Below are positions 1-64,000 of a stretch of 64,000 nt of DNA, piece after piece. The DNA is taken from positions 6,831,840-6,895,839 of the forward strand of contig NC_049983.1 in the NCBI RefSeq assembly GCF_000003815.2. The letters run 5' to 3'. Numbering within the stretch: the first letter of the stretch is position 1; each line of letters begins with the position of its first letter. This stretch comes from Branchiostoma floridae (Eukaryota > Chordata > Leptocardii > Amphioxiformes > Branchiostomatidae). The notes below the pieces were generated by a model, which searched no databases, had not been told where the DNA came from, and worked only from the letters and a program-made list of their open reading frames with translations. Both the position numbers and the translations under genes were made by a program.

Positions 1-417
1 ACTCCTTTTAAGACTTGGTCCATGCAATAATTTGACTCAGTCGATATAAATCCATCCCAATTAACGTTAGTTCACCTTTATCCGCGGGGTGACCTTTATC
101 CGTTGTCTTTAAAACCAGCACATTAAGGAGTACTAAGGAGTTTCAAATTTGTAAGATTTTCAAAAATATTCCGATTTGAAACTACAGTCCGTTGCATCAC
201 ATCCCTAAATTCACTTTTTGTAAACAAACAACGGATATAGGTTACCCATGAATAAAGGTGAACTACTGTTACAAACGTACAGCACTTTCAGGAACGGTAA
301 TTATTTTGCTATTGTAATGACATTCAATAGATCTACTGTATATACAAAAAATGCGAAAGGAATTAATACCATTACGATGCCAAAACAGCAATGCCTGTCA
401 TAAATGACATCATAAAA

Positions 418-980
418 TCAGCTACGTATAAATTAATCATACATATGAAATATTGTAAAACAACTCGAGTGTTTAAGACAATCATATAAAAAGATCATAA
501 GATTCTCACTTCCTTTTGTAATGAACTATTTAGAAAGACCTGAAAAATTCAACAAGACGTATTGTAAGAAAAAAAAGCCATGTGTATTTAATTTTTACAA
601 GCTTCTTCAGTATTTACTTCTTGCTCGTCTCTTAAACATCTACACCTACCATTTATGATGTGAATTGTCTTAATTTGTTGGAAACTCAATAAGATCCCTA
701 TGAAAGTATCAGCTACGTAGAAATTAATCATGCACATGAAATATGGTAAAACAACTCGAGTGTTGAAGACAATCATAGGAGAAATTACAAGATCCTCACT
801 TTCTTCTATAATGAGCTCTTCAGAAAGACCAGCATACAGCTTAAGTCGTGAAAAAATTCTATAAGACGTATTGTAAGAAAACAAAAAGTCCTGTGGATTT
901 CATTTTCACAAGCTTCTTCAGTGCCTACTTCTTGTTCGCCTCTGAAACATCTACACCTACTAGTAGTTAAAATGTGAATG
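418..980. repeat. Imperfect tandem duplication in AT-rich DNA
   Basis: A block from about 418-660 is repeated at about 709-980, offset by 291 bp at the left side and 311 bp at the right. Shared landmarks are the gctacgta..aaattaatca start, an aacaactcgagtgtt core and a gcttcttcagt..ttacttctt end. No coding signal is visible in 1-1161; the short minus-strand ORF across one copy has no recognisable domain. Confidence 0.75.
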
Positions 981-1161
981 GCCTTAATTTGATGGAAATT
1001 TGATGACCAATGCCAATAGCTTTTATTACAAATCTTTGAACTGGATTTTCAACGTTTAGGAGTGGGCTTTTTGGTTTTACGTAATATGTAGCCGCTAGCA
1101 TTTTGTAGTCTTTGTTGGTGGTTGACAGTAGTCTTGGCTGTCATGGCCATCTATGGGTATA

Positions 1162-1678
1162 NNNNNNNNNNNNNNNNNNNNNNNNNNNNNNNNNNNNNNN
1201 NNNNNNNNNNNNNNNNNNNNNNNNNNNNNNNNNNNNNNNNNNNNNNNNNNNNNNNNNNNNNNNNNNNNNNNNNNNNNNNNNNNNNNNNNNNNNNNNNNNN
1301 NNNNNNNNNNNNNNNNNNNNNNNNNNNNNNNNNNNNNNNNNNNNNNNNNNNNNNNNNNNNNNNNNNNNNNNNNNNNNNNNNNNNNNNNNNNNNNNNNNNN
1401 NNNNNNNNNNNNNNNNNNNNNNNNNNNNNNNNNNNNNNNNNNNNNNNNNNNNNNNNNNNNNNNNNNNNNNNNNNNNNNNNNNNNNNNNNNNNNNNNNNNN
1501 NNNNNNNNNNNNNNNNNNNNNNNNNNNNNNNNNNNNNNNNNNNNNNNNNNNNNNNNNNNNNNNNNNNNNNNNNNNNNNNNNNNNNNNNNNNNNNNNNNNN
1601 NNNNNNNNNNNNNNNNNNNNNNNNNNNNNNNNNNNNNNNNNNNNNNNNNNNNNNNNNNNNNNNNNNNNNNNNNNNNNN
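1162..1678. other. Assembly gap (run of N)
   Basis: 517 undetermined bases. Reading frames that cross it are meaningless. Confidence 0.99.
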
Positions 1679-1979
1679 TTGAATAAGACGTTTAATGGAG
1701 GGTCTCGTGTTTGAGGAGAGCCACACTTGGGGCACGTTAAAGATCCCACCATACTTATCGAAAAGAGTAGGGGTCCTTCCCGGTGTGAGTGGTTTTACAC
1801 CTACAGTACCATGGCCGCACCTGGGGCAATAACTGGTGTATTGAGGTCACCTGAGTCCAGACACTTGCCATTTAGCCCCGCCTATTGTAAGCTCAAAATT
1901 CTGTTGAATCATTATCATCTGGCTGCGAAGAGAGAGTAGTCGGCCCACCCAATAACAATAACCAATAACAATAACAATT
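1679..1979 (+). mobile_element. Retroposon-like 3' end with short tandem tail
   Basis: Non-coding, relatively GC-rich DNA containing a gggcacgttaaagatccc block that looks like an interspersed-repeat consensus. It ends in a simple tandem tail built from caataa units (about 1950-1978), the kind of 3' end expected of a SINE or LINE. The 5' end lies in the N gap. The family is not identified; the call rests on the tail and the block alone. Confidence 0.4.
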
Positions 1980-4250
1980 TCAACGACTATTTGCCGGCAT
2001 CTCGTACAGGACATCTTCTGTTTTCATGTATAGGCCACCGTCTGGCCCCACATTATCATCATGACGGGGAGGGGAGGGGCAGTGAGGGCCATTTTCAGGA
2101 GGAGACTTTCTGGGTGGAGCCCAACGACTGTTTGCCGGCATCTCGTACAGGACATCTTCTGGCTTCATGTATAGGGCACCTGGCCCCACATTATCATCAT
2201 GACGCGGAGGGGAGGGGCAGTGAGGGCCCTTTTCAGGAAGTGGCTTTCTGGGTGGAGCACTACTGCTATTTGCCGGCATCTCGTACAGGACATCTTCTGG
2301 CTTTATGTATAGGGCACCTGGCCCCACATTATCATCATGAGGGGTAGGGGAGGGGCAGTGAGGGCCATTTTCAGGATGGAACTTTCTGGGTGGAGCGAAG
2401 GACACGGCTTTGATTGGCTTCCCTGTACCTGTACTTTCATGTTTGGAGGGGTTTGGTGGTGTGTCCGCATCTACATAGTAGTGAGTCTGCGAGACACCTC
2501 TAATGTGCGGTAGATGTTTGGTACCAAACTGGCCCTGTGCTGTCTGATTATGACCTCTTGTCATGACAGTAGCTGTGGCGTTAGTGTTACTCAAGGCAAT
2601 GTTGGAAGTTGGGTCTGAAGAAGCGTATGCCAGAGGATTCTCGGTCCTCCATTTGCGCCAGATTGCGCCAACAATCGCAACAACGACTAGCGTGGCAGCT
2701 ACCGAACCACAGACAGAGGCAATGAGAACAGGAAGGGAGACACTGGGAGCAGATTCATTAGAAATTAACTTGCTTTTTGGCTTGTCCAAAGTGGTTGAGG
2801 GCATTGATGGACTTGTTTTTCCCATACAACCTACTGTTGAGCGCATTGCTGTTACATTGTAACAGTTCTTAGATGTTACTTGGGTGTCAAAATGGGTACT
2901 GAAGTTGCTTTCTGGTTTCTCTGAAGTGGTTGCAATGAGTGCTGCACTTGTGTTTTCTACATGTCCTACTGTTGAGCGCATTGTTGCACCATTATGACGG
3001 TCGTTAGGGGTTACCTGGGTATTGACATGGGAACTGCTGCTTTTTGGTTTATCTGGAGTTGTTCCAAGGGGTGTAGTTATCACCACTCTTATTTTGCCTG
3101 CAGGACCTACCTTTGATCGAGCTGTTGTGACATTGCAACAATTGTTAGAGCTTACTTGGATGCTAAGAGGCAGAGTGGCCATGTTCGGTTCTTCACAAAT
3201 CAGTTCTTTAGGATTGACATCTGTAAGCTTTTGTCCCCGGAATTTGGCGGGTTGGGCACAGATTATCTGGTCTTTAAACGAAGGAAATTTTAGCCTGAAA
3301 GGAACCATCCTACAGTCACACAGCCAAGGGTTACCGTCAAGTTTTACGACAGGAATAGATGTGAACAAGCCATCTAAAGGGGGACGTGCAGACATCTTGT
3401 TTGACCTCAGGTCCAAAATGAGGAGCTTTGTCGGATATGCAAATGCACCAGGCTGAATCATTGTTATCTGGTTGTTGGAAATGTACAATCGTTGTAGCAG
3501 GGGTAGGTTTGCAAATGTACCAGGCTGAATCACTTTTATACGGTTGTATGCTAAGTCCAACTCTCGGGTCCGAGGTATACTTGCAAATTGACCGATTGCA
3601 ATTAGTTTTATTTTGTTTTGAGCCAAGAACAACTTTTCTAGTCGGGGTAGGTTTTCAAATATACCATACTGAATATATGAAATACGGTTGTAAGACAGGT
3701 CTAGCAGACGTAGTTGGGGTAGGTTTGCAAATGTACCTGCCTGAATATTTCTTATCTGGTTGTTGGACAGATACAATATTTCTAGCCGGGGTAGTTTTGC
3801 AAATGTACCAGACTGAATATTTGTTATCCGGTTGTTCCTCAGGTTCAAGTAATGTAGCTGGGGTAAATTTGAAAATGTACCTGCCTGAATATTTCTTATC
3901 TGGTTGTTGGACAGATACAATCTTTCTAGCCGGGGTAGGTTTGCAAATGTACCAGACTGAATATTTGTTATCCGGTTGTAGGACAGGTCTAACAGACGTA
4001 GCCGGGGTAGATTTGAAAATGCGCCGGCCTGAATATTTGTTATCCTGTTACCTCCTAAATATAACTTGTCCGTGGATCTTGGGAGGTTCTTAGGGATGTC
4101 GATGAGGCCCTGGTTACGGCATTCGCAGCGTGCTGAAAATGGCTCACAGCTGCAGCCGGCTTCTGGCATGTTGGGCTCCTTCAGGATGATGAGAAGGAAC
4201 ATCAGCAGGTGTCGCAGCTTTCTTCCCATAGTGTCTGGCAACCTGAGCAA
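1980..4250 (-). CDS. LRR type I membrane receptor with YxxP-repeat tail
   Basis: Single-exon 756-residue protein. A hydrophobic leader (about residues 12-24) precedes a Cys-rich LRRNT cap (about 33-57), ten 24-residue leucine-rich repeats of the LxLxxNxIxxIxxGxF type, and an LRRCT cap starting at NPWLCDC. A Thr/Ser-rich, N-glycosylated stalk follows with three degenerate copies of a roughly 45-residue unit (RSTVG and DKPKS landmarks). One membrane span (about 506-528, LIASVCGSVAATLVVVAIVG) is followed by the basic stop-transfer RKWR. The tail has a TATVMTRGHNQTAQGQ segment that I remember from many amphioxus LRR proteins. It ends in three 46-47 residue cassettes, each with paired tyrosines (LYMKP and LYEMP). 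Expected role: cell-surface recognition with tyrosine-phosphorylation signalling. The ligand is unknown. An earlier non-coding exon cannot be excluded. Confidence 0.85.
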   Translation of the reverse strand: MLRLPDTMGRKLRHLLMFLLIILKEPNMPEAGCSCEPFSARCECRNQGLIDIPKNLPRSTDKLYLGGNRITNIQAGAFSNLPRLRLLDLSYNRITNIQSGTFANLPRLERLYLSNNQIRNIQAGTFSNLPQLHYLNLRNNRITNIQSGTFAKLPRLEILYLSNNQIRNIQAGTFANLPQLRLLDLSYNRISYIQYGIFENLPRLEKLFLAQNKIKLIAIGQFASIPRTRELDLAYNRIKVIQPGTFANLPLLQRLYISNNQITMIQPGAFAYPTKLLILDLRSNKMSARPPLDGLFTSIPVVKLDGNPWLCDCRMVPFRLKFPSFKDQIICAQPAKFRGQKLTDVNPKELICEEPNMATLPLSIQVSSNNCCNVTTARSKVGPAGKIRVVITTPLGTTPDKPKSSSSHVNTQVTPNDRHNGATMRSTVGHVENTSAALIATTSEKPESNFSTHFDTQVTSKNCYNVTAMRSTVGCMGKTSPSMPSTTLDKPKSKLISNESAPSVSLPVLIASVCGSVAATLVVVAIVGAIWRKWRTENPLAYASSDPTSNIALSNTNATATVMTRGHNQTAQGQFGTKHLPHIRGVSQTHYYVDADTPPNPSKHESTGTGKPIKAVSFAPPRKFHPENGPHCPSPTPHDDNVGPGALYIKPEDVLYEMPANSSSAPPRKPLPEKGPHCPSPPRHDDNVGPGALYMKPEDVLYEMPANSRWAPPRKSPPENGPHCPSPPRHDDNVGPDGGLYMKTEDVLYEMPANSR
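1985..2400 (-). repeat. Coding minisatellite: three about 140 bp tail cassettes
   Basis: The landmark ttgccggcatctcgtacagg recurs at 1991, 2132 and 2270, giving spacings of 141 and 138 bp. Both are multiples of three, so copy-number change keeps the reading frame. Each unit encodes a Pro-rich stretch plus two tyrosine motifs at the end of the LRR receptor. Confidence 0.9.
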
Positions 4251-5540
4251 AAATTGAGAAAATCAAAAATCCCATGTATTAATTTCCAAATATGTCTGAT
4301 TATTCTGTTTTTCTAAAATGATATTTTTAAAAGTCGGAATGACCTGTTTGATATTTCATGCTGATTGCTTTTTCTCCCTCTTATAGGACTGGTTTTTATT
4401 TTACTATACAATACCGTAGGTATTTTATGGACTGAAATTTTGTTGTGGTTACGTCTCTTCTTCTTCTTCTTCTTCTTTTTCTCCTGGCATATATTCAAAT
4501 GGACTCATCCCCATCGTTTCTGGACCAAACGACCTGAAATTTGGCACAAGGGTAGAGTGGGCCAATACTCCCAGACGAATCTTTTATAAATGCCTTTAAA
4601 AGAAAGTTTTAGTTTTTGGGCCATGTTCAGACCAAAACTGTATAATTTTCTCCGATGACCTTGTATTACCTGAATGACACAAAATTTTGTATAGGTGTGT
4701 ATGGGATATTTATTCAAGGGAGCCAGAAATCCGACATACTTTTGCTGCCAAACACGTAAATGTTTTAGTTGCAACCAACGTTTTAGTATGACTATATTTC
4801 GTAAAGTGTCAGCAATTTTTTTCATTCTAAAAGAATCCTCGAATTCTTAAACAATCCGTTTGCCATGGAAATTTTTGCAATGCGTGCTAGAATCTTTGCT
4901 TTAAGATAAGTACTGCTCTTGAATTGAGTAAATAAGCACAAAAAATCAAAACCATGTCATTGTCTGCTATAGGTACGTAATACCAACGTTTACGGTCGTA
5001 TAACTTGAGGCATCTGTAGAACAAAAATACAACACAATTTCTGGTTGTAAAATAAATGTCTGTTGTTTGCATGTTTGCTCTTATGTGCAAGAATGGTAAT
5101 GGAATACAGACAGAGGTAAGGGTTGCATGTGCTTGTGTCTGTTAATGTGGATATAGAAAGAAAGAATAACTTCATCCCAATCACTTAGGACTTCATCCAT
5201 CTAAAGTGATGTATGCCAAAAACAGATTTGCGAGCATGTATAGCACAGGCATGGTATTTCCATACCAACTTTCAGGTCATTTGGTTCAAATTTCATGGCA
5301 GAGGATCCAGAAACCAAAAAAGGCCAATAAAAAGGTTGAAGTGATGTATGCCAAATCAAAGGCACCCCTATACCAAATTCCAGGTTATCCTGTTGTAATA
5401 CGCTATATTTTTGGAATGTTCCATTTTTTCAAAGGCTGGGACACTTGTGCAGCATTATTGCTTAGGGAGGAAGGTGGGGTGAAATATGCCGTATTTGGTC
5501 ATGAGCAAACGCCAGCCTTTCTAGCTTATTGTTGATTTTA
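4251..5540. other. Intergenic, no gene seen
   Basis: AT-rich DNA upstream of the LRR gene. It holds a (ctt)n microsatellite at about 4457-4482. Short ORFs on both strands are mutually overlapping and show no domain. The LRR promoter should lie here, but no clear element stands out. Confidence 0.5.
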
Positions 5541-7130
5541 TAACGCTAGGTAGAGAATTCAATATTCCTTTTGTTGCCGAGAGAAAATTTATTGTCGGCA
5601 GACTATACAATACAACCCACTCAAATACATTTCAAACATGCAAAACATCATAGCAATGTCACCATTGTATAAATTATAAGAGCTTTGTGATTGATGTGCT
5701 TATAGAATGTGCTTTGATAGCTAGTCAGTAATATTTGATAATTAGTTTTATTGATATGGCCGTGTTGATTTTCTGACGCCGTTCTTTTACACTAACATGA
5801 AGGTTTCTATTTTAACTACTTTAACTTTTTTTTACCTTTCATTTAAGTTAAGATCAGACCTTTCAGATAATGAACAGGCCACGTCAAGCAATTCAATTGT
5901 TGCAAAACATTGAAAACAACATAACAATATCGTCATTGCATAATGAATAAGCGCGTGGTTACTGATGTGCTTATAGAATGTGTTTCAATAGTTACAATAT
6001 TTCAGTAATGTTTAATTATAAATTATTTGATATGGTTGTGTTAATTGTCTGAAGATGTCTTTTTATATTAAAATTGAGTCTTTCAAACCTTTTTCTTTCT
6101 TTTCACTGACTCCCGATCTTTCGGATAATGAACAGGCCACGTCAAACAATTAAATCTCCATGGATACGATTAGGAAATTTTCTTCCGGACTTTTCGAGTG
6201 ACATCCAGTAATCTTCTCCAGACGTTTCGAGTGGTATCCGTCACAATTATCATAGATATCTCCAAATTTTGTAGAGAGCGTACACAGGATTGTCAGTATG
6301 TAACATAAGGTAAAAATCTAGTGTGGGCAATTTATTCAAATACGATTAAACAACATTGTCATCATATAGCTAGAAGAACAGAAAATGTAATGTCGGCAGA
6401 CGACTGCCCACGCAAACAAATTGCAATGGAAAACAACAGACCAATATCACCATTTATAAGCGCGTGGTGACTGATGTGCTTATAGAATGTGCTTCAATAG
6501 CTATTCAGTAATGTTTAGTCATTATTTTTCATATGGCTGTGTTGATTGTTGAGATGTTTTTTTCATGTTGAAATTGAGTCTTTCAAACCTTTTCTTTTTT
6601 TTCTTTTCACTGACTCCAGGATTTTCAGAAAATGAACAGGCCACGTCAAACAATAAAATCTCCAGAAATGGGTAAACTTAAGAGATTTTCTTCCAGACGT
6701 TTCGAGTGATATCCGTCACAATTTTTTTATAGACATCTCCGAATTTTGTAGAGATTGCACACGATCGTCATTATACAACTAAAAGTAAAAATTTAGTGTG
6801 GGCAATTTATACAAATTAATAAATACGATTAAACCACATTATCATCACGTAGCTAGAAGAACAGAAAATGTAATATCGGTGGGCTGCCCACGCAAACAAA
6901 TTGCAAAACCTTTAAAACAACATAACAATATCACCATTGTATCAGAGCGTGGTGATTGGTATGCTTATTTAATGTGCTTCAGTAGCTTTTCAGTAATATT
7001 TAATCATTAGTTTTGTTGATATGGTAATGTTGATTGTCTGGCGCTGATCTTTGATAATAACATGTTCGCTTTTTTTTACTATTTTGTTTGCTTTTTATTG
7101 AAGGCCAGACCTTTAAGAAAATGAACAGGC
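5540..7130. repeat. Cluster of diverged interspersed repeats
   Basis: At least four related blocks lie here (about 5640-5900, 5900-6170, 6350-6680, 6830-7130), with a fifth at 9290-9600. Each holds a gtgcttatagaatgtgctt-like segment, an atggccgtgttgattgtctg-like segment and, about 110-150 bp later, gaacaggccacgtcaa. Spacings are irregular, so these are probably tandem duplications of one old element. No coding potential is visible. Confidence 0.7.
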
Positions 7131-8465
7131 CACGAGAATATTTCTTGGTCCTTGATTTTTCATATGATAAGGGAGAGCAGGATATAAAACAGAGGATATG
7201 AAATTCAAAAGAGGAACAGACAACAGTGTAACCAGTAATTAAACCCAGATATACTAAAGAAATACAAACGGTCAACATTTACATATGTATACTGGGCTAG
7301 TCGACATTAGTCTCATAGATGTATTACTCCGAGTGGGTACTGAACGCGCCCATCTAAAACACATATTTTGCTTTGCCTTCAATGCATTAAAAAAAATCAT
7401 CAATGAGACTTTCAAACAATGAATTTTAAACTTCAAAATAGTCTCTTCGATTGTTGATACGAAAATCACAGCATTCGGAGTCCCGACCCAAAAGTAAAAA
7501 AAAATCAAAGCATTTGAGCTCATTCATATGCCGCGTGGTGCATGTGATTCTTTTCATTTTTCAAATCTATTAACAAGAAAATGAAGTGGCGACCTAAACA
7601 ACAAAATATCTAAGTGGTGTGAACTTACCATGAGAATATAAAGAGTTGAATTATTTTGGTATTATCGCCATCTTGGGTCCTTTTGCCTTGTGCTTTATGT
7701 AGGCACATGCAGACCTTTCGTACTTTTATCAAACATTTATCAATTTTCTTTGTTTTTTTTAAAGAACGGAAAACATTATTTTTATTACTTCTAAACGACA
7801 GAAAGAGAGTTCCGAATGATATTTTTAGACGTCTTATAATCTTAAAGTCCATAATCTACAGTTCAATTCTGTGATTCATTTTGCACAGATGGAAACTGGA
7901 GTGAAGATGCGTATATTAAAGAGCGCACTGACCAGACGTTCTCTCCCAACGTGTACCGGGTAACATACAACATGCATTTGTATGTGATTTTATACCGTGA
8001 AAATCTCAATGAAGTAACATTATTTGAATTATTTTTTTACAACCATTAATAGCATTTTCTCTGCTTTTAACTGCCTTCATAGGGCATGAAACGTTAACTT
8101 ATTGTCGCGACGTGTTTTCATTTGAAAGTCTAAACTTACCTTTCAAGCTTTTTAGAATATCTTCATTTGGCAGTTTCTCTCTCGGTAAGGAAGTCACGAA
8201 GGACTGCCCTGTCTCTTGTTGCAGTTGTACCACCCAGATGTGAGCTCCATGTGGCCGTTACGAACGGATTGTGGCAAACAATGTTTGATTAGTCTTACTC
8301 ATATGGGCGTGTTGATTGTCTGACTCTGACGTTACGAGTGGTACGAAGGTGCTCTAATGGAAAATACAAACGCGCTATTTGTCGAGAAATTGACGAATTG
8401 CAGAGCGTCTCTTATGAGGAGCCAATGGCATACGATTAGAATGACGACATCCACAAGGTTTCAAA
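7113..8465. repeat. Segmental duplication, copy A
   Basis: Runs roughly parallel to 9580-11245. Shared landmarks include aggatataaaa, gtcgacatta, ttttgccttgtgctttatg, aacggaaaacatt, gatgtgagctc and catatgggcgtgttgattgt. Copy A retains the empty sites of the MITEs found in copy B. No gene is visible. Confidence 0.75.
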
Positions 8466-9290
8466 ACTCATATTTAGTCATCTTTAGTCCATTGAGATTA
8501 ATATTAAATACACGGCGGTCGGTTACTAGGGGCAACGTTCCACTGTAAGGGCCCTTCGTATCAGGTTACCGAGCTCCAGCGCGGTCCCCCGGCAACCTAA
8601 CTGTAACTGTTTCTTCTTCTTAAAGATCATGATAGTTAGAAAAGTAACGTTCGCACGTATCTCACTAAAATTGAAATAAAATTAGTTCGTGTGGTGCAAA
8701 ATCTTGTCTCATTTTCTGTCAGAAAGATGTCTAGTTGTTTGATTTAGAAAAGGTATTCGGAGGACAAAAAACAAATACCATTTTTAAATTGGTCCTAAAT
8801 TTGACCGAAAATCCAAAACTCTTATATCATATACATGTCAACTGTAAGATAAAACTTTCTGTCATAGGGATTTTTAAACTTCTACTTTAAAAACTATTTT
8901 TTACAGCCCATATGATTTTAACTCTTGTTTCACACTCAAAGACCAGTAAGTCAAAATTGCCTCCATGTTTGAAAGATCTCCAAGACACAAATCTAGAGAT
9001 ATACGTTGTCTATCATTTAAGTACTGAAAGAGTTTTCACGCGTTTTGTAAGGGATTTAAATACCATTTTGGTCGTATGTCGTGTCGCACTGATAGGGACA
9101 GATGTTATTTTGTTAAACATCTAGGTAAACAATATTCAAAGCACTTGAATTTCCACAACTGGATAAGATGAGGATATTTTCTTCCAGACTTTTTGATTGA
9201 CACCCATCACTCTTCTTCATAGATATCTCCGAATTTTGTAGAGATTGAACATGATCGTCATTATACAACTAAAAGTAAACATTTAGTGTG
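8466..9290. other. Intergenic, nothing recognised
   Basis: AT-rich sequence between the two copies of the segmental duplication. The 70-residue ORF at 8912-9124 has no domain and no splice context. Confidence 0.5.
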
Positions 9291-9780
9291 GACACTTTAT
9301 ACAAATACGATTAAATAACATTTATCCGATCTAGAAGAACAGAAAGTGTAATATCGGTTGGCTGCCCACACAATATGCAAAACAACATATATTAACAACA
9401 TTACCATTGTATAAGAGAGTGGTGATTAATGTGCTTATTTAATATGCTTCAATAGCTATTCAGTAATTAGCTTTGCTCATATGGTTCTGTTTATTGTCTT
9501 AAACTGCTTTTTTTATAGTAACATGGAGTTTTTTTGTGGCCTTTACTGACGGTTCGACCTTCCAGATAAGAAGCCCTGGATCAGGCCACGTCATCTACTT
9601 TTCTTGGTCCTCGGGTTTTTGTATACATGTATGCTGATAACGGAGAGGAGGATATAAAATGGAGGATATGAAATATATATAAAAGAGGAGTAGACAACGC
9701 TGTAACCTGTAATAAACTCAGATACACTAAAGATATACAAAAAGGCAACACATACATATGCATACTATTCTGGTCGACAT

Positions 9781-10071
9781 TAGCCCCCGTGGCAGTCTCC
9801 GAATGGGCCTTTTTGGGCGGGGGGGGGGGGGTCTTTCCAATGTTGGTTTGGTTCTCTTATGCCGGAAAAGGAAGGAAGTTTGCCGAGGGATGGATTTTGT
9901 TCCGTGGAAGGGAGATTTGCCCCGTTTTGGATTAACCGAAATAACGGAGGCTCCGAAACGGGGCAAAACTCCCTTTCCCGGAATACGAGAACCTAGCCAA
10001 CGCTGACAATCACGAACCAGCACCCCCCCCCCCAAAAAAACGGATTGGCACGGAGACTGCCACGGAGGCTA
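9781..10071. mobile_element. MITE, 291 bp, 9 bp target duplication
   Basis: Terminal inverted repeats read tagcccccgtggcagtctcc at the left and complement ggagactgccacggaggcta at the right. Flanking 9 bp copies of ggtcgacat lie at 9772-9780 and 10072-10080. A G-run near the left (about 9818-9830) faces a C-run near the right (about 10022-10033), so the element can fold into a hairpin. There is no coding capacity. A 9 bp target duplication is typical of Mutator-like elements; that family assignment is inference. Confidence 0.88.
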
Positions 10072-10335
10072 GGTCGACATTACTAACAATGAATTTTAGA
10101 CTACAAAATAGTTTATTCTATTGCTAGTACCAAAATCACACAATTCGGAGCTCATTCATATGCCGAATGGTGAATGCGATCCTTTCTAATTTTTTATTGG
10201 TTAAATAAAAAATGAAGCAACAAAATCCAAAGAACAAAATATTCAACTGGTGTAAACTTACCGTGAGAATGCCAAGAGTTCAATTGGTTTTGGCATTCTC
10301 ATCATCTTGGGTCTTTAGGCATTGTGCTTTTATGT

Positions 10336-10474
10336 TAATCTCCAACCAGATCCACGGTGCGTTATCTATAGTATCAAACTTCCCGTAGGTGCCTGTTTGA
10401 CTCCCTTAACCGGCTATACTCCTTGGCCAGCTTTGAAACTATCTTATGGCACCGTAGGATCTGCTTGGAGATTA
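10336..10474. mobile_element. MITE, 139 bp, 9 bp target duplication
   Basis: Ends taatctccaaccagatcc and ggatctgcttggagatta are inverted repeats. Perfect 9 bp copies of cttttatgt flank it at 10327-10335 and 10475-10483. Duplication copy A has the empty site (ctttatgtaggcac near 7693). Non-autonomous; no ORF. Confidence 0.92.
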
Positions 10475-11250
10475 CTTTTATGTGAGCACATGGCATGAAT
10501 ATGTTTCGAACTTTTACCCCTTTCGTTTTATTCAATGCCAACTTTTGTTTCTTGTTTTAAAGAACGGAAAACATTGTTTTACTATGTCTAACCGACAAAG
10601 AGAGAGTCCCCAATGATATTTCTAAGGCGTATTCATATTTTAACTCTATAATCTATAGTGCATTTTGCAAGGATGGCAGCTCGGGGGGTGTTGTGTATAT
10701 CAAGCCAAGACTGGCAAGACAATCTTTCTTGACCAGACGTACGCGTTCTCTCCCCACGTATACTCGTGGTAACTTACAACATACATTTGTACGCGATTGT
10801 TTACCGTGAAAAGCTCCATCAAGTTGATAACTCATTTGAGAATTCATTTCTTTTACAACCATTGATAGTATTTTCTATGCCTTCATCAGGCATTATAAAC
10901 GTTAACTGATTTCCGCAAGGTGTTTTCCTTTGAGAGTTTATCAAAACTTACCTTTCAAGCTTTTCAGAATATCTTCAGTTTTCTTTCGGTAAGAAAGTCA
11001 TAAATGTCTGTCCGGTTTCTTGCTGCAGTTGTACCTCCCAGATGTGAGCTCTGTGTGGCCGTTACGAACGGATTGTGACAAACAATGCTTGATTAGTCTT
11101 ACTCATATGGGCGTGTTGATTGTCTGACGCTGACGTCACGAGTAACACGAAGGTGCTCTGATGGACAATCCAACGGCGCCATCTTCCGAGAACTTGACCA
11201 ATTGCAGAGCGTCTCTTATGAGGGGCTAATGGCAAACATACGATTACGAT

Positions 11251-11398
11251 TAGCCTCGCAAAGACTCGCTTTCACGGCAAACTCCCTTCCTCGGCAAACT
11301 TCTTTTCCCAGCGGAAGAGAACCGCGAAAATCGCGACACCCCCCCCCCCCCCCGCTAAAATAAAAACTAGCCCCGTTCGAAGACTGCAACGGAGGCTA
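11251..11398. mobile_element. MITE, 148 bp, same family as 9781-10071
   Basis: Starts tagcct and ends ggaggcta, sharing the tagcctccgt..cagtct terminus of the 9.8 kb MITE. It is flanked by cgattacgat at 11241-11250 and 11399-11408 (10 bp match, compatible with a 9 bp duplication plus one chance base). It contains a long C-run. Confidence 0.85.
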
Positions 11399-12320
11399 CG
11401 ATTACGATGGCGTCATCCATAAAGTTTCGAAACTCATATTTGGTAATAGTCCTTTTCTATCAATATTTAGTGCTTTATTGTCTGAGCCGATTTTTTTAAA
11501 TAAGAGTTTTTTTAATAAATATGAGTTTTTTTTAAATAAGAAACTCATACTTGGTAATCTTAGACCTTTGCTTTCAATATTTAGTACTTTATTGTTTGAG
11601 GCGATTTTTTAAATAAAAAAGATTTTAAATTTAAAATAATGAGGTATGTCAGTTTAGTGTTACGTTTCACAGTCATGACAATTTTTTTCCAAAATCAATG
11701 ACGTTTTTCTTGGCTTTCAAAAATGGCGGAAGACGAAAACACTTTATTTGGCATTCTAAATCCGCCCTTATGTCTCTTTTATTACAGACAAAAAGAAACT
11801 ACTACTCCGCCCCTAACATCACAGAAACACAAAAGAGTCGAACTCAGTAAATAAGAATTTAGAGTTATCTTTTAGACTAGAGTAGGATAACTCGAAAGCG
11901 TATAATTCTGTGTCTCACTGGGCCGAGCCTGTACGTTGGTGACTGCTTGCTAAGGGCGCGGTCACATAGGTCTTGCGATCGTCGAACGATTAATATAAAC
12001 GCTAAGTAATAAAGAAATAATGAACAAAACAAAATTAAGATGCCAAGCAAATGACTGGGTTTTAAAGGGGATGGCGAAGATGTTACCAGTGTTGGTTCTC
12101 ATGTCCAGGTACTTGGACACTTGATATGCGTGCGTGAGGTGTTCTTGTAACTTGTGAGCCTGTTCAAGGCATTTCTTTCCACCGACAAAGTTTTGCGGGG
12201 CCAATTTTTCAACCGTCCTCTGTTTTGTACGCGGTAATTAAGTAACAAAATATGTTGACCTGCCTGTGTTTATGCTGCCTATAAAGGCCATGTCCTATAT
12301 GCAATAATATTGCCACAGCA
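11399..12320. other. Intergenic, small AT-rich duplication only
   Basis: About 11430-11510 and 11520-11610 are imperfect repeats of each other (landmarks ctcata.ttggtaat and ctttattgt.tgag). Nothing else is recognised. ORFs are short and domainless. Confidence 0.5.
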
Positions 12321-12324
12321 CTGC

Positions 12325-12860
12325 GGTCTGATTCACGCCCCGTGCCTTCCCTGCAACGTTCCGGAACGGAAGACATCGTTTAGCAAACTTCACGGAGGTG
12401 AACGTGAAAAACACGTATTATTCTCACTAACACCATACATATATTAGGAGGTATCAAGTACACGAGTTGAGTAGTTGCAGCCAGGTTATAGTCCGTGTAA
12501 CACAAACTCCGCTGTCCGGCTGAAGTTTGGTGGGTCGCTTTAACCGAGCCCGGTCTGGTAGTTTGCCGCCTGAAGCCTGAGAGTGTTGTTTTTATTTGGT
12601 AACACGCGAAGACACGTCAATATCACCTTGAAGATCGTTTTGCCAACTTTGCGGCACTGAACGTGGGAAAAGTGTGGTGGCCTCACTTAACCGCTGCAGT
12701 AGGGAGCACGGACAATATAGTTGAGGCCCGCTGTCCACTGTTTACGTTCTTGAGAGCCCGGCCTTGAGTGTTTTTCGGGACCAGGTGAACAAGCGAAGAT
12801 ACGTCAACACCAAGATCACCTCGCATTCTACGTAAATCGTCCTGCAATGTCCAAGGTAAG
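12325..12860. repeat. Dispersed repeat block, related to 14955-15360
   Basis: Two adjacent sub-blocks (about 12330-12620 and 12625-12860) share gcgaaga.acgtcaa and a ttttgccaac.ttg..gca.tgaacgtg core with each other. Both resemble 14955-15195 and 15195-15360. No coding potential. Confidence 0.65.
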
Positions 12861-13458
12861 ATCTTTCTTCTCATTCATTCTCATAAGTTCATCTTTGTCG
12901 ACTTGAAACCTTATCTGTGCTGGAGTAAATCATCACTAAGAAACGTTTAACAGTAATTTCTATCATGAAAATTTGACCCCCATTAGAAACGAATTTAATA
13001 GAAGCGGTGGGTTCCTCCTAATTCGCTGACAAGGCCTGGAGTTAGACGGTCGGAAATTCGGGTGTCAATTTTTGTGTAGAGACTTGCATATTCAAAGGGG
13101 TTCATTGTTGTTTTGATGTACTTACAAGAAGTAGTCTACTGTGTCTTGCTGGGAACGTCAAGACTTGTTGGCGTTACTACGAACAACTTTACTGATCCAG
13201 ACTTCAGTGCTCCCGTTCTCACGACAGTTGTCAAGTTGTCCATGAGGTTCGATTTGCCGCCATACTGCCTCATTCAGCAACTTTATAATCCGCAAAATTG
13301 CAGATATACCCCGGACATACATCCCAATCCGCGAAACTGCCGTGCAACTAAGAAAATTTTGTTTTCATTGTCATGTCCAAGTTTATTACACAACACCTCT
13401 TACTGTCAAAACGATGTTTTCACGTGTTACTCTCGAACGCGTACAGAAACGAGCTCAG

Positions 13459-13707
13459 GCTGTGGCGTCGGGCGTGGCGTAACTGGTAGAGCGTTCGGCT
13501 CGGAATCTATGGGTTCTGAGTTCGATTCCCACCGTGCCCCCGACGTTGTGCCCTTGGGAAAGGCACTTTACACGACTTTCTTTCTGTCTGTACCGTGTAT
13601 GTGGCATTGTTAATATAAGTCACAAAACTTGAGTGCAGTGCCACATCGTCCTCGTATGTACAGGCCTCGTCTGTCCAAAAGCAAATAGAAAAAAGAAGCT
13701 CAGCTAG
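13459..13707 (+). mobile_element. tRNA-derived SINE, copy 1
   Basis: The head has a pol III A-box-like tggcgtaactgg and B box gttcgattccc, as in a tRNA gene. A segment gcccttgggaaaggcacttt follows and is shared with the SINEs at 26.4 kb and 44.5 kb, then an A-rich end. Matching 9 bp flanks cgagctcag occur at 13450-13458 and 13708-13716. It is not a functional tRNA gene: the cloverleaf is extended and the body is retroposon-like. Confidence 0.82.
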
Positions 13708-13716
13708 CGAGCTCAG

Positions 13717-14954
13717 CGTAACATCTACGGACACAGCAGCAACCCAGCGTCGTTAACTACCTTCCCCACCCTGCAGTCCAGACGAGAAAATGCTGCAAGA
13801 TCGTTATACACACAGATGCTGGCCAGTGACCATCCTTTGCACTTTATGGTCCCTGACGACAGGGAGGTTGCGACAGGACGAACATTGCGTAACTCCAGTC
13901 ACCGAACACTACCTAAATGCAGGACCGAAGGACTCAAACCATCATTCTTATACCGAGCCACAGTGCTCCACAACAACTCGTTTTAATCTAATCTTACAGA
14001 CAGTTTGAAATGTTCACAAACTGCAATTTCTAATTCTTTTAGAAATGAATGACTACATGTGTCTGTATTTTATATACGTAGTTTTAAGCATGTTTCATAT
14101 GTCAATTTCTCTCCTTCGTTATGATTTTAACACCTCCATTTTAAACACTGTAAATTAGCGACCTATTCAAATCATGTCTCCATGTACATGAAATCTGCTA
14201 CGCTAAATAAATTCTTTGATTGATTGAAAAAATGTTCAACTGCACGGGTATGTACAGGGCTAGTGGTGAATGCATGAAACAGGCACCGAAAACTGCCTAG
14301 GTTATGCATAGTTTGCGTGTAGACATTTTCTGTTGATTGTAATAGAGTTTTTGATCCAAGCTATAGATTCGTTGGAAATCATCATGTGTTGCCACTGAGA
14401 CTATGACATATAACATATAACTGAGACATATAACATGCTAGAAGAGTTAGCTGGCAAAAAAAAAAAAACACGGTGACCTATGTCGCAAACTGTAGTTTAG
14501 GGCTGGCTAACTCGTCTGGTGTGCTTGTGTTTGTGTGTGCTTTGTCTATTTGACCAATTTCTACCGTTCCGAGCGACATCTGGAGAGTAGAGGCACTTCA
14601 CTGTAGCCTTGTTTTCATGAGTGTACGAAAGGTGCTCTGATTCAGGTTTGCCCACTCTACTGCGTTTTACTGCATGAAAGCATTTTGTATGTCCTGCACT
14701 GAAAGTGAAAGCACTATTTCAATGGTAGCAGGTGATGTTGATGATATCTATAACTTTTACTTTGTACTTCCTGGGGGATATTTACCTTTCCCATCGCCTT
14801 TAATTGTGTACACACACAGATATTGGGAACACAGATGTCGAATTCACACGTGCTAATTGTTGACAATGTTGCATCAACAATCAGGAAGCCATCTGAGAGC
14901 GAATCAAACTTATATACACAAGGGCCTATACATGGCTGCTAGCTGAACCAAAAA
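13717..14954. other. Intergenic, nothing recognised
   Basis: Mixed-composition DNA with short ORFs that lack domains. A short poly-A run lies near 14457-14468. I see no exon or RNA gene here. Confidence 0.45.
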
Positions 14955-15360
14955 ACTCTGATTCACGCTCCATGTCTTTCCTGCAACGTTCCAGAACGGA
15001 ATAGAATGTTTAGCAAACTTCACGGCGTTAAACGGGAAAAACACACATTGTTCTCACTAACACCAAATAAACACGAGTTGAGTACTGGCGGTCCGTGTAA
15101 TGGAAACACCGCCGTCCCTTGGCTCGATATCAGATGTCAGACAGTTTATCGTTTGAAGCCGGTCTTGGGTGTTTTCGGTAACAGGTGAACGGGCGAAGAT
15201 ACGTCAACTGAGATCACCACGGAGATAGTTTTGCCAACCTTGAGGCAGTGAACGTGTAAAACGAATACCATTACCACTAACACAATAATCGGAAGCACCT
15301 ACTACACCTGGTACCGATGACCCGATAACTGAAGCTGGCATTGAGTGTTTAACTTATTAC
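14955..15360. repeat. Dispersed repeat block, second copy
   Basis: Matches 12325-12860: the gattcacgc.ccatg.ctt start, cctgcaacgttcc, ttagcaaacttcacgg and ttctcactaacacc all recur in the same order. Probably an old non-autonomous element. Confidence 0.65.
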
Positions 15361-15806
15361 CGACATAACCACGGAGGCAGTTTTGCATGCTTATTTGATG
15401 ATCGAAAACTTCATCCGATACATGACGTATTTTGGGAGTTGAAATCTGTTACTTGATAGCATGTATCCTCGAGGGCAGCTGCCATGCATGGCAGACCCTC
15501 TGGGTGGCTGGCGGGTTCTATGACTTTGGGGGTAATTTTCACTCTTCTCTGTATGACTTAATGTAAGCAATACGCCCACCCAGGCACTGCCGTGGAGCGT
15601 GATAAAATGTGATGAGGAAAAGCAGAGGCTACCGGCATGCTAACAGGTGCAGGAAACACACCTGCGAAATGACGTCATCCTCGCATCAAGTGGCTTCCTT
15701 GTGTATTGCTCGTCACTGATTGGCTGCCAAGTGACGGTGCCCGGTCAAGGTGACACGTGAAACTGCAGATTTCTGAACTCTGGAAGCGCATCAGGGTGTT
15801 AGAGTT

Positions 15807-16000
15807 AGACCCCGTTCACACTCAAAAAAATGAAGCGGCTTCAACGTAGAAGCCGCTTGATCCGGATCGTTTTCTTGAGTCTGAACGCTCCAAGCGGCTT
15901 GGATTTTCGCCGATCCGGCTCGTTTACAATCCAACCCTGGGAGGTAGTTTGAGACACTTGTGAACAAGCCGCTTGGCTGAAATCGCGATCTGTGGCTAGA
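15807..16000. mobile_element. Tc1/mariner-like MITE, copy 1
   Basis: Starts gaccccgttcacactc after a TA dinucleotide. It carries repeated gaagcggctt/aagccgctt motifs that can pair internally. Its reverse complement lies at about 16482-16686, inside the larger fold-back element. The right end appears truncated at about 16000. Confidence 0.75.
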
Positions 16001-16007
16001 TTCTAAG

Positions 16008-17186
16008 ACCCCGTTCACACTCAAAAAAATGAAGCGGCTTCAACGTGGAAGCCGCTTGAACGTGCAAGCCGCTTCAAAAAAATTACGTTCACACTCATTT
16101 CAGACAATCCGATTAATCGCACACAATTCCGTACCTGGACTTCAGGTACTTTTTTACAACATTGTTTGTAGGTTTTCTCAAACCCACTCTTAATAGTGTT
16201 ATACCATGATCCAGAGAGAAAGCTGTTCAAAGATATGCTTGTTTTTTGTGATTTTTTTAGCTTGCTGTGTTTCCTCTCTCTTCGCGTGATAAAAAAAAAA
16301 GCTTTGTTTGCTTCCCATTCCACTTGCCTTGACCCTACAGCGATTTTTTTCTTCCCAGACATTATCATTGGGCACAAAAATCAGTAACGTGAGCAAACCT
16401 GTCAGTGTGGCGTGTGTTCCTGCTCCCGATACCTGGATATATAACCTCCAACAGGGGGCAAATCGGAAACTTGCATAGAATCTATCCCGCGTTGCGTTCA
16501 CACTCGCGATTTCAGCCAAGCGGCTTGTTCACAAGTGTCTCAAACTACCTCCCAGGGAAGGATTGCAATCGAGCCGGATCGGTGAAAATCCAAGCCGCTT
16601 GGAGCGTTCAGACTCAAGAAAACGATCCGGATCAAGCGGCTTCCACGTTGAAGCCGCTTCATTTTTTTGAGTGTGAACGGGGTCTATGTAAATTTCCGAT
16701 TTGCCCCCTGTTGTGTTGGAGGTTATATATCCATGTATCGGCGGGAGCAGGAACACACGCCACATTGACAGGTTTGCTCACGTTACTAATTTTTGTGGCC
16801 AATGATAATGTCTGGATAGAAAGAAAAAAAAACGCTGTCGGGTCAAGGCAAGTGGAATGGGAAGCAAACAAAGCTTTTTTTTATCACGCGAAGAGAGAGG
16901 AACCACAGCAAGCTAAAAAATCACAAAAAAACAAGCATATCTTTGAACAAATCTCTCTCTGGATCATGATATAAGACTATTAAGAGTGGGTTTGAGAAAA
17001 CCTACAAACAATGTTGTACAAAAAGTACCTGAAGTCCAGGTACGGAATCACAATCAGCTTGGATTGTGTGCGATTAATCTGATTGTCTGTAATGAGTGTG
17101 AACGTAATTTTTTTGAAGCGGATTGCATGTTCAAGCGGCTTCCACGTTGAAGCCGCTTCATTTTTTTGAGTGTGAACGGGGTCTTA
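16008..17186. mobile_element. Fold-back element with a MITE nested at its centre
   Basis: Left arm (about 16010-16475) and right arm (about 16690-17186) are near-perfect reverse complements. The ends are agaccccgttcacactc and gagtgtgaacggggtct, flanked by TA on both sides (Tc1/mariner-like). The inverted copy of the 15.8 kb MITE sits at the centre of the palindrome, also bordered by TA. All ORFs here are mirror artefacts of the arms. Confidence 0.85.
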
Positions 17187-17518
17187 GGCTCACGTCGCAT
17201 TTCCAAACGGGGGGTCCGGTCGGGCTGTTTGTGGAAACGAAAAATAGAAATTTATACCTAAAAATATGCACAAATCATGCTCATGAATCTCATTTTGGAA
17301 TGTTGTACATTTTGGTGCCTTTTGTATCAATCATTTCGCTCCCTAAAGCTACCCGACCAGGCCCCGGCTTGGAAATGTGACCTAAGTCTTACACGGAATT
17401 TAGCGGACAAGAAAGAGACGGGCAAAAGAAAAAGCAACCTCGGATCTCTGTCTGTTATTGTATAATCTCAATGGCAACGCGGTCACAGCTAAAACTATAT
17501 TTTTACTTCACGCAGAGC

Positions 17519-17837
17519 ATGGTGGGAATGTCTGTGACGCTTCCTGTACTCGCGGTGCTTGTCGGGATCGCCCTGCCCACTGCATGTAAGTTATGGATTG
17601 TACACATCGAAATTCTGAGCTATCAAATAATATCTACTAGGGAAAAATCGAACTTTCATGTCAAACATGATTTCTAAGCTGACAAGGGCTTTTGGTAACA
17701 GCAAGGGGAAAAGACCAGTATTGTAAGATGGATTTATCATATCATTGCGATCAACAATCCTCCCTCTTTGGTGTTTTGTCCCCCAGCTGCAGCAACCACG
17801 TCAGCTCCCTGGTGGTGGACAACAACCCCTCCCACAG
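17519..17837 (+). CDS. Exons 1-2: signal peptide and Thr/Pro linker
   Basis: Exon 1 encodes a classic leader (VLAVLVGIALPTA) and ends in phase 1 at gtaag. Exon 2 (51 bp, phases 1-1) encodes a Trp/Thr/Pro run (APWWWTTTPPT), a likely O-glycosylated linker. I chose the ATG at 17519 because the hydrophobic leader follows at once; the ATG at 17471 is in frame and adds 16 residues. Confidence 0.75.
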
Positions 17838-20800
17838 GTGAGTTCTCATTCATACCTTTACAAAGTGGGCTATATCAGGAAATTAAGGCTGGCTCCGGCT
17901 TGTTTATAGCATGTTTTGCTGTCCTGGTAGATCGCGGAGGTACATACCCAACAAGTCGCCGTCGTTGAGAATATAATAGGATGTCAAATCAGGAAGCGTG
18001 TATCACTTAAACAGTTAACGACATTCGTCCCTGCCATCAATCATTCTCAGGAATTCCGTGTTTCCCCTTGGGATGCGTATAAGAGTTGTCGTCGGAGATG
18101 TCCCATCCGCTTTAGCTTTCGCGATTCGTACAAAAGAAGTTCCGTCTTTTCCACACAAAAGATCCTGCGACATTGTTGTTTTCAAATAAGATCGAAGGCG
18201 AAGCAAGTGTTTGGACTTGGCTGTCTACACTGCACGAGGGCACGGTGGGGTGGGGGTGGGGTTGGGGTGGTGGTAGCTGGCGGTTATTAGGTGTTTACAG
18301 TCGATAGGACTTGAACAATGACCAGAAACCGTGTTCTATTCTCTCAACAGTACCAATGCCGTAGGTCTTATAAAAAGACATTTCTTTAACACGGATCAAA
18401 TGGAAATGTCATTTTCTGATTTCGTGATGTTTATGATTAACGGCACTGAGCGCAACTTTAATCCAACAATTTTCAGAACCTATCTGTTAGTCAAAAACTA
18501 GCTCCGGTATGCAAATTCTTTTAAGTGTTTTACAAAACCAGTAAGGTAGATCTATACGACTTAAAACCTTGTAAGTTTGAGCTCACAAAGATTGCACGTT
18601 GCAGCGACAAGTTAATCAATCTTCCGGTATGTTTTCCTTCCCTAATCAAGCCATGGAAGGGGGGCAGCGATCGTAATTTCAAGCAATTCTACTTTTCGTC
18701 CTCACATTAAACATTCATCATCACAGTGAAATATAAAACAGATTAATCAACTGTCCATCCAAGACAACCAACATGCCTTGGTGTGTCCCTCTTTCAAGTA
18801 CTGATCCAGGCTTTGTTACATTTATTCAGCGGAAATCCGAACATCCGCCATTTTGAATCATGCCTTAGCACGCCCCTATTCTTGAAAGTGCTCACATCCA
18901 AAGGCTAGCAAGATGGATCTCAGCGGCGATACCAACAGCCCCACATGGGGGACGTAATGTAGGCAGTTTGTAGTGTGTTTTGTGGGTATATTTTTGGAGA
19001 GCCATTCACAAAACAATATATTTTACCACCATTTGCTTACCAAACAACGTACGAAAAATTTCATAGAACGTCATAACTGTGTAGTGGAACAGCAGAACGG
19101 ATTTGCCGCTGGTTGATGTATTTTCGGGCCGTTTTTTGATCGCTACTATCAGCAGTTTCCCGACATGCCGATTTTCCAATTTAACCATGAGTAAGTGCCT
19201 GCCGATTGATACAAATTTGTCGTTGTAAATATGAAATCCATAGATAAACAGCCTTGTTATATGATTGTGTTGGATTAAAGTTCCACTGGGAAAAGCATCC
19301 CAAAGGACTTGCTATCAGTTACACTGTCCTGAAATGTTATTTTCTCGCGACACAACAGAAAGTGGCAGACCAATGCACGTGTAGCAATGGCCGGGGAAAC
19401 ATTGTAAACAATGCACTAAACAGTTTCCAGAATGCGCAAAAGCCCGCTTGTTTATTCATGGTTCAGTTTGGAGTTTGCTGGAATGTGTTGGATTAAAGTT
19501 CAGTGCCGTTACCTTTTTACTTTTCCCTCTGGATGTTTACAAATACGTGAGAACCAAAACGCTTCACCAGAAACATTGATCTAATTCCTTTCTTTGTGGA
19601 AAATGTTACCTGTGTGTTATTCGTATGAATTATGCAAATCTTTCTATTGGTCCAATCCCTCCCCGCAGCGAGGCCATGTGGAGACTTCCCCTGGAGCCCT
19701 GAAAACGCCACAGTGGACTGTGACTACAGCTACTACAGGTCCAGCAGCCTCTACGACCTCATCACCGGTACACGGTACTATGGTGATTTCAGAGGGCGTT
19801 GTGCGGTCAACTGTGCCGATAACACGATGATAGGGTCGCTGGTTACTTCCTACAATGGATCTCACAACTACTACTACTGCCATGTAGACTCGTCAACATG
19901 GCTTGGAACCGAACCTCGGTGCGAAGGTAAGGATTTTAAGTAGGGCAAGAAGTCACAAATTTTGATTGAAGATGAATTAATGTCTTCGTCTGATTTATCT
20001 GATCGATTTTAGCAATCTGTCTACATGCCTTTTTCAGGTGAAAAATACGCGCAAACCCTCTGTCGATCTTAAATATGGCCGACCTTTCATCGATACGCCC
20101 GGAGATCGTCGATAATATGACAGGGGTATTACGAAGATATCGCCAAAAATTGAAACCTTTCCACCGCATAAACACATTTTTTGACCAAATGAAACAGCGG
20201 GGTCCAAACGGACGCGTCGTGTTCTCCATAGTATCTTCTTTTTAGATATCAAAGTAATAAGAGAAGAAATATGTTGACATGTATATCTTCTTCTGTGATT
20301 AGTTCCCGCTAATAAATCGTCATAATGTATGCCAGAAACAGATGAAATGAAGCGCGTTTTGATCCAACTGTCCACACACATGCCGAAAACAATGTCTCTA
20401 CCTTTTAAGGTTGCTAACAAGATCAAACGTATATGTGACAGAAATTTGACGATTGTCTCCCACAGCGAAGCCATGCGGCGAGTTCCCGTGGAGTCCCGCT
20501 AACGCCACAGTGGACTGTGACTACAGCTACTACAGTGCCGGGTACTACCAGGACCGCGTGTCCGATACCGTACTGTACGGCGGTCTCATGGGCCGCTGTA
20601 AGGTCTGGTGCTCGCTTCCGTTATTTACGACAGGGGCGCCATATCTGTCCCCTGACGGAGAAGGTTACTTCTACTGCCACATACCAACCGCAACCTGGCT
20701 GGGACAAGAACCTCAATGTCAGGGTAAGAATAGAGCATCTGTAGCATGCTGAGGCACAGACGTTCTTACATAGATATTGCCGATTATGATGGTGATNNNN

Positions 20801-23800
20801 NNNNNNNNNNNNNNNNNNNNNNNNNNNNNNNNNNNNNNNNNNNNNNNNNNNNNNNNNNNNNNNNNNNNNNNNNNNNNNNNNNNNNNNNNNNNNNNNGCCT
20901 TTGGATGTACCCTGGCTTTCTCAACCATCACCCTTAGTTTCTGACCACCCTGCTTCTAAATATTACTGAGCTTACGCGAGAGACCCCTTATGAAAACTGT
21001 AAGCCCTATTCCCCGATTGGCTCTTTTTTTTTGGGGGGGGGGGGTGTATATGTCCACAGGAACTAAAAGTGACCGTTGAGAAAGCCGGTTACATCTACAG
21101 GCGATTTTGCTGTTGGAGGGTTCTTAGTCGGCACCTTATTCGCTTCACTTCTTGGGGACATTCTCTCTATCCTACGCAGGGACATCCAACAGCCAAACCG
21201 CCTTTATTTTTTTTCTCTACAGTTGTCTCCAGGTATGCGTGTATTCAGCGTGTATTCAGCGTTCGCTGTCTTCAATAGCCTGGTATCAGTGTCCAGCAAA
21301 GCTGCGGAGAGACCTGGCAGCAATAACGTATTTGAATAACATGTAACAGACTTCATGTACTTCTTCAAGCGTTTAACTTACAATTTCCTTCATCACAGAC
21401 GACCCGTGTGGCCCGTTTCCGTGGCAGCCCACCGACGCCACAGTCGACTGTGACTACGCGTACAACAGTTCGGTCAGATACTTCAACCGACAGACCTGGT
21501 CATATTTCTACCCCGAAGGACGCTGTTCTGTCACCTGTTTTAACAACCAGACGGTGATCGGGGCGTCATACCTTTCTCCTGATGGAGGAAACTACTACTA
21601 CTGCCATCCTGAGGCCTCAACGTGGTTAGGGATAGAACCGTCTTGTCAAGGTAACAAGATCTACTTAACCAAAAGGAAACTACCGTGGTAGCATATTGAA
21701 GTGGTAGCATATTGAAGTAGGTACGAGTATTTGATGCTTGTAAAGCAGCGACGGGAAGTGTGGAAAACTAAAATTTGACACGATAAGCTAGGCTTGTTGT
21801 GCCAGATCAAGTATCCGTCGCTTTACCATTAGAAGAAACATTCAATCGGCTATTGCCGAACACAGAAGATTAAGCATATCCTAGCAGATCCAAGCAGATC
21901 CTACAGAAGCATAAGATAGAATCAAAAGCTGCCATAGAAGTAAAGCCAGCCTAGGAGTGTGTTTGGCCAACGCACCTGATTAGGCTTCACAGTATTTATT
22001 ATGAGTGCATGCGCATGTCAACTTTGTACATAAAAGGTGTTCTTGACCAGAAAATCTTGTCTCGGCCTCTAGTTTACCCGTTTGAACCAGGAGGCTTTGA
22101 CTGTTGGATTAAACAAAGCAATAATGACCCAAATTACACATTACTGACATTACTTCTCCACAGAGAAGCCGTGTGGAGACTTCCCGTGGAACACCGTTGA
22201 TGTAACGGCAGACTGTGACTACGATTTCCGTGAAACATGGACCTGGCCCAGCCTGCTGTATATCCGCGGCCGCTGTCGTATCTCCTGCCTTAACGCTGTG
22301 CTGCTAGTCGGTCCACCGGCAGATCATAGCAGATATTACTCCTGCAGCGTCAACAACGCCAGCTGGACCGGTAGTGAGCCTGTCTGTATCGGTAAGTTTC
22401 CCATTGAACGTACTTTTAAGTTTTGTTTCTAAGTGGTTTTCTTGCACGTGTACTTAATTTCTACATATCTCTAATCGACCATTAGGGTCCATAGAGTTAA
22501 AAAAGACAGAAATAGGAAAAATTTTGAAAACATAACTTCGACTCTTTATGACCTTCAAAACTAAGATATGACACGATAGACAAGGCATAAAGATGAATGA
22601 TAAGCTTTTGTCCTTATTTCAATACCGAATTTTGCATATAACTGCCATCCAAACACCCATCTACCGGCAGACAATCTTACAAACAAGGCAGGTCGGATGC
22701 CATCTTACTGCAGATTCTTTTAGCATTGGCTTGAATACTAGTACTTCAAAACCGATTAGTGATCTGAAGCCTTCCATGCATTATGACTAGACCATGGCCT
22801 ATAAGATGTACTAGTTTATCTTGTCCTTACTTGGTTCCAGGTGGGTTCAACCAGTCGTCGGTAACAGAAATGGAGACGAACCGAGTCCGACTGGTGGGGG
22901 GAGACTTCTACGGCTGCATGGAGCTGTACGATAACGTCACACAGCAGTGGGGACCTGTCGTCGGGTTCACTGTTTTCCCGAACATAGATGACTCCAGAAT
23001 GGCCTGGGCCGACCTAGCCTGCAGGGACGTAGGGTTTGCTGGAGGTTTGGCCACTCAAGCGTTCCCCAATGGTGGTACCTGGCTTCAGACGATATCAGAC
23101 CGCTTCTATACGTCCTACTCCAGACCTAACGAGACAGGTCCGAACTTCTTCCTGGACACGAGTTATCTCGCCATGTCTGTCGTGTCCGCGGGAGGAGTTC
23201 AGCACCTGTACGACACCGTGGAGAGAGTGGTCAGGGGGGAATGCACGGCGACAGAGAGCAGATGGTACTGTGATCAATACCTGATGTGTTTGGCCTGTCA
23301 GAAGGAGCCAGAAAGTAAGTCCGTAATCCTATGGTCATTGTATCTGAATTACTATGGTATCTCAAACTATGTGGTGTTTCATGCAAACTGCAAGCAATGT
23401 AAGATAAAAGTAAGTATGAACTTATTACAAGCTAGTTGTAACTGCAACTAGACTTTCTCTTCCCCAGTCCAGTGTGACGTGTCTGTAACTCCCCATGTCC
23501 CTCCCCAGTCCAGTTTGACGTGTCCCGTATCTCCCCATGTCCCTCTCCAGTCCAGGGTGACGTGTCCTGTAACTCCCCATGTCCCTCCTCAGTCCAGGGT
23601 GACGTGTCCTGTAACCCCTCATGTCCCTCCTCAGTCCAGGGTGACGTGTCCTGTAACTCCCCATGTCCCTCCTCAGTCCAGGGTGACGTGTCCTGTAACC
23701 CCTCATGTCCCTCCTCAGTCCAGGGTGACGTGTCCTTTAACTCCCCATGTCCCTCCTCAGTCCAAGGTGATGTGTCCTGTAACTCCCCATGTCCTTCCCC

Positions 23801-26800
23801 AGTCCAGGGTGACGTGTCCTGTAACTCCACCTCCATGTGGGTCAGCTTCCGCCGGGAGGATCTAGTCCACCATGACGAGTCCAGCATGCACCTGCGGGAC
23901 CCATCATGCACTGCGGATGTCAACGTCACTCACGTGACCTTCAGCACTGCTCTTGACGAATGTGGGACAACAGCGGTGGTGAATTTTAAGACCTTCACGT
24001 TATCAATGTCGATGTGCGAGCATTAAAGATATATGTTACAAAGGCATAATTGCTTTGGTCGCTGGGGAAGAAAGCTCAAGAAGCTGATAGAACTGTACAA
24101 ACTATAGAAGATTCATCCCCCCCCCCCCACTAATAGAGTCTCTCCATTTAATACTTTATTCCGCGGCAATCACAGAAACCTCTGATGTCCAGCATCTAGA
24201 GATGTAACATTATCAATGAAAGCAGAGAACTTTATTGCACGACATTTGTACATGGTACAATGTATGGCAACAACTATTACACAAAGTACAAAATAGGAGT
24301 ATAGAATAAGAGTCTTAATTAAGACAATGATACGTGATGATTATATTCACAGGAAAACGTCACAACCAACAAGATCGTCTACACCAATAACGTCTTCGCA
24401 CCGTTGCTGCAAAGTACCCGGGCCCAGGATGGAGGTGACGTCATCACCAGGACTACAAAAAACCGCTGGACGTTCAGCTGTCATTACGTCAGAGATGACT
24501 CCGTTGCCGTCGGTTCCCTGTTTCCGGTTCCGGCTCCGAGGTGGGTTATCTCTAGCTTCATGGAGTACGTCTTTTTGAAGAAACGGAACTTTCCCTCCGA
24601 CGAAGTATAAAATGTTTCTTACTGATCCCCCCCCCCCTAATGTAGTGTGGTGGTCCTTCACGGAGACGGCACCTTCACCTTCAGCATGAACCTGTACCTA
24701 TCTGACAGCTTCTCCCAGCCGTACGCACAGTCGGACTTCCCTGTTGAGGTATGTATGAACCCGTACGTACAGTCGGACTTCCCTGTTGAGGTATGTATGG
24801 ACCCGTACGCACAGTCGGACTTCCCTGTGGAGGTATGTATGAACCCGTACAGTCGGACTTCCCTGTGGAGGTATGTATGAACCCGTACGCACAGTCGGAC
24901 TTCCCTGTGGAGGTATGTATGAACCCGTACGCACAGTTGGACTTCCCTGTGGAGGTATGTATACACCCGTACGCACAGTCGGACTTCCCTGTGGAGGTAT
25001 GTATAAACCCGTACGCACAGTCGGACTTCCCTATCGAGGTATGTATGAACCCGTACGCACAGTCGGACGAGGTATGTTTGAACCTGTATGCACAGTCGGA
25101 CTTCCCTAATGAGGTATGTATGAACCCGTACGCAGAGTCAGACTTCCCTGTGGAGGTATGTATGAACCCGTACGCACAGTCAGACTTTCCTGTGGAGGTA
25201 TGTATAAACCCGTACGCACAGTCGGACTTCCCTATTGAGGTATGTATGAACCCGTACGCACAGTCGGACTTCCCTGTGGAGGTATGTATGAACCCGTACG
25301 CACAGTCGGACTTCCCTGTGGAGGTATGTATGAACCCGTACGCACAGTTGGACTTCCCTGCGGAGGTATGTATGAACCCGTACGCACAGTCGGACTTCCC
25401 TGTGGAGGTATGTATGAACCCGTACGCACAGTCGGACTTCCCTGTGGAGGTATGTATGAACCCGTACCCACAGTCGGACTTCCCAGTGGAGGTATGTATG
25501 AACCCGTACGCACACCTGGACTTCCCTGTTGAGGTACGTATGAACCCGTACGGACAGTCGGACCTCCCTGTGGAGGTATGTATGAACCCGTACGGACAGT
25601 GTGACTACCCTGTGGGGGTATGTATGAACCCGTACGGACAGTCTGACTTCCCTGTGGAGGTATGTATGAACCCGTACGCACAGTCGGACTTCCCTGTGGA
25701 GGTATGTATGGACCCGTACGCACAGTCGGACTTCCCTGTGGAGGTATGTATGAACCCGTACGCACAGTCGGACTTCCCTGTGGAGATAAGAGCCTGTACA
25801 CACAGTCGGACTTCCCTGTGGAGGTAAGAGCCCGTACACACAGTCGGACTTCCCTGTAGAGGTAAGAGCCCGTTCACACAGTCGGACTTCCCTGTGGAGG
25901 TAAGAGCCTGTACACACAGTCGGACTTCCCTGTAGAGGTATGTATCAGTGAATGATGACGTGTACTTCGTATCTTGGTGGAGTGACATTTTTTTTGTAAT
26001 GCACAACTTATTATTATTTTTTAATCATTGAAAAATCTGACCAATGACATTTTGTCCAATTTACTACATGTTTTATCCTCATCCCAGGTATCGGTGACGG
26101 ATGACGTGTACTTCGGCATCTCTGTGGAGACGACCGGCTCCGGTCTGGTCCTGTTTGTTGACAACTGCAGAGCGACGCCGTCCACCTCCCCTGGCGGATC
26201 TACAGAGTACTACATCATACAGGACGGGTATGTAGGTAGCAAAGTGCTTTAGCCAGTTCGATTTTTTTCCGGCAGCTCATGTCCCATTTACGGACAAATC
26301 CCTGTGAAGATAATTTTTTTCCCGTCGTCGTGAACAAATTTCGGTCACCGATTATAAAACAATTAAGCAGGAAAAATACTCCACTGCTTTTCTTGTAAAG
26401 GGACGAAGTAGAAAGGTCCATTTAAAAACGCGTTGCGTAGTGTGTGGCGTAACAGGTAGAGCGTTCGGCTCGGAATCTAGGAGTCCCGAGTTCGATACTC
26501 GCCGTGGCTCCGACGTTTTGCCCTTGGAAAAGGTTCTCCAAGCAGAGGTTGAATCGCTCAGATATAGTAGTAGAGCGCCCGTGTAATTTTTCCGACTACT
26601 ACTTTATCTGCGCGATTCAACCTCTGCTTGGAGAGTAGTGAAAGGCACTTTACATGACCTTCTTTACTTCACACAGGTATAAAATTGGGTACCCGACTTC
26701 GGCCGGTCGGTGAGGTAAAAAGAAAAGACTACTGTTACCGTCTGTTTGTAGTGTGTATGTGGCACTGTTAATTTGAGTTACTAACTTGACTGTAGTGTCA

Positions 26801-29800
26801 CATTGTCCTTGTCTGTCCAAAGGCAAAAAAAAGGAAAGATATAACATAATAAAGTATTTGGCTTTTCCGAAAGATAACTGAACACCACTGGTACAGGGAC
26901 AAGACTCAAAAAGTCATGGGAAACTGTTTAGCTATTACCCATCCCGTCATTCCAGTTGCCATCGGGACGACACCCTTCAGGCGTTCACCACCGCCTCGGC
27001 TACTTCTGCGCATTACGGCATCTCTGCCTTCAAGTTTACCAACGAATCACTGGTATGTTTAGATTTACATCTGTTCTGTTATTAGATGTGCTTTGAGCTT
27101 TTAAGTTTGTTTCATTTGATAGTTGATGCGATTTTTATGGTTTATGCTACCTGTGTTAACACCTATTATCATATAGCCAGGCGCCGCGGGCCAATCAGAA
27201 GGCCCCGTTCCACGTTGGTAATGACGCCGTAATACATAGATTCCCACCAGCCCGGTCGTGTATCGCCTTTCTGATGGTCAGAATGAATCAACACCGGCAC
27301 CGGTGTCGATTTGCATCGACACCGACACCAGTTTGGATGCAAATCGCAATTCATTCTAACCAATCAAAATGAGCGATACACACAGGAAATGAAGGCATTG
27401 GCCAATCAAAAGGAGCGAAACATATTCCAGAGCAGAGAGAATAAGTACAGACTGCAAGAAGGGGGGGTGCCTTCTGTTAACATTGATAATGAGTTTTGTT
27501 GTTCTAAAGAGCCAAAGACTACAATGTTTCGAATATTTTCTGTGGAAATTTTGGTTTCAACATGCAATCTGTAATCTCCTTTTAAATGTATGTACCAAAG
27601 AACAAATGTGAATTTTCAGAAATTCAACAAAGGAATTCACACGTAAAGTACCAAGGGATCTATGCGTCATACAGGAGTTTGCAAGTTTGGGTAGGCTATA
27701 TGATAATAACGATAATGACCAGCCTCATAAAACCACTCGGTGGTTTTATTTGGTGGTTATAGCAAAGGACCAGGTGTTATGACACCATATACACCTCGGG
27801 GTGGGTCATTAACCCTTAATTCACTATACTGTTTCGGTTGAAAAACATTGCGCACATTATACGTTAAAGTTATTTGAAGGTAGGTCGACGTGGTATAACA
27901 GGACCAACAGTCTGTGATGGTGTTCCAGGTTCCCTCTGACCTGTCATAGTGTATGGGAGAGAGAAATACACTAATATACATCCTTTACTTAATTCGTGGT
28001 TTAATGTATGAACTCGAGGTATTGTTTAGACAATCTTGTTTCTAATCGTGATTGGCATATACATTGTTCTTGTGTAGAAGACGAGGAATACAAATGGCGA
28101 CTAAACTTTTGTCAGTAAGAACATGCATGCTTAGTGCAAATCACGCGAACTTTTGCCCAAGATTCACGGTCATACGCGGACCAGGGCCTTCGGGATCTTG
28201 ATAGAGTATTGCTGGTGTACGCGACGACACAGCAATGCAATAACGTCGTCGAGATATGACAGACTTAAGTCCAATCCAACAGACGCTGCACTAGGCATTG
28301 AAAAAGTTGCGGGTGAATTTGATGATCCAAATGAAAGCACCTTTAACTTGTAAACTCCGTATGGAGTACCGAAGGCTATTTTGTCCTTATTAGACGGATG
28401 TATTTGCATTTACTAGTATGCCAATACATCCGTCTGGAGTCATGTCTGGGGTCTGAAAAAAAGACGCACCAGCTAGTGCATTAAATATGTGTCGAACGTG
28501 AAGAGAGATCGCCATGGTAAGAGTTTCGTCTTCGATAATCGACCCAGAAACACACAGTGACGTCATGATATTTTCCCCAGCCATACGTGTACCTGCACTG
28601 TGACGTCATGGTGTGTCTGGAGAACAACCCCGGCTCCAGATGTGACCAGGGCTGTCTCGGCGCGCGCAGGCGCAAACGGGCCGCAGACGGCGGTGTGGAG
28701 GAACGCGCTACCCTGGTGCAGGGGCCCATCTTAGTCTTAGTGCCTGATGAGACTCCTGACGGTAGGAAATTATATATTATTATACCTTATCTTGATTAAA
28801 CCCTCAGTACCGCTTTAATTTTCAACCTAACTAAAATAGTCTTCTGTCTGAAGATTATTCACCACTTTAACATTCTGGTTCCGGGTGAGTCTTCCCGTTT
28901 CAGGGGCCAGTCGTCATGATTCCTATAATGATGAAGGTTCTTGGAAATAAAAAAGCATCTTCTTTAAACATAGGCGTTTTCCCACGTTACGAGTTCCATG
29001 AGTATTCCTGCCAAGCGACAGTCTTCTTACATCTCTGAAGAGAAACTTGTCTGTTGTTAAAGCCCCGGTCACAAGAATCGTACGATTGACTGCGATGGAG
29101 GTTTTATGCGCGGCATAAGCGCAGTACGTCGTAAGTCGGGGAAGAATCGGAAGCAATGGTTTAAATATATAAAGTTGTGGTCACAAGAATCGTAATGCAT
29201 CGTACGATGAGGTCATTAGAGCGTATCTGCGTCAATCGCAGGTAAATCATAGTAAATCGGGGAGCCTCCTATGACGAAAATAGAGCTGAAATGGATTTTG
29301 AACATGTTCAAAATTTCGCTATCGTCGTAAGATTTTATTTGCCCCCAAAGCAGACTTCATTACGGCAATTTTTGTCTACTGATGAGGTTTTCATTTATGA
29401 ATTTTTAGTATGTTGTGATGGTTTCAGTTTTCCCTGATATTGTCGATATTGACGAAAAGGGAAAATATATCAGTCGCAACTGCCACAATCGCAACCAGAG
29501 AACAGCGCGCCACGCACAGGTGATGCAGACAATTGTTTGATCGCTTCATGCACGTGAGTTTATAATTAGATCAAATCTCAGCTCTCGTCGGTCTTGGGTC
29601 AGCTTACCATAATCGTAATAACCATGGGGACAACTCAAACATAAAGGCAGGCTCTATGAGTCGGAAATATATATGATATAATGCTTATGATATGATTTTT
29701 GTATGATGGCATCTTTTTGTTGATAGCATATCATGATACAATCTTCGAAAGAGCCTGACACGCAGAGCCGGCAAGCAGGCCGAGATAACCATACCAGTAC

Positions 29801-32800
29801 TCACGCTTGATTTGAACTTTTGCTTGTAATACTCTTGTTGTCATGGTCTTTTTTAATTCATTTTTACAGCTAAAGATATTATAGGAAGGTATTCAACAGC
29901 TATGTCCACATTTTGTTGGTTAAAGAAGCACAAAAACGGTCAGACGGCTATACAGAAGAGACACAAGTGAAAAATCGTACGACGCTAGAAAAATTTTGAA
30001 CATCATCCGATGCTATGCGATGGCTGATTTTGCTTACGATTTAGCTGCGATCCACTGTGATCATCGTGCGATAGGCGTAATATGCCATCGCAAGGACGTC
30101 GTACGATTCTTGTGACCGGGGCTTTAAGACAACAAGAGTATTACAAGGAAAAGTTCAAATCAAGCGTGAGTACTGGTATGGTTATCTCGGCCTGCTTGCC
30201 GGCTCTACGTGTCAGGCTCTTTCGAAGATTGTATCATGATATGCTATCAACAAAAAGATGCCATCATACAAAAATCATATCATAAGCATTATATCATATA
30301 TATTTCCGACTCATAGAGCCTGCCTTTATGTTTGAGCTGTCCCCATGATTATTACGATTATGGTAAACTGACCCAAGACCGACGAGAGCTGAGATTTGAT
30401 CTAATTATAAACTCACGTGCATGAAGCGATCAAACAATTGTCTGCATCACCTGTGCGTGGCGCGCTGTTCTCTGGTTGCGATTGTGGCAGTTGCGACTGA
30501 TATATTTTCCCTTTTCGTCAATATCGACAATATCAGGGAAAACTGAAACCATCACAACATGCTAAAAATTCATAAATGTAAAACCTCATCAGTAGACAAA
30601 AATTGCCGTAATGAAGTCTGCTTTGGCTGCAAATAAAATCTTACGACGATAGCGAAATTTTGAACATGTTCAAAATCCATTTCAGCTCTATTTTCGTCAT
30701 AGGAGGCTCCCCGATACACTATGATTTACCTGCGATTGACGCAGGTACGCTCTAATGACCTCATCGTACGATGCACTACGATTCTTGTGACCACGGCTTC
30801 ATATATTTAAACCATTGCTTCCGATTCTTTCCCGACTTACGACGTACTGCGCTTATGCCGCGCATAAAACCTCCATCGCAGTCAATCGTACGATTCTTGT
30901 GACCGGGGCTTAAGTCACGTTACAGTGCGCTGAATCCTCACCACTGTCTAATCTTGTCCATTTTAGCATGTACTCAGAGTTGTCACCTGCATGCCGACTG
31001 CAACCTAGAGGCACGGAGATGTGTGTGCGAACCTGGGTGGGTTGGAGACGGGGTTCACTGCCAGGGTGAGTACGGATATGTGTGTGCGAAGCTAGGTGGG
31101 TTGGAGACGGGGTTCACAGCCGGGGTGAGTACGGATGTGTGTGTGCGAACCTGGGTGGGTCGGAGACGGGGTCCACTGCCACCGTGAGTACGTAGATGTA
31201 TGTGCGAACCTGGGTGGGTCGGAGGCGGGGTCCGCTGCCAGCATGAGTACGGAGATGTATGTGCGAACCTGGGTGGGTCGGAGACGGGGTCCACTGCCAG
31301 GGTGAGTACGGAGATGTATGTGCGAACCTGCACTGGGTGGGTCGGAGACGGGGTCCACTGCCAGGGTGAGTACGGAGATGTATGTGCGAACCTGGGTGGG
31401 TCGGAGACGGGGTCCACTGCCAGCGTGAGTACGGAGATGTGTGTGCGAACCTGGGTGGGTCGGAGACGGGGTCCACTGCCAGCATGAGTACGGAGATGTA
31501 TGTGCGAACCTGGGTGGGTCGGAGACGGGGTCCACTGCCAGGGTGAGTACGGAGATATGTGTGCGAACCTGCACTGGGTGGGTCGGAGACGGGGTCCACT
31601 GCCAGGGTGAGTACGGAGATGTATGTGCGAACCTGCACTGGGTGGGTCGGAGACGGGGTCCACTGCCAGCGTGAGTACGGAGATGTATGTGCGAACCTGG
31701 GTGGGTCGGAGACGGGGTCCACTGCCACCGTGAGTACGGAGATGTATGTGCGAACCTGGGTGGGTCGGAGACGGGGTCCACTGCCAGCGTGAGTACGGAG
31801 ATGTGTGTGCGAACCTGGGTGGGTCGGAGACGGGGTCCACTGCCAGCGTGAGTACGGAGATGTGTGTGCGAACCTGGGTGGGTCGGAGACGGGGTCCACT
31901 GCCAGCGTGAGTACGGAGATGTATGTGCGAACCTGGATGGGTCGGAGACGGGGTCCACTGCCACCGTGAGTACGGAGATGTATGTGTGAACCTGGGTGGG
32001 TCGGAGACGGGGTCCACTGCCAGCGTGAGTACGGAGATGTGTGCGCGAACCTGGGTGGGTCGGAGACGGGGTCCACTGCCAGGGTGAGTACGGAGATGTG
32101 TGCGCGAACCTGGATGGGTCGGAGACGGGGTCCACTGCCAGCGTGAGTACGGAGATGTGTGCGCGAACCTGGGTGGGTCGGAGACGGGGTCCACTGCCAG
32201 GGTGAGTATGGAGATGTGGTGTGTGACTCTTGAGGCATATATTCTGATCATCTCTTAACAACGGCAGTAACAATAAACCGCCTACCCCCTCTGCACATTA
32301 CTTCGTTCGCATCATCTCTGATATACATTTAGAACCGTAAGATACATATCAGAAATCTTTAGTAACCTAACTGCCCCCCCCCCCCTCCCAGATTTTGACG
32401 AGTGCACGATCGTGTCCTGCGGGGTCCATCAGCGCTGCGTCAACACGCCGGGAAGTCACGTGTGCGAGTGCATGCCGGGATACATAGAGGTGGATGGAGG
32501 CTGCCAGGGTAAGACGGACTTTTTTTGGATCTTCCCATGGTACGTAGCCATGGACTTTATTTTTTTTCATTTTGTTACAGAGATGTTACAGAGAATGAAG
32601 AAACACCTCTCAGTGCACACTTATTGTTCCAACATACTTTCCGCATCTGTATTTTGAAATGTTGTGTTTTCCAATCGTCATACTGCAATGTGACAATGTT
32701 GTAGAGGTTATAACCTACCATGACTTCATGTAAGTCTAAAATGAGGAAGTGTCCTAATTGATATAATACAATTTTTCGACTTGTGCCCATATAGGCTTTA

Positions 32801-35302
32801 CACTTTTACACTCGTAACATATTTTCCACGTAGTCTTCATAGTCACATGACAAGGCGGACAGGTGGTCTGCACATTTGTGCCACCTACTTTTCACAATGT
32901 AGATATTGTTGTTTAACAGCTGCCCATGCCTGCAATTAATGCCAATGTTGTTTAACAGCTGTCCATGCCTACTATTCCACCTACCGTCTGCTGGCCCGAA
33001 GCTTCTCCGCGGCACTGCAGGATCCTGAAAGTCTGGAGTACATTGACCTTGTCGCAGAGGTCGTCAACACGGTAAGCATGGATGCCACGTATTGGATTAA
33101 GTGTCATGCACATTTTAGAAACAAACTTAAGATATAGATTTAAGTAAGGTGAAACAATATCAATATCAGCAAACACCTTTTAAGTATCAACAGTTTCTGT
33201 GAGAAAGAATTTTTTAAGAGTCCGTTTCATCAGAATGGTACCGTTAAGTCACTGAATATAGGGACACTTTTTCGCAACCCTTTCTTTGCCTTGCACGACG
33301 TTCCTCTACGTTTGGGACCGCATTGTAAACATCGTTTAAACATCACTGTTTATATGCTGATACTTAACGTTTGCGTCCGCATCTCCAAGCAGCGAGTCCT
33401 ATAGCTGCAGTAGAATGAATCAGAATGCCCCGATGAGGGTGTAAATAAATCAAGGGCTGTGAGTCTCAATAATGTTAAATAGTCTTTACTCAGTAAACAA
33501 TAAACCAGCATGCATCACTTTTGACACCACCGCCCCCACCCCAACCCTTAGCTGGAGTCCCTGTACCGCCGGACGAGTCTGGCCGGAGACTTCTTCAGCG
33601 TCACCATCATCGCCTTCCGACCCGGCAGCGTCCTCGTGGATCACGTGATCAACATCCGGGCTTTCGCGGACTTCTCTTCTGCCATGACGTCGGAGGAGGT
33701 CAGGGTTCTTGTAGAGAAAGCCAACGGAACAGTACTGGGCATCGACGTGGATCAGATCGTCATCACAGGTACATAGAAAAAAACAATCAAACTGCCGACC
33801 GACACCATTTGGCTTGCTTTATTTACTTCCTTAGGGGTAGCTCTTTCTTGAACCAAACTTGAGATGGTTTTCCCTGAATGCCACCCTCCCTTACGCTTTT
33901 AATGTATCCCACTATTCGAACTGTCGTCGACTTGTCAATGTAGTTGTTGGACTCCCTAGATGTTTTGTAGGTTTCCCCAGCAGAAGTGCACAACCTGGGC
34001 ATCCAGAACACGTATATCTTAAGCTAACGTCATTCTTCCACAAAGAGGCCCGGCCGAGTAGGGTAGGGACTGATTTTTGCACTTTCGGGCGGGACCCCGT
34101 GAGACCCCCGGAGGCTGCCGGGAAATTTTGGGGCTCGGGTGGGCCCCGGTTGATTTTGTGTCTTACAATCAACCAGGGCCACCGAAAGCCACCGGAATGC
34201 AGCCGGAGACCCCGGGAACCTCTAACGGGACGCGTGGAGAAAAATTTAATTGTGACTGTGTGAGCCGATGACAACTCGGCTTCAGAACGCCGTTAGACAC
34301 CATTCCCCGATCCCTAGGTAATGTGAAGACGGCCTTACCGGTAACATGTTTCACCCCCCTTCCCCTAGACCATGACGAGTGCTCGGAGCCGGAGAAGACC
34401 GACTGCTCCCCACACGCCGCCTGTCTCAACACCGTCGGCTCCTTCTCCTGCAGCTGCATCATGGGATACCAGGACAAGTCCCCGGATGTGACCTCGCGGC
34501 CCGGGAGGGTCTGTGAACTGGAAGGTAGTCAAACAGCGTAATTCTCAGTATACCATGAAACAAGGCAGATTGTTGCTTTATGCAGTGATTTGAGCCAACT
34601 TCTTAAATCTCAAAACTTTTTTTGTGATCTCAGCTCAGTTCCTGTCTCTGTGGTAAATCCCAGAAACCACCATGTCATGTTGTTTGGTTTCCTGCTGCAG
34701 GTGTCTCGGACAGCTGGGTCCCGGCTGCGGCAGGTGCAGGAGCTGCAGCAACTGTTGTTATCATCGCCATAGCAACTGCCAAGTTCCTGTACCGCGCCAA
34801 GCGCAAGAACCGGGTCAAAGATGTGGGAGGTCAGATATAGCAGAACATGTAAATAATTTTACCACAAAAAATTATGAGTAACAGCCATTGAGCAGTCGTT
34901 TTTGGTTTTACAACGTTTGTTTGATGCATGTTAATCATGTTTTTTCATGGAAGCACATTTGTGTTGGCAGTAATCATAGTACAAAACTAAACTTTCTTCC
35001 AACACAAAAGTACAAACGGATCAATTTTTCAACGGCCACTGTCGTCTTCTTCAGGATCAATACTGATCAATAGTGTTAGTATTGATTTGATTTCATTTCA
35101 GTATTGATCCTGAAGAAGGCGACAGTGGTCGTTAAAAACTTGATTTGTTTGTACTTTTGTGTTGAAAGAAAGTTTAGCTTTGAACTAGTAATTCTGTTTG
35201 TTGCATGCAGGGCAAGACAATCTGGCCTTTGTGCAGGCAGCAGCCGAACCGGGGGAAACGGCAAGCAGCGACCCCTACCGGACTGGCGACAGCAGCTGCT
35301 GA
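17519..35302 (+). CDS. CCP-like/SRCR/ZP/EGF/SEA mosaic membrane protein (20 exons)
   Basis: Exons: 17519-17585, 17787-17837, 19669-19926, 20466-20723, 21399-21650, 22164-22391, 22841-23314, 23803-23978, 24353-24540, 24646-24748, 26088-26227, 26956-27052, 28581-28761, 30967-31065, 32392-32508, 32959-33071, 33552-33768, 34369-34524, 34701-34829, 35211-35302. All have GT/AG ends and joining phases agree throughout, giving about 1131 residues. Order: signal peptide, Trp/Thr/Pro linker, four Cys-rich modules (40-371), SRCR-like (about 385-529), ZP (about 530-800), furin site (793-797), EGF, EGF-Ca, SEA (897-1006), EGF-Ca, membrane span, about 40-residue tail. Probably an apical or secreted-matrix protein that polymerises through ZP after cleavage. 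An in-frame ATG at 17471 would lengthen the leader. Exon 8 start and exon 10 and 14 ends are minimal choices inside splice-site arrays. Confidence 0.85.
19669..22391 (+). CDS. Exons 3-6: four CCP-like Cys-rich modules
   Basis: Four phase 1-1 exons of 258, 258, 252 and 228 bp encode one module each. All share PCGxFPW near the start, then DCDY, GRCxxxC, a YYC or YSC and W.G.EP.C at the end, six cysteines in total. The WxGxEPxC ending is that of sushi/CCP modules, but the front differs, so this may be a variant or a separate family. Equal phases allow exon duplication or skipping without frame loss. The third lacks nothing; the fourth is shortened in the middle. Confidence 0.8.
20797..20896. other. 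Assembly gap (100 N) in intron 4
   Basis: Exactly 100 undetermined bases, the usual placeholder for a gap of unknown size. It lies just after the donor of exon 4, so an additional module exon could be hidden here. Confidence 0.99.
22841..23314 (+). CDS. Exon 7: SRCR-like domain
   Basis: The 158-residue phase 1-1 exon reads VRLVGGDFYGCMELYDN, then W..V..F and ADLACRDVGFAGG, the opening signature of scavenger receptor cysteine-rich domains. The C-terminal half is atypical (GECTATESRWYCDQYLMC) and Cys spacing departs from group A/B, so the fold is likely but diverged. Confidence 0.7.
23468..23802 (+). repeat. Minisatellite of nine 3' splice sites before the ZP exon
   Basis: Acceptor AGs fall at 23467, 23508, 23550, 23592, 23634, 23676, 23718, 23760 and 23802 (position of G). 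The first spacing is 41 bp and all others 42. Each unit carries about 16 bp of intron end (catgtccctcctcag) plus 26 bp of exon start (tccagggtgacgtgtcctgt..). From the second acceptor on, every AG is in frame with the ZP exon, adding 14 residues per unit; the first is out of frame. Confidence 0.9.
23803..28761 (+). CDS. Exons 8-13: ZP domain and furin site
   Basis: ZP-N: VSCNSTSMWV, DPSC, DECGT, then IVYTN and FSCHYVR. ZP-C: MNLYLSD, VYFGISVE, LFVDNCRATPS, GCHRDD, FKFTNESL, VYLHCDVMVC and RCDQGC, matching the conserved cysteine and aromatic pattern of zona pellucida domains. RRRKR (28665-28679) at the end is a consensus furin cleavage site in the usual ZP position. Six exons, internal phases 0/2/0/2/0/1. 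ZP modules polymerise extracellularly once the C-terminal part is cut off. Unusually, the region after the furin site is long (about 330 residues). Confidence 0.88.
24749..25940 (+). repeat. Minisatellite of about 30 5' splice sites after exon 10
   Basis: The 42 bp unit is 30 bp of exon 10 end (PYAQSDFPVE codons) plus 12 bp of intron start (gtatgtatgaac). GAG|gtatgt donors recur at 24749, 24791, 24833 and onward to 25938. A few units have deletions (38 and 33 bp) and one a broken donor (about 25786); the last ones have gtaaga. Reading through to the second or third donor stays in frame. Antisense and sense ORFs across the array are by-products of a 42 bp period. Confidence 0.92.
26433..26828 (+). 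mobile_element. tRNA-derived SINE, copy 2, split by a MITE
   Basis: Same head as the 13.5 kb SINE (ggcgtaacaggtagagcgtt, gagttcgatactcgcc). The gcccttggaaaagg segment is interrupted at about 26534 and resumes at gtgaaaggcacttt. The A-rich 3' end is near 26822. It lies in intron 11 of the mosaic gene. Confidence 0.82.
26534..26637. mobile_element. Palindromic MITE inserted in the SINE
   Basis: About 104 bp with inverted ends ctccaagcagaggttgaatc and gattcaacctctgcttggag. Flanks ggaaaagg and gtgaaagg look like an imperfect target duplication. The same terminus (aacctctgcttggag) recurs at 45911-45925. Confidence 0.82.
27255..27380. mobile_element. Hairpin-forming MITE-like repeat in intron 12
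   Basis: tgtatcgc..tgatggt.agaatgaat at the left pairs with attcattctaaccaatca..gcgataca at the right. The centre is a second palindrome of caccggtgtcgatttgcatc type. Target duplication not clear. Confidence 0.55.
28150..28560 (-). pseudogene. Ty3/gypsy reverse-transcriptase relic
   Basis: Conceptual fragments in shifting frames match conserved RT segments: WVDYRRRN, NALAGASFF.T.DMT, FGTPYGVYKLKVLSFG.SN, PATFSMP and LSYLDDVI. The order is right for the minus strand, with frameshifts between blocks. It ends within about 20 bp of the acceptor of ZP exon 13. No LTRs are visible nearby. Confidence 0.75.
29061..30910. mobile_element. 1.85 kb palindromic (fold-back) element in intron 13
   Basis: Left arm 29061-29840 and right arm 30127-30910 are near-identical reverse complements of about 780 bp, differing by scattered substitutions and small indels. 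Ends read agccccggtcacaagaatcg and its complement, next to ttaa at the left and right. The centre (29841-30126) holds another copy of the terminus at 30096-30124 and a splice-acceptor-like tttttacag near 29868. A 33-codon open stretch (WLKKHKNGQTAIQKRHK) follows it; its nature is unknown. Confidence 0.88.
30967..31065 (+). CDS. Exon 14: EGF-like domain
   Basis: Phase 1-1 exon of 33 codons: CTQSCHLHADC, RRCVC, GWVGDGVHC. The six-cysteine EGF pattern is intact. The calcium-binding D.DE start is absent, unlike the next module. It is the first domain after the furin site. The end at 31065 is the first of many possible donors. Confidence 0.85.
31066..32215 (+). repeat. Minisatellite of about 20 5' splice sites after exon 14
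   Basis: The unit of about 58-65 bp is the last 48-49 bp of exon 14 plus 8-10 bp of intron (gtgagtac). Most units keep CAGGgtgagt or CAGCgtgagt; a few are damaged (CAGCatgagt near 31242 and 31488). Several units carry a 6 bp insertion (tgcact). Because 59 is not a multiple of three, downstream donors shift the frame, unlike the 42 bp array of exon 10. Long antisense ORFs over it are artefacts. Confidence 0.92.
32392..32508 (+). CDS. Exon 15: calcium-binding EGF domain
   Basis: Phase 1-1, 39 codons: DFDEC at the start, CGVHQRC, NTPGSHVCEC and GYIEVDGGC. The DxDEC start and N.PGS..C.C core are the calcium-binding EGF signature. The acceptor is preceded by an unusually long C-tract (about 32374-32385). 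Confidence 0.88.
32959..33768 (+). CDS. Exons 16-17: SEA domain
   Basis: Exon 16 (VHAYYSTYRLLARSFSAAL..) and exon 17 (LYRRTSL..FFSVTIIAFRPGSVLVDHVI) form one SEA module. FRPGSVLV closely resembles the G|SVVV autoproteolysis site of mucin-type SEA domains, so the ectodomain may be cut yet stay attached non-covalently. An upstream copy of the exon 16 acceptor at 32919 would lead to an immediate stop. Confidence 0.82.
34050..34225. mobile_element. GC-rich hairpin, possible small MITE in intron 17
   Basis: A palindrome is centred on ggttgatt..aatcaacc (about 34148-34176). Its arms continue imperfectly outward (gggaccccg.. against ..cgggaacc/cgggacgcg). No target duplication recognised. Confidence 0.45.
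34369..35302 (+). CDS. Exons 18-20: EGF-Ca, membrane span, cytoplasmic tail
   Basis: Exon 18: DHDEC, CSPHAAC, NTVGSFSCSC, a calcium-binding EGF. Exon 19: Ala-rich hydrophobic segment AATVVIIAIATAKFLY, then basic RAKRKNR. Exon 20: short acidic tail ending SSC at the stop TGA (35300-35302). AATAAA signals at about 35797, 36040 and 36464 are candidate polyadenylation sites. Confidence 0.82.
34978..35190. mobile_element. Hairpin MITE in the last intron
   Basis: Arms of about 85 bp: ctttcttccaacacaaaagt..cttcttcaggatcaatact pairs with agtattgatcctgaagaagg..acttttgtgttgaaagaaag. It ends about 20 bp before the final acceptor. The flanking duplication is uncertain. Confidence 0.72.
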
Positions 35303-35397
35303 GCTGTCTAATTTGCAGATTTGAACAGAAATAGAAGCATGTAAGACTGTAGAAAGATCAGTACAGAAAAGAGCAGGGCCAGATAATAGGAGTGTGT

Positions 35398-35445
35398 TTG
35401 TGCGTGTGTGTGCGCGCGCGTGTGTGTTTGTTTGTGTGCGCACGC

Positions 35446-35477
<32 letters not shown>

Positions 35478-35480
35478 AGT
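35398..35480. repeat. (TG)n/(CG)n microsatellite
   Basis: Alternating purine-pyrimidine tract (gtgtgtgcgcgcgcgtgtgt.., then pure tg), in the 3' UTR zone of the mosaic gene. Able to form Z-DNA. Confidence 0.9.
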
Positions 35481-36700
35481 TGGTGTGCCTTTTATTGGAT
35501 GATTTTTGAAATACATGTATACAGTTACAGTGAGAAGCTGAAAGCATAACAGTTTGTTGATTTATGAAAAGCTATAAAATGTGTCAAAGGTAAATGTAAC
35601 GGTAACTGTTGTTACTTGCCAGTATTGACTTGAAACTGAGAGATGCGATGCATTGATTTCTTGCAATTGTTGTTGACTTTTCGATTTAGCAACGTTTATG
35701 AAAAAACTTTATTGCGCATCAATTGTACAAGGTACTGATTATAAGTATGGCATCTACATAACTACAGTTCTATAGCTTTACTTAAAACTATAAAAATAAA
35801 AGGCAAATCTAACTAATAACAGGAGTGAATAGTATGGGATATGGTTTTTTACAATCATTGGAGGAAGTTCTAAGAAATTGTTTGATATGTTTTAATATAT
35901 CAGCCATACAGGTCATTATGTATTTACATTTGCACTTCAGGTTCATTGAGATATATCCATGTGTGAAATGAAATTACAGCCTTGTGTATAGAGAATTGCG
36001 TAAATCAAAATATTTTTGACATGATTACTACTTCCAAGAAATAAAGTTCACTCAGCGCAAGGAGGCACGTTGTCGGGAAAAAGTTCATTTTGATTGCCTC
36101 AACTTAAAAACCGCGGCATAAAGATATTTGAGTTTGAAATGCTGTTTCCTTTGTGTGTCATTTGCCGCGGAGTCTGCTTCGTTAAAGAACAACGCGTGAA
36201 AAGGGAACGTTTTGCACATCCTTTTAGCCACGTTTTCGTCTGTAACAACAACGTTTGGTTTAGAGGATATACATGATGGACTTCAAAGCTCTGATAGATT
36301 AGCAAAGCTGACAGAATTTCTTGGAATCGACTTGTTTTTTCCAACACCAGTTTGATCGTTTTTTGTTTAAGTAGCTATATCACTATGTCTGTTTTCTTGT
36401 GTGATTTTAAGATTGCTATCCCTGTGTTGGTTTTTGTGTGTGTGGTTTTTAGATTGATTGCAATAAAGGTAATATTACAACCCACGCACTCTGGTTCCTG
36501 AGCGAATGTTGATTGGCTCTGATGCACTAGTAAATCTCCCGAGACGGGGACCGATTCCAAGCACCTTTGACCCATTCCTGACGTCCACCGTCACACTTCC
36601 GGTCTGAAAGTGTGTGACATATGCTTTGAGTCATTTCAACTTGATAAGGAACAGAGGACTGATCAAAAACCTGTTGGTAAGTGCTTTATAATGTTTATCC
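35481..36700. other. 3' flank of the mosaic gene
   Basis: AT-rich, no gene seen. It contains candidate AATAAA polyadenylation signals at about 35797, 36040 and 36464. Confidence 0.5.
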
Positions 36701-36702
36701 CT

Positions 36703-38432
36703 TAAACACCTGAGTGGGGTCCATTTGGACCCCAGGCGTAAATTCTGAAGTACCATTTTAATCCGAAGAAAAATTCCTTCCGTGACTTTGTCAGCTGATC
36801 AGTCAATATCTTCTATACCTTCTCCTGCGTTTTTACGAAGATTGGTACTATACTGTGGAAACTATGAGGAAAGTCTGTGTTCAGTCCGTCTGTGGTCCAA
36901 GCGGACCCCAGCAAAAAAGTGTAGTTTTTGAAACAAACTTTTGGGACTAACTCCTTAACTACTTATCGTATGACCGCCAAACGTTCAGAGAATAATAAAC
37001 ATGTAAAGTTAAATCCTCATAAAAACTTCTGTGTCATTACCATATAATATGACGATATTATGACGTCATTTAGCTTATAAGGGCGGCCATCTTGGATTTT
37101 GACTAATAACGTCTTGAAATTTGCATAAATCATAAATTTCGAATCATGAAAATAACATCGAGTTTCAAAGAATTTAATTGTCGTAAGAAAACAAGTGTAG
37201 TTTACCAAGAAAACCTTGTTTAAATCTACATTGGCAAATTTTGACAAAAATATGCCTGTCATTATTCCGTTGCCATGGGACCCCCAAAAACTTATCTTAT
37301 CGACAAAATATATTTGCGAACAATATTTTGTGATCTATCACCAAATTTCGTAGCTTTTAAGCACTAGCCATGAGTTATGCGACATAAAAGTTGCTGAGAG
37401 CCTCAATATTGCACACTCTGATTTAGTGCAAAAAGTGGTCCTTCTGATCTTTTGCATAAATTATGATGATGAGTTGGAATGGACCGATCCCGATCGAACG
37501 TCATATCAAACAAATAGAACCAGGTAGAACCCCCTATTCTATTTCGAACACCTCCGTCAAAAGCAGCCTCAGTTGAACAGAAATGACCAAAGGGAAATGC
37601 CATGCTATTCTTTGTTGAAGACTACACCCACCGAGTATTGTTGTTTTGGGAGGGAGAGCCACTGCATAGCATTACATTGATAGGTAGCACGTGTAGAGCA
37701 GGGTATGTATAAGACACGGGACTCTGCACTGTCAGACTTTGTAAAAGTGTCCCATTAGCTGGCGTGTAGTACAAGTTCCCTCTTCACGGTGCCTGAGCTG
37801 CTTTCTTCTTGATTTCGCTTTTATCATGAGCATGCATGCAGCTGTTATGCATGCAACAAAGCGTCAGTAGAAACCCAGTCACAGATATATGTACCCTGGT
37901 TTTTATGTCCATCGATAGTATGTCAGGAACTGGGCACTCCTGTCCACCAACAAGGTTAGGATATGCGGTGCCTCCCGCTTCCGCTTTGATTGAAATTATA
38001 ACGCCCGTACCACAACTATATCAGCCCCTCCTCAGATGACTGTTCCCAGTGGATGTAGCCTTCAACAAAGAAGTATATTTTTTTCGGCCCGGTCTGAGAG
38101 GATTTCAGGGTCAAAAAAGCTAAACCGAAGTCAGTCGTTGATTTCAACTAAACAGCGGCGGCGGTCAGTTCTGTCCGACAAGCGCTGTTTTTGACGGAGG
38201 TGTTCGAAATAGAACATGATCGAACAGGGGGCGGGGCTACGGGATCGGTCCATTAGCAACACCTAAACATGTCAAAATATTTCTCTTACATTGACGAAGC
38301 AATGTATGTACAATGACCGCCGATAAAAATTAGAGCTGAGATTTTATGAACAAAACATTTTGAGTCCGTTTGGAACCCACACAGTCACTTTAGTCGCAAA
38401 AAAAATGTCAGGTGCATGAGGGTTAAAGGTGT
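36703..38432. mobile_element. Candidate piggyBac-like non-autonomous element
   Basis: Bounded by TTAA at about 36704 and 38428. Ends cacctgagtggggtcc and, on the other strand, ccctcatgcacctgac share cacctga. The interior has repeated gtcc..ttgg..cc motifs (tggggtccatttggacccc). No transposase. A second element is nested at 37478-38254. Confidence 0.4.
37478..38254. mobile_element. MITE nested in the 36.7 kb element
   Basis: Inverted ends aatggaccgatcccg and cgggatcggtccatt. An inner inverted pair also matches: gaacacctccgtcaaaagc against ttttgacggaggtgttc. No transposase ORF. Confidence 0.65.
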
Positions 38433-38609
38433 CATATAATGTTGACTACCGTCACAGATGTACTAACATGCAAAAAGGCTTAGACCCTGAGGCGCCGCCA
38501 AAAAAGGTTAAAGGTCAGAGTGTTTGGGCGCCATTTTGAAAATTGTTCAGAATCTGATGTTATTTCATTCACTTCATGGATTTGTTCCTTTCGCCTTTCT
38601 CTTTAGTAC

Positions 38610-38843
38610 TGTAACAAAGGAGTAGTCCTACCTGTATCTCTTGGCACTTCTCCTTAGGCCTCGGTGATTCTCCGCTTCTCGTAACTTGTCGCGTAATGGC
38701 TAAGTCTAACACTACCTACTCTAAGCGTGCACGCTCAACTAACTCCTGGAACTTTCTAACATGAACTCAACTCGAACTCAACATCCGGGGTCTTCTCCTT
38801 GACCTCTTTGACCCCTTTTCAACTCCTGATTATCCCGGTTACA
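38610..38843 (-). repeat. 3' LTR of the Ty3/gypsy element
   Basis: 234 bp, bounded by TG and CA, identical on reading to 43870-44103. Flanked outside by gtac (38606-38609). Confidence 0.95.
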
Positions 38844-38861
38844 CTGTTCCCCCCCTTGATG

Positions 38862-38881
38862 AGACACGTCCTCGTGTCTCG
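38862..38881. other. Hairpin between pol stop and polypurine tract
   Basis: gagacacg and cgtgtctc form a perfect 8 bp stem around a tcct loop. It sits between the pol stop (38884) and the polypurine tract (38844-38857), so it would be in the RNA's 3' untranslated region. Confidence 0.7.
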
Positions 38882-38883
38882 CG

Positions 38884-41800
38884 TTAAATGTTCAATCTGT
38901 CCGGTGGCCTTCCCCGCCTCCTGGACCGGGTAAGCTCTTGAGGAGGTGATGGTGCGTCACCCACGTTCTGCCCTGGACGTGCCGGTGTGTTACACACATT
39001 CTGCCCTGGATCCCCATGCATGTGGCAGAACCACTCCTCCTCAGTGTTTACTGCGGCAGCCTGTTCTTGAGTTAGCTTCCTCCAGGTACCACAGCCATCA
39101 CACTGTACCCAATCCTGGTGCTCTACCTCCGGCTCCAACTCCTCCTGCACCTCTCTCTCCGCCACCTCTCTCTCCGCCACCTCTCTCTCCGCCACCTCTC
39201 TCTCCGCCACCTCTCTCTCCGCCACCTCTGCTCCTGCTTCCTCCTCTTCCTCAGGCTGTGCCTTGCAGGCTTTCAGCCTGTTGAAATGTACTATTACACG
39301 TTTCCTGCCTCTCTCTTTTTGAATTCTGTATGTCACCAGTGAGAGTTTCTTGACAACCCGGTATGGCCCCTGCCACTTGGGGTAGAACTTCTTGCTTAAA
39401 CCCCGAGGGGTTGCTGGTGCGGTAAGCCATACTCGATCTCCTACTTCAAACCCTTTTCCATGACTCTGACGGTTGTATACGTCTTTCTGGCGCCTGTGTG
39501 CGGCTGTCATGTTTTTCCTCGCTCTATCATAGGCCAGTGCCAGCTCGTCTCTTACTACTTTTGCCTGGCTGTTAACATTGCCTGCCTCTCCCAACCTTGG
39601 GACCGGCCACATTACGTCGGCGGGTATTCTTGCCTCCTCGCCGTAGGTTAAGAAGAAAGGGGTATATCCCGTGCTGGTGTGAACACTTGTCCTATAGGCG
39701 AACAGCGCGGGTTGCAACCTGGTGTCCCAATTGTTGTGGCTATCATTCACATACATCTTGAGAATCTGACAGACTGTGCGGTTAAATCGTTCTACCATCC
39801 CATTCCCCTCCGGATGGTAGGCGGAGGTTCTGCTTTTGTTGATGCCCAACTCTTCACACAAAGCATGAACTATTTTAGAATCAAAATTCCTTCCTTGATC
39901 GCTATGCAGCTGGTAGGGAATGCCAAACCTGGTTATCCAGGTATCTATCAGAGCTGCGACTACTACGGGTGCTTCCTGATTTGGGAGGGCAACCGCCTCA
40001 ACCCACTTGCTTGCATAATCCGATATGACAAGAATGTGCTTGTTTCCCTTTTTCGTCGGTGGAAACGGACCCATGAAATCCATCGCAATTCTCTCCCAGC
40101 GAAACCCTGGAGCTGATGGTACCAATGGAGCTCGGCCTCTCTGGCCTCCTGATTTTCTCCTGGCACATTTTTCACACCCTTTGACATGTACTTCCACATC
40201 ATTGCCCAGTCCGTACCAGTAATATCGTGCTCTCACCCGTAGAAGTGTCCTGTCAACTCCCAGGTGTCCACTAAGTGCTCCCCCATGACATTCTTGGAGC
40301 ACCCGTCGTTGGAGCTTTCTCGGGACCACTAGTTGTAGCTTGTTCGTGTTATTTGTGGTAAAAAACTTCCTATATAGCACCCCATCATGGACCTCCATCC
40401 GGTCCCGGTCGTTCCAGTAGTGAGTAGCCTGCTTACTCAGTGGTGTGGGACGAGCGGTCTCTTCGGTGTCGCCGGCTTCCAATACTCTGAGAACAGGCCC
40501 GATGTCTGCATCGGCTAGCTGTAATACTCTAAGATCCTCACCCGCTGCGAGGGGTTCCACTACAGAGTCCGTAGGAGAGGTCTGAACTGACATGACCACA
40601 GCTTGCTCGTCTGACAAGCCACACTGCCGGCATGGCAACCGTGATAATGGGTCCGCATTGTTATGACTCCGCCCAGGTCGGTGTTGTACAGTGAAGGGAA
40701 AAGACGCCAGCTTTTCCAACCATCTTGCGACTTGACCTTCAGGCTCCTTAAAGGACATAAGCCATTGTAGGGCATGGTGATCTGTTCTGACAGTGAACGG
40801 AGTCCCGACTAAATAGTGACGGAAATGCCATACTGAGTCCACGAGGGCGAGCAGTTCTTTTCTGGTTGTGCAGTACTTCCTTTCCGCTTTGGTCAGTGTT
40901 CGGCTGTAGTAAGCTATAGGATGTTCACTCCCATCCACCTCCTGAGATAATACTGCACCAAGCCCCAAGTCGGATGCATCTGTGTCCAGAATGAATGGAC
41001 GGTGGAAGTCGGGAAAAGTCAATATAGGTGCACTTGTCATAGCTTCCTTGAGCCGCCTGAAGGACTCCATCTCCACTCCAGAGAACACAAAGGGGCCCTC
41101 ACTGCTGGTCAGTTTGTGAAGTGGGGCGGCAATACTAGAAAAGTCTTTTACAAACCGGCGGTAATAAGAGCAAAATCCCAGAAAAGATCTCACTTCTCTT
41201 CTGTCCGATGGAACTGGCCAATTCTTGACCGCCTCTACTTTCTTGGGGTCCGTCCCCACCCCCTTCTCGCTCACAAGGTGACCAAGGAACGACACCCTCT
41301 CTCTCAGTAATTGGCACTTAGACGTCTTGACCTTTAGACCAGCAGTCTGTAGTCTCTCTAAGACGGCTTCTAGTCTGTCCCAATGCTCTTCGAACGTTCT
41401 CCCAAAAACGATAATGTCGTCTAAATACACCAGGCATGACGACCAACATAATCCCGCCAGTACAAGGTCCATGAGACGCTCAAACGATGCTGGCGCGTTG
41501 GTTAGTCCCATCGGGAGAGTATTGAACTCGAACAAGCCTAGGTGTGTACTGAATGCTGTCTTCTCCTTATCTTGCTCTTCCAATTCTACCTGGTGATATC
41601 CACTGATCAAGTCAAGTGTACTGAAATATTTTGCTCCACCCAGGGCATCTAAGGCATCGTCAATCCTTGGCAAAGGATAAGCATCCTTCAATGTCACATC
41701 ATTCAATCTTCTGTAGTCTACACAGAACCTAGTAGAGCCGTCAGGTTTCTTTACCAGTACCACGGGTGCTCCCCAGGGCGAAGATGACTCCCGGATGATC

Positions 41801-43008
41801 CCAACATCCTTCATCCCCTGGATACAACGGGCCATTTCCTCCCGCTGCTGAGGTGAGTAGCGTCGGGGTGGTAGTTTAATTGGTCTGGCACTGCCCGTGT
41901 CGATCTTATGCTTGACCCTGTCTGTTCTACCCAGATCCAGTGGACCTCGCGAGAAGACACCCTGGAATTTGCAGACTGACTGGTTCACTCTCCGTCGTTG
42001 CTCGGGACTCAAGTCAGTCTTGTCGAGTCCGAGCTCTTGTAAGATTTTCTCCACATCTTCATCTGTAGCTTGGACAGAGGAGACAGGGTTTATGCCCCTC
42101 ATTCTGAGGACTCTCTCGGCTCTCGGCCGTCGCTTCTTCTTGCTTCTACTCGCCAGCTGTGCCCTACCATGCACCACTTCAGTGTCTCCATCCTCTAGTA
42201 TGGGGATCAGGTGTCCAACTTTAGTTCCCCGGAATAAAGTTACCGGTTCTGGGGACTTGTTGATTAGTCTGACTGGAACAGTCTCTGCTGATGGGCAAAC
42301 TACTGTTCTCGCCCCTTGAACTTCCCCCTTGTGTACATCCGTGGGTTCAAAGGAGGCCGACAACCTGACATTTTTCCAACTGTCGTTGGCGTCTTGCATA
42401 CAACCCGGGGCAAGAACCTCGTGACGCCCAGGGATGGTGACATCTTCCATCAGGCCTATCCTACACACATTTGGTTCCACAGACCTGACAGTCAACTTGC
42501 ACTGTTGACCCCGGACAGAGATGGTTTCACCCACAGTGTCTAACACAGCTTGAACAGAACACATAAAATCTAGGCCCAGGATACATTTCTCCTGCAGTCC
42601 ATGCACAACAAAAAGTCTCTTGCGAACAACTGATCCATCAATCATTAAAGGTGCCACAACAGATCCCAGGACCTTTAACATGCCCCCTCCAGCGGTAACA
42701 AATTTTTCCATACACGGTTTGAGAGGTACTTTTCCCGCTTGATCCCACAACGAAATGTCCAGACAGGATGGCCCCGCCCCTGAATCAAGTAAGGCATCAA
42801 TGTGAAAGTCCCACAATGTGACCGGTAAATATAACATCTGTCGTCTCACAGTCAAATCATCATCAGAGTCTTCATGATCAGGTGTAGTTGGAATGTTGTA
42901 CTTACTGTTGTTGAAGGATTTTGTGTTATTTCCGAGCGTACGCGCTGGAGGGCCCTTCTCATCTCCAGCGCCGACTAGTTTAAATTCTGCTGGCGCTTGT
43001 GTGGGCAT
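38884..43008 (-). CDS. pol: Pol polyprotein with CW zinc finger and AT-hook
   Basis: 1374 residues. Order: retropepsin (DSGAG at 75), reverse transcriptase (YLDD at 528-531), RNase H (DTDAS at 675), integrase HHCC finger (H908, H915, C945, C948), DDE core (D977, D1037, E1073, with 35 residues between the last two), GPY/F module (WQGPYRV near 1212). A five-fold EVAER repeat (1261-1285) leads to a CW-type zinc finger (W1300, C1303, C1306, W1309, W1326, C1328, C1339) and an AT-hook (RRRGRPPDR). Entered by -1 frameshifting from gag. No frameshift or stop interrupts it. The CW module replaces the chromodomain seen in some gypsy integrases; methyl-lysine reading is the family role, while targeting is inferred. 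Confidence 0.95.
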   Translation of the reverse strand: MPTQAPAEFKLVGAGDEKGPPARTLGNNTKSFNNSKYNIPTTPDHEDSDDDLTVRRQMLYLPVTLWDFHIDALLDSGAGPSCLDISLWDQAGKVPLKPCMEKFVTAGGGMLKVLGSVVAPLMIDGSVVRKRLFVVHGLQEKCILGLDFMCSVQAVLDTVGETISVRGQQCKLTVRSVEPNVCRIGLMEDVTIPGRHEVLAPGCMQDANDSWKNVRLSASFEPTDVHKGEVQGARTVVCPSAETVPVRLINKSPEPVTLFRGTKVGHLIPILEDGDTEVVHGRAQLASRSKKKRRPRAERVLRMRGINPVSSVQATDEDVEKILQELGLDKTDLSPEQRRRVNQSVCKFQGVFSRGPLDLGRTDRVKHKIDTGSARPIKLPPRRYSPQQREEMARCIQGMKDVGIIRESSSPWGAPVVLVKKPDGSTRFCVDYRRLNDVTLKDAYPLPRIDDALDALGGAKYFSTLDLISGYHQVELEEQDKEKTAFSTHLGLFEFNTLPMGLTNAPASFERLMDLVLAGLCWSSCLVYLDDIIVFGRTFEEHWDRLEAVLERLQTAGLKVKTSKCQLLRERVSFLGHLVSEKGVGTDPKKVEAVKNWPVPSDRREVRSFLGFCSYYRRFVKDFSSIAAPLHKLTSSEGPFVFSGVEMESFRRLKEAMTSAPILTFPDFHRPFILDTDASDLGLGAVLSQEVDGSEHPIAYYSRTLTKAERKYCTTRKELLALVDSVWHFRHYLVGTPFTVRTDHHALQWLMSFKEPEGQVARWLEKLASFPFTVQHRPGRSHNNADPLSRLPCRQCGLSDEQAVVMSVQTSPTDSVVEPLAAGEDLRVLQLADADIGPVLRVLEAGDTEETARPTPLSKQATHYWNDRDRMEVHDGVLYRKFFTTNNTNKLQLVVPRKLQRRVLQECHGGALSGHLGVDRTLLRVRARYYWYGLGNDVEVHVKGCEKCARRKSGGQRGRAPLVPSAPGFRWERIAMDFMGPFPPTKKGNKHILVISDYASKWVEAVALPNQEAPVVVAALIDTWITRFGIPYQLHSDQGRNFDSKIVHALCEELGINKSRTSAYHPEGNGMVERFNRTVCQILKMYVNDSHNNWDTRLQPALFAYRTSVHTSTGYTPFFLTYGEEARIPADVMWPVPRLGEAGNVNSQAKVVRDELALAYDRARKNMTAAHRRQKDVYNRQSHGKGFEVGDRVWLTAPATPRGLSKKFYPKWQGPYRVVKKLSLVTYRIQKERGRKRVIVHFNRLKACKAQPEEEEEAGAEVAEREVAEREVAEREVAEREVAEREVQEELEPEVEHQDWVQCDGCGTWRKLTQEQAAAVNTEEEWFCHMHGDPGQNVCNTPARPGQNVGDAPSPPQELTRSRRRGRPPDRLNI
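39158..39235 (-). repeat. 15 bp coding repeat (EVAER)
   Basis: cctctctctccgcca is repeated about five times almost perfectly. It encodes a charged, probably helical linker between the integrase core and the CW finger. Confidence 0.9.
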
Positions 43009-43784
43009 TTGGCAACGAAATGCCCCTCCTCATGGCAAAAGAAGCACTTTCCTTTGTTGCTAACCGGGGCTTCGACCCGTGGCTTGTTGGAGACCGCGGC
43101 CTCGACTCGTGCCAGGCAAGCTTCCATGCTCCGCATACGAGCTTCCAAACCATCCACGCGAGCCGCCATGGCGTCGGCAGAAGACCTTGCTCCGGCCCCT
43201 TCTCCGGTTTCGCGGTTGTTCACCATGTGCACAGGTGGAGGGGGGTAAGTAGTCGCCTGGCTTTGACGGAGGTTATCTCCAGCAGCGAGCTGGGCTGCTG
43301 CACGACCGGCATCGGCGATGGTTTCCGGACGGGGAAAGATGTCTCCCAACTTCTCAGCTAGCCGGGGTGGTTTCATTCCGGTGACGAAAAAACTAACTCC
43401 CATTTTTTCTCGTTCATCCTTGTCTGTGTTGGGATATCCCGCCAACAACAGTCCCCGGAGACGGACTTCGTAATCGAGAAGGGACTCCGTGCCACCTCTG
43501 GTGAAATGAAACAGTTCGTCCAAAGCCCGCTGTTGCTTTATTCCGGCGCCAAATCTTGCCCTCATGGCCGCGGTCAGCGTGGCGTAGTCGGCCGTCGTTG
43601 TCTCCCCCAAGCTCTCCGCATACTCCAGAGCTGGACCATCCAGGTGCAGCATGAGGTACGAGGCCTGGTTCTCCGGCTTCCACTTCCGAAGCCTGGCCAG
43701 CCGGCCAAACTGCGACAACCACGAATCGAAGTTGGCACTCCGCCCTGAGAATTTGGCCAGAAGAGAATCAACCTTTGCCGCCAT
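42975..43784 (-). CDS. gag: Gag protein of the Ty3/gypsy element
   Basis: 269 residues from the ATG at 43784 (MAAKVDSLLAKFSG). The open frame extends upstream into the LTR (43907), but that start would lie inside LTR sequence, so I prefer the internal ATG. It has a capsid-like region (YLMLHLDGPALEYAES, then a FF.TGMKP segment) and one zinc knuckle, C-x2-C-x4-H-x4-C (CFFCHEEGHFVAKC), near the C terminus. It ends at TAG (42975-42977) immediately after a TTTAAAC heptamer. Confidence 0.92.
   Translation of the reverse strand: MAAKVDSLLAKFSGRSANFDSWLSQFGRLARLRKWKPENQASYLMLHLDGPALEYAESLGETTTADYATLTAAMRARFGAGIKQQRALDELFHFTRGGTESLLDYEVRLRGLLLAGYPNTDKDEREKMGVSFFVTGMKPPRLAEKLGDIFPRPETIADAGRAAAQLAAGDNLRQSQATTYPPPPVHMVNNRETGEGAGARSSADAMAARVDGLEARMRSMEACLARVEAAVSNKPRVEAPVSNKGKCFFCHEEGHFVAKCPHKRQQNLN
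42978..42984 (-). promoter_or_regulatory. Slippery heptamer for -1 gag/pol frameshifting
   Basis: On the minus strand the gag frame reads AAT TTA AAC TAG. TTTAAAC fits X-XXY-YYZ exactly, and a one-base slip back leads into the pol frame (CTA GTC GGC). Pol overlaps gag by 34 nt and is in the -1 frame, as required. I did not establish a downstream pseudoknot. Confidence 0.9.
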
Positions 43785-43869
43785 TTTTCCTAGAACTTGA
43801 ACACAACTAGACAGCTTCCCGCTCGCTCGCGTTGACCGTGTCCTCCGCTGTGCCCACCTCTGACACCAG

Positions 43870-44103
43870 TGTAACAAAGGAGTAGTCCTACCTGTATCTC
43901 TTGGCACTTCTCCTTAGGCCTCGGTGATTCTCCGCTTCTCGTAACTTGTCGCGTAATGGCTAAGTCTAACACTACCTACTCTAAGCGTGCACGCTCAACT
44001 AACTCCTGGAACTTTCTAACATGAACTCAACTCGAACTCAACATCCGGGGTCTTCTCCTTGACCTCTTTGACCCCTTTTCAACTCCTGATTATCCCGGTT
44101 ACA
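43870..44103 (-). repeat. 5' LTR of the Ty3/gypsy element
   Basis: 234 bp, identical on reading to 38610-38843. Flanked outside by gtac (44104-44107). It is followed, in element orientation, by the primer-binding site at about 43853-43868. Confidence 0.95.
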
Positions 44104-44107
44104 GTAC

Positions 44108-44484
44108 CATGCACCAGGGAGGCCACATGAGGACAACTGAGGTAGCAAAGAACAGAAGCACCGCATCGGAATCGCAGTACGTTTGAAGACAGAGCCATTT
44201 TAATACAGCTTTAAATTTGTGCTTGAGTGTTATGCAACCAAACGTTCAGCGAACGTTTATCTTTATGAACAACAGAGGGTTGACGGACGGACACCGTGTA
44301 TGTGTGTTTGGTAAAACGCACAAACGGAGGTAAGAAGGAAGACCCGTTTCCTTAACGTTACAATCCCGAGTAGTTTTCTGTTCTAAAAGGAGTTCCACCA
44401 TGCAAAGTTTAACGTTCTGAGTCATAGCGTTGATAATGAGGCTCTCTTTCACACTTCCGAGTACGCATGAGCGCGCAGTAACCC
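44108..44484. other. Intergenic between retrotransposon and SINE
   Basis: No gene, repeat or splice signal recognised. Confidence 0.5.
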
Positions 44485-44500
44485 ACTAGTGAGGAATTGT

Positions 44501-45007
44501 TGTGGTTCTCCTGTCGATTGGACAGATGAGGAGGCAGACAGGCTTTTTACCTGTTTGCCTGACCTGCACATGACTTTTTTTTTATGGTGAAGGAGGGGTG
44601 TGCAATTCCTTCTCCACCCTCTCGTCTACTGGAGCACTGAGTTTCACAGGGGCAACTGTATGCAACGTGTGAGGCGGCTCCAGCAGATGCAGCTTTGTTG
44701 TTTGGAGTATCCGTCTCCTAGGAGGACTTCCAACCGAGGATGTAAGGGGTTCCTCCTACCCCCGACTCGTGTGCCATGGCGGGTGCCGCTCATGCCCGAA
44801 CATGCCCCTAAGGCCTGTCTCGGCCACAAAGCCCCACCAAGGCCACACAAGGCCGCAGCTAGATACTCATTTACACCTGAGTTAAGTGAGGAAAGTCGTG
44901 TAAAGTGCCTTTCCCAAGGGCACAAGATCGGTGACACGGAAGCTGGATTCGAACCCGCAACCTCTCGGTCTCGAGCCGCAAATGCTGCCACTGCGCCGCG
45001 CGGTCCC
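44501..45007 (-). mobile_element. tRNA-derived SINE, copy 3, with long target duplication
   Basis: On the minus strand it begins gggaccgcgcggcgcagtgg, with a B box gggttcgaatccagc. Then gtgcccttgggaaaggcact follows, as in the other two SINEs, and a longer GC-rich body. Flanking copies of act(a/t)gtgaggaattgt lie at 44485-44500 and 45008-45023 (16 bp, one mismatch). The tRNA head differs from copies 1 and 2, so it is a different subfamily. Confidence 0.88.
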
Positions 45008-45904
45008 ACTTGTGAGGAATTGTAACAGTTAGGTTATATGTCAAAAGTAAATACCCATGAGAGTTCCTTTCTCGACCATAGTTTTGATTTGAATAACAAT
45101 GTCCGGAACGCAGTGGCGCCTGCAAAATGACGCAATGGGCTGTTCCAAAAAATAACTGTAGAGGGGGGGGTGGAAGAGGCTGGATTGGAGGGGGGGGGGT
45201 AGGGTTCAAGCGTCTGGATTTGGAATGCGGTCTCACTAAATACCGAAAACAACCGAAAACAACCGAAAACAACTTGACATCTACCGAAAACAACCGAAAA
45301 CAACCCGTAAAATACGGAAAACAATGAAAACAATATGATATCTACCGAAAACAACTCCATAAATACGGAAAACTCCTATATAAATACCGAAAGCAACTCA
45401 ATAAATACCGAAAACAACTCGAAACCTCCTAAAACACGCATGAACATCCGATCAGAACTCCAAACAGCCGGAAAATGACTCTTAAACAACTACTTATTGC
45501 TATTTTATTTTCATCTACTCGTTACTATCCCTTGCATTATTTTCTCCTTGGCCGAGGGAGAGAATGGGGTGATTCTGGAGGATTTTTGCAGCAAAGGGGA
45601 AGTAGACTGTGGAAACACCTTTCTATCACACACTGTTTTATTTTGATCATTTAGTTTAATCCAGAATAAGGGGCCTCTGTGGTGATACACGTTTGCGGTT
45701 TGTCCATTTAAACCGATTTGTTTTGATAGCGGAATGCGTTAAAATTGAGCAAGAAATGTACTAGATTGTTTTGGTTGCTACTAGTAGAAGAAAATGTAGT
45801 ACACATGAGGTAAATGCGCAGCAGGCAGATTCAACAATAATTGATAAGCAAACCCATTTTCGAAGCAGTTTTGTCGGGGGATAGTAGTGACTGCGATTTA
45901 CTGC

Positions 45905-45930
45905 TCCACCGTAACCTCTGCTTGGAGTTA
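45905..45930. mobile_element. Solo end of the 26.5 kb MITE family
   Basis: aacctctgcttggag at 45911-45925 equals the terminus of the MITE inside the 26.4 kb SINE. The matching other end is not evident, so this is a fragment. Confidence 0.5.
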
Positions 45931-45954
45931 CACAATAGATGCCAAGTAGTATAT

Positions 45955-47888
45955 CTTCTTGATCTTGATCTTGATCTTGATCTTGATCTTGATCTTGATC
46001 TTGATTGGGTACTGGACAACGCCCCTCAGTTGGGGCAAAGCGTCCAGGGGGAGTGCTGCGCCTTAATGTCCCCTGAGGCGTCGGAGAACTGCCTCCTTGA
46101 ACTTTGGAGCGTCTGTGATCTCCGTGACCTCGTACGGTAGAGAGTTCCAATCTCTCACGGTTTGTGGGAAGAAGGAATGTTTGTAGCAGTCTTTGTGAAA
46201 AGGTAGAGCCTTGTAAGAATTTGGGTTTGAGTGTCGCGATTGGCGCGGTACAGGCTTTAGATGAGTTTCGACCGGTAGGGCTACTTTATGGTGTCTTGCT
46301 TTCTGTAAAATTGTTAATCTATTTGCTGTCCTTCTGTTGCGTCAAGTATCCCACCCCAAATCAGAGACAAGTTTGGTGACACTATCATAACTATGATACG
46401 AATTTGTGACAAATCTGGCCGCTCTTTTTTGAACGGACTCTAACTTAGCAATGTGCTCTTTGTGGTATGGATCCCAGGCAGCGCTGGAATACTCTAAATG
46501 TGGTCTAACAAGGGATGTATATGCATTTGATTTGACTGATTTGGGGCAGTTATAAAGATTGCGTCTCACAAAGCCTAACGTCTTGTTAGCCTTGGAAGCA
46601 CTGTACTGTATGTGTTGTGACCAAGAGAGCTGGTTGTTGAGTGTGACTCCTAAGTATTTGTGGTTGTTAGTCTCGGCTAGAACATGACTTCCTAGTTTGT
46701 AGTCGTAGAGTTTAGGTTTACGTTTGTGGGTATAACGCATAACAAAACATTTGTCCGGGTGTAATGTCATCTGCCATGTGTTTTGCCATGTATCTAATGT
46801 ATTGATGTCCTCTTGTAAGAGGGTGTGATCTCTGTCACTGTTTATCTCCCTGTAAATGACGCAGTCATCCGCAAAGAGACGGATGTTAGAGTTGAGGTTG
46901 TCGGCTAAGTCATTAATGTACACTAAGAACAGTAGTGGTCCGAGCACGGTACCCTGGGGCACTCCAGAGACTACCTCTGCCCACTCTGAGTGCTCTCCCC
47001 CAACTACCACTCTTTGTTTACAATTTTTGAGGAAATTAGATATCCAGTGAAGTACCTTACCCCTAATACCATAATTTTGGAGTTTTAGGAGTAAGCGATC
47101 ATGAGGTACTTTTGTAAGAGGGGTAAAAATACACTGTTTGGAAGAATTTGTTGTATCATTTAAAGCAAGATGTTATGGTTATCATTTTGTCATGTACATG
47201 CTCCGAGAAGCTACAGACAGCCCATCTGGTAACTGTAATTAGTCTGTTATTGTTGTGTGATAACTGTTGACAAGGTGTTATCCTTTGTATTGTTCTTTGA
47301 TGAACTGAAGATGAAAAGAACAACAAAGCCAATAGCAGGTACATGTTATAATTATTACCATATGCATAGCTCGTTCAGTTGTAGACAATGTCTGGATATG
47401 TGTCTGGGATTTTGAAATAAAGAAGCCAGGAGTTGTTGGGTTGGGGACAGTTGGAGCGAGAACAGAACAGAGAGAGGGTCCCAACACACAGCTCCCGTGC
47501 GTGTCAATGGCATGCCCTGTGTCTTGCGTGTGTTTCTTTAGTCCTGTAGTTTAATAGTCCCTCGTGCAGCATTCTAAAGAACCTGGGGTCCACAACATCG
47601 GCCCCACCACTTCTTACACTTTGTCAAAAGCTTTTGCGAAGTCGGTTATAATCATATCTGTTTGCGACCTGGTATCTAAAGAATGGGCTAAGTCAGTTGT
47701 AGTTAAAATAAGTTGGGTTTCACATGAACGCTTTTTCCTAAACCCATGCTGCTTGTCAGATAATATAGAGTATTTGTCAAAATGATCCATCATCTGTGAT
47801 TGCACTATGTGCTCCATAACCTTACTACAAACACATGTGAGAGAAACAGGACGGTAATTTGCAGGATCAGTCCTGTCCCCCTTTTTAT
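45955..47888 (-). pseudogene. 5'-truncated non-LTR retrotransposon (CR1/Jockey-type)
   Basis: RT blocks in order on the minus strand: KKGDRTDPANYRPVSLTC, KQHGFRKKRSCETQL, DFAKAFDKV (47614-47892), then PQGTVLGPLLFLVYINDL, FADDCVIY (catalytic motif), HLEYSSAAWDPY (46342-47010). A shifted frame continues with QTVRDWNSLP and F.EAVLRR to about 46070. The reading frame is broken by a solo LTR (47113-47618) and a frameshift near 46340. The 3' end is a six-base tandem tail (gatctt)n at 45956-46004. No 5' ORF or endonuclease remains. Confidence 0.88.
47113..47618 (+). mobile_element. Solo LTR inserted in the retrotransposon RT
   Basis: 506 bp starting TGTAAGAG and ending CTTACA, flanked by 4 bp copies of cttt (47109-47112 and 47619-47622). 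Removing it with one cttt makes the two halves of the RT motif contiguous in frame. A polyadenylation-like gaaataaag lies at about 47416. Different from the Ty3/gypsy LTR at 38.6 kb. Confidence 0.88.
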
Positions 47889-48654
47889 CCATTGATGAGT
47901 TTGCGAGTTAACCAAGCAGTCCCCGTTTATAACATACAGGATACTTACAGGATCCGTGAATCTGAATTCGAACATTAATATATTCCAAAAGGCAAAGGAG
48001 ATCGTTGACTCTATTATTACTAATATTGTATTAATAACATGGGTTGTCGTAGCCTAACTTCTGTCCAAAATAAAATCAAAATTATTAAATAATAACCCAT
48101 TGAAATGATTGTCATTTGTTTATGGTTGTGTCGAGTTGTTTTCGGTAGTTAAAAGTTGTTTTCGGTTGTTTTCGGTAGTTAAAAGTTGTTTTCGCTTGTT
48201 TTCGGTATTTAGTGAAAGTTGTTTTCGGTTGTTTGCGGTTGTTTTCGGTAATTAGTGAAAGTTGTTTTCGGTTGTTTTCGGTATTTAGTGAAAGTTGTTT
48301 TCGGTTGTTTTCGGTATTTAGTGAAAGTTGTTTTCGGTTGTTTTCGGTTGTTTTCGGTATTTAGTGAGACCCCTAGGGAGGGTTTGCGACAATTTGGACT
48401 TGGAACTAGGGAGGGTTTTGGCAATTTTGGATTGGAACTAGGGAGGGTTTTGGCAATTTTGGATTGGAACTAGGGAGGGTTTGGGGCATTTTGGAGGCGC
48501 CACTGCGTTCCGGACATTGTTATTCAATGTTACCCAACTTTAGAAGCACTCTGTGAACGTGGATGCTTTTAATACGTTTGTCCACCCATATTTCACCACA
48601 CCTCTATATCCATCTACAGGAACATTCTAGAATACAGAGGAAGACACATTCAGC

Positions 48655-51600
48655 ATGTTGCTTGCTGTCAGTGCAGAACCCCACCAGAAACCAGGCATTC
48701 CAACCAAAATGGCCAATGAATTGCCAGGTAAGGATGGAACTTCATTGGAAGTCATACATTTCTTGCCTTAGCTAGAAGGTTTGGGCCTCATGGGGACTTT
48801 TCTTGGAACTGCAAGAGCTCATTATTCTTTGTTTTTAGATATTTAGACTGGTTTTTGTAAGCATTTTTGTGGAATTTCTTGAATCCAATTTATCAATTTC
48901 TTTGTTGTTTGATATGATGTACATCTAGAGAAGATTCCGCCATTTTGTCTGTTTTTTTAAGCACAACGAACACTTCATCTTCTCCCTGCTGTGAAATCAA
49001 AGTCCAGTGAACTTAAATGTATTTACAGTACTGAAGTCATAATTTGTGCTTTAATAATACCTACAGGTGAAGATATGCATCACACCAGCATATTGAAGGG
49101 GATTTGCAGACGGTGCGGACAGCATATCAAGGATCGCCCAATACTCAGTACCAAGTATGCGTCTGAATTTCGGGACCTGTTTGGCATCGATCTTTCCACT
49201 GACAATCCCAACATCCACCCACCAAATATCTGCCACAAGTGCCGGTGCAGGTTTGACTGGTATAAGAAACACCCAAAGAAGGAGACTTATCAACCAGTGA
49301 GATCTCCATATGTGTTCATGCAGCATAGTAATGAGTCATGTGAAATCTGCAATGATCACGCAGCACGTGAAAAGAGTCGCCATCTACCCGTAAAACGAGG
49401 TCGGAAACGCAAAAGGACAGGACATGCGGGTCCAGGTCGAGGAGGAAAGAAGATGGCACAGAAGACAGGTGTGGACACCATTTCTTCTTTCTCATATAGT
49501 CACATGGTACGTACTGTTGACCAATCAGAGGGCCCCATTCTTCCCCATAACCTTAGAGCAGAACGTCCTACAATCTTCCACAGAACATGTTAAAAAGTCT
49601 GGACGTCCCAAAATCATTCGCCAAACTTGTAAGATGTTATGCAAGATGCCAGAAGCTTCCCGCAATAGACATAACAGGACTTTTTTCTGCATACCTGCAC
49701 GGGAGCAGGTAACATTGAAAATTACCTGCACCAGACAAATTTTACAGGCACCAATCTGAATTTAGGAAGTATGGATCATATTAAAATTGGTCAGGAACCA
49801 TTGCTATTTTTTCTTTTATTATACTTTATTGTCATTCTCACATAGGGCTGTTTAGCCACAGTCGACGCTGTAGGGCTGATATCAATTAGGATTTTACCAT
49901 GGTCAATATTGACCAAAGGAGGCCATATAAAAAAAAAACTTTATAGTCATGGTAACAGTCAATACAGCTAATAACATTCCACATGCACCTACATCATAGG
50001 ACATTTATGTATAAAACCCAGTACATGGACCAGTGCAGGTTAGGTGCAGGTCACTATGCACATGTACCGCAGCCGTGCGATTAAAACAAAACCAGCTCAC
50101 AAAACTACAATCTCTGCATTTTCCATAAGATTTGAGCACAATGCATAGGCACACCAGATGTTGGTACTCCTTCCACTAATGCCAGTAATTGTCTTCTAGG
50201 TTATGAATGCAGACCGATGAAAAATGATACCGCAGTGAAGAGCATCATTACATTTTGTACACCCACCAAGCATGCTCATTTTCCAGACAGTTTACAAGGT
50301 GGTGGCAATGACTTCACTAGGGACCATATCACTGAAGGGGTAAGTTGTTTTGGAAATTATTATCAAGCCATACCATCACAGAAAATTTAGTAGTTGGAGC
50401 TCTAATAACGTTATTGACTTATGAACATGATGAAAAAAAATTAAAAAGAGACTGTATGTGTGTGCTGTGTGACCTGAGAACAAGTGACCACCAAACCTAA
50501 ACAGTCTCGGCTAGGTGTTTGTGTGTGTTTGTGTGTGTGTGTGTGCGTCTGTGTGTGTGTGCTGTGTGACCTGAGGACAAGTGACCACCAAACCTAAACG
50601 GTCTTGGCCAGCTGACAAAGCACTCCTTGTCACACTGATAAATAGAGACCCCATATGCACATTTATCATGTTGGTCATAAGAGGGATTATACCACGAGTG
50701 CTGAACTCAGCAAATCTAAACCTCTAGGTCCAGAGGCAGGGTTACTTACCCGAAAACAACATACACAACTTGTTTGTTTATTCAGACCCTTTGAGTACAT
50801 AGTGGAAAATAGGGCAGCAAATTTCCTTGCTATTTCAATAGCAGGGAACTATTAGTACATTTCTACAGGAAGGCATTGCTAGCCCTCCTCTTTAAACATG
50901 CTTGCGGTTCATACATGGGATTCACATTTTCGGTCCCATCCAAAAAGCAGGTGCAGCGCCAACCGAGATGCCCAACACAGGAATAAACCAGGGTCACCTT
51001 GTTTTGATTGACAACAGTAAACTGTACATGTAAAGATGCTGCCAGTTTAGCCACAGTGACAGCCTTCAAACACAATTAATCATTTTTTTTAAAATATTGG
51101 TTTTACAGGACAGAAACCCACCAATGACGGGTGTCGTAGGCTTCTCCAAGGAGACGACCCTTGCCGTCTTACCCAGGATGCACATGGAAGAACTACTGTC
51201 CGAGCTGAATCGGAGAAACATTGTGGTGAAACTAGCAGGTGAACACCAGAGGGGTAGGGGTGACTTGGAACATGTGCTGAGAGAGGTCATGACAAGGGAG
51301 TATGAAGTAGAGGAAGGTGAGGGAATGGACACAAGTAACACAAGCTCTACATTCGAGCACAGCTGTAGTAACACTAGCTCAGCATTCCAGCACTGTTCTC
51401 AGCTTAAAGAGGGTGGCAGCAGCGAAGTGCTTTCCAGGCCAAACAATGACCAAGCTTCTTCACAAAATCTTCAAGAACTTTCTCAGTTCACAGAAAATGA
51501 AGGAGCATCTAGTAGGCAAGCACCAGACATCCCCGAGACTTCAAGTACTGAGACAAGCCCTGAACAGGTCCAGGTAAAGAAAGAGCCTAAGATCGAACTT

Positions 51601-54512
51601 GACTTTGAACAGCACACAAACAGTGTTGCAGGTGTGACAGGACCATCTACAACTCAAACACAGTACCCTGGCATTGTATATGGGCCACAGCCTAACTCTG
51701 CAAGTTCACAGCCTAACTCTGCAAGTGCACAGCCTAACTCTGCAAGTTCACAGAACTTGACAGTAAAATTCAAGACAGAGCCTGGTTTGGAAGAAGAGAC
51801 AGAAGATGAACAGCTGCAGGACCTGCGGAGTGAGCTCTGTCCTTCCTCACCTGGACAACTGTCTCAAGAACTGGATAAGGTGGATGTCTCCTTAGAAGAC
51901 GAAGGATGTGGTATGCCTCCATGTGAAGAACCTGTAAAGGTGGGCTAGATACTATTGGGATTCAGACACTACACCCAGGGGTACAGACACTACTGGGGGT
52001 ACGGACACTACTGGGGGTACGGACGCTACCAGGGTATGGAAACCACAGGGGGTACAGGCTCAAGGGGTGTTGGCAATTACAGGGGTAACAAACACTCAAG
52101 GGGTTACAGACTCGACAAGGGGGGTGGACAATACAGGGGTACAGACATTACGGGCGGGATGGACAAAAAGGGGTACAAAAGGGTACAAGCAATTCAGGGG
52201 CTACAAACACTAAAGAGGGTATGGACAATATACAAGAGGTGTGGACTATACAGGCACTACAGGGGAAACTTCAGGGGGTACAGAAACTACAGGTTTATGG
52301 ACACTAATGGGGTGTATGGACACTACAGGGGCACTAACACTTAACTTTAACTGGGTAAGGACACTACAGGGTTACATATACTACAGTTTGTGCAGACAGG
52401 ACAGGGGATACATGGACATTACAGGCTAGGGGGTACAGACATTTCAGGGATAGGGACACTACAGGGGTTATTGACACTCATGTCATAAATGTGGACACTG
52501 CAGGGGTACGGACTGTTTTGGGGGTATGAACACTACAGGGAATACTGACACTTCAGGGGGTACGGAGTATGCCTATGGGGTTACAGACACTTACCTCAGT
52601 TCTTCTATGAAAGAAATATGATATAGATTTCGACTCTTTTTTTTCCAGTTGTGGGAATCACAGGAGCAACAGCTTGACCAGGGAGAACCGGAAACTGAAC
52701 CAGAAGTGCCACAGCGACAAAAGCGTTTTGCTTCAGAATCTCTACATACAAAACAGCTCGTCGAATTACAAGAAGGGAGAGTAGACAGCAGAACAGAAAG
52801 AGCAACTAGATGGGGCACAAAGCTTTTCAAAGGTGGGTACTATACATTTTCCATTGCATTGGATGATGAGCCCAATTATGTCATACCTGTGACGTGAAAA
52901 CGTTCGATACGGGTGTGACAGACCATTGCATGTATCTCACACCAAAGTTCCTCCCGAGCAAGGGGAAACTTCGGTGTGAGATGCCAATGCATTACAGGCG
53001 GATTTTTCAGCAATGCCTCACAGACTTAACTCAACTGTTTGTAGACATTCAAATATCTCTATGGTATTCTGAAAAACTGATAACATCATTATTAACAGCC
53101 TAATATGTACTGAATGAAGTGGAAAATAAATAAGAATTTTAATTGTCATTTCAGAATGGCTACAGTCAAGAGGCCTTGACACAGCATTTGAGGAGCTTCC
53201 ACCTCGAGATCTGGCAGTACTACTGAGACAGTTCTATGGAGAGGCACAGAAAGATGACGGCACTCCATATGCTAAAGCGAGCCATTCATGTCTGAGAGCA
53301 GCTATTCATCGCCATCTCACAGGACCCCCCTTCAACTGCAAGTACAATATTTTTAAAGACAAAGAGTTTCAAGCTGCCAATAAAGTGTATAACAGTGTGA
53401 TCAGGCAGCTTAAGAGAGATGGAATAGACACTAGCAAGAGCTATCCACCCATTCTAGCGTCTGACATCACTAAAATGTTCGAGACCAAAACGTTGAGTGT
53501 CGATAATCCGGTGGCCCTCCAACGACTGGTTTTCTTCTACCTTGCTTTTTTCTTCTGCCAAAGAGGGAGGGAAAATCTGAGGGACTTTAAGGTCGGTGAC
53601 TTTATCCCCAACACCGAAGGAGGAAGGAGGTACTATACTCTCAGGTACTACAAACACCAGAAGGACCACCGTGATCATCTACCCGGCAATGTTCAACCAT
53701 CACCAAGACTGTATGAATCTCCCAATAACACACGCCCCTGCCCAGTCCAGGCGTTTGAGCTGTACTGTAGTAAGCTGCACAACAGATGCCCGTACCTCTT
53801 CCAAAGACCGAGTACGCAGTGGAAGCCAAGTTCACCTGCTCCATGGTACTACGGTCAACCCGTCGGCCAGAACAAGCTTGGTGCGATGATGCGAGATATA
53901 TCCCAAGCTGCAGGGCTGAGCAAAGTCTACACTAACCACAGCATCACGTGTACTGCTATACAGGCTCTGGACAAGGCTGCAAGTTCACAGCCTAACTCTG
54001 CAAGTTCACAGCCTAACTCTGCAAGTTCTCAGCCTAACTCTGCAAGTTCACAGCCTAACTCTGCAACTTCACAGCCTAACTCTGCAACTTCACAGCCTAA
54101 CTCTGCAAGATTACAGCCTAACTCTGCAAGTTCTCAGCCTAACTCTGCAACTTCACAGCCTAACTCTGCAACTTCACAGCCTAACTCTGCAAGATTACAG
54201 CCTAACTCTGCAAGTTTACAGCCTAACTCTGCAAGTTTACAGCCTAACTCTGCAACTTCACAGCCTAACTCTGCAACTTCACAGCCTAACTCTGCGAGTT
54301 CACAGCCTAACTCTGCAAGTTCACAGAATTTGATAGTGAAAATCAAGACAGAGCCTGGACTGGAAGAAGAGACAGAAGATGAACAGCTGCAAGACTTGAG
54401 GAGTGAGCTCTGTCCTTCCTCCCCTGGACAACTGTCTCAAGAACTGGACAAGATGGATGTCTCCTTAGAAGACGAAGGATGTGATATGCCTCCATGTGAA
54501 GAACCTGTGAAG
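48655..54512 (+). CDS. RAG1-N-like zinc region plus Crypton-type recombinase domain, copy 1
   Basis: Exons 48655-48727, 49067-49468, 50200-50339, 51109-51939, 52649-52832 and 53155-54512 join in consistent phases. Exon 2 (CRRCGQHI, FRDLFGIDL, NIHPPNICHKC, CEICNDH, RGRKRKR) parallels the zinc-binding N-terminal region of RAG1 in spacing and order, followed by a nuclear-localisation-like basic run. Exon 4 is Ser/Gln/acid-rich with SUMO-type motifs (VKKEP, FKTEP). Exon 6 is a DUF3504, Crypton-derived tyrosine-recombinase-like domain (EWLQSRGLD.., FCQRGRENLRDF, NTRPCPVQAFELY, NHSI). It stops after QALDKA and runs into PNSASSQ repeats and a copy of the exon 4 end. The end splices to copy 2 exons or is terminal at 54614. 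Likely nuclear, DNA-binding; recombinase activity unlikely. Confidence 0.72.
49067..49468 (+). CDS. Exon 2: RAG1 N-terminal-type zinc region
   Basis: Pairs ICRRCG, ICHKC and CEIC with NIHPP between them mirror the order in vertebrate RAG1 (first Cys pair, an IHP-x2-xCHxC block, then a C-x2-C before a basic run). The frame stays open past the donor to 49593, so a short retained-intron isoform ending there is possible. No RAG1 catalytic core is present in the window. Confidence 0.72.
51955..52590 (+). repeat. Degenerate ggggtac.gacactac minisatellite, intron 4
   Basis: Short variable units around ggggtacagacactacag fill most of the intron. The same motif family forms a homogeneous 69 bp array in the duplicate intron (55.1-56.1 kb). 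Confidence 0.85.
53977..54325 (+). repeat. Coding 21 bp repeat (PNSASSQ), about 17 copies
   Basis: cagcctaactctgcaagttc-type units are repeated with small changes (ata/act for agt). Exon 4 has only three such units near 51700-51750. The array begins exactly where the recombinase-like domain breaks off, so it marks the duplication junction. Confidence 0.92.
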
Positions 54513-55079
54513 GTGGGCTACCAAATAACTTCATTATTAAGAACCTTATGCGATTTGCATGAATCACTATGTGAAAATGTAGTACCTCATGTGATACGCA
54601 CGAATCTTACGTGATGCACACGAACACTATGCGATTTGCACGATCCTCCGAAATCAGCCAATTACTGCTGGGTCCCGTGGCAGGCGGAGCGGGATTTTCA
54701 AAATTGTGGCTTCGGTTTTCAACGACAGAAAAATATGATGTGACGTGCAGAAATGAAGAAACATAAGTATCTCACATGTTTTTGAATATGTCTTCATTAT
54801 GGCATACATATCATGGGTAGAAACACTCAGAAACATGCCTTCTCCCAACATAGCGGCAGCGGTCGGTTTGCATAAGGTTTATACAAATCGCATAAGGTTT
54901 GTGCAAATCACATAAGCTTCGTGTGTGTCACATAAGGTTCATACATTTTTGCATCATGATTCATGCAAATCGCATAAGGTTTGTGCGCTTTCACACTGTG
55001 ATTCTTGTGTATCCACATAATGTTCGCACAAATCTCATAGGGTTCATGCAAATGCTTAGGCACCCCTGAATAACACCTG

Positions 55080-56100
55080 GGGGGGTACAGACACTTTGGG
55101 GTTACAGACACTACAATTGCTAGACACGACACGAGTTTAGACATTGCACCTGGGGGTTCAGACAGTGTTGGAGCTACAGATGCCCCAGGCTTGCAGACAC
55201 AACAGGGGTACAGACACTACAGGAGGTACGGACACTATAGTATGGGTTACAGATTCTGCAGGCTCGCAGACACACGAGGGGTACGGACACTACAGGAGGT
55301 ACGGACACTATGGGGTTACAGATGCTGCAGGCTCGCAGACACACGAGGGGTACGGACACTACAGGAGGTACGGACACTATGGGGTTACAGATGCTGCAGG
55401 CTTGCAGGCACAACAGGGGTATGGACACTACAGGAGGTACGGACACTATGGGGTTACAGATGCTGCAGGCTTGCAGACACATGAGGGGTACGGACACTAC
55501 AGGAGGTACGGACACTATGGGGTTACAGATGCTGCAGGCTTGCAGACACATGAGGGGTACGGACACTACAGGAGGTACGGACACTATGGGGTTACAGATG
55601 CTGCAGGCTTGCAGACACACGAGGGGTACGGACACACTGCAGGAGGTACGGACACTATGGGGTTACAGATGCTGCAGGCTTGCAGACACACGAGGGGTAC
55701 GGACACTACAGGAGGTACGGACACTATGGGGTTACAGATGCTGCAGGCTTGCAGACACACGAGGGGTACGGACACTACAGGAGGTACGGACACTATGGGG
55801 TTACAGATGCTGCAGGCTTGCAGACACACGAGGGGTACGGACACTACAGGAGGTACGGACACTATGGGGTTACAGATGCTGCAGGCTTGCAGACACACGA
55901 GGGGTACGGGCAGAAAAGGGGTAACATACAACTTACAGGGGTACAGATACTGCAGGGGGTATGGAGTAGACACTGTAGGATACTGATACTACAGACCCTA
56001 CTGGGGGTATGAACACCACAGGTGATAATGATACCTCAGGGTACGGACACTATTAATAGGGTTACGAACACTACAGTTGGTACAGACACGACATGGGGTA
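55080..56100 (+). repeat. 69 bp minisatellite, about 10 near-identical units
   Basis: ggctcgcag/ggcttgcag landmarks recur every 69 bp (55261, 55330, 55399, 55468, 55537 and on to about 55884). Each unit contains ggtacggacactac twice and ggggttacagatgctgcagg. The 69 bp period (23 codons) leaves several frames open, hence spurious long ORFs on both strands. Confidence 0.92.
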
Positions 56101-56178
56101 CAGATGCTTACCTTAGTTCTATAAAAGATATTTCTGATATAGATTTCGACTCTTTTTTTCCGGTTGTGGGAAACACAG

Positions 56179-58351
56179 GAGCAACAGCTTCACCAGGGAG
56201 CAGCAGAAACTGAACCAGAAGCGGCACAGGGAAGCCAAAAGCGTTTAGCTTCTCTAGATACAAAACAGCTGGATGAATTAGAAGAAGGGAGAGTAGACAG
56301 CAGAACAGAAAGAGCAACTAGATTGGGCACAAAGCTTTTCAAAGGTGGGTATACATTTTCCATTGCATTGGATGATAAGCCCAATTATGTCATACCTGTG
56401 ACGCGAAAACGTTCGATACGGGTGTTCCAGACTGGGCCATAACTTCCGTATCGCACAGGTTCGAAAGGCGTATCACACAGGCTTTCTTTGAGTAAATCGA
56501 ACCATTTCGAATGGGCCGAATACGGCACAGTTGGCAATTGGAATACCTGATTCGGACGTTGGAACATTGCTGTTGCAGCACTTTTTGTTCGAGGGCACCA
56601 AATTTGTTCAACTTCTGGTGCATTTCGCATCAAAACATGGGTTTTCTCAGGTGGGTCGGGCTGATACCTCGGGTGACACGGAATACACCGTGTTGTATTC
56701 TATATATACACAATACATGCACTGTATTTCTATGAATAAAGGTAAATGCAGTTTGTGCTGCATGTTGTTGTATTGTGTTGCACATGTGGACAGACCATTA
56801 CATGTATGTCACCAAAGTTCCTCCCGAGCAAGGGGGAAACTTTGGTTCTCACACCAAAGTTCCTCCCAAGCAAGGGGGAAACTTTGGTTCTCACACCAAA
56901 GTTCCTCCCAAGCAAGGGGGAAACTTTGGTTCTCACACCAAAGTTCCTCCCAAGCAAGGGGGAAACTTCGGTTCTCACACCAAAGTTCCTCCCGAGCAGG
57001 GGGAAAAAGTTCCTCCCAAGCAGGGGGAAACTTTGGTGTGAGATGCAAGTGCATTGCAGGGGGATTTTTCAGCAATGCCTGACTTAACTGTTTGTAGATA
57101 TTCAAATATGTGTATGGTATTATGGAAAACTAATAACATCATTATTAACATCCTAATGTACTGAATGAAGTGGAAAATAACAATTTTGATTGTCATTTCA
57201 GAATGGCTACAGGCAAGAGGCCTTGACACAGCATTTGAGGAGCTTCCACCTCGAGATCTGGCACTGCTACTGAAACAGTTCTATGGAGAGGCACAGAAAG
57301 ACAACGGCACTCCATATGCTAAGGCGAGCTACGCATATCTGAGAGCAGCTATTCATCGCCACCTCACCGGACCCCCCTACAACTGCAAGTACAACATTTT
57401 GAAAAACAAGGAGTTTAAAGCTGCCAATAAAGTGTATATTGGAGTGCTTAAGCAGCTGAAGAGAGATGGACAGGATACTGGCAAGAGCTATCCACCCATC
57501 CTTGCGTCAGACATCAGTAAAATGTTCAAGACCATTTAACGTTGAGTGTTGATAATCCGGTGGCCCTCCAACGACTGGTGTTCTTCTACCTCGCTTTTTA
57601 CTTCTGCCAAAGAGGGAGGGAAAATCTGAGGAATTTTAAGGTTGGTGACTTTATCCCCAACACCGAAGGAGGAAGGAAGTACTACACTCTTAAGAACAAC
57701 GAAAACCAGAAGAACCACCCTGATCGTCTACGTGAAAATCAACCATCACCAAGACTGTATGAATCTCCCAATGACACACGCCCCTGCCCAGTCCAGGCGT
57801 TTGAGCTGTACTGTAGTAAGCTGAGCAAGAAATGCATGTACCTCTTCCAAAGGCCGAATATGCAGTGGAAGCCAGGTTACCATACTGACCAGTGGTACTT
57901 TAGTCAACCTGTCGGCCAGAACAAGCTCGGCGCGATGATGCGAGACATTTCCAAAGCTGCGGGGTTGAGCAAACCTTACACTAACCACAGCATCACCGTT
58001 ACTGCTATAAAGGCTCTGGACAAGGCTGGGTTTGAACCAAGAGTTATAATGAGCCTATCCGGACACAGGACTGAAACGTCAGTCCGTAGGAACATGCGGG
58101 ATTCTGAGGGGAGGCAGAGAGAGAAATGTTCGGATGCGTTAGGAGCTGCACTCGATCCTCTCTCTTCTGACAAGATGGATGACTCTGAGGAGGGATGTAA
58201 GAACACTTTGCAGACTCCAACAGTGCAGCAACAGGTCAACCTGATCCAGGTACATGTGCCCAGGCAGGAGACAGGTCTTGTAACAGTCTACAGTCCATGC
58301 CACATGTTGATACAAACACAATTAACAACTAAAGGAGTTAATGAGCAATAA
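56179..58351 (+). pseudogene. Duplicate exons 5'-6' of the recombinase-like gene, copy 2
   Basis: Exon 5' (56179-56344) has lost the ancestral acceptor: the AG before ttgtggg is GG. The next AG (56177-56178) keeps the frame and drops five codons. Exon 6' (57202 on) is a good match to copy 1 but has two extra bases near 57532, giving TAA at 57537. The remaining frame 57542-58351 encodes the rest of the DUF3504 domain, including the part copy 1 lacks (RVIMSLSGHRTETSVRRN). The HxxR arginine reads Thr (NHSIT) and no tyrosine follows GHRTETS, so classical catalysis looks lost. Overlapping AATAAA signals follow the stop (about 58350-58366). Confidence 0.72.
56805..57040. repeat. About 42 bp hairpin minisatellite, intron 5'
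   Basis: Units of caccaaagttcctcccaagc aagggggaaactttggttct are repeated five to six times. Each unit is itself nearly palindromic (caccaaagtt.. against ..aactttggtg). The copy 1 intron has a single unit at 52940-52985. Confidence 0.9.
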
Positions 58352-58369
58352 ACAATAAACAATAAACAT

Positions 58370-59370
58370 GCCCCAGTAGAACTGAATGCTTCGTAGTCTC
58401 TAGTCCATTTCACATGTTGATACAAACACACATGCCCCAGCAGAACTGAATGCTACTGTAGTCTCTAGTCCATGTCACAGATTGATAGAGACACATATGC
58501 CTCAACATAGGGGACACTTAGTTCAGCTTACAGTGTCACGGGTTGACACACATGCCCTGTCAGAAGGGAACACTTTGTACAGCCTACAGTCTATTAATTG
58601 TCACAGGTTGATAGAGGCACACATGCCCCAGCAGAGGGGAACACTTTGTACAGACTACAGTCCATGTCTTAGGTTGATAGAGACACACATGGCCCTATCA
58701 GAAGGGAACACTTTGTACAGCCTTAAATCTATTAATTGTCACAGGTTGATAGAGGCACACATGCCTCAGCAGAGGGGAACACTTTGTTCAGCCTACAGTC
58801 CATGTCTTAGGTTGATAGAGACACACATGCACAGCAGAGGGAACACTTCGTTCAGCCTACAACCTATGTCACAGGTTGACACACAATCAGAAGGGAACAC
58901 TTTGTACAGGCTGCAGTCCATGTCTTAGGTTGATCATGATAGAGACACACATGAACAGCAGAGGGAACACTTTGTTCAGCCTACAGCCAATGTCACAGGT
59001 TGACACACAATCAAAAGGGAAGACTTTGTACAGTCTACAGTCCATGTCTTAGGCCGATAGACACACACATGCCTCAACAGAGGGGAACACTTTGTTCAGC
59101 CTACAACCTATGTCACAGGTTGACACACAATCAGAAGGGAACTAATACAGTCTACAGTCCATGTCTTAGGCCGATAGACATACACATGCCTCAGCAGAGT
59201 GGAACACTTCATTCATCGTACAGTTCATGTCACAGGTTGACACACATGCCTATCAGAAGGGAACACTTTGTACAGGCTACAGAGCTTGTCATAGGTTGAT
59301 AGAGACACATCCCCCAGCTGACGGGAACACTTCATACTGTGTACAGTCCATGTCACCGGTTGATAGTTTG
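58370..59370. repeat. Diverged 3' minisatellite
   Basis: About ten imperfect units of roughly 70-100 bp, built from tcacaggttgatagagacac, acatgcc.cagcagagggga and acactttgtacagcctacag. It lies just downstream of the gene. ORFs across it have no domain. Confidence 0.85.
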
Positions 59371-60292
59371 TTGAATGGATCGAAATTTTGTTGTTCAAGT
59401 TCACTTGGTCAGTTTGTTGCTGTAATTATATGCAACATTGTTGAAAATATTGGATATGCCAATGTTTTGAAATACTGGAAATCTCGGTTCATAAAGAAAG
59501 TTTATTATCTTCTGGATCAGTAAACAAAAGGACAAATGTAAATTAGACTATATTTGTCAAAAACTATATCTGTCAAGAACCATATTTGTCAAAAAATGGC
59601 AAAATGTGATTACCAACTGCTTACATGTATAGTTATTAAAGGATCTATGGATTTGCAGGAGTTTGTCTCTCTTATATGGGTCTGTTTGTTATTAGGCTAT
59701 ATTATAACATAATGGAACACAGTGTATTACTACCACTACTATATGATGATATTGCTAATGACCTTTCTGTTCCTCAGTGAATATGGAGTCATAAGGCCTT
59801 CATTGTACTCCATTCACTCATGTCTTGGAGTTTTTCTGTTGTTTTAGCAAATGACCAGTCATTGTGCCTTACATTTGTATTCAACTCGGATGGATAATTA
59901 TCCCTTAACGGATGGATAATAAACCATCAATTGTTCGGAAAGTTTGCATATGTTTGACCACTTCCAGAAACATTGAAAATTTGAAGACTGCTCAAATCTG
60001 CTTGCATGTGCAGAAGAGACATCTTGCAGGATGCACAAGAGCTGCAACAGACGGTAACCTCCTGTGCATTCATAATCCATTTTTAATGGAGGTAAAAAGA
60101 ACAAAGAGACACACATAGTGTATAAAAAGACCAGTTTGTTCCAGATCACTTCAGTGTCAGTGATGGAAGATGAGTGGATACTATCAGAAACGTCTGACCG
60201 TTTCCAGAATAATATCCAGTTGCTTGAGTAACTGCTTTTTTGGCATATCTTATTACCTGGATGTCTAATCTTCATCGACGTAGACACGCACG
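59371..60292. other. Intergenic, nothing recognised
   Basis: AT-rich, no exon, RNA gene or repeat family recognised. Confidence 0.45.
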
Positions 60293-60361
60293 CGCACACA
60301 CACACCAACACACACACACCAACACACACACACACACACACATACACGCACACACACACAG
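60293..60361. repeat. (CA)n microsatellite
   Basis: Nearly pure cacacaca tract with a few interruptions. It generates a Cys/Val-rich minus-strand ORF that is not a gene. Confidence 0.92.
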
Positions 60362-62251
60362 AGCTCTTCTGTGAAAACTTGAATGTCACACAAAATAAAG
60401 TACACAAATGATGAGCATCAATTTCATATTGGTAGTCCTTTATGTCCAATTATGACATGCCATGACATAATCTATTTCTTTATTTATTACAGTATATTGA
60501 ATTACCAAATGTTCTGTTGAAAATATCCGCCAGTATTACCTATAAAGCCATAGTATAGTCCTGGAAATCCCCAGACCTTGCCCGTTACGCTGTATATACA
60601 TGCTCACTTGTAGTGTGACTATCTGGACCTGCCATCTGGCAAGCGTTTCCGGAACTCCAATTTCCATTAAGTGAAATTGACGACCTCGTAGTTAAACCAT
60701 ACACATACTCATAGAAGCGTATACGCGTAGCATGCCCAACGAGAAAGAGTTACAGTCTCATTGATGAATTACTCTTAAAAGAGATCCGAGCCAAAAACTG
60801 AACGGCTGCATGGACGCATGTTTTTAGCGGTGAGAAATTCCCTTTTAGCCAGCCGAACTGATATCAAAAGTTAGATTGGTAAAAGCTTGCTTGTAACAGT
60901 TACTGAAGAAATCAGCAGGTAAAGTTTGACAGTTGCGCGCTAGGTCGGAGGTACACAGTCGTGGGTTCTGAGTGGTGCGGTTGTACACTAGCAGGGAAAA
61001 AGTGCCCTTTGTGGGGATTGACTAATTGTAGCTTGTAATTGCTATAAACAACAAACCTATGGATTTTAGTCATTGGCATTTTTTCCATTATATAGAGTAA
61101 ATTGCTTAACATAGAATGAAAAATCTGCTGACATTTCATGTAGCTTCATTATAAACACCAACATTTAAAACACGAATTACAACATAGAAGTCTTTGGGAA
61201 GAAGATATTCACCAATAAGACCCTAATCGAACTATATCTTGGTGCATTTACTTTGAACCTTAGAGCCATATGCGTTTTTCTGCTGTTCCTTGTATTCCTA
61301 TAGGGATATTGCTGGTATCTAGTCGGTGAATTCATTATGCACTTTGTTATCTACAATATGTGCAAACACTATAACGGATATGAAAGAAAGTAGATATCAT
61401 TATTGCTGGCTCATAGCCATAACCTCTAAATATAATATATCTATTCTCTCTCTCTCTATATATATATTATATATACATGTATAATCTCTTCTGGATAAAT
61501 CCATCTGGATACATACATATTCACATCTATCGCAACTTAGTTACTTGACACAGTTACTGTTCGAAGTCAGGCAAGTTTAGCTACGAAACCTGCAATGAAA
61601 GCATATCAGGGTGACATCCTTTTTGGCGACGCCTCAGGGGCGAGCCTAATTTTACAACAGTCACAGCTAGTGAGTCCACACATTGTCAGTCACGTACTAG
61701 TATTTATTTCCCTTTTGCTCATGGTTCCTCTTCATGGCACAGCTAACCACTTCTAGGGCGGAGATCAGTAATACACGCCTGCGCCTGGGGTCCATTTTAG
61801 CCTAAAAACAACAACAACAATGTTCTATCTAAGACTTGTTGGTTCCCTTCTCGTAGAAAAAGAGAGAAATTATGTACAGATGAAACAGTACTAGGTATAG
61901 ACTTTTAGATTTGGTAAAAGAAACCACTTAGATTTATGGTCCATTTGTAAGCCTGTTTAAGCCCATTATTTGAAGTGGTGAGTCACTTAATTTCCGTCAT
62001 TGACCAGAAACCAAAATGGCGGCATTTTTTGAAAGTGCGAAATCTTCCACCGTATAGAAATTGTTGAAACTATACCTTTTTGTACACTTGAGATAGCGGA
62101 CTACTATATGGGGTAAGCTGTTCTGACCTGGAATGTTCACGGATAAGATCATGATCATGACACCCCAAGTTGCCTATTTTTACATTGCCGACAAAACATA
62201 TTTTCGTTGATGTACTGTGCCCTCGTGCCTCCAAAGTTACAACGGGTAGCT
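60362..62251. other. Intergenic upstream/downstream of the GPCR
   Basis: No gene recognised. A TA-rich simple tract lies at about 61440-61480. Confidence 0.45.
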
Positions 62252-64000
62252 TTACTCAAAGATATGTTCACCTGCGACCTCCCCGTTTGCGTTTGGAATC
62301 GTCGGTCTTCTTCGAACGCTCTTCATCTTGTACGTTCCGTGATCCGGAACCTCAGTCCGGAACGTTTGAATGAAACCTTTCCGGTTCCGGTAAGAGTCTT
62401 CCGGACGATGCCAGCACGCGCAGCAGATTTTGTAGAAGATCTCGCTGAAGTTAAGACTGAAGAAGCCGTAGATGATGGGGTTTAGTGCGGAGTTGAAGAG
62501 GGCCATGGTCTCGGCGACGACGTAGGCGACCTCGGGAAGACCCTGTCCGGCGTACACATCGTACAAAGTCACGACGAAGTACGGCGTCCACGTGGTCAAG
62601 AAGCCGATCACAATACACAGGGTCATCCGTATGGTCTAGAAAGAAGAAAATGTGTACTGTTTTTTAAATGATAACTTGCATGTACCTAACTGGCTGGTTA
62701 AATCAGTAATATAGCAATGTAATATAGTGATTTTACTGTTAAGTTCAAATTAAGTCTTAAATTTCGTACATGTAGAAACGGTTAGTGAAATGTTTCAATC
62801 TAATGAGTAGCAATATGGTGTTATTTTTATGGTTAGAGTACACCCACCCCCTTTTTACACGTGGAGTGAAACCCACAAGCCTGGCAGCCTGTGACGTCCC
62901 CCGTCTCGGAACCACTACTCAAGACACGTGATCATGAAAAAACTTATACTGCAAGCAATGAGTCATTTTACCCTTGAAGAAGTCTACAACCCGTCAAGCT
63001 AGGATGGTGACTTAGCTGCGACCGAGCGACTTGCCAAATTTCTATAGATTAAGATGAGTCTTCTTTTAAATTTTCTCTCAATTTATACATTTTAGACGAT
63101 ATTTTGATTATGAAGTCAAGAGTTTCGCAAAATCCAATTTAAGCCACAGTGCGTTAACGTTCGCCTTTTAATGGTATAGGGGTGTCTGAGATCTACAGCC
63201 GAAAATGTCTTTTTCTTTCTTTACTTAAAACTGCAATGTACTCCGAACTACGAGTAACTTTACCAACGCAGTGTTACTTTCACGAGTCTTACCTTGACTT
63301 TGGCCTTCATGATCTTCTCATTATCTGAGCGCCGTAGAGCCGACTGGATGTCTGCCTTGCCCGACCCCTCTCGTCCGAGGGTCAGCACAATCCGGATGTA
63401 GCAGTACGTAATAATGACGCCAGGGGCCACCATGACGTAAAACGCCAGCCAGGTGACGTACACCTTCCGTTGCCACTCCGCAGTGTACCCCTTACTCTGG
63501 CACGCGTAGGCCGTATGGCCATTTTCCCTCTGGACTTCTCTTTGCACGAATATCAAGAGTTGCGGGATGGCTAGCATGAAAGCAGCTACCCAGGCGACTG
63601 CGACCATCCTGTGAGCGAGTGTCCGATGTTTGGTGGACATCTGGAGAGGGTTGGTGATGGCCATGTAGCGGTCAATACTCATGGCGGTCAAGATGAAGGT
63701 CGCGCTCGCCAAGGTCACGATCTGACCGTACACTATCAGCTTACAGAGCACAGCTCCCAACACCCATTGGTCAAAAGCCACGAACAAGATCTCCGTAGTC
63801 ATGGTTACGACGCAGACGCAGAGGTCGCCAATCGCAAGGTTTAGGATGAAGATGTTGACGCGGCTGAAGCGGCGTTTTTGCGTCAGTACCGCAATAATAG
63901 TTCCGTTGCCTACAAGTGTTATGAACATGATGATAGCGATAGTGATAACACGCTGTAGAACTGGCGCCGTCCAAATGAATCCCTCGGGTGTAGTAATATT
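62252..64000 (-). CDS. Peptide-type rhodopsin GPCR (partial, two exons)
   Basis: Exon on the minus strand from the window edge to 63293, intron 63292-62636, exon 62635-62252 (stop TAA). The first covers an NIT glycosylation site, TM1 (GNGTIIAVL), TM2 (NLAIGDL), the TM3 Cys (VLCKLIV), DRYMAI, TM4, an extracellular Cys and TM5, ending at KAKVK. The second has TM6 (CIVIGFLTTWTPYFVV), TM7 (ALNPIIYGFFS), a palmitoylation-type CC and a tail. KVK|TIRMTL and WTPY suit the vasopressin/neuropeptide S/GnRH-AKH group; the exact ligand is not determined. The start codon may lie beyond the window. Confidence 0.88.

What the first reader, a model, noticed from the sequence alone, without database searches (positions are those of the whole stretch)
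48655..58351. RAG1 N-terminal zinc region and Crypton-type recombinase domain in one gene
Exon 2 follows the order of cysteine pairs, IHP block and basic run of the RAG1 N-terminal region, and later exons encode a DUF3504 domain, which is derived from Crypton tyrosine recombinases. Two unrelated recombination-system domains joined in one spliced gene, with SUMO-type and acidic regions between, suggests a domesticated transposon-derived regulator. Amphioxus is where ProtoRAG was found, so a RAG1-N fragment in a different context bears on how RAG1 was assembled.
Basis: partly seen in the sequence, partly recalled or inferred. Interest (0 to 1): 0.88.

Follow-up and report, generated by a model that had tools for sequence, protein, structure and literature searches.

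The report
Lancelet gene joining RAG1-type and Crypton domains
A lancelet gene appears to join the zinc-binding, non-cutting front part of the antibody-gene recombinase RAG1 to a dead recombinase domain taken from an unrelated transposon, probably making a nuclear regulator, although the copy read here is partly duplicated and partly broken.

Summary
Exon 2 (49067-49468) encodes the three Cys pairs, IHP block and basic tail of the RAG1 central non-core ('Chapa') domain. Exon 2 alone passes the Pfam RAG1_imp_bd cut-off (25.0 vs 23.3 bits; the full-length model does not); a profile of exon 2 plus three lancelet relatives hits only RAG1 among PDB chains (3 of 3 hits, best 1.5e-12). Downstream exons encode DUF3504, the Crypton-derived tyrosine-recombinase domain (3.5e-14). 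Splice phases join them in one open frame, and an NCBI lancelet protein (LOC144873494) has the same chain, 127 of 131 exon 2 residues identical. The second catalytic Arg and the Tyr are absent. Exon 2 is nearer to other lancelet proteins (43-50% identity) than to RAG1 (26 of 75 residues), so it shows module shuffling rather than a RAG1 precursor. Best reading: a host nuclear DNA-binding or chromatin regulator (function inferred). No transcript was seen, and lancelet gene models are error-prone. My paper searches showed no report of this combination.

The parts
48655..48727 (+). candidate exon 1 (ATG, phase-1 donor GTAAGG)
   Evidence: open and phase-compatible with exon 2, but absent from the homologous NCBI protein P0003, which starts at an ATG within exon 2
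49067..49468 (+). exon 2: RAG1 central non-core (Chapa / RAG1_imp_bd) zinc domain and basic RGRKRKRTGHAGPGRGGKK tail; alternative donor at 49506
   Evidence: PF12560 1.7e-5; profile to RAG1 1.5e-12; shuffle test
   Evidence: AG acceptor, GTAAGT donor, phases 1/0; 43 of 47 residues identical in P0003
51109..51939 (+). exon 3: Ser/acidic linker with SUMO-consensus-type VKKEP and FKTEP and three QPNSAS repeats
   Evidence: 276 of 277 residues identical to P0003; motifs of this kind also in P0007; repeats
52649..52832 (+). exon 4: start of the recombinase N-terminal helical (QRICH1-type) region
   Evidence: PF25561 match at residues 558-627 of the spliced model: 18.9 bits, below the cut-off 30.8; 32.6 in P0003, above it
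53155..54512 (+). exon 5, fused: DUF3504 copy 1 up to ...NHSITCTAIQALDKA (to about 53978), then in frame QPNSA(S/T) repeats and a second exon 3 tail with donor after 54512
   Evidence: PF12012 3.5e-14; 21-bp repeat array 53977-54326; same fusion in P0003
56164..56344 (+). exon 4', duplicate of exon 4; acceptor is ccGG instead of ccAG; in-frame alternative AG gives start 56179
57202..58351 (+). exon 5', duplicate DUF3504 copy 2 with the full C-terminal part, frameshift within 57531-57539, stop at 58349-58351
   Evidence: P0003 copy 2 has no frameshift
58347..58366 (+). three AATAAA poly(A)-signal matches at the stop codon (58347, 58354, 58361)

Best explanation
A host gene of a lancelet encodes one protein made of (a) a RAG1 central-non-core / Chapa zinc module with a strongly basic tail, (b) an acidic, Ser-rich linker with SUMO-acceptor-type motifs, and (c) a Crypton-derived DUF3504 domain that has lost tyrosine-recombinase chemistry. 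Shown: the two homologies, the splice-compatible frame, the absence of the second catalytic Arg and the Tyr (by alignment), and the duplication that split DUF3504 into a C-terminally truncated copy and a second copy that is broken in this sequence. Inferred: the zinc module takes the protein into the nucleus and binds DNA, as the RAG1 domain does; DUF3504 adds DNA or partner binding; SUMO-type motifs recruit corepressors; so it works like ZMYM2, possibly on transposons. Inferred history: the zinc exon was gained by exon shuffling from a Chapa-bearing lancelet element or gene, upstream of an existing DUF3504 gene.
For: Homologies. Same chain in P0003 of another lancelet assembly, with exon 2 127 of 131, exon 3 276 of 277, exon 5 413 of 427 aligned residues identical. 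Paralogue P0007 has exon 2b-3-4-DUF3504 equivalents without the zinc module in the one predicted isoform held, X6. HxxR reads NHSIT, with T against the Arg of XerA and of P0007, and no Tyr lies where XerA and P0007 have one. dN/dS between the duplicated copies: exon 5 0.42 (bootstrap 0.28-0.64), exon 3 tail 0.09, all pooled 0.38 (0.27-0.53). Functions of the relatives: RAG1 residues 87-217 bind two zinc ions, prefer double-stranded DNA and help nuclear localization (PMC3124419, passages); [quoted passage not shown] ZMYM2 forms a SUMO-dependent TRIM28 complex and regulates retrotransposons (PMC10629813, abstract).
Against: No transcript was seen; NCBI models may share the same error, and lancelet domain fusions may reflect prediction errors (PMC4967905, abstract). 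PF12560 is under its cut-off in the full-length model and in P0003. The first Cys pair aligns to RAG1 only weakly on its own (9.2 and 6.4 bits). The zinc module lies at the very start of P0003, where fused predictions are easy. Alignable end pieces of intron 4 differ at only 20 of 257 sites, about 8%, close to exon 5 dN of 0.099, so constraint may be overstated; exon 4 dN/dS is 0.83. Copy 2 is frameshifted with a lost acceptor. Both structure models were too poor to test either fold. RAG1 itself was not returned by the two protein searches with this module.
Confidence: 0.55

Rival explanations
1. Prediction chimera: exon 2 belongs to a separate transcript or to a Chapa-bearing transposon remnant upstream of the DUF3504 gene, and only chance phase compatibility joins them.
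For: Lancelet gene models have high error rates (PMC4967905 abstract). P0007 isoform X6 lacks the module. Exon 2 is closest to a different protein family, P0004-6. Matches to AATAAA or ATTAAA lie between exon 2 and exon 3 at 49780, 50080, 50440 and 50982.
Against: Phase-1 donor to phase-1 acceptor with an open frame through 2b, 3, 4 and 5; the same chain in P0003 of another assembly; no inverted repeats of 16 or more bases found flanking exon 2.
Confidence: 0.17
2. Pseudogene: the locus was a gene but is now decaying after tandem duplication; the protein is no longer functional in this genome.
For: Truncated DUF3504 copy 1; frameshift and acceptor loss in copy 2; copy 2 differs more from P0003 than copy 1 does (exon 4' 46 of 55, exon 5' 103 of 112).
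Against: Exons 1-5 are open over 996 aa and exons 2-5 are nearly identical to P0003; the same fused exon 5 is kept open in P0003; exon 5 and exon 3 tail dN/dS below 1.
Confidence: 0.16
3. A mobile or recently mobile Crypton-like element that has captured a Chapa zinc domain as an extra DNA-binding part.
For: Lancelet paralogue P0007 keeps R, H, R and Y at the expected places; the Haliotis relative P0008 keeps the second Arg and the Tyr, though it has Cys at the first Arg and Gln in the GH position.
Against: The window gene and P0003 lack the second Arg and the Tyr; several spliced exons; inverted repeats found in 46000-60500 are GT/CA runs and pairs within introns; of 3 hits among 67 candidates in the module search, 1 (P0003) has this architecture.
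Confidence: 0.1

Closest known systems
RAG1 central non-core domain (residues 87-217; Chapa domain; Pfam PF12560)
   Same: Three Cys pairs (CxxC, CHxC, CxxC), IHP block, a conserved upstream His, basic tail; best PDB match of the exon 2 profile is RAG1 21wb
   Different: 23 residues shorter between the first two Cys pairs (counted by hand); no RING/ZDD and no RAG1 catalytic core follows; 26 of 75 aligned residues identical
Crypton-derived DUF3504 genes (QRICH1, ZMYM2/3/4, KIAA1958, KCTD1, WOC)
   Same: DUF3504 without a complete catalytic tetrad (second Arg and Tyr lost), with other sequence on its N-terminal side
   Different: The His of HxxR is kept here, while of the six human DUF3504 genes all but KCTD1 lost it; no RAG1-type zinc module is described for them in the PMC3212892 passages seen; DUF3504 is duplicated and split here
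Chapaev / Chapaev3 transposons and N-RAG-TP (Aplysia)
   Same: Carry the RAG1 N-terminal (Chapa) domain outside vertebrate RAG1 (PMC4411706 section 6; PMC8355894 passages)
   Different: Chapaev pairs it with a transposase distantly related to Transib; [quoted passage not shown] here it sits on a tyrosine-recombinase derivative
Lancelet proteins P0004 (LOC144868168), P0005 (LOC144879762), P0006 (LOC118425675)
   Same: N-terminal module 43-50% identical to exon 2, with the same RGRKRK...AGPGRG tail
   Different: Unrelated body of roughly 750-1100 residues with no Pfam transposase match at E up to 5 (DUF6589 0.0073 in 1 of 3)
Lancelet protein P0007 (LOC144913920, isoform X6)
   Same: Exon 2b-3-4-DUF3504 chain, 61% identity over 93% of the searched P0003 region
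   Different: No zinc module in this isoform; single complete DUF3504 that keeps R, H, R, Y

Membership tests
RAG1 central non-core / Chapa domain (PF12560) | Significant profile match to RAG1 | tested here: met
   Exon 2 alone 25.0 bits vs 23.3 cut-off; full-length model 21.9, below; P0003 16.8, below; profile A3 to RAG1 1.5e-12
RAG1 central non-core / Chapa domain (PF12560) | Three Cys pairs and IHP | tested here: met
   The six Cys and HP are invariant in 4 of 4 lancelet modules, the I is V in P0006; aligned to the RAG1 pairs, the first pair weakly
RAG1 central non-core / Chapa domain (PF12560) | Fold of the domain | tested here: inconclusive
   AlphaFold model mean pLDDT 50.5; Foldseek 0 of 40 matches at E 0.001 or less
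RAG1 central non-core / Chapa domain (PF12560) | Binding of two zinc ions | not testable with these tools
   needs protein
RAG1 / RAG1L protein | RAG1 catalytic core and RING/ZDD after the N-terminal region | tested here: not met
   Pfam scan of the full model shows DUF3504 and QRICH1 (below cut-off) besides PF12560, nothing else of RAG1
DUF3504 (Crypton-derived) genes | PF12012 match | tested here: met
   53.6 and 48.2 bits vs cut-off 29.7
DUF3504 (Crypton-derived) genes | Incomplete R-H-R-Y tetrad | tested here: met
   First Arg and the His kept; second Arg is Thr and Tyr absent in the window gene and P0003; PMC3212892 says most of the tetrad is lost in the described genes, here half
Crypton transposon | Intact catalytic tetrad | tested here: not met
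Crypton transposon | Short terminal direct repeats and dispersed copies | not tested
   The own-genome search did not complete
One transcript joining both domains | Spliced RNA covering exons 2 to 5 | not testable with these tools
   Only splice signals and NCBI protein P0003 available

The most novel reading that the evidence does not exclude
The RAG1 central non-core zinc module is a free-moving exon that animals have repeatedly attached to unrelated recombinase or transposase bodies: Transib (RAG1), Chapaev, perhaps the P0004-6 body, and here a Crypton tyrosine recombinase. RAG1 would then be one outcome of a recurrent pairing in which this module gives nuclear entry and chromatin or DNA anchoring to a recombinase, and this gene is a living non-RAG example kept by the host as a regulator, perhaps of transposons.
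Probability: 0.3. Interest if true: 0.75.

Novelty: new variant of a known kind. Interest (0 to 1): 0.52.

Why it matters
[quoted passage not shown] Finding the module on a Crypton-derived domain, and on a third body in P0004-6, does not contradict that sentence if these are host genes, but it shows the module can sit on other bodies and so may have moved by exon shuffling more than once. It also offers a natural protein in which the least understood part of RAG1 can be studied without the RAG1 core.

Tried and rejected
Structure test of exon 2: AlphaFold with 5 aligned sequences gave mean pLDDT 50.5 and Foldseek gave 40 matches, none at E 0.001 or less; these were discarded. Structure of P0007 gave mean pLDDT 35.1 and was not searched. 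A SAP-like look of the start of exon 3 was tested in Pfam and not supported. P0004-6 as Chapaev transposases: no transposase family or PDB chain matched their body, left open. Inverted repeats around the gene: 25 pairs in 46000-60500, all GT/CA runs or pairs within introns, none flanking exon 2. Search for further genome copies: the own-genome search did not complete. PDB matches of DUF3504 copy 2 were weak (best 0.015), and P0007 had 0 PDB matches at E up to 5.

Papers: PMC4411706 passages and section 6; PMC7204232 passages; PMC8355894 passages; PMC3124419 passages; PMC3212892 passages; PMC11844651 passages (52, not used); PMC13319239 passages (79, not used: its RAG1 effector is described there as an E3 ligase and its repression was guide-independent); PMC10629813 abstract and outline; PMC4967905 abstract with the start of the introduction (95). 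Panchin and Moroz (N-RAG-TP) and Huang 2016 (ProtoRAG): not read, known from citations and recall. Kapitonov and Jurka 2005 is not held. Searches behind 'no report seen': (14 of 14 listed; 8 of 306,490; 1 of 1; 14 of 14; 12 of 12; 15 of 56; 14 of 15; 12 of 94), judged by titles and starts of abstracts except for the papers named above; only open-licence papers are held.
Full report
What is there. On the + strand, five exons at 49067-49468 (2), 50200-50339 (2b), 51109-51939 (3), 52649-52832 (4) and 53155-54512 (5, fused) have phase-matched splice signals, followed after a duplication by 56164/56179-56344 (4') and 57202-58351 (5'). With candidate exon 1 (48655-48727), exons 1-2-2b-3-4-5 read 996 residues without a stop. 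Exon 1 fits by phase but is not in the homologous NCBI protein P0003, which starts at an ATG in exon 2.

The RAG1 part. Exon 2 alone matches Pfam RAG1_imp_bd above its cut-off (25.0 vs 23.3 bits), while the full-length model (21.9) and P0003 (16.8) fall below. The proteins nearest to exon 2, P0004, P0005 and P0006, match the family at 9.5e-10, 2.3e-11 and 1.2e-10 and are 43-50% identical to exon 2. A profile of these four modules finds 3 PDB sequences at E up to 10, all RAG1, the best being the 137-residue chain 21wb at 1.5e-12. By the printed alignments, lancelet H5, C13, C16, H50, C55, H56, C58, H86, C91 and C94 fall on RAG1 H102, C110, C113, H170, C175, H176, C178, H206, C210 and C213 (numbering counted by hand). 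The stretch with the first Cys pair aligns weakly by itself (9.2 bits to 21wb, 6.4 to full-length RAG1). Against RAG1 142-246 the local score is 94; 0 of 2000 full shuffles (max 55) and 0 of 2000 shuffles with Cys and His fixed (max 82) reach it. So the similarity is real and is not only cysteine spacing.

The Crypton part. DUF3504 is found in copy 1 (3.5e-14) and copy 2 (1.6e-12), and the end of copy 2 also meets Phage_integrase at 1.8e-4, 21.7 bits, under its cut-off of 27.1. The HxxR box reads NHSIT, with Thr against Arg of XerA, and no Tyr follows (that PDB match is itself weak, E 0.26); P0003 has the same losses, P0007 keeps R, H, R and Y. The window gene is therefore of the dead, DUF3504 kind rather than an active recombinase. 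Catalytic positions rest on alignment, not on a structure: the model of P0007 was too poor.

The duplication. The segment from the QPNSAS repeat of exon 3 to the middle of exon 5 is repeated; exon 5 copy 1 runs in frame from ...ALDKA into 21-bp repeats and a second exon 3 tail. P0003 has the same fusion, so it is not peculiar to this assembly. In the window, copy 2 has a 2-base frameshift against copy 1 and a GG in place of the AG acceptor of exon 4', though an in-frame AG lies 15 bases on. Between copies dN/dS is 0.42 for exon 5 (0.28-0.64), 0.09 for the exon 3 tail, 0.83 for exon 4 and 0.38 pooled (0.27-0.53). Against constraint: the alignable end pieces of intron 4 differ at 20 of 257 sites, so the synonymous rate may be raised. 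Against P0003 the duplicated 3' part has changed more (46 of 55 and, up to the frameshift stop, 103 of 112 identical) than exons 2-5 (127/131, 43/47, 276/277, 59/61, 413/427 with 26 residues of exon 5 unaligned).

What surrounds it in sequence space. The three protein searches returned 3 of 67 candidates (exon 2-2b region), 2 of 20 (P0005 module) and 3 of 1153 (DUF3504 region), the query itself or its homologue counted. One protein, P0003, has both domains. Vertebrate RAG1 was not returned, which shows the limit of their word-based sensitivity. P0007 has the exon 2b-3-4-DUF3504 chain without the zinc module in the one isoform held.

How it most likely works. RAG1 87-217 binds two zinc ions, prefers double-stranded DNA and helps nuclear localization (PMC3124419 passages). 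[quoted passage not shown] ZMYM2, a DUF3504 protein, forms a SUMO-dependent TRIM28 complex and regulates retrotransposons (PMC10629813 abstract). The linker here has VKKEP and FKTEP; P0007 has VKKEP and IKTEP. I therefore infer a nuclear, DNA-binding, SUMO-regulated chromatin factor. None of these steps was shown for this protein.

Against print. Papers holding both RAG1 and DUF3504: 1, the Crypton paper, where RAG1 appears as another domesticated transposon. The Chapa domain in Chapaev transposons, found in lancelet and sea anemone, is known, with the statement that no other known transposable element encodes it (PMC4411706). Searches showed no title or abstract start reporting the combination. 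The strongest caution is that apparent domain novelties in lancelets may come from faulty gene models (PMC4967905 abstract). Without RNA this remains the main open point.

Noticed in passing
window 38887-43029 (-), gag at 42978-43913 (-): Ty3/Gypsy-type pol ORF of 1381 aa with a CW-type zinc finger (PF07496, 2.4e-12) at its C-terminus behind the integrase, where chromoviruses carry a chromodomain; one search showed 8 of 139 papers and no title or abstract start on such a pairing.
   Followed up: partly
P0004, P0005, P0006 (lancelet proteins): A second lancelet protein family carries the RAG1 zinc module on a large body with no assigned transposase domain; only a weak DUF6589 match in 1 of 3.
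   Followed up: partly
window 1983-4262 (-): Leucine-rich-repeat protein ORF of 760 aa (PF13855, 2.3e-63).
   Followed up: no
window 46345-47172 (-): Reverse-transcriptase fragment (PF00078, 1.2e-19) upstream of the gene.
   Followed up: no
window 55175-55909: Tandem array of about 10.6 copies of a 69-bp unit within the intron before exon 4'.
   Followed up: no
window 62255-62635 (-): Fragment of a rhodopsin-type receptor (PF00001, 5.5e-9).
   Followed up: no
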